Part shown: positions 1 to 20,982 of the stretch, piece by piece
Position numbering within the stretch: the first letter of the stretch is position 1
How the letters are laid out: each line of letters begins with the position of its first letter
Assembly (NCBI GenBank): GCA_026770585.1
Contig: MU646367.1
Span: 57,697 to 78,678, forward strand
Direction of reading: 5' to 3'
Length of the DNA stretch: 20,982 nucleotides
From: Baffinella frigidus
Lineage: Eukaryota; Cryptophyceae; Cryptomonadales; Baffinellaceae
Notes under the pieces: generated by a model
What the model was told of the DNA's origin: nothing
The model's database searches: none
What the model saw: only the letters and a program-made list of their open reading frames with translations
Made by a program: the position numbers and the translations under genes

Positions 1-345
1 AACCCTGAACCCTGAACCCTAAACCCTAAACTCTAAACCCTACACCCTTCACCCTAAACCCTAAATCCTAATCCCTAAACCCTGGACCCTAAACCCCAAC
101 CCTAAATCCTAAATCCTTAACCCTAAACCCTAAACTCTCAATCCTAAATCTAGTCCCTAAACCCTAAATCCTAAATCCTTAACCCTAAACCCTAAACTCT
201 CAATCCTAAATCTAGTCCCTGAACCCTAGACCCTAGACCCTAGACCCTAGACCCTAGAACCTAGATCCCAGACCTCAGACCCCCAGACCCTAAACCCTCA
301 ACCTCAAGCCAGTAACCATCAACCCTTGACCATTAACGCTTAACC
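1..345 (+). repeat. Degenerate telomere-like block, CCCTAAA on + strand
   Basis: Tandem heptamers of CCCTAAA with many variants (CCCTGAA, CCCTAGA, CCTAAAT, CCCTCAA). The array is too degenerate for a freshly telomerase-made end, so it is interstitial or subtelomeric. It holds an exact internal duplication of about 58 bp (101-158 and 163-220, offset 62). The orientation puts the C-rich strand in the sense direction of the WD40 fragment downstream. Confidence 0.9.
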
Positions 346-648
346 CTTAGAGATAAAGAGATAAAGGCAGACTTCGAGAGAGCAAGAGAGACAGAGAGAC
401 AATGATGCAGCGCGGGTGACTCGGGCGTGTCGACCCTGGCCGCGTGTTGCACTTGAACCGCCCCCTCTCGCAAATCACACCAAGTGCGGGTGCTCACGTG
501 GCATGCCCGGGGAGTGTGAGGACCTAGTCCAGCGCGAGACGGATTCGTCCTCGACTAGGTCGGCGCAGGCAGCGGCGCGAGCATGCACGCACGCACACCA
601 GTACGCTTGCGGCCCTGACTGACGCGTGCGGTGTGCGGTGCCCCGCAG
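346..648 (+). other. Region between telomeric block and WD40 exon; probable intron
   Basis: A purine-rich stretch (GAGA, about 355-400) leads into GC-rich DNA that ends in a good 3' splice site (CCCCGCAG, 641-648). A possible small exon lies at 411-445: it follows GCAG, reads AGDSGVSTLAA, and would join the next exon in matching phase through a GT at 446. It lacks a pyrimidine tract and is too short to trust. No other coding signal is seen here. Confidence 0.4.
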
Positions 649-992
649 CGGCGGAAATCTCGCGCGTCGACATGCACACCGACGCGGTCAAGGCCCTGGT
701 GCTCTCCCTCACGCCGGACCGCTCGCTGGCCTCGGTTTCCATGGACGGCAACCTCTGCCTCTGGCGCCCGGAGAGCATGATCGAATGCGAGCGCATTGTC
801 ACGCCGCCGCCGAGGCCGCCCCAACACCCGGTGGAGGGCGATGAGGGCGCGCAGACGCTGACGTTGCTCGAGGAGGATGAGGAGGAGGACCGCGAGCTGC
901 CCCCCCTGACGGCTGCGATTCTGTGGGGCAACGTGCTTGTCACCAGCAGCTGGGACGGCGTGGTCCGGAGTTACGTCTACAGCGAAGAGTAG
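649..992 (+). CDS. WD40-repeat protein, C-terminal exon only (5' partial)
   Basis: This is the last exon of a beta-propeller protein. It opens after a GCAG acceptor, in phase 1, and encodes about 113 residues to a TAG at 990-992. One WD40 blade is clear: an HTDAVKAL start, then SLASVSMDGNLCLW. It is followed by an acidic linker (LLEEDEEEDRE) and a closing half-blade ending VTSSWDGVVRSYVY. WD40 proteins need several blades, so most of the protein is absent. Upstream there are only about 300 bp before the telomeric block, so the gene is either broken there or its earlier exons lie across the block outside the window. Its 3' end faces the GNAT gene. The exact family cannot be told from this piece. 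Confidence 0.7.
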
Positions 993-1042
993 GGGGCTGC
1001 CGCTTTGCGCGCCTCTCCACGCACGCACGTCAGCATACATCA

Positions 1043-1048
1043 AATAAA
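1043..1048 (+). promoter_or_regulatory. Poly(A) signal of the WD40 gene
   Basis: AATAAA lies 51 bp after the WD40 stop codon and is followed by a T-rich stretch. The 290 bp from here to the opposing signal at 1334 separate the two convergent genes; I see no gene in them. Confidence 0.6.
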
Positions 1049-1333
1049 TGTCAATTTTGTATTTTACTCTGTACCTGCCGGTACAAGTACTTGACGACAG
1101 TACGGCCGATACCTAGGGCGCTGTGGTGGTCCCGGAAGGGGCTTAAGACTTACGATCAAGATGCTCTGTGTAGCGTGGCATGTGGTGATCGAGAGAAGGT
1201 GGTACGCAGCGAGAAGCCTGCGCTGCAGCTGCACCTCCGCAGCTTCGAGATGACAGTCCCTGACGTGTGCGCGGAGACAGAGCACTCCTACTGTTAGTAA
1301 CATCCCCGCCCCCCGTGTGTTTAGAGAGAGACG

Positions 1334-1339
1334 TTTATT
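1334..1339 (-). promoter_or_regulatory. Poly(A) signal of the GNAT gene
   Basis: AATAAA on the minus strand (TTTATT on +), about 20 bp downstream of the GNAT stop codon, followed by a CT-rich stretch. Confidence 0.6.
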
Positions 1340-1359
1340 ACTACGAACACCGAGGCGGT

Positions 1360-3782
1360 TCAGGAACGCCGGATGGCGAGGAAAAGGAGCACGAGCGAGA
1401 CGGGCAAGAGAGTCGGCGCTACAGCCACGTAGAGGCGGTGCAGGTTCCGCGCGCGCACCCACACCTTGGAGGGGCGCCTGGCAGCGAAGGCGAGCGGGTC
1501 GAAGTCTGAGGGGAGTGCCTCGAGGTCCTGGCGGTACCCGTAGGCATCGACCCTGCACGTTGGGGGGGGCGAGACGTGTCAAGCAGGTGGTGCGCGCGAT
1601 GCGAAACCTCTCTCTCGCGCGCGCACACACGCTATCGCTCTCTCGCTCTCTCGCTCGCTCTCTCTCTCTCTCTCTTGCTCGCTCTCGCTCTCTCTCGCGC
1701 TCTGTCCCGCAGCACTGCACGCCCCCCACTTGCTCCCTCAACATGTTCGGGGGTGCGGGGGTGTACAGGTCGTCGAAGCCCTTGATTTCCGCACACCGTG
1801 GGATGTGAGCCACGCGGCTGAGGCCCAGCGACTCCCAGAGAGCGAGAGACTCGGGGTTCGACGCGAACACCAGGTTGAAGTAGCTTGCCTTGTACCCCAG
1901 ATCCTTGGCAAACTTGAGGAAGCAGCTGCCCATTTGGGGGGGTAGGCTTGAGGGTTGAGGGTTGAGAGTTGCGGGTCTGGGGTTGAAGGTTGAGGGTTGA
2001 GGCGTTAGGGTTTAGACTTTACGGTTTGAGTTCATTAGGGTTTAGACTTTACGGTTTGAGTTCAGGCCCTAGGTTTTAGGGTTCAGGGTTTGGGGTTTAG
2101 GTTTGGGGTTTAGGGTTTAAGTTTCAGGGATTAGGGTTAGGATTCAGGGTTTAGCATTTGGGGTTTGGGATTTGGGATTGAGGGTTCAGGATTTAGCATT
2201 TGGGGTGGAGGGTTTAGACTTCAGGGTTGAGACTTTAGGGTTGAAGGTGTAGGGTATAGAGTTGAGGGTTGAGGGTGTACGGTTTGGGGTTGTGGGTTGC
2301 GGGTTAATTAAGGGTGAAGGGTTGGGGATTGAGGGTCTGGGCTTCAGGGTTCAGGGCTGAAGCTTTAGGGTTTGGGATTTAGGGTTTATGGTTTGGGGTT
2401 AGGCCCTGGGGTTTAGGGTGTTGGGTTTGGGGTTCAGGATTTAGGGTTTGGGATTGAGGGTTCGGGGTTTAGAGTTTGGGGTTCGAGGTTTAGGGTTCAG
2501 CGTTAAGCGTTGAGCGTGAGGGGTTGAGGGTTGAGGGTTGAGGGTTCAGCATTGAGCTGTTAGGGTTGATGGTTTAGGGTGTGAGGTTCCAGTTTCAGGT
2601 GTTAGGGTTCAACGTTTAGGGTGACCTAAGGGTTGAGGGTTTAGGGTTTAGGGTTTAGAGCCTACGGTATAAGGTGTAGGGTTTAGAGTTGCGGGTTGTG
2701 GGTTGAACACGCCTCACCCCCAAATCCCAGCCACGCCCCGTTGTTGGTCCAGGGTTTAGGGTCAAGGGTCTAGGGCTAAGGTTTAGGGTTTGGAGGTCAG
2801 GGTTCCAGGCTTCGGGTGCAGGGTATAAGGTTTGGGGCTTAGGGTTTAGGGTTTCGAGGTTCAAGTTTAGGTCTCGGGTTTAGGTTGTTGGGTTTAGGGG
2901 TTTAGTGGTTAGGGTTTAGGGTGAAGGGTTGAGGGTTGACGGTTGAGGGTTTGCGGTTCGGGGTGTAGGGTGTAGGGTGTAGGGTGTAGGGTTTCAAGGA
3001 TCCGGATGGCGAGTCAAGGGCTCAGAGTTGGTGGTTCCGGGTTCGGGTTCGGGAGTTCGGTGTTACGGTTGAGGGTAGAGTTTGGGTTCCGGGTTGAGTG
3101 TTGAGGTTGAGCGTTGAGCGTTTCTGGATGCTTCTAGAGGTCCCAGCACCTGCCCATGAGGCGTCCGACGCCCTGTCTTCGGAAGCGCGGGAACGTGATG
3201 AAGCCGCCGTTGCACACGTGCGCACACCTGCCAGCCCACACGCACCTCCGCTCAGCCACATGAGATCACCGTCGAGGAAAGCATCTGGCGTCGGAGAGAT
3301 GCGAAGGCTCGCCCAGAGCAAGCCCGTCTGTTTTTCTGCCAGCGCTTGACGGTTTCTGGCGCCGATACGTAGCGCTCAACGTTTTTTGTGAGGGTAGACG
3401 AGCAGGGCGTAGGGGTGGGGGTGGCCGATGCGCACCTCCCCGGGAAGTTAGGTTTGACGTAGAACATGCCGAGGAGGTCGCCTTTCTGCGAGGGGTTCCC
3501 GTCGCTGTCCACCCCCGCCTCCTCCGCGCGCACCACGAACGCCGCGTGCGAGAGAAAGTACCCGCAGAACGCGTCCATGGTGTCGTACTCTTGCAGGAAG
3601 GGCCACGACAGCCCCTCGTCGATGATCACGTTCATCATCACGCGGCACGGCTCCCACTCCTCCTTCCTGATCGCGCCTACCGCCACGCGTCGGCTGCTCA
3701 GGACGGTGACCAGGGGGAGGTAGGCGAGAGCCGAGATGCCGAGCGTCCCCGTCCCGGGCGATCCGCCGTAGGCTGAGGTCAT
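1360..3782 (-). CDS. GNAT-family N-acetyltransferase with C-terminal membrane anchor, 4 exons
   Basis: Exons (minus strand): 3782-3436, 3227-3150, 1925-1767, 1552-1360, giving 258 residues in one frame through junction phases 2, 2, 2. GNAT enzymes transfer an acetyl group from acetyl-CoA to an amine. The core includes EGLSWPF and YVKPNFPGRCAHVCNGGF, the acetyl-CoA loop R132-x-x-G135-x-G137 (RRQGVG), and the NPESLALWESLG helix (165-176). KGFDDL joins VDAYGYRQDL (196-205) across intron 3, as in fungal Mpr1-like acetyltransferases. About 20 hydrophobic residues (235-255) followed by RRS suggest a tail anchor. Intron 1 is 208 bp, intron 3 is 214 bp, and intron 2 is 1224 bp of mostly telomeric repeat. 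A TTTGCAG acceptor ends 2 bp before the ATG, so an upstream exon is possible. Substrate unknown. Confidence 0.85.
1605..1705. repeat. CT/GA microsatellite inside GNAT intron 3
   Basis: Low-complexity CTCTCG/CTCTCT tract on the + strand, hence GA-rich in the GNAT transcript. It lies wholly within the intron 1553-1766. Read through in frame it gives a long Arg-Glu run, which is an artefact. Confidence 0.85.
1926..3149 (+). repeat. Telomeric-repeat-filled intron 2 of the GNAT gene
   Basis: From about 1936 to 3115 this is degenerate TTTAGGG/TTGAGGG on the + strand, so CCCTAAA on the transcribed sense strand. The exons on both sides join in frame inside the conserved acetyl-CoA-binding region (LMG|S CFLKFA). 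The 5' splice site is GGCAG|GTGCTG and the 3' splice site is GGGCAG|CTGC. The word ATGGGCAG occurs at the end of the upstream exon (3150-3157) and again at the end of the intron (1926-1933). One short non-telomeric island lies near 2706-2752. Confidence 0.85.
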
Positions 3783-3900
3783 CTCTGCAAAGTGCGAGCG
3801 CTGGGCCCCGACAGCACCTGGCGTGGCCAGCCGGTTAGGGACGGGTGCTGCTGCCGAGAAGTCCCGGCTGAGAGCACAAACGGCGAAGGATAGTGTGCGC
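3783..3900 (-). other. 5' flank of the GNAT gene
   Basis: About 120 bp of GC-rich DNA between the GNAT ATG and the next telomeric block. It holds a possible 3' splice site (TTTGCAG ending at 3785 on the minus strand), which would make the block upstream another intron. No TATA box is seen. This is either a short promoter or the edge of a longer gene. Confidence 0.35.
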
Positions 3901-4107
3901 GGTTTTTGAGGTTTAGGGTTAACGGTTTAGGGTTAACGGTTTAGGGTTTAGGGTGGAATTTTTTTTGGGTTTAGGGTTTAAGATTTAGGGTCTAGGGTTT
4001 CGGGTATGTTGCAGGGTTTAGAGTTTAGGGTTTAGACTTGGAATTTAGGGTTTAGGGTTTGAAGTATGGGGTTTATGGTTTGGAATTTGGGATTACGGGT
4101 TTAGGGT

Positions 4108-4181
<74 letters not shown>

Positions 4182-5305
4182 CGTTTGAGCGTTCGGGGTG
4201 TGGGGTTTAGGGGGTAGGGGTCAGGCCCTACGATTTAGGGTTTGGGATCAAGGGTTTCGGGGTTTGGCCCTAGGGTTTAGGGTTTAGGGAATATGGTGGC
4301 GGGGTTCGGGTTTAGAATTTAGGGTCTCAAGTTTAGGGTGGAAGGTTTGACGTTTAGGGTTTGGCTTAGGATGGTGTGCGCGGTTTAGGGTCAGAGTTTA
4401 GGGTTTAGGGTTCAGGGTTCAGGGTTTAGGGTTTAGGGTTTAGGGTTGAAGATTTTAGGGATTAGGGTTGAGGGTTGAGGGTTGAGGGTTGGGGGTATGG
4501 TGGAGAGTTTTGGGTTTGGGCAATAGGCTTGAGGGTTTGGGGTCTAGGGTGTGGGGTATAGGTTTTAGTGTTCGAAATTTGGGATTACGGGTTCAGGGTT
4601 AAGGGTTCAGGTCAGAGGGTTCAGGGTTGAGGGTTCAGGGTTCAGGGTTCAGGGTTCAGGGTGTGGGGTGGAGGGTTGAGGGTTTGTGAGTTTGGGGTGT
4701 AAGGTTTGGGGTTTAGGGGTCAGGCCCTACTGTTTAGGGTGTGGGGTCTGGGTTTTAGGGTTTCGGCCCTAGGATTGAGGGTTGAGGGTATAGTGTGGCG
4801 GGGTTCGGGTTTAGGGTTTAGGGTTAAGGGCGTGGGGTTTGAGGTTTGGGGTTGAGGGGGTAAGGTTAATGATTCAGGGTTCAGGGTTCAGGGTTTCCGT
4901 TTCAAGGTTTAGGGTTTAGGGTTTAGTGTTTAGGTTTCAGCGTTTACGGTTTACGGTTTACGGTTTAACGTTTAGGGTTTAGACTTCAGGTTTGAGGGTG
5001 TAGTCTTTAGGTTTTAGGTTTCAACGTTTAGGGGATGCGGTTTAGGGTTGAGGTTTGAGGGTTGAGGGTTGTGGGTTGGGGGTCTAGGTTGTGTTGTCAA
5101 GGGTCTAGGGCTTGAGGGTGAAGAGTTGGGGGTTGGGGGTTGAGGGTTTTCGGGTTGGGGCGTAGGTTGAATGGTGTAGGCTGTAGGGGTGTGAGGATCA
5201 GGATGGAGAGTCAAGGGTGTAGAGTTGGAGGTGCAGGGTTTGGTTGCAGGGGTTCGGCTTTAGGGTTTAGGATTTAGAGTTTAGGTTGAGGGTTTAGCGT
5301 TGCTG
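3901..5305 (+). repeat. Degenerate telomere-like block, TTTAGGG on + strand
   Basis: Variants TTTAGGG, TTGAGGG, TTCAGGG and TTTGGGG in tandem. A uniform TTGAGGG stretch of about eleven units lies at 4104-4181. The block contains a diverged internal duplication with a period near 490-497 bp. For example, a 'GGGGTCAGGCCCTAC' segment appears near 4216 and 4714, and a GTGGCGGGGTTCGGG segment near 4296 and 4795. No gene is seen. Confidence 0.9.
5194..5231 (+). repeat. 38-bp segment shared with the end of GNAT intron 2
   Basis: An AGGATC...GGATGG...GAGTCAAGGG...AGAGTTGG segment that matches 2997-3034 at most positions by eye. Each copy sits near the right edge of a TTTAGGG-oriented block, about 80-110 bp before non-telomeric DNA, so the two blocks probably share an origin. 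Confidence 0.6.
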
Positions 5306-5476
5306 ATTCCTTTCAGAAATCCCGGCCTCCAAACACCACCACAAGCTCAGCACATGCCAAGACAGCTCTGCTCAGGATTCACAGGTGGTGGACATCCACT
5401 GTCATCTCCCTTCACCGACGGGGTCGCGGCCCAAACCATCGCCCAAACAGCAGATCAAAAAAAATGAAGCACATTT

Positions 5477-5502
5477 GCAAAAGCATGGATCCATGCTTTT
5501 GC
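5477..5502. repeat. Perfect 26-bp palindrome
   Basis: GCAAAAGCATGGA followed at once by its exact reverse complement, with GGATCC at the centre and no spacer. It lies in otherwise unassigned DNA. It may be a foldback remnant or a protein-binding site. Confidence 0.85.
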
Positions 5503-6555
5503 CAGCCTCCCAGCAGCGCCCCGAGCTCAACACAGACCAAGACAGTCTGGTTATGATTTTTCTCAAGTGTCGGACAGGCCCACCATCGCCCCACGCCAAC
5601 GAGACCACCCCCCCCACTGCCCAGGTGTGGAAGCTGACTGAGGGACTGCCAGGGAATCCCAGAACAAACTCTTGCCCCGGGAAGCGGGGGTGGGGGGGCG
5701 CATCGGATCACACCTACGAGTGTGCGTGCCTGACCGCGCGCAGAAGCTGCTCCCGGCGCGAACCCCCCGCCAGCCCCAGCAGAGAGATCTCCCTCCCCCG
5801 GATCCTCCTCGGCCCCGTCGGGGGAACTCCGATTGATTTGGTCGACCCGCCGTGAGCGTCTCCTGGTGGGTTCCCCGCCCTGCCGCGAGCTGTAGAGGGC
5901 ATCAGGGTTGTTCTTGAGTGCAGAGAGCAGCGTCGGTGGCCATTCTTTGGGCGACGAATGGGGCGCGGCAAGCTGGCGCGAGCATCTTGAGGGTGGTGCT
6001 CGAGCCCCTGTCCGCCCTCGACTGTTCGCAACAGCGCTCTCCTTGGCATAAAAATGTTGGTCTTGGCAGGCGCTATGGGAATCAAGCACATCATCCACTC
6101 ATGCGGGTGCGACCCCTCCCACTGCTGCTCCTGCCAAGCCCCGCTGGGTCAGGCCCAGGGCCAAAAAATCAAATGCCAGGTGGCGCCGTTGGGCCAGCTT
6201 TCTGAACCTTGAACTCCCCCCACGCAGGCCCGACGGCAACGTACGCCCCCTCCACGACGCTGTCCAACGAGAGCCGGCTCATCTGATGCGCCCCATTTGC
6301 CCCTGTCTGTTCATTCGCTGCACGTTTACCTGCAACTTTCTTTCCCCCAGCTGCTGAATTTAGAAAGTGTCTAATGTCGGGGATGGGACCGGGTATGGCA
6401 GAGCTGCGGGACGGCCTCGCAGGCCAAGTCGGCCTGGCACAGCCGGCATGCCCACGTCCGCCAGGTCAAGGACGTCAACAGGTGTGCGCCGACCAGAGAA
6501 GACCCTAAAGCTGCAGAGCGAGGACGTGATTCAATTTTAAAATGTAATCCATAGG

Positions 6556-6578
6556 CCCTACGGATCAAAACCGTAGGG
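6556..6578. repeat. Hairpin near the orientation switch of telomeric blocks
   Basis: CCCTACGG (6556-6563), a 7-nt loop, then CCGTAGGG (6571-6578). A third related word, CCTACGGAA, follows at 6591. It lies about 80 bp before the start of the next block at 6659. Confidence 0.7.
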
Positions 6579-6658
6579 ACATAGGGGGTTCCTACGGAAT
6601 AGACAAAGTCGATTTTCGACCTTGGCTTTTGAACGAAACCCCGGTTGCCTCAATAGTG

Positions 6659-8946
6659 GACCCTAAACCCTAAACCCTAAACCCTAAGCCCTAAAACCTA
6701 AACCCTAAACTCTAAACCCTAAACTCTTAACCTTGAACCCTGCACCCTAAACCCTGATTAAAAACCCTAAACACTAAACACTGAGCCCTAAACCCTGATA
6801 ACCAAACCCTAAACCCTAAACCCCAAACCCTCAACCCTGAACCCTAAACCCTGAACCCTAAACCCTAAACCCAACACGCTAAATCCTAAACCCTCAACCC
6901 TAAGTCCTACACCATCACCCCTAAACCCTCACCTCTAAACCATAAACCCTCGCCCCTAAACCCTCAACCCTAAAACATGAACCTTGAATTTTGAACTCTA
7001 AACACTACACGCTAAATCCTCAACCCAAACCCCTAAGCCCTTAACCCTGAACCCTAAACCCTAAGCCCTAAACCCTTAACCCTAAACCCTAGACCCTAAG
7101 CCCAAAACCATCGGCCCTGAACTCTGAACCCTGAACCCAACAGGCTACACCCTAAACCCTGAACCCTAAGCCCTACACGATCATCCCCAAACCCCAAACC
7201 CTCACCACTAAACCCTAAACCCTGATCCCTAAACCCTGAACCCTAAACCATTAACACTAAATCATACGACCTTAGGCCTTAGCCCTTGACCCTTAACCCA
7301 AAACCCTAAACTCTCAACCCTCCGTCCGAAACCCTAAACCCCTAATCCTTAATTCTGAACCCTAAACTCTAAACCCTAAAATCCTCAACCCCTAACCCTC
7401 AACCCTAAACCCTGAATCCCACATGCTCAACCCTAAAACCTGAACCTTCAACCCTACAACCTCAACCCTGAACTCTAAACTCTAAATCTAAGCACTGGGC
7501 CCTTAGCCCTTGACCCTTGACCCTAAGCCTTAAGCCCTCAAACCTTAACCCTAAACCCTCAACCCTCAACCAATAACCCAAAACCCTGAACCCTCAACCC
7601 TTTATCCTGAACCCTTGACCATTAACACTCAACCCTCAGCACTAAACCTCAAACCTTAAACCCTGAATCACAAGCCCTTAGCCCTTAACCCTAAGTCATA
7701 AACCCTACGCCCTACACCCTAAACCCTAAACCCTAAACCCTAAACCCTAAACCCTAAACCCTAAACCCTAAACCCTAAACCCTAGCCCCTCAGCCCTAAA
7801 CCCTGAACCCTAAACAGCCTGAACCCTCAAACCTAAAGTCTAAACCCTAAACGTTAAACCGTAAACCCTCAATCTTAAACCCTAAACCCTAAACCCTAAA
7901 CCCTTCACCCTAAACCCTAAGCTCTAAACCCTAAACCCTAAATACTGAACACTGAATCCTTAACCCAACACGCTACACCGTAAGCCCTGAACCCTAAGCC
8001 TTACACCATAAATCCTATATCCTCAACCCTGAGCCCTAAACCTCAAACTCTAAACCCGAAACCCCAAACCCTTAACCCTCAAACCCTAACTCTAAACCCT
8101 AAACCCTAAGCACCACGTGCTGAACCCTAAACTCTGAACCCTAAACCTTCAACCCTAAACACTAAACCCCAAACCCTAAATCCTAAACCTAAATTATAAG
8201 CCCTTAGCCCTTAGCCCTTGACCCCAAACCCTAAACCCTAAACCCTCAACCCTAAACCCTAAACCCTAAACTCTGAACCCAAAACTTAAAACCCTACACC
8301 CTAAACCCTAAACCCTACATCATTAATCCAAAACCCGCAACCATAAACCCTAAACCCTAAACCCTAAACCCTTCACCCCAAACCCTCAACTCTAAACCCT
8401 AAACCCTAAACCCTAAACCCTGAACCCTAAACCCTAAACCCTAATCCCTAGACCCTAAAAATAAACCCCAAACCCTGAACCCTAAACCCTAAACCCCATT
8501 CCCTAAACCCTAAACCCTAATCCCTGAACTGCAAACCCTCAATCCTAACCCCCAAATTCCAACCCTTAAGCTCTTAACCCTGCTCAATACACCCTAAACC
8601 CTAAACCCTAAACCCTAAACCCTAAACCCTAAACCCTAAACCCTAAACCCTCAATCCTAAACCCTAGACCCTAAACCCTAAACCCTAATCCCTGAACTGC
8701 AAACCCTCAATCCTAACCCCCAAATTCCAACCCTTAAGCTCTTAACCCTGCTCAATACACCCTAAACCCTCAACCCTAAACCCTCAACCCTAAACCCTAA
8801 ACCCTGAATCCTAAACCCTAGACCCTAAACCCTAAACCCTAAACCCCACACGCTAATACCCCGACCCTAAACCCTAAACCCTAAACCCCAAACCTTAAAC
8901 CTTGAACTCTAAACCCTAAACCCTAATCCCCAAACCCTTTTGAATC

Positions 8947-8985
<39 letters not shown>

Positions 8986-9030
8986 ACCCGCAACCCGCAA
9001 CCCTCAACCTTGAACCCTCAATCCCAGCCC
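6659..9030 (+). repeat. Long degenerate telomere-like block, CCCTAAA on + strand
   Basis: About 2.4 kb of CCCTAAA variants. Near-perfect runs occur at 7717-7783 and 8592-8650. A run of CCCTCAA variants marks the right edge (8948-9010). Longer units recur with divergence: a CCCAACACGCTA...CCCTAAG(C/T)CCTACACCATCA-like unit near 6871, 7136 and 7971. No coding frame is seen. Confidence 0.92.
8518..8770 (+). repeat. Exact 84-bp duplication at 168-bp offset
   Basis: The segment beginning AATCCCTGAACTGCAAACCC at about 8519 recurs without visible change at about 8687. The offset, 168 bp, is 24 times 7, so the heptamer register is kept, as expected for unequal exchange or slippage within the array. 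Confidence 0.85.
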
Positions 9031-9480
9031 CTGCATAATAGTTTGTAACCAAGCTTCTGGTCCCGTGTCAGCTCGTCCTGACCCAGAGTGCACGTCCGCA
9101 GCTCACTTCGCAGCGCCAAGGGCCTCTACGGAAGTGCGCACAAGTCGTACAGGTGTGCGCCCCGCCCGAATCGCACCAACGTGCTGCGGGTTGCAGTCAA
9201 TAGTGGCGGGCAATGGTGCGGAAACCCCCGTAGCTTCTCCCAACAGATTGGTGCTTGCCAGGCCAGGGAGCAAGCGCTGTGTGTGCCTGCCCTGAGTGGT
9301 GGACTGGCGACTGGCTAAGCGAGGCACGAGGACGAACACGCCGGCCTGGCATCTGCAACTGCGGTTGCGTCGCGTGACCCATGGTGCATCTAGTGCAAGG
9401 GCGTGCGGATTCACGGTGCTATATTTAAGGGGGGTGTCTGTGCGCAGCACGGCGTCGGACGCCAACGGCTCGGGGACTTG
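9031..9480. other. Unassigned GC-rich DNA
   Basis: No recognisable gene. An open minus-strand frame of 120 codons (9465-9103) lacks any motif I know. The DNA starts abruptly at the edge of the telomeric block. Confidence 0.4.
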
Positions 9481-9494
9481 GTGATCGAGGGGAA

Positions 9495-9880
9495 GCCGGC
9501 GCGGGGCGTAAGCCGCGCTCGCAGAGTGTTTGTGGAGAGACGAGTGGGTCGTAGGTTACGAGCCTGGGTGATAAGGTTGTGAACCGCCAGTTGCTTCAAA
9601 GAGGATGCGATCAATGGCTCCAGGCTTTGACATGTTCCTCTACATGTCCCTTAAGACTGGCCACGTGTGGGAGTAAATCTAACGAAAGACAAGGGACTCC
9701 ATGACGCACGGTCTAGCGTTCACAAGGTGTGGTCTAAAGACCAAGACGTTTATTAAGGTAGATGCAAATTAGCCCAACACGTTTTCACACATCACGGCAC
9801 AGCTCGACCGGCGCGTTCCACTGAAAGGCCTAGCCGTGGTTCTAGAGGGGTCGTGTGATGCGATGGACTGCAGAGGTCCA
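9495..9880 (-). repeat. Diverged copy of DNA downstream of the stathmin-like gene
   Basis: Two stretches match 14240-14440. One is CGCTCGCAGAGTG (about 9512). The other is about 100 bp (9728-9830) containing GCAAATTA, GTTTTCACACA and GGCGCGTTCCACTGA. The copy has about 170 bp of extra DNA between them. On the minus strand the second part contains AATAAA (TTTATT at about 9749), where the other copy has TATAAA. This suggests that the repeat derives from the 3' end region of a gene. Confidence 0.6.
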
Positions 9881-10997
9881 TAAGAACGGGGTTCCTTGTT
9901 CATGATAAGCGTCATGTGCATCACTCGCAATCCCCGGGCCTGAGACCCCCCCAGAAAGGCGGAAATGGACCCATGGATCAGTCAACTACAGGAATCTAGG
10001 CTTGCAGGGCTACAGAAACACCCACCCTTGGTCGAGCCTCGGTCAGTGTCTGTTTTTTTTAATTAGCACCTGCGGCTTGACTGAAATAACGCGATATTTA
10101 GTGAAACCTCTGGTAGATGTATCAGAACACGCAGGCCCCAAATAAGAACACGCAGGCCCCAAATTCGGTACTGGTTCTTCAGTTTTTTGAACATGTAACC
10201 CAGTTCTTTCATCTGGGGGGGTCAAAACTGTTTGCACCCAAGCAGGGTGACAGGAGCTCGAGACACGGTTGCGTGTTGAGTAAAAGCTTTCATTGAAAAA
10301 GGGAAACGGCCAAACCGCCGATTCCTACTTCGGGCTTGCCCGACAAAGTACGAGACTGTTAAAAAGCGTTAATTGAACCCACAGAATAAGGTACACACCT
10401 GTGTGTGATGTGTGGACCTTAATAAACTGAGGACCGCACACCGAAGGGTTTATGTGCGGGCCTTAAATTTAAGGACAACCCTGTTTTTCCAGGGCCTCAG
10501 CAAAATTTAAGGACCTCACAGCCACCGCCAAAAACAAAATGCCCAACATCGCTTACTTCAACGGAGATTGGAGCTAGATATTTTCGGTTTAAAGAATGTG
10601 CTAACATTTTTGGGACAAACTGTGTTCCCGAGTATTCTTGAGTGGTGCATCAACAAAAATTGCACCTAGCCCAGATCCACAGTTAAGGTCCACACCAACC
10701 GAGTTGAGCGCTTGCCTTCTTTGCTTTTGCTGGCCTTGAAGACCAACAGAGGCCCGCACACCGACGGGTTTCAAGCCCCGCACACCAATGGGTTTCACAA
10801 GCCGTATCTTCATTTTGAGTAACCTCTGTAAACTCACTAAAGTCACTCCGACTCCTGAATGTGTGTGTGTGTTCAGAATCCGTCGTGGAACACTGTCACA
10901 TTCCCGATGAGGACACCCTTAGCCGGTTCTGCCGCGATCCTCTGTACACGGGGGCTTGATGTGATTCGAAAGGAAGCATGGTCTTTTTTTGTAGACA
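9881..10997. other. AT-richer repeat-bearing DNA without genes
   Basis: It contains a member of a foldback-element family (about 10045-10215, similar to 12297-12400) with a 20-bp internal tandem near 10122-10162. A CCGCACACCGA.GGGTTT word occurs three times (about 10434, 10753 and 10779), and there is a 14-bp palindrome CCTTAAATTTAAGG near 10464. I see no coding region. Confidence 0.45.
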
Positions 10998-11058
10998 GAA
11001 CAAGTTCCGGTGTCCGCCTATGTTGGGAGCTCGAAGAACCTAAAGGACCTAAAGGATG
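10998..11058 (+). repeat. Left arm of a 61-bp inverted repeat
   Basis: Pairs with 11423-11483 with one mismatch by eye. The arm runs from GAACAAGTTCCGGTG to AAAGGACCTAAAGGATG. The enclosed 364 bp hold no recognised gene. Confidence 0.9.
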
Positions 11059-11316
11059 CTCCTACGTGGGTGTGGGTAGTGTGGGTAGGATGGGAACTCC
11101 GACTCCGACTCTGGGAGGGGATACTGAACGCCCAGCGTGCCACAGAGTCCCTTGTCTTTCGTTGGGTTGGCATGCGTTTAGAAGGCCGGGGGTTCCAGTT
11201 GTACACCAGTCAACTCTTTTGAGTGTCTTTGTTTTGGAAGCCTGGGTGAATCTACTTTGGAGGCCTCATATCCGTGAATCCTTGGGTAACCTCTGAGCCT
11301 ACATACCCACCCCCAA

Positions 11317-11392
11317 AACTAGAACTGACGCCCGCTCGCGTGGGCACTGATGGGCCTAACTAGAACTGACGCCCGCTCGCTTGGGCCGATGC
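11317..11392 (+). repeat. Two-copy 41-bp tandem repeat
   Basis: AACTAGAACTGACGCCCGCT recurs at 11317 and 11358. It lies inside the loop of the 61-bp inverted repeat. Confidence 0.85.
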
Positions 11393-11422
11393 GGAACAAG
11401 AGCAGAGACTGCCACGGCACGA

Positions 11423-11483
11423 CATCCTTTAGGTCCTTTAGGTTCTTCGAGCTCCCAACAAAGGCGGACACCGGAACTTGTTC
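11423..11483 (-). repeat. Right arm of the 61-bp inverted repeat
   Basis: Reverse complement of 10998-11058 with a single visible difference (TATGTT versus TTTGTT). Such near-identity suggests recent formation or selection for the foldback. Confidence 0.9.
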
Positions 11484-11629
11484 GACAGGGTGAGTGACTG
11501 TGTAAAGTCACAAAGACAATTTTTACGTAAAATGAGGGATTGAATCAAAATTCAAAATGGGGCTTGTTATGAACGCTACAAGCCCCACGTGCCGCAAAGT
11601 CCCTGATCTTCAGTTTACTGAAACTGGTC

Positions 11630-11718
11630 ACATGCTTTTAAAGGGCAGAAGTGTCCAGCTTTTAGAGCTTTTAAAGGACAGGAGTGTCGATGCTTTTAAC
11701 GAGCAGGATTGTCCAGAA
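11630..11718 (+). repeat. Three-copy GCTTTTAAAGG-type tandem repeat
   Basis: Imperfect units each starting GCTTTTAA and ending in AGTGTC or ATTGTC, abutting the left edge of the duplicated gene-head segment. Confidence 0.65.
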
Positions 11719-11738
11719 ATGCTCCATCTGGCACCAAC

Positions 11739-11931
11739 CTTGCGGTTGACGTCGGCGTTCTCCAGCTGTGCGGTTGACGTCGGCGTTCTCCAGCTGAGCC
11801 TGGATGTCGGCGAACGACTTCGGGCTGAAGGGCTCCTGCGCCCGGGTCTCTAGCCGGATCTGCGCGGGGCTCTTGAAGCCGGCCGGAACCGGAGACTTGA
11901 TGTCAACCTCAATCACTTCGCCTTTGACCAT
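11739..11931 (-). pseudogene. Broken copy of stathmin-like exon 1
   Basis: Starts at the same ATG context (11931) and encodes the same first 54 residues as the intact gene. A 28-bp internal duplication just before the splice donor shifts the phase, so spliced continuation would be out of frame. None of exons 2 to 5 is visible between 9500 and 11738. It is a 5' fragment left by duplication, still next to a copied promoter and perhaps transcribed. Confidence 0.85.
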
Positions 11932-12013
11932 CGTGGTTATCGATGTACCTCTCCTGAACAGCTCTGAAACACCGCGAACAAGCTTGCCACCACCCTGACT
12001 TGAGAACTTTGAA

Positions 12014-12023
12014 TTTTGGCGGG
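12014..12023 (+). promoter_or_regulatory. E2F-like site in the copied promoter
   Basis: TTTTGGCGGG, the duplicate of the site at 16242-16251, unchanged. Confidence 0.4.
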
Positions 12024-12154
12024 CTGGGTTGACCGAAACAAAAGTCAACAATGACTTTCGAAGAGAACCGAATTCCGGTCGGGTCGTCCCACGAAGGCTG
12101 GAAAGCGGTCCTGCCGAATTGATCTCCTTCCATCCCTCCCAATTCCGGGAAATA

Positions 12155-12283
12155 ATGGCCGATCAGGTGGACGCGGCGGCAAAGGCGCGGGTGGAGAAGC
12201 GCTGCCAGGAAATCGTGGAGACCGAGTCGGGCCTGTGTGCCAGCATCCTGGCGCTCACCGAAAAGCTAGACCACGTCAAGCAG
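12155..12283 (+). pseudogene. Copy of RhoGEF exon 1, otherwise truncated
   Basis: Encodes the same 43 residues as 16383-16511 except that the last codon is CAG instead of GAG. A GT follows (GTCAGA), so a donor could exist, but no further DH exon follows; the next DNA is a foldback-family repeat. Confidence 0.85.
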
Positions 12284-12582
12284 GTCAGAATCACGTGAGA
12301 TTTAGTCAAACCTCTGGCAGAATGATGAAAACACCTAGATCCCAAATCTGGTTCAGGTGTACCTGTGTACGGGTTCTCAAGATTTTTGAACGTGTCATCC
12401 AGATATTCCTGTAGAGCCCTGGGCCTCAGTCAACTACAGGGTGCATGGGGGTATCTGGGCTGTCCCTCAAGTGACCAGTAGGCTCACAGGCCCTACCGTA
12501 GGGCCAAAGGACCTGTCAAGGGCTTCCACGGGCGATTATTCGCGCGTTGGTCACTTAAGGGATAAAAACATGTTTGCTCAAA
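12284..12582. other. Foldback-family repeat and flanking DNA
   Basis: 12297-12400 resembles 10089-10208 (TTTAGT.AAACCTCTGG, then a TTTTTTGAAC.TGT segment). 12485-12560 resembles 12855-12925 in direct orientation (GCCCTACCGTA, GGACCTG, CACTTAAGGGATAA). No gene. Confidence 0.5.
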
Positions 12583-12720
12583 ATCGTTCGGTGTCTGTTT
12601 GCTTGAATTGGTGCGTGTTGACTAAAGATTTCTTCAACCATCTGGAACTAAATTAAGAAAACGGGGTGTGCCAAATCCGGTCTGTGTTCTCAAGTTCTGG
12701 GTTCTTATCCCTTGGGTGGC
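12583..12720 (+). repeat. Left arm of a foldback element
   Basis: Reverse-complement match to 12914-13059 over about 140 bp with small gaps. The match includes ATCGTTCGGTGTC, TTAAGAAAACGGGG and CAAATCCGGTCTGTGTTCT. Confidence 0.85.
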
Positions 12721-12812
12721 AAGGGGGTCTGATTATTGATTACTGAATTTATTAAAGAGGGTTCGCCGTTATTGCCTAACCCGTGCCATTACCCAAATGG
12801 ACCCCCACAGGT

Positions 12813-12884
12813 CCTAGGCAGGTCCTAGCTAGTGTGCCGAGCAGGCCCATGCGCCCTACCGTAAGGCCCTAGGACCTGCCTAGG
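12813..12884. repeat. 15-bp hairpin inside the foldback element
   Basis: CCTAGGCAGGTCCTA (12813-12827) is the exact reverse complement of 12870-12884. Confidence 0.85.
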
Positions 12885-12892
12885 ATCATTTA

Positions 12893-12910
12893 GCCGTCAA
12901 ATTTGACGGC
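12893..12910. repeat. Perfect 18-bp palindrome
   Basis: GCCGTCAAATTTGACGGC, directly before the right foldback arm. Confidence 0.85.
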
Positions 12911-12913
12911 CTC

Positions 12914-13059
12914 GCCACTTAAGGGATAAGAAACCAGAACTTAAGAACACAGACCGGATTTGGCCCCCCCGTTTTCTTAATTTAGTACCAGAGGGTTGAC
13001 TGAATCTTGCGTTGAGTCAACCCTCTGGTACCAATTTAAAAAAACTGACACCGAACGAT
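12914..13059 (-). repeat. Right arm of the foldback element, with nested hairpin
   Basis: Pairs with 12583-12720. It contains its own hairpin: GTACCAGAGGGTTGACT at 12985-13001 and its exact reverse complement at 13015-13031, with a 13-nt loop. Confidence 0.85.
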
Positions 13060-13093
13060 GTCGAAGCATCCGTGTTCTTGTATAGCCTAGATA

Positions 13094-13219
13094 CCCCTGT
13101 ACAGGGGTACCTCGCTCATAAGAAACGCCCACCCCCCTAGCACCACCATAGGGCCCTAGGCATGGGATACTGTAGGGTCCTAGAGGGGCGCTGTTTCTTA
13201 AGCAAGGTACCCCTGAAGG
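13094..13219. repeat. Second foldback element
   Basis: 13094-13140 and 13179-13219 are imperfect inverted repeats (AGGGGTACCT, TAAGAAAC and the CTAG ends pair). The short loop contains further palindromic CCTAGGG words. Confidence 0.7.
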
Positions 13220-13389
13220 GCGTATGATCCTACTGGGCACTTGAGAGGTAGCTCAGATACCACTATAGACCCGATGTACAATTAGCTTTTGGCTAGCGGG
13301 GCTACTCGATGGAGTTGTGTGGTGGAGTGAACTCGTACAAAGCAGTTGTGCTCAAGTTGAGCGTGTATCAAGTCTGTACTTCACACGTC

Positions 13390-13662
13390 CTACAGTTGGT
13401 AATCAATAGATTGGTATGCGGGAAGGGGAGCGCTCGGAGAGCCCAAAAGCTCGCCGTCAGCGTCGGGTACCATGCCGGACCTGATAACGATGGATCCCAG
13501 ATCCACGGCGAGAAAAGCCCCGCCGAGAGGGGGTGGGGGGTTTCTGGGACCGTGGAAGTGCCTTTTTGCTTTCCCAGGCCCTTTCGCGCTGCTGCTCTTG
13601 CACGCAGCCAGGACCCGTCGCAGATCATCCACGCGGGGTTCGCTCTGCGTCTGGAAGTGCAT
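13390..13662 (-). other. Possible coding fragment with a sugar-kinase-like phosphate motif
   Basis: An open minus-strand frame reads a helical stretch (VDDLRRVLAAC) and then FLAVDLGSIVIRSG followed by DADGELLGS. This recalls the N-terminal phosphate loop and first hairpin of ASKHA kinases such as FGGY sugar kinases, but the usual G-T-G/S core is altered and there is no confirmed flanking exon. It may be a decayed exon or chance. The remaining DNA from 13220 to 13780 shows nothing else that I can assign. Confidence 0.2.
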
Positions 13663-13782
13663 CCAGAGAACGGCGAGCGCTCTGAGCAGCGCTCGATCCC
13701 CTTAGACCCTGGACCTCGAAGCCAGACAGTGCCTCGAGGATCAGTCAACTACAGCCCAGGGCGTCTGTCAACTTAGACAGAT

Positions 13783-14096
13783 GCTCGGGCCTAATGTGGA
13801 GAGAGAGTAAAGCGACTTCTACGCGCGGCGTGCAGAGTCTTATGTACGCTTATTCTTCTTCCCATCGAGAGTGTGCCCCTGGCTTGAGTTAAATGTACCT
13901 TCAGTGCCAGGCCGACCAAACCTCCATAGCAACATGTACGCTTGGGCCTGATGAGGAGTGCGAGCAAAGCGACTGCTACACGCGGGCCGCAGAGACTTCC
14001 CTTCCCATCGAGTACATTTAGGTGTGCCCCTTTCCGGAGCTAAATGCACATTCAGTGCCAGACCGACTCACCAATCCTCCTGTGGCAACATGTAAC
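13783..14096 (+). repeat. Two-copy tandem repeat of about 157 bp
   Basis: Unit 1 (13783-13939) and unit 2 (13940-14096) share GGGCCT.ATG, AAAGCGACT.CTAC, TTCCCATCGAG, TGTGCCCCT and TTCAGTGCCAG..CGAC, and both end in GCAACATGTA. They are diverged by substitutions and small gaps. Confidence 0.8.
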
Positions 14097-14573
14097 TTAG
14101 TTCGCGCGAACGGCCTTGCTAAGACAACGCACGACGAGCAACCTCATTTTCTCAGAAGAGGCAGCACGTTCGTGCCCCCCCACCCCCGATCAAAAATCAT
14201 TCGTAGCACCGTACCACCTCGGGGGAAGCGGTGTCTGGCTACATGTTGGCAGGCGGGGCTTGACAGGCGTTGCGCGCTCGCAGAGTGCATGTGCCGAGAC
14301 GCGGTGGCACAGTGGCTATCAAAGACCCAAAAGTTTATAAACGTAGTTGCAAATTACAGTAGCCCAACCCGTTTTCACACACATCGCTGCACAGCTCGCC
14401 GGCCGGCGCGTTCCACTGAGAGGACAACCCAGGATCGTGGATGCGATCCGGACCATCAGTTAGTAAGTTAGTTTGCGCGAGCGGCCTTACGAAGACCGCG
14501 CACGACGAGCAACCTCATGCGCGAGGCTGCCGGAAAGCGCTGCCTGCCTACATGTGGCCGGCGGGGCTCGCGG
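14095..14573 (+). repeat. Direct repeat overlapping the 3' end of the stathmin-like gene
   Basis: 14097-14260 resembles 14463-14573. Shared words are TAGTT.GCGCGA.CGGCCTT, CACGACGAGCAACCTCAT and CTACATGT.GGC.GGCGGGGCT. The second copy includes the gene's final codons and stop; the first contains the matching decayed tail. So the 3' end of the gene and its downstream DNA have been tandemly copied. Confidence 0.7.
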
Positions 14574-16159
14574 CATCCGGACCGGGAGGGCCCGGGGAGC
14601 GGGAGACGGCGCCCGGGGAGCGGACGCCCTTGGCGGGCGACATGCGGCGCGAGGTGGCGACCTTGTTCTCGAGGCTCAGGGCGTGGTTAGTCGCCGCGCT
14701 GAGCATCTTGGACTCGATGCCACAGCGCAGGTCCTCGCGCGCCTGGTTCTCCTTCTCCGCCTGCTTCACCGCAACATCCTTGGCGTGCACCACCTGCGCC
14801 GCCGCCTTGTCCTTCTGCTCCGTCAGAAGCTGGTTGCGCCGCTCCTCCGCCTGCGGCCAACGAAGCCTCCGTCAGCGACCCCAGCCACCGCGCGCACCAC
14901 CGCTGCTCGCTCACTGCATCTGTGCCACGTCTCAAAGGGCTGCACCCCGACATTCAGCCACGGCTGAAAGGGCTGCAAACCGAATGCATGAGCCACGGCT
15001 GAAAGGGCTGCAGTCCGACATTCAGCCGTGGACATTCAGTCACGGCTGAAAAGGGCTGCACATGGGAATGAGAAACGGCAGGGTGAGTGGGGGGCACACC
15101 GCCGACGACTTCTGCTTGTACTTCTCGTCCATCTCGACAAGAGACTGCTGCTTCTTCTGCGCCATCTCCTTCGCCTGCGCGGAAGCACCCACGCGTTTCA
15201 GCCGTCGCTCGCAATACGTGGTTCAGCACCAGTCTGCGACAAAACATGGGCACATGAAGTCTTGCTCAGTGTGTCAGGCGGGAAAAGGTGGTTACCTTGG
15301 TGACCTCCGCGCCCGCTTTGCTGCTCGCCTCCTCGAGCTGCTTCAGGCGGAACTGCTCGGCAGCCGAGAGCTTGCCCTGCTTGCTCTCGGCAGCCTCGTC
15401 GTATTGCGCCTTTTGCGAGGAGTCCTGCTCCTCCCGCTTCCGCTGCACCTCCCCCACCCGGACGTTCATGGCCTTCGTCTTCTCCAGGCTCTCAGCCGCC
15501 TGCGCAGCGCGCTTCTCGTCCGCGGCGCTCTGCCAATCGAATCACGTCAAGTCAGATCCACGCCTCCTCCGTGTGCCCCCTCGCAACAGTGCACGGGGCC
15601 TGCAGGGAAAGGTCTCACCATCTTGTTCTGCACATCCTCCTTGTACTTGTTGGTGAGCTCGCTCAGGGCCTCCTGCGTCTTAACGCCCGCGTCCTTCACC
15701 TTGGTGTTGTACGCGATGGTCTTCTCGGCGCGAGCCGAGAGCAGCGCCTGCGCCGTCCCAAAAGACTCAGCCGGCAGCAAAAATCCTGCACGTGCACTCC
15801 AACAAGGGGGAATATGCCTTCTGCCCACCAATCGCTGCTCCAGAGCACCCTCGCTGCCGTCCTCTCCTCTTTGCTCTATTTCAGCCACACATGAAAGCAC
15901 TGGGGCAGCCTGCTCACTGCACGGTCACAAGGAGCACGAACCCGCAAGCGTTCTGCACCACCTGCAGCATGGATATGCTCCATCGGGCACCAACCTTGCG
16001 GTTGACGTCGGCGTTCTCCAGCTGAGCCTGGATGTCGGCGAACGACTTCGGGCTGAAGGGCTCCTGCGCCCGGGTCTCTAGCCGGATCTGCGCGGGGCTC
16101 TTGAAGCCGGCCGGAACCGGAGACTTGATGTCAACCTCAATCACTTCGCCTTTGACCAT
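14548..16159 (-). CDS. Stathmin-like coiled-coil protein, 5 exons
   Basis: Exons (minus strand): 16159-15995, 15747-15619, 15529-15296, 15174-15100, 14850-14548, giving 301 residues, with every intron in phase 0. Stathmins bind tubulin dimers and regulate microtubule assembly. Here a capping-peptide-like start (VIEVDIKSPVPAG, then PFSPKSFADIQ) leads into a long helix QLENADVNRKALLSARAEK, which matches the stathmin pattern of S-P-x-x-x-S plus charged helix. Charged heptad-like coiled coil continues to about residue 265. The end is a Ser-Pro-rich tail (RSPGAVSRSPGPPGP), a possible phosphorylation region. Animal stathmins are about 150 residues, so this form is extended. An in-frame upstream ATG exists at 16279, but it would overlap the divergent gene's own upstream ATG; I prefer 16159. 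A related 5' fragment lies at 11739-11931. Confidence 0.82.
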
Positions 16160-16382
16160 CGTGGTTATCGATGCACCTCTCCTGAACAGCTCTGAAACAC
16201 CGCGAACAAGCTTGCCACCACCCTGACTTGAGAACTTTGAATTTTGGCGGGCTGGGTTGACCGAAACAAAAGTCAACAATGACTTTCGAAGAGAACCGAA
16301 TTCCGGTCGGGTCGTCCCACGAAGGCTGGAAAGCGGTCCTGCCGAATTGATCCCCTTCCATCCCTCCCAATTCCGGGAAATA
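16160..16382. promoter_or_regulatory. Divergent promoter shared by stathmin-like and RhoGEF genes
   Basis: The 223 bp between the two start codons must hold both promoters and both 5' leaders. No TATA box is visible. An E2F-like word is present at 16242-16251. A short inverted repeat GTTGAC/GTCAAC (about 16255-16277) and repeated AATTCCGG words (about 16299 and 16369) are other candidate sites. The whole segment is copied at 11932-12154 with about two changes. Confidence 0.7.
16242..16251 (+). promoter_or_regulatory. E2F-like binding word
   Basis: TTTTGGCGGG fits the E2F/DP consensus (TTTSGCGS with flanking T). In plants, algae and animals such sites drive genes around DNA replication and division. 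The match is short, so function is inference. Confidence 0.4.
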
Positions 16383-18404
16383 ATGGCCGATCAGGTGGAC
16401 GCGGCGGCAAAGGCGCGGGTGGAGAAGCGCTGCCAGGAAATCGTGGAGACCGAGTCGGGCCTGTGTGCCAGCATCCTGGCGCTCACCGAAAAGCTAGACC
16501 ACGTCAAGGAGGTCTCACTCGCACCCCCCTTGCAAAAGCCAGGAGGATGCGGGGTGGGAGGGGTTGTGGGAGTTGCGCTGACGGGCTGGGCGACTGGGTT
16601 TCGCAGGACAAGGCATGGAAACTTGGGCCTGCGCATGTCAAGCTCATAGAGAGGACCCTCGAAAGAGTGGTGACGCTGCACACGATCCACACCGAACTGG
16701 GCGAAAAACTTTTCATGTTTGGGGCGGCACCATCTCACATCGCAGGTCTTGCAAGCCCCAGTCCCACTACATTCTGCGCCAATGGATGCATTTTTTCCAT
16801 CCAAACCTCATGGCAGGCACCTGAACGACCGATTGTCACTAGCTTCTCAGCCTGAATTTTGGCACTTTCGTCTTATCGTGGCTGTTCCGTTTCTCACAAA
16901 AGCCGGATCCTGAGCAGAGATTTTCGAGACGCTGGAGGACAACATGGTGACACATCATGCAGAGTTCCAGACGCTTTCTTCACACGTAATCGTCGTCTTG
17001 CAGGAACGTCGCCCCCGCCAGCAATTTATTCCACCACCGCATAGATGCTCTGCTCGACAGGCTGGGAATGGACTCAAGTCCTGACGCTGTCCTGCGGCTG
17101 TGCAGAAGAAATCAGGTGGGCAGGTGATTGGAGACCGCGCCGTGGGATCTTCAGCCAAGGCAACCCCCTCCCCTATTTTTCCGCCCATGATAGCAGCACC
17201 ACAATATGTCTGCTGCTGTGGTGTGACACGTTGGTGGGGCGCTCTCAGACGGAGGGGAGCTTAGCGGCGTCACTGGCGGAATTGCAAGACCTCCTCGTCC
17301 GACCTACGCAGCGAGTCATGAAGTACCAGGTGCACCATCATCAACCCCCTGGCGTGCAGCGCCCCTGCTCCGAGAAGAAGGCGAGGGTTTCTCAGTGCGC
17401 GCTGGGTCGAACTGGCAGAGGCGAGGACGCTGCTGCATTCAGCTCACCAGCTTTGGCCAAGGAACCTTGGGGATGCAATGTATGCTCCTGGACTAGTTTT
17501 TGATGACGAGGTGATCGCCCGCAGCTTTTTCTCGAGGATATAGCGCGGGACGGCAAGAAGTGCAGTGCGGAGGTGGCCCAGGGGACGGAGCAGGGACTGG
17601 AGGTGGTGAAGCGGATTGCCTCGAGCATCAACGAGCGCATCAGAGGCATCCAGGTGCGCCTCTCTTCGCCGCATCTCTTTTTCTTTTGCCCTCCCTCCCT
17701 GAGCACATTGCTCCTCCCATCCGTCCTTGACACGATGCATCGCCCTGTGTCCACGATCGCCGCTCCACGCGCACGCGTGCAGCCCGGTCAGCCAACACTG
17801 TTCCATGGTCCCTCTTCACCACGTGTTCCTCGAACCACGTTTTCCGGCGGCTGGCTGTCATGGAAGCCTCGGTGCGACCATGCCTCTGCGTTGAAACGCG
17901 CGTTGACCATTTGTTTGCTCTGGCAGCGAAGGGAGCGGGTGACGTTGATCGCCAGCCGGGTGCGCGCGGTGCCAGAGGACGTCAAGATTGTGAAAGAGGG
18001 GAGAGAGTTCATTCTGGATGATGGCAAGCTCCGCGAGATCGGCCGCGCGGGCTACAGGTTCCGTCCATTCGCGATTCTCACCATCAACCGAATCTCGACA
18101 TTCTGTTGCACCCTGCAGTGTTGCACACCATAGCACCGTACGGAAAGCCGGCGCTGAGTTGTGTATCGAAACAATCTCCTTCTTGCTCGACTCTAGATTT
18201 TCAAATCACACCTCCCACCCCCGAGGTTCAAACCCAGCCCGTCGGTCCTCGCTCCAACCTCTTGACTGAACCGACCGGTGCCTTGGACGCTGATTTTCTC
18301 TGCGGCTTTGCAGGCATCTGTATCTCTTCAGCGACTGCGTGCTGGTGTGCAAGGAGGGGGAGAGCCAATTTGGGAAGTTCTTCAACAAGGGAGAGGATCT
18401 CAAG
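16383..18404 (+). CDS. RhoGEF (DH domain plus start of PH domain), 3' incomplete
   Basis: Exons: 16383-16511, 16607-16745, 16918-16963, 17004-17115, 17249-17329, 17525-17653, 17927-18057, 18314-18404, about 286 residues. DH-PH proteins load GTP onto Rho-family GTPases. DH region 1 is visible (EIVETESGLCASILAL), then LHTIHTELGEKL. Region 3 is diagnostic: LQDLLVRPTQRVMKYQ joined to LFLEDI (about 154-175), ending INERI. The PH start is REFILDDGKLREIG joined to RHLYLFSDCVLVCKEG (about 238-272). The remaining PH strands and C-terminal helix are absent. After 18404 comes GTCCGC, a possible donor, then 170 bp and a telomeric block. The third intron (16964-17003) is only 40 bp and is forced by the frame; it may instead be a frame break. 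Phases agree at all other junctions. Divergent partner of the stathmin-like gene. Confidence 0.85.
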
Positions 18405-18574
18405 GTCCGCCGCCTTTGCCTTTGGCTCTCACACACAGCCACTTTCGAGGCCTCGAAACTAAGCGGGCTCAGCCAGTCTGACCATAAGGGGGGGTTCGGT
18501 CTGCAGAGAGGTGCAGCACCGACACAAGGATGCCAGTGCTGACAGCGGCCAATGCGCATTTCTTGAACACACTA
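18405..18574 (+). other. Boundary between RhoGEF and telomeric block
   Basis: Directly after the last clear PH codon comes GTCCGC. Reading through gives about 45 residues that do not look like PH sequence (a stop is reached at 18540-18542). It is either the start of an intron that runs into the telomeric block or the point where the gene was broken. Confidence 0.5.
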
Positions 18575-20982
18575 AACCCTGAAACCCTAGAACCCAAACC
18601 CTAAACCCTAAACCCTTAACCCCAAACCCTAAACCCTAAACCCTAAACCCTAAACCCTAAACCCTAAACCCTAAACCCTAAACCCTGAAACCCTAAAACC
18701 CTAAAACCCTAAAACCTAAACCTTGAACCCTAAACCCTTGACCATTGACCCTCAACTCTAAACCCTGAACCCTAAACTCTAAACCCCTAAAAACCTAAAA
18801 CCTCAACCCTCAACCCTCAACCCTTGACCATTGACCCTCAACCCTAAACCCTGAACCCTAAACTCTAAACCCTAAACCCTGAAACCTCATCCCTAAATCC
18901 CAATGACCCTCAACCCTAGACCCTAGACCCAAAACCCTAAACCCTAAAACCTCAACCCTAAATCCCAATCACCCTCAACCGTAGACCCAAGACCCAAAAC
19001 CCTAAACACTGAACACCAAACCCTAAAACCCTAAGAACCTAAAACCTAAACCCTCAACCCTCAACCCTTGACCATTGACCCTCAACCCTAAACCCTGAAC
19101 CCTAAACCCTCAACCCTAAACCCTGAAACCTCAACCCTAAATCCCAATGACCCTCAACCCTAGACCCTAGACCCAAAACCCTAAACCCTAAAACCTCAAC
19201 CCTAAATCCAAATCACCCTCAACCGTAGACCCTAGACCCAAAAACGTAAACCCTAAGAACCTAAACCCTGAATCCTTAGTCATCAACCCGAAACCCTGAA
19301 CCGTAAACCCTGAAACCCTGCCCCCCCAATCCGTAAACCCTGCAACCGAAAACCTAAAATCTAAACCCTGAACCCAATACCCTAAACCCTGAACCCCAAA
19401 CCCTAAACCCTAAGAAAAGCGTTTGCCTCTAAACCCCAAGTCTTGAACCGTAAATTCTGAATCGTAAACCATAAAACCCTCAACCCTGAACCCCACACCC
19501 TCAAACCTAAAATCTAAACCCTAAACCTCAAATCCCAAACCCTAAGCCCTAATCCCCTGAACCCTGAACCCTGAACCCTGAACCCTACACCCTGAACCCT
19601 AAACCTTGAACCCTAAACCCTGAAACCCCATAACCCTAAATCTTGAAACTTAAAACCTAAACCCTAAACCCTCAACCCTTGACCGTTGACCCTGAACACT
19701 GAACCCTCAACCCTAAACCCTGAACCCTCAAACCTCAACCCGCAATCCCAAACACTTTCAATCCTGGACCCTAGACCCAAGACCCTGAACCCTAACCCCT
19801 AAACCCTAAACCCTAAACCCTAAACCCTAAACCCTAAACCCTAAACCCTAAACCCTAAACCCTGAACCCTAAACCCTAAGTCCTAACCCCTAGCCCCTAA
19901 CCCGTAACCCTCAAACACTCATCCCTAATCTCTTACCCCTAAACCCTCAACCCTGAACCCTCAACCCTGAACTCTATGCCCTCCAACCTAAACTCTAAAC
20001 CCTGAACCCAATACCCTACACACCGAACCCTAAACACGAAACCCTAAGAAAAGCGTTTTACTCTAAACCCTAAGTCATCAACCCTAAACCCTAAGCCGTA
20101 AACCATAAAACCCCGAACCCCAATCCGTAAACCCTAAAACCTGAAATCCCAAACCCTAAACCCTAAACCCTAAACCCCAAACCCTAAACCCTAATCCCCA
20201 AAACCCTAAAACCTCAACCCTAATTCCTAAAAACTCCCACCCTAGACCCTAGACCAAGAAACCTAAACCCCAAACCCTAAACCCTAAACCCTAAACCCTA
20301 AACCCTAAACCCTAAACCCTTACCCGTAACCCCCACACCCTCATCTCTAATCTCTTGCCCCCAAACCCTAAGCCCCGAACCCCAAAACCTGAACCCTCAG
20401 CCCTCCACCCTCAACCCCCAGCCCTAATCCCTGAATCCAATACCGTAAAACGTAAACCCAAAACCCTAAACCCTGGGGAAAGTTTTTGACTTCAAACCCT
20501 AAGTCATCAACCCGAAACCCTGAACCGTAAACCCTGAAACCCTGCCCCCCCGTATCCGTAAACCCTACAACCTAAAACCTAAAATCTTAACCCTAAACCC
20601 TAAACCCTAAACCCTAAACCCTAAACCCTAAACCCTAAACCCCAAACCCCAAACCCTAATCCCCAAAGCCCTGAACCCTAAACCCCAAGACCTCAACCCT
20701 AATACCTGAAAACCAAAACCCTAAACCCTACACCCAAAACCCTAAACTCTCAACTCTCAACTGTCAACCCTGCCCCACCAATCTGTAAACACTACCACCT
20801 GAAACCTAAAGTCTTAACCCTAAACCCTGCACCCCAAACCCTTAACCCCAAACCCCAAACCCTAAACCCTAAACCCTAAACCCTAAACCCTAGAACCTAA
20901 AACCTGAACCCTGAACACTAATCCCTGAACCCTGAACCCTACACCCTACACTCTGAACCCTGAACCCTGAACCCTAAACCCT
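18575..20982 (+). repeat. Telomere-like block with higher-order units, CCCTAAA on + strand
   Basis: It runs to the window end. Near-perfect CCCTAAA runs occur near 18627-18685, 19797-19862, 20274-20318 and 20591-20641. Higher-order copies are visible: a TTGACCATTGACCCTCAACC unit at 18824 and 19068 (offset 244); an AAGAAAAGCGTTT marker at about 19413 and 20047, with a diverged form near 20477; and a GTCATCAACCCGAAACCCTG unit at 19279 and 20503 (offset 1224). No coding frame. Confidence 0.92.

What the first reader, a model, noticed from the sequence alone, without database searches (positions are those of the whole stretch)
1926..3157. An intron made of telomeric repeat, flanked by an 8-bp target-site-like duplication
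Seen: ATGGGCAG ends exon 2 (3150-3157) and also ends the intron (1926-1933). Between them lie about 1.2 kb, mostly TTTAGGG/TTGAGGG variants. Removing GT...AG restores an uninterrupted GNAT fold exactly in the acetyl-CoA-binding region. Known: introner elements and intron gain at double-strand breaks often leave short direct repeats and reuse an AG from the duplicated site as a splice site. Inferred: telomeric DNA was inserted at a break or staggered cut and became a spliced intron, with the duplicated GGCAG serving as the 3' splice site. A telomere-derived spliceosomal intron with such a duplication is something I do not recognise as a described class.
Basis: partly seen in the sequence, partly recalled or inferred. 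Interest (0 to 1): 0.88.

Follow-up and report, generated by a model that had tools for sequence, protein, structure and literature searches.

The report
Telomere-repeat introns in a cryptophyte alga
An intron in an algal acetyltransferase gene is built mostly of telomere-like repeat and is spliced out, and similar introns occur in other genes of this Arctic cryptophyte; we did not find such a class of introns described.

Summary
ATGGGCAG stands at both ends of a 1,224-nt GT-AG intron, 74% covered by CCCTAAA-like words (17% when shuffled), in an MPR1-like GNAT gene. Splicing is real: a 258-residue database protein from a 919-nt contig equals the spliced product exactly, and no second copy was found. 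The host is the cryptophyte Baffinella frigidus or very near it. The genome holds 53,120 exact CCCTAAA trimer hits (reversed control 27). Of 28 loci sampled only by a telomere-like 28-mer, nine gave introns containing such arrays, three of them backed by homology. One is a proteasome RPT3 gene whose spliced product aligns without gaps to a solved structure. Sense strands are mostly C-rich. So this intron is one of a class. Telomere-like introns show a modest excess of matches between exon end and intron end, not seen in 10 other introns. Ten of 71 arrays have duplicated flanks of 18-46 bp (0.1 expected), but at least three are tandem exon-plus-array copies, and short flank repeats are not in excess once six loci are removed. 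Whether relatives lack the intron could not be tested.

The parts
3436..3782 (-). GNAT exon 1 (start codon at 3782)
   Evidence: spliced product of the four exons equals P0001
3228..3435 (-). GNAT intron 1 (GT-AG, 208 nt, telomere-word coverage 0.10)
3150..3227 (-). GNAT exon 2, ending ATGGGCAG
3150..3157 (-). first copy of the 8-bp direct repeat ATGGGCAG (end of exon 2)
1926..3149 (-). GNAT intron 2: GTGCTGGGACC...AAATGGGCAG, 1,224 nt, coverage by CCCTAAA-like words 0.74
   Evidence: spliced in P0001
3122..3149 (-). about 28-nt non-telomeric leader of the insert, carrying the 5' splice site
   Evidence: read (26 nt by the word count)
1934..3121 (-). degenerate telomere-like array, C-rich on the gene strand, with non-telomeric stretches at 3041-2996 (46 nt) and 2749-2707 (43 nt)
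1926..1933 (-). second copy of ATGGGCAG, its last bases forming the 3' splice site
1767..1925 (-). GNAT exon 3
1553..1766 (-). GNAT intron 3 (GT-AG, 214 nt, not telomere-like)
1363..1552 (-). GNAT exon 4, hydrophobic C-terminal tail (stop codon follows)
3909..5302 (-). telomere-like array upstream of the GNAT start codon, C-rich on the gene strand; whether it is intronic is not known
18569..20982 (+). telomere-like array inferred to lie in a RhoGEF-like gene intron: the gene resumes beyond the window at window coordinate 22467 (relies on scaffold order across an N gap)
1..298 (+). telomere-like array upstream of a WD40-like exon (about 649-992; Pfam match below cut-off)
6659..9021 (+). telomere-like array, genic context not established

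Best explanation
In Baffinella frigidus, degenerate telomere-like DNA (CCCTAAA and variants) lies at very many internal sites, and in genes it serves as the body of spliceosomal introns. GNAT intron 2 is one. Shown: it is spliced, it is mostly array, and other genes have several introns of this kind. Inferred: a telomere-like fragment with a short leader entered a break in the GNAT exon, with a short duplication of the break ends, and became an intron because the C-rich strand is poor in AG and GT, dense in CTNA branch-point-like and pyrimidine motifs, and ends against a ready AG. Local duplication of exon edge plus array goes on afterwards at some sites.
For: P0001, 258 of 258 residues, 919-nt contig; one copy found. 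27,288 + 25,832 exact trimer hits vs 14 + 13 controls. Nine of the 28 loci fetched out of 69 listed 28-mer places gave curated telomere-like introns; with GNAT 23 introns, 20 of them with coverage 0.5 or more. RPT3 with eight introns removed aligns gap-free over 262 aa; dynein AAA_8 spans two junctions above cut-off, La and filamin span one each below cut-off. Donor junction: 88 of 277 GTACACCCTAAACCC preceded by G vs 22 of 394 ATACACCCTAAACCC, P=1.7e-19. C-rich sense in 22 of 24 automatic intron calls and 21 of 26 arrays with a coding-strand call (P=0.0025). Insert sense strand AG 25, GT 17, CTNA 87, G4 motifs 0; antisense 128, 155, 6, 9. Duplicated flanks at 10 of 71 arrays vs 0.10 expected.
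Against: No empty site was seen: relatives' DNA was out of reach and only one copy of the gene was found, so gain versus filling of an older intron is not decided; the three longest non-telomeric stretches of GNAT intron 2 add up to 115 nt, enough for a whole control intron (shortest 89 nt). Short flank repeats (8 bp or more) are not in excess outside six loci, 0 vs 2.07, and narrow flanks are weak in any case (1 vs 1.23 and 3 vs 1.21). Some telomere-like introns have no repeat, e.g. RPT3_B match 1, L054 match 0. In L079, L080 and L081 both copies of the exon edge are followed by an array, which points to tandem duplication. The GNAT array is degenerate (TRF 64% matches); had it decayed in place from perfect repeat, the second ATGGG should have decayed too. 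Single-base counts at array starts do not favour GT (394 AT vs 277 GT). 'Telomeric' means telomere-like: the perfect 98-bp arrays are internal, the nearest 17 kb from a contig start. Only GNAT i2 has direct transcript support; six of the nine loci rest on open frames without a homology match.
Confidence: 0.57

Rival explanations
1. Old introns filled in place: the introns were there already, and telomere-like repeats later inserted into or grew within them; the 8-bp match is chance on top of the shared CAG.
For: GNAT intron 2 keeps non-telomeric stretches of 46, 43 and 26 nt, in sum as long as a small control intron (89-273 nt for seven RhoGEF introns). Some introns are only partly array: RPT3_D 0.15, RPT3_E 0.23, RPT3_F 0.15, and the RhoGEF array begins about 170 nt after its donor. 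Many arrays had no coding signal beside them. Contiguous matches without GNAT: P=0.095.
Against: Many arrays begin or end at the splice site itself, and G|GTACACCC is enriched over G|ATACACCC. The 10 non-telomeric introns lack the in-register excess.
Confidence: 0.33
2. Tandem duplication of exon edges carrying array: slippage or unequal exchange copies exon edge plus array, and the duplicated AG/GT gives new splice sites (tandem genomic duplication model).
For: Flanks of 18-46 bp duplicated at 10 of 71 arrays; in L079, L080 and L081 each copy is again followed by an array.
Against: Needs an array at the site first; L042 has no array outside its two 18-bp copies in the stretch shown; GNAT has only 8 bp duplicated.
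Confidence: 0.2
3. A mobile element (introner) that carries telomere-like repeat, with its own ends and a target duplication.
For: Many introner families have TSDs, some without TIRs; [quoted passage not shown] The insert has a short leader.
Against: Ends differ between introns and I saw no terminal inverted repeat in GNAT; repeats at the junctions vary from none to 8 bp. The genome search for the leader did not complete, so this is not excluded.
Confidence: 0.1
4. Artefact of assembly or of the P0001 contig.
For: The window is bounded by N runs at arrays, so arrays disturb assembly.
Against: P0001 equals the spliced product; RPT3 splices without gaps; the pattern recurs in independent loci.
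Confidence: 0.02

Closest known systems
Introners (introner elements; PMC9860276, PMC7789003)
   Same: Introns of related sequence at many sites of one genome; a splice site co-opted from a direct repeat; flanking repeats of 3-9 bp, in some families without TIRs (passages).
   Different: Body is a degenerate telomere-like tandem array of variable length, no fixed ends or family consensus seen. The main text of PMC9860276 has no hit for cryptophy, Baffinella, Guillardia or telomer.
[quoted passage not shown]
   Same: DNA joined into a staggered break leaves short direct repeats; 43% of gained Daphnia introns had them (passages).
   Different: Filler here is telomere-like and recurrent. The same review notes 25% of gained vs 26% of conserved Drosophila introns with such repeats, so background matters; our excess is modest.
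Interstitial telomeric sequences (review PMC6410037)
   Same: Telomeric repeat inside chromosomes; insertion during break repair is recalled knowledge (I saw only the reference to Nergadze et al. 2007 in that review's list).
   Different: Usual descriptions as short intergenic or fusion relics are recalled. The review mentions an 800-bp tract put into an APRT intron by experiment (passage); here arrays form introns of several genes.
Tandem genomic duplication introns
   Same: Duplicated exon edges supply donor and acceptor (passages); duplicated edges seen around some arrays.
   Different: The intron body here is array rather than duplicated exon.

Membership tests
Spliceosomal intron | Removed from mRNA at GT-AG (or GC-AG) borders | tested here: met
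   GNAT intron 2 by P0001; RPT3 introns by gap-free homology; the rest by homology or open frames only
Introner | Copies of one element as introns at unrelated sites | tested here: inconclusive
   Shared repeat motif in introns of nine of 28 sampled loci plus GNAT, but a tandem motif, no fixed consensus
Introner | Defined ends, with TSD and/or TIR in many families | tested here: inconclusive
   No TIR seen in GNAT; junction repeats vary from none to 8 bp; leader search not answered
DSB-repair intron | Short direct repeats flank the intron more often than control introns | tested here: inconclusive
   In-register excess in 21 GT-AG telomere-like introns, none in 10 others; array-flank excess gone without six loci
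DSB-repair intron | Relatives or alleles have the uninterrupted site | not testable with these tools
   One copy of GNAT found; no relative in viral contigs; the RPT3 copy search did not complete
Interstitial telomeric sequence | Repeat equals the species' telomere repeat | tested here: inconclusive
   CCCTAAA is the Arabidopsis-type repeat (recalled); the 54 perfect 98-bp hits are internal, none within 17 kb of a contig start; most contig ends not checked
Tandem genomic duplication intron | Exon segment duplicated across the intron | tested here: inconclusive
   10 of 71 arrays have duplicated flanks, at least three with array after both copies; GNAT has 8 bp only

The most novel reading that the evidence does not exclude
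Baffinella has undergone mass intron gain from telomere-like DNA: repeat fragments inserted at breaks in exons across the genome became introns at once, because the C-rich strand is a ready-made intron body (branch-point-like CTNA and pyrimidines about every seven bases, few AG or GT), so that mainly C-sense insertions survive in genes. Telomere-related repair would then be a source of new introns.
Probability: 0.33. Interest if true: 0.92.

Novelty: new variant of a known kind. Interest (0 to 1): 0.8.

Why it matters
Where new introns come from is a long-standing question; proposed sources include transposon-like introners, exon duplication and break repair. A genome in which telomere-like repeat forms introns in conserved genes such as RPT3 and dynein would add a filler that most eukaryotes carry, offer a reason why one strand is preferred, and make intron gain testable by comparing strains of one Arctic alga.

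Tried and rejected
Relatives' DNA: the search for related loci with P0001 in viral contigs gave no relative; 17 viral-contig loci with telomere-like words were fetched, and the blastn rows shown matched the window through the repeat only; megablast of 9050-18560 in phages gave nothing. A protein search for the L050 gene, meant to confirm the GC-AG case L050_d, found one partial relative that does not reach that junction. So L050_d and L066_1 (GC donors, chosen partly because of their repeats) stay unproven; tests are given with and without them.

Single-base counts at array starts do not favour the donor (ATACACCC 394 vs GTACACCC 277); the two-base context does. The TTACACCC count, the acceptor counts (last tries), the leader search and the RPT3 copy search did not complete.

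The 18 '10-kb random' stretches proved mostly N (23,758 readable bases), so no array frequency is claimed from them; their telomere-word coverage was 0.144 vs 0.075 shuffled. The coding score was trained on 743 codons, some in a wrong frame (one GNAT exon and some RhoGEF segments, visible), so it is rough. The automatic caller misplaced some splice sites; the curated list replaced them by hand and left out, as uncertain, the calls in L051, L063, L071 and L076, one each in L050 and L077, and two antisense calls in L052.

Papers: no hit for six phrases on telomeric introns, none for telomere-like with within introns, nuclear genome and alga. Introner plus cryptophyte gave five papers: PMC7789003 seen by passages, the other four as listing. 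PMC9756366 (Baffinella CCMP2293 genome) has no word beginning intron or telomer in its main text (passages). PMC9860276, PMC11782384, PMC6410037 and PMC3443670 were seen by passages. The library holds open-licence papers only.

Full report
WHAT IS THERE. CTGCCCAT stands at 1926-1933 and 3150-3157, i.e. ATGGGCAG on the gene strand at the end of exon 2 and at the end of the intron. The intron is 1,224 nt. Telomere-like words (within one mismatch of a rotation of CCCTAAA) cover 909 of its 1,224 bases, against 17% in shuffled letters; the longest stretches outside them are 46, 43 and 26 nt. Commonest units are CCCTAAA (17) and CCCTCAA (15). The array is C-rich on the gene strand. The gene encodes a GNAT acetyltransferase (PF00583), closest among solved structures to MPR1.

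THE SPLICING IS REAL. Protein P0001 (258 aa, source jgi, longest contig 919 nt) is identical to the product of exons 3782-3436, 3227-3150, 1925-1767 and 1552-1363; all three introns are GT-AG. The gene spans about 2.4 kb, so a 919-nt contig cannot hold the introns, and a search of the genome found these exons and no other copy. I take the contig to be a transcript; its record was not seen. P0006 (176 aa; three contigs, longest 973 nt) reads on into intron 1.

THE HOST. The RhoGEF-like gene of the window matched P0133, a Baffinella frigidus protein of NCBI that includes residues read from an intron, the same as in the window. Baffinella sp. CCMP2293 is an Arctic cryptophyte with a published 534.5-Mb draft, 41.1% repeats (PMC9756366, passages). 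G000 has 382.5 Mb in 1,364 contigs, the window at C65:57697-78678.

NOT A SINGLE CASE. Exact CCCTAAACCCTAAACCCTAAA has 27,288 + 25,832 (overlapping) hits, the reversed control 14 + 13; the listed plus-strand hits form about 20 clusters along the first 2 Mb of C1. A 28-mer of mixed variants gave 69 places, of which I fetched 28 as L050-L077. Nine of these 28 gave curated telomere-like introns: L050, L052, L054, L055, L062, L066, L069, L074, L077. L071 splits a La domain but is not in the list. L052 is a 26S proteasome RPT3 gene: with eight introns removed, its product aligns over 262 residues without a gap to 8amz chain K, followed by many chains named subunit 6B. Telomere-word coverage of its introns is 0.83, 0.68, 0.50, 0.23, 0.15, 0.15, 0.03 and 0.02. 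L055 is a dynein heavy chain (AAA_8, above cut-off). L077 (filamin, E 3.5e-05) and L071 (La, E 5.3e-06) are under Pfam's cut-offs. Four of ten products had no Pfam match at E 1, one (L050A) only weak ones, and L054 and L062 were not scanned: their introns rest on open frames. At seven sites chosen by the donor-like word GGTACACCC (of 88), four (L078, L080, L081, L082) show a short open, coding-like stretch between two arrays, L079 a repeated exon edge, and L083 and L084 are unclear.

SPLICE SITES AND STRAND. Telomere-like introns often begin G|GTACACCC, G|GTACCC or G|GTGCCCC and end CAG in or just after the array. Genome-wide, 88 of 277 GTACACCCTAAACCC are preceded by G against 22 of 394 ATACACCCTAAACCC, Fisher P=1.7e-19. 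Single-base counts alone do not favour GT, and the acceptor counts did not complete. The C-rich strand is sense in 22 of 24 automatic intron calls, both exceptions lying antisense to RPT3, and in 21 of the 26 arrays where a coding strand could be called (5 of 5 with both flanks, 16 of 21 with one). Arrays in one locus are not independent. In the GNAT insert the sense strand has AG 25, GT 17, CTNA 87 and no G4 motif, the antisense AG 128, GT 155, CTNA 6 and nine: a reason why C-sense inserts would splice cleanly. That CTNA is branch-point-like is recalled.

DIRECT REPEATS. (a) GNAT: 8 bp, chance about 0.1% given CAG at both ends. (b) In-register contiguous matches at the two splice sites, 23 curated telomere-like introns: mean 3.39 vs 2.76 by re-pairing (P printed as 0.0000 from 20,000 re-pairings); five or more in 7 vs 3.34 (P=0.008), seven or more in 2 vs 0.56 (P=0.09). 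GT-AG only: 3.14 vs 2.79 (n=21, P=0.0056), five or more 5 vs 3.20 (P=0.14). Without GNAT: 2.90 vs 2.73 (n=20, P=0.095). Identity at 14 non-consensus positions: 4.90 vs 3.87 (n=21, P=0.0006); 10 other introns 3.90 vs 3.96. The list was curated by me, so this leans. Single cases: RPT3_H GGTAC, DHC_2 GGTTC, and with GC donors L050_d GGCATGC and L066_1 AGGCG. (c) Array flanks, no splice sites used: 8 bp or more in 10 of 76 vs 1.44 by re-pairing; 9 of 74 vs 4.2% in local controls (P=0.0012); locus-wise controls 8 of 69 vs 2.94 (P=0.009; by loci 6 vs 2.83, P=0.054), wider flanks 10 vs 4.05 (P=0.005), narrower flanks 3 vs 1.21 and 1 vs 1.23 (not significant), and 0 of 50 vs 2.07 after leaving out L038, L042, L051, L059, L062 and L077. 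(d) Long duplications: 10 of 71 arrays, in 10 of 33 loci (L038, L042, L053, L059, L062, L077, L079, L080, L081, C1), have flanks aligning over 18-46 bp at score 12 or more, 0.10 expected from different loci; three of the ten are from the sites picked by the donor word, and the L053 one is A-rich simple sequence. L042 (18 bp) has no array outside either copy in the stretch shown, as a target duplication would; L059 (26 bp) has an opposite-strand telomere-like stretch a little upstream; L079, L080 and L081 have an array after each copy, as tandem duplication would.

READING. That telomere-like arrays form introns in this genome I hold at about 0.9. That GNAT intron 2 was gained by insertion of such DNA, about 0.5. 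That its 8 bp are a target duplication, about 0.4. The best rival is that old introns were filled: the non-telomeric stretches of GNAT intron 2 could be remains of one, and partly filled introns such as RPT3_D and the RhoGEF one (the gene resumes beyond the array) show that filling happens. The degeneracy of the array speaks against decay in place of a perfect repeat with an intact duplication, though arrays may have been inserted already degenerate. The decisive test, empty sites in relatives, could not be run.

KNOWN OR NEW. By mechanism it resembles introners (PMC9860276) and break-repair introns (PMC3443670), and by content interstitial telomeric sequences (PMC6410037), all seen as passages. 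A study of 213 introns reports direct repeats near the borders of every one (PMC11782384, passages), which warns against reading much into one repeat. I found no description of telomere-repeat introns as a class in the searches (open-licence library only; listings, with passages of the papers named). I rate it a new variant of a known kind.

Noticed in passing
window 11769-12286 and 15997-16514: A 518-bp direct duplication, 99.4% identical, copying the head-to-head first exons of a coiled-coil-like gene (-) and the RhoGEF-like gene (+).
   Followed up: partly
window 17004-17105: A RhoGEF intron that looks GA-AG by homology (TTGCAG|GAACGT...TGTGCAG|AAGAAA, TGCAG at both ends); a GT-AG reading that drops six conserved residues is not excluded. 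The next intron looks GC-AG.
   Followed up: partly
window about 16547-18020, P0133: The NCBI Baffinella protein T484DRAFT_3296301 includes intron residues and shifted frames, so that gene model is probably wrong here.
   Followed up: no
L079, L080, L081, L077, L062, L059, L042, L038; L051 below the cut: Exon-edge or flank sequence of 18-46 bp duplicated on both sides of telomere-like arrays, in some with array after each copy.
   Followed up: partly
window ends in scaffold C65: The window's first and last arrays adjoin runs of N, so the assembly breaks at them.
   Followed up: no
window 18597-19251: Within the array a 244-bp higher-order unit repeats 2.7 times at 87%.
   Followed up: no
window 3909-5302: A second array just upstream of the GNAT start codon, also C-rich on the gene strand; whether it is promoter or 5' UTR intron is open.
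   Followed up: no
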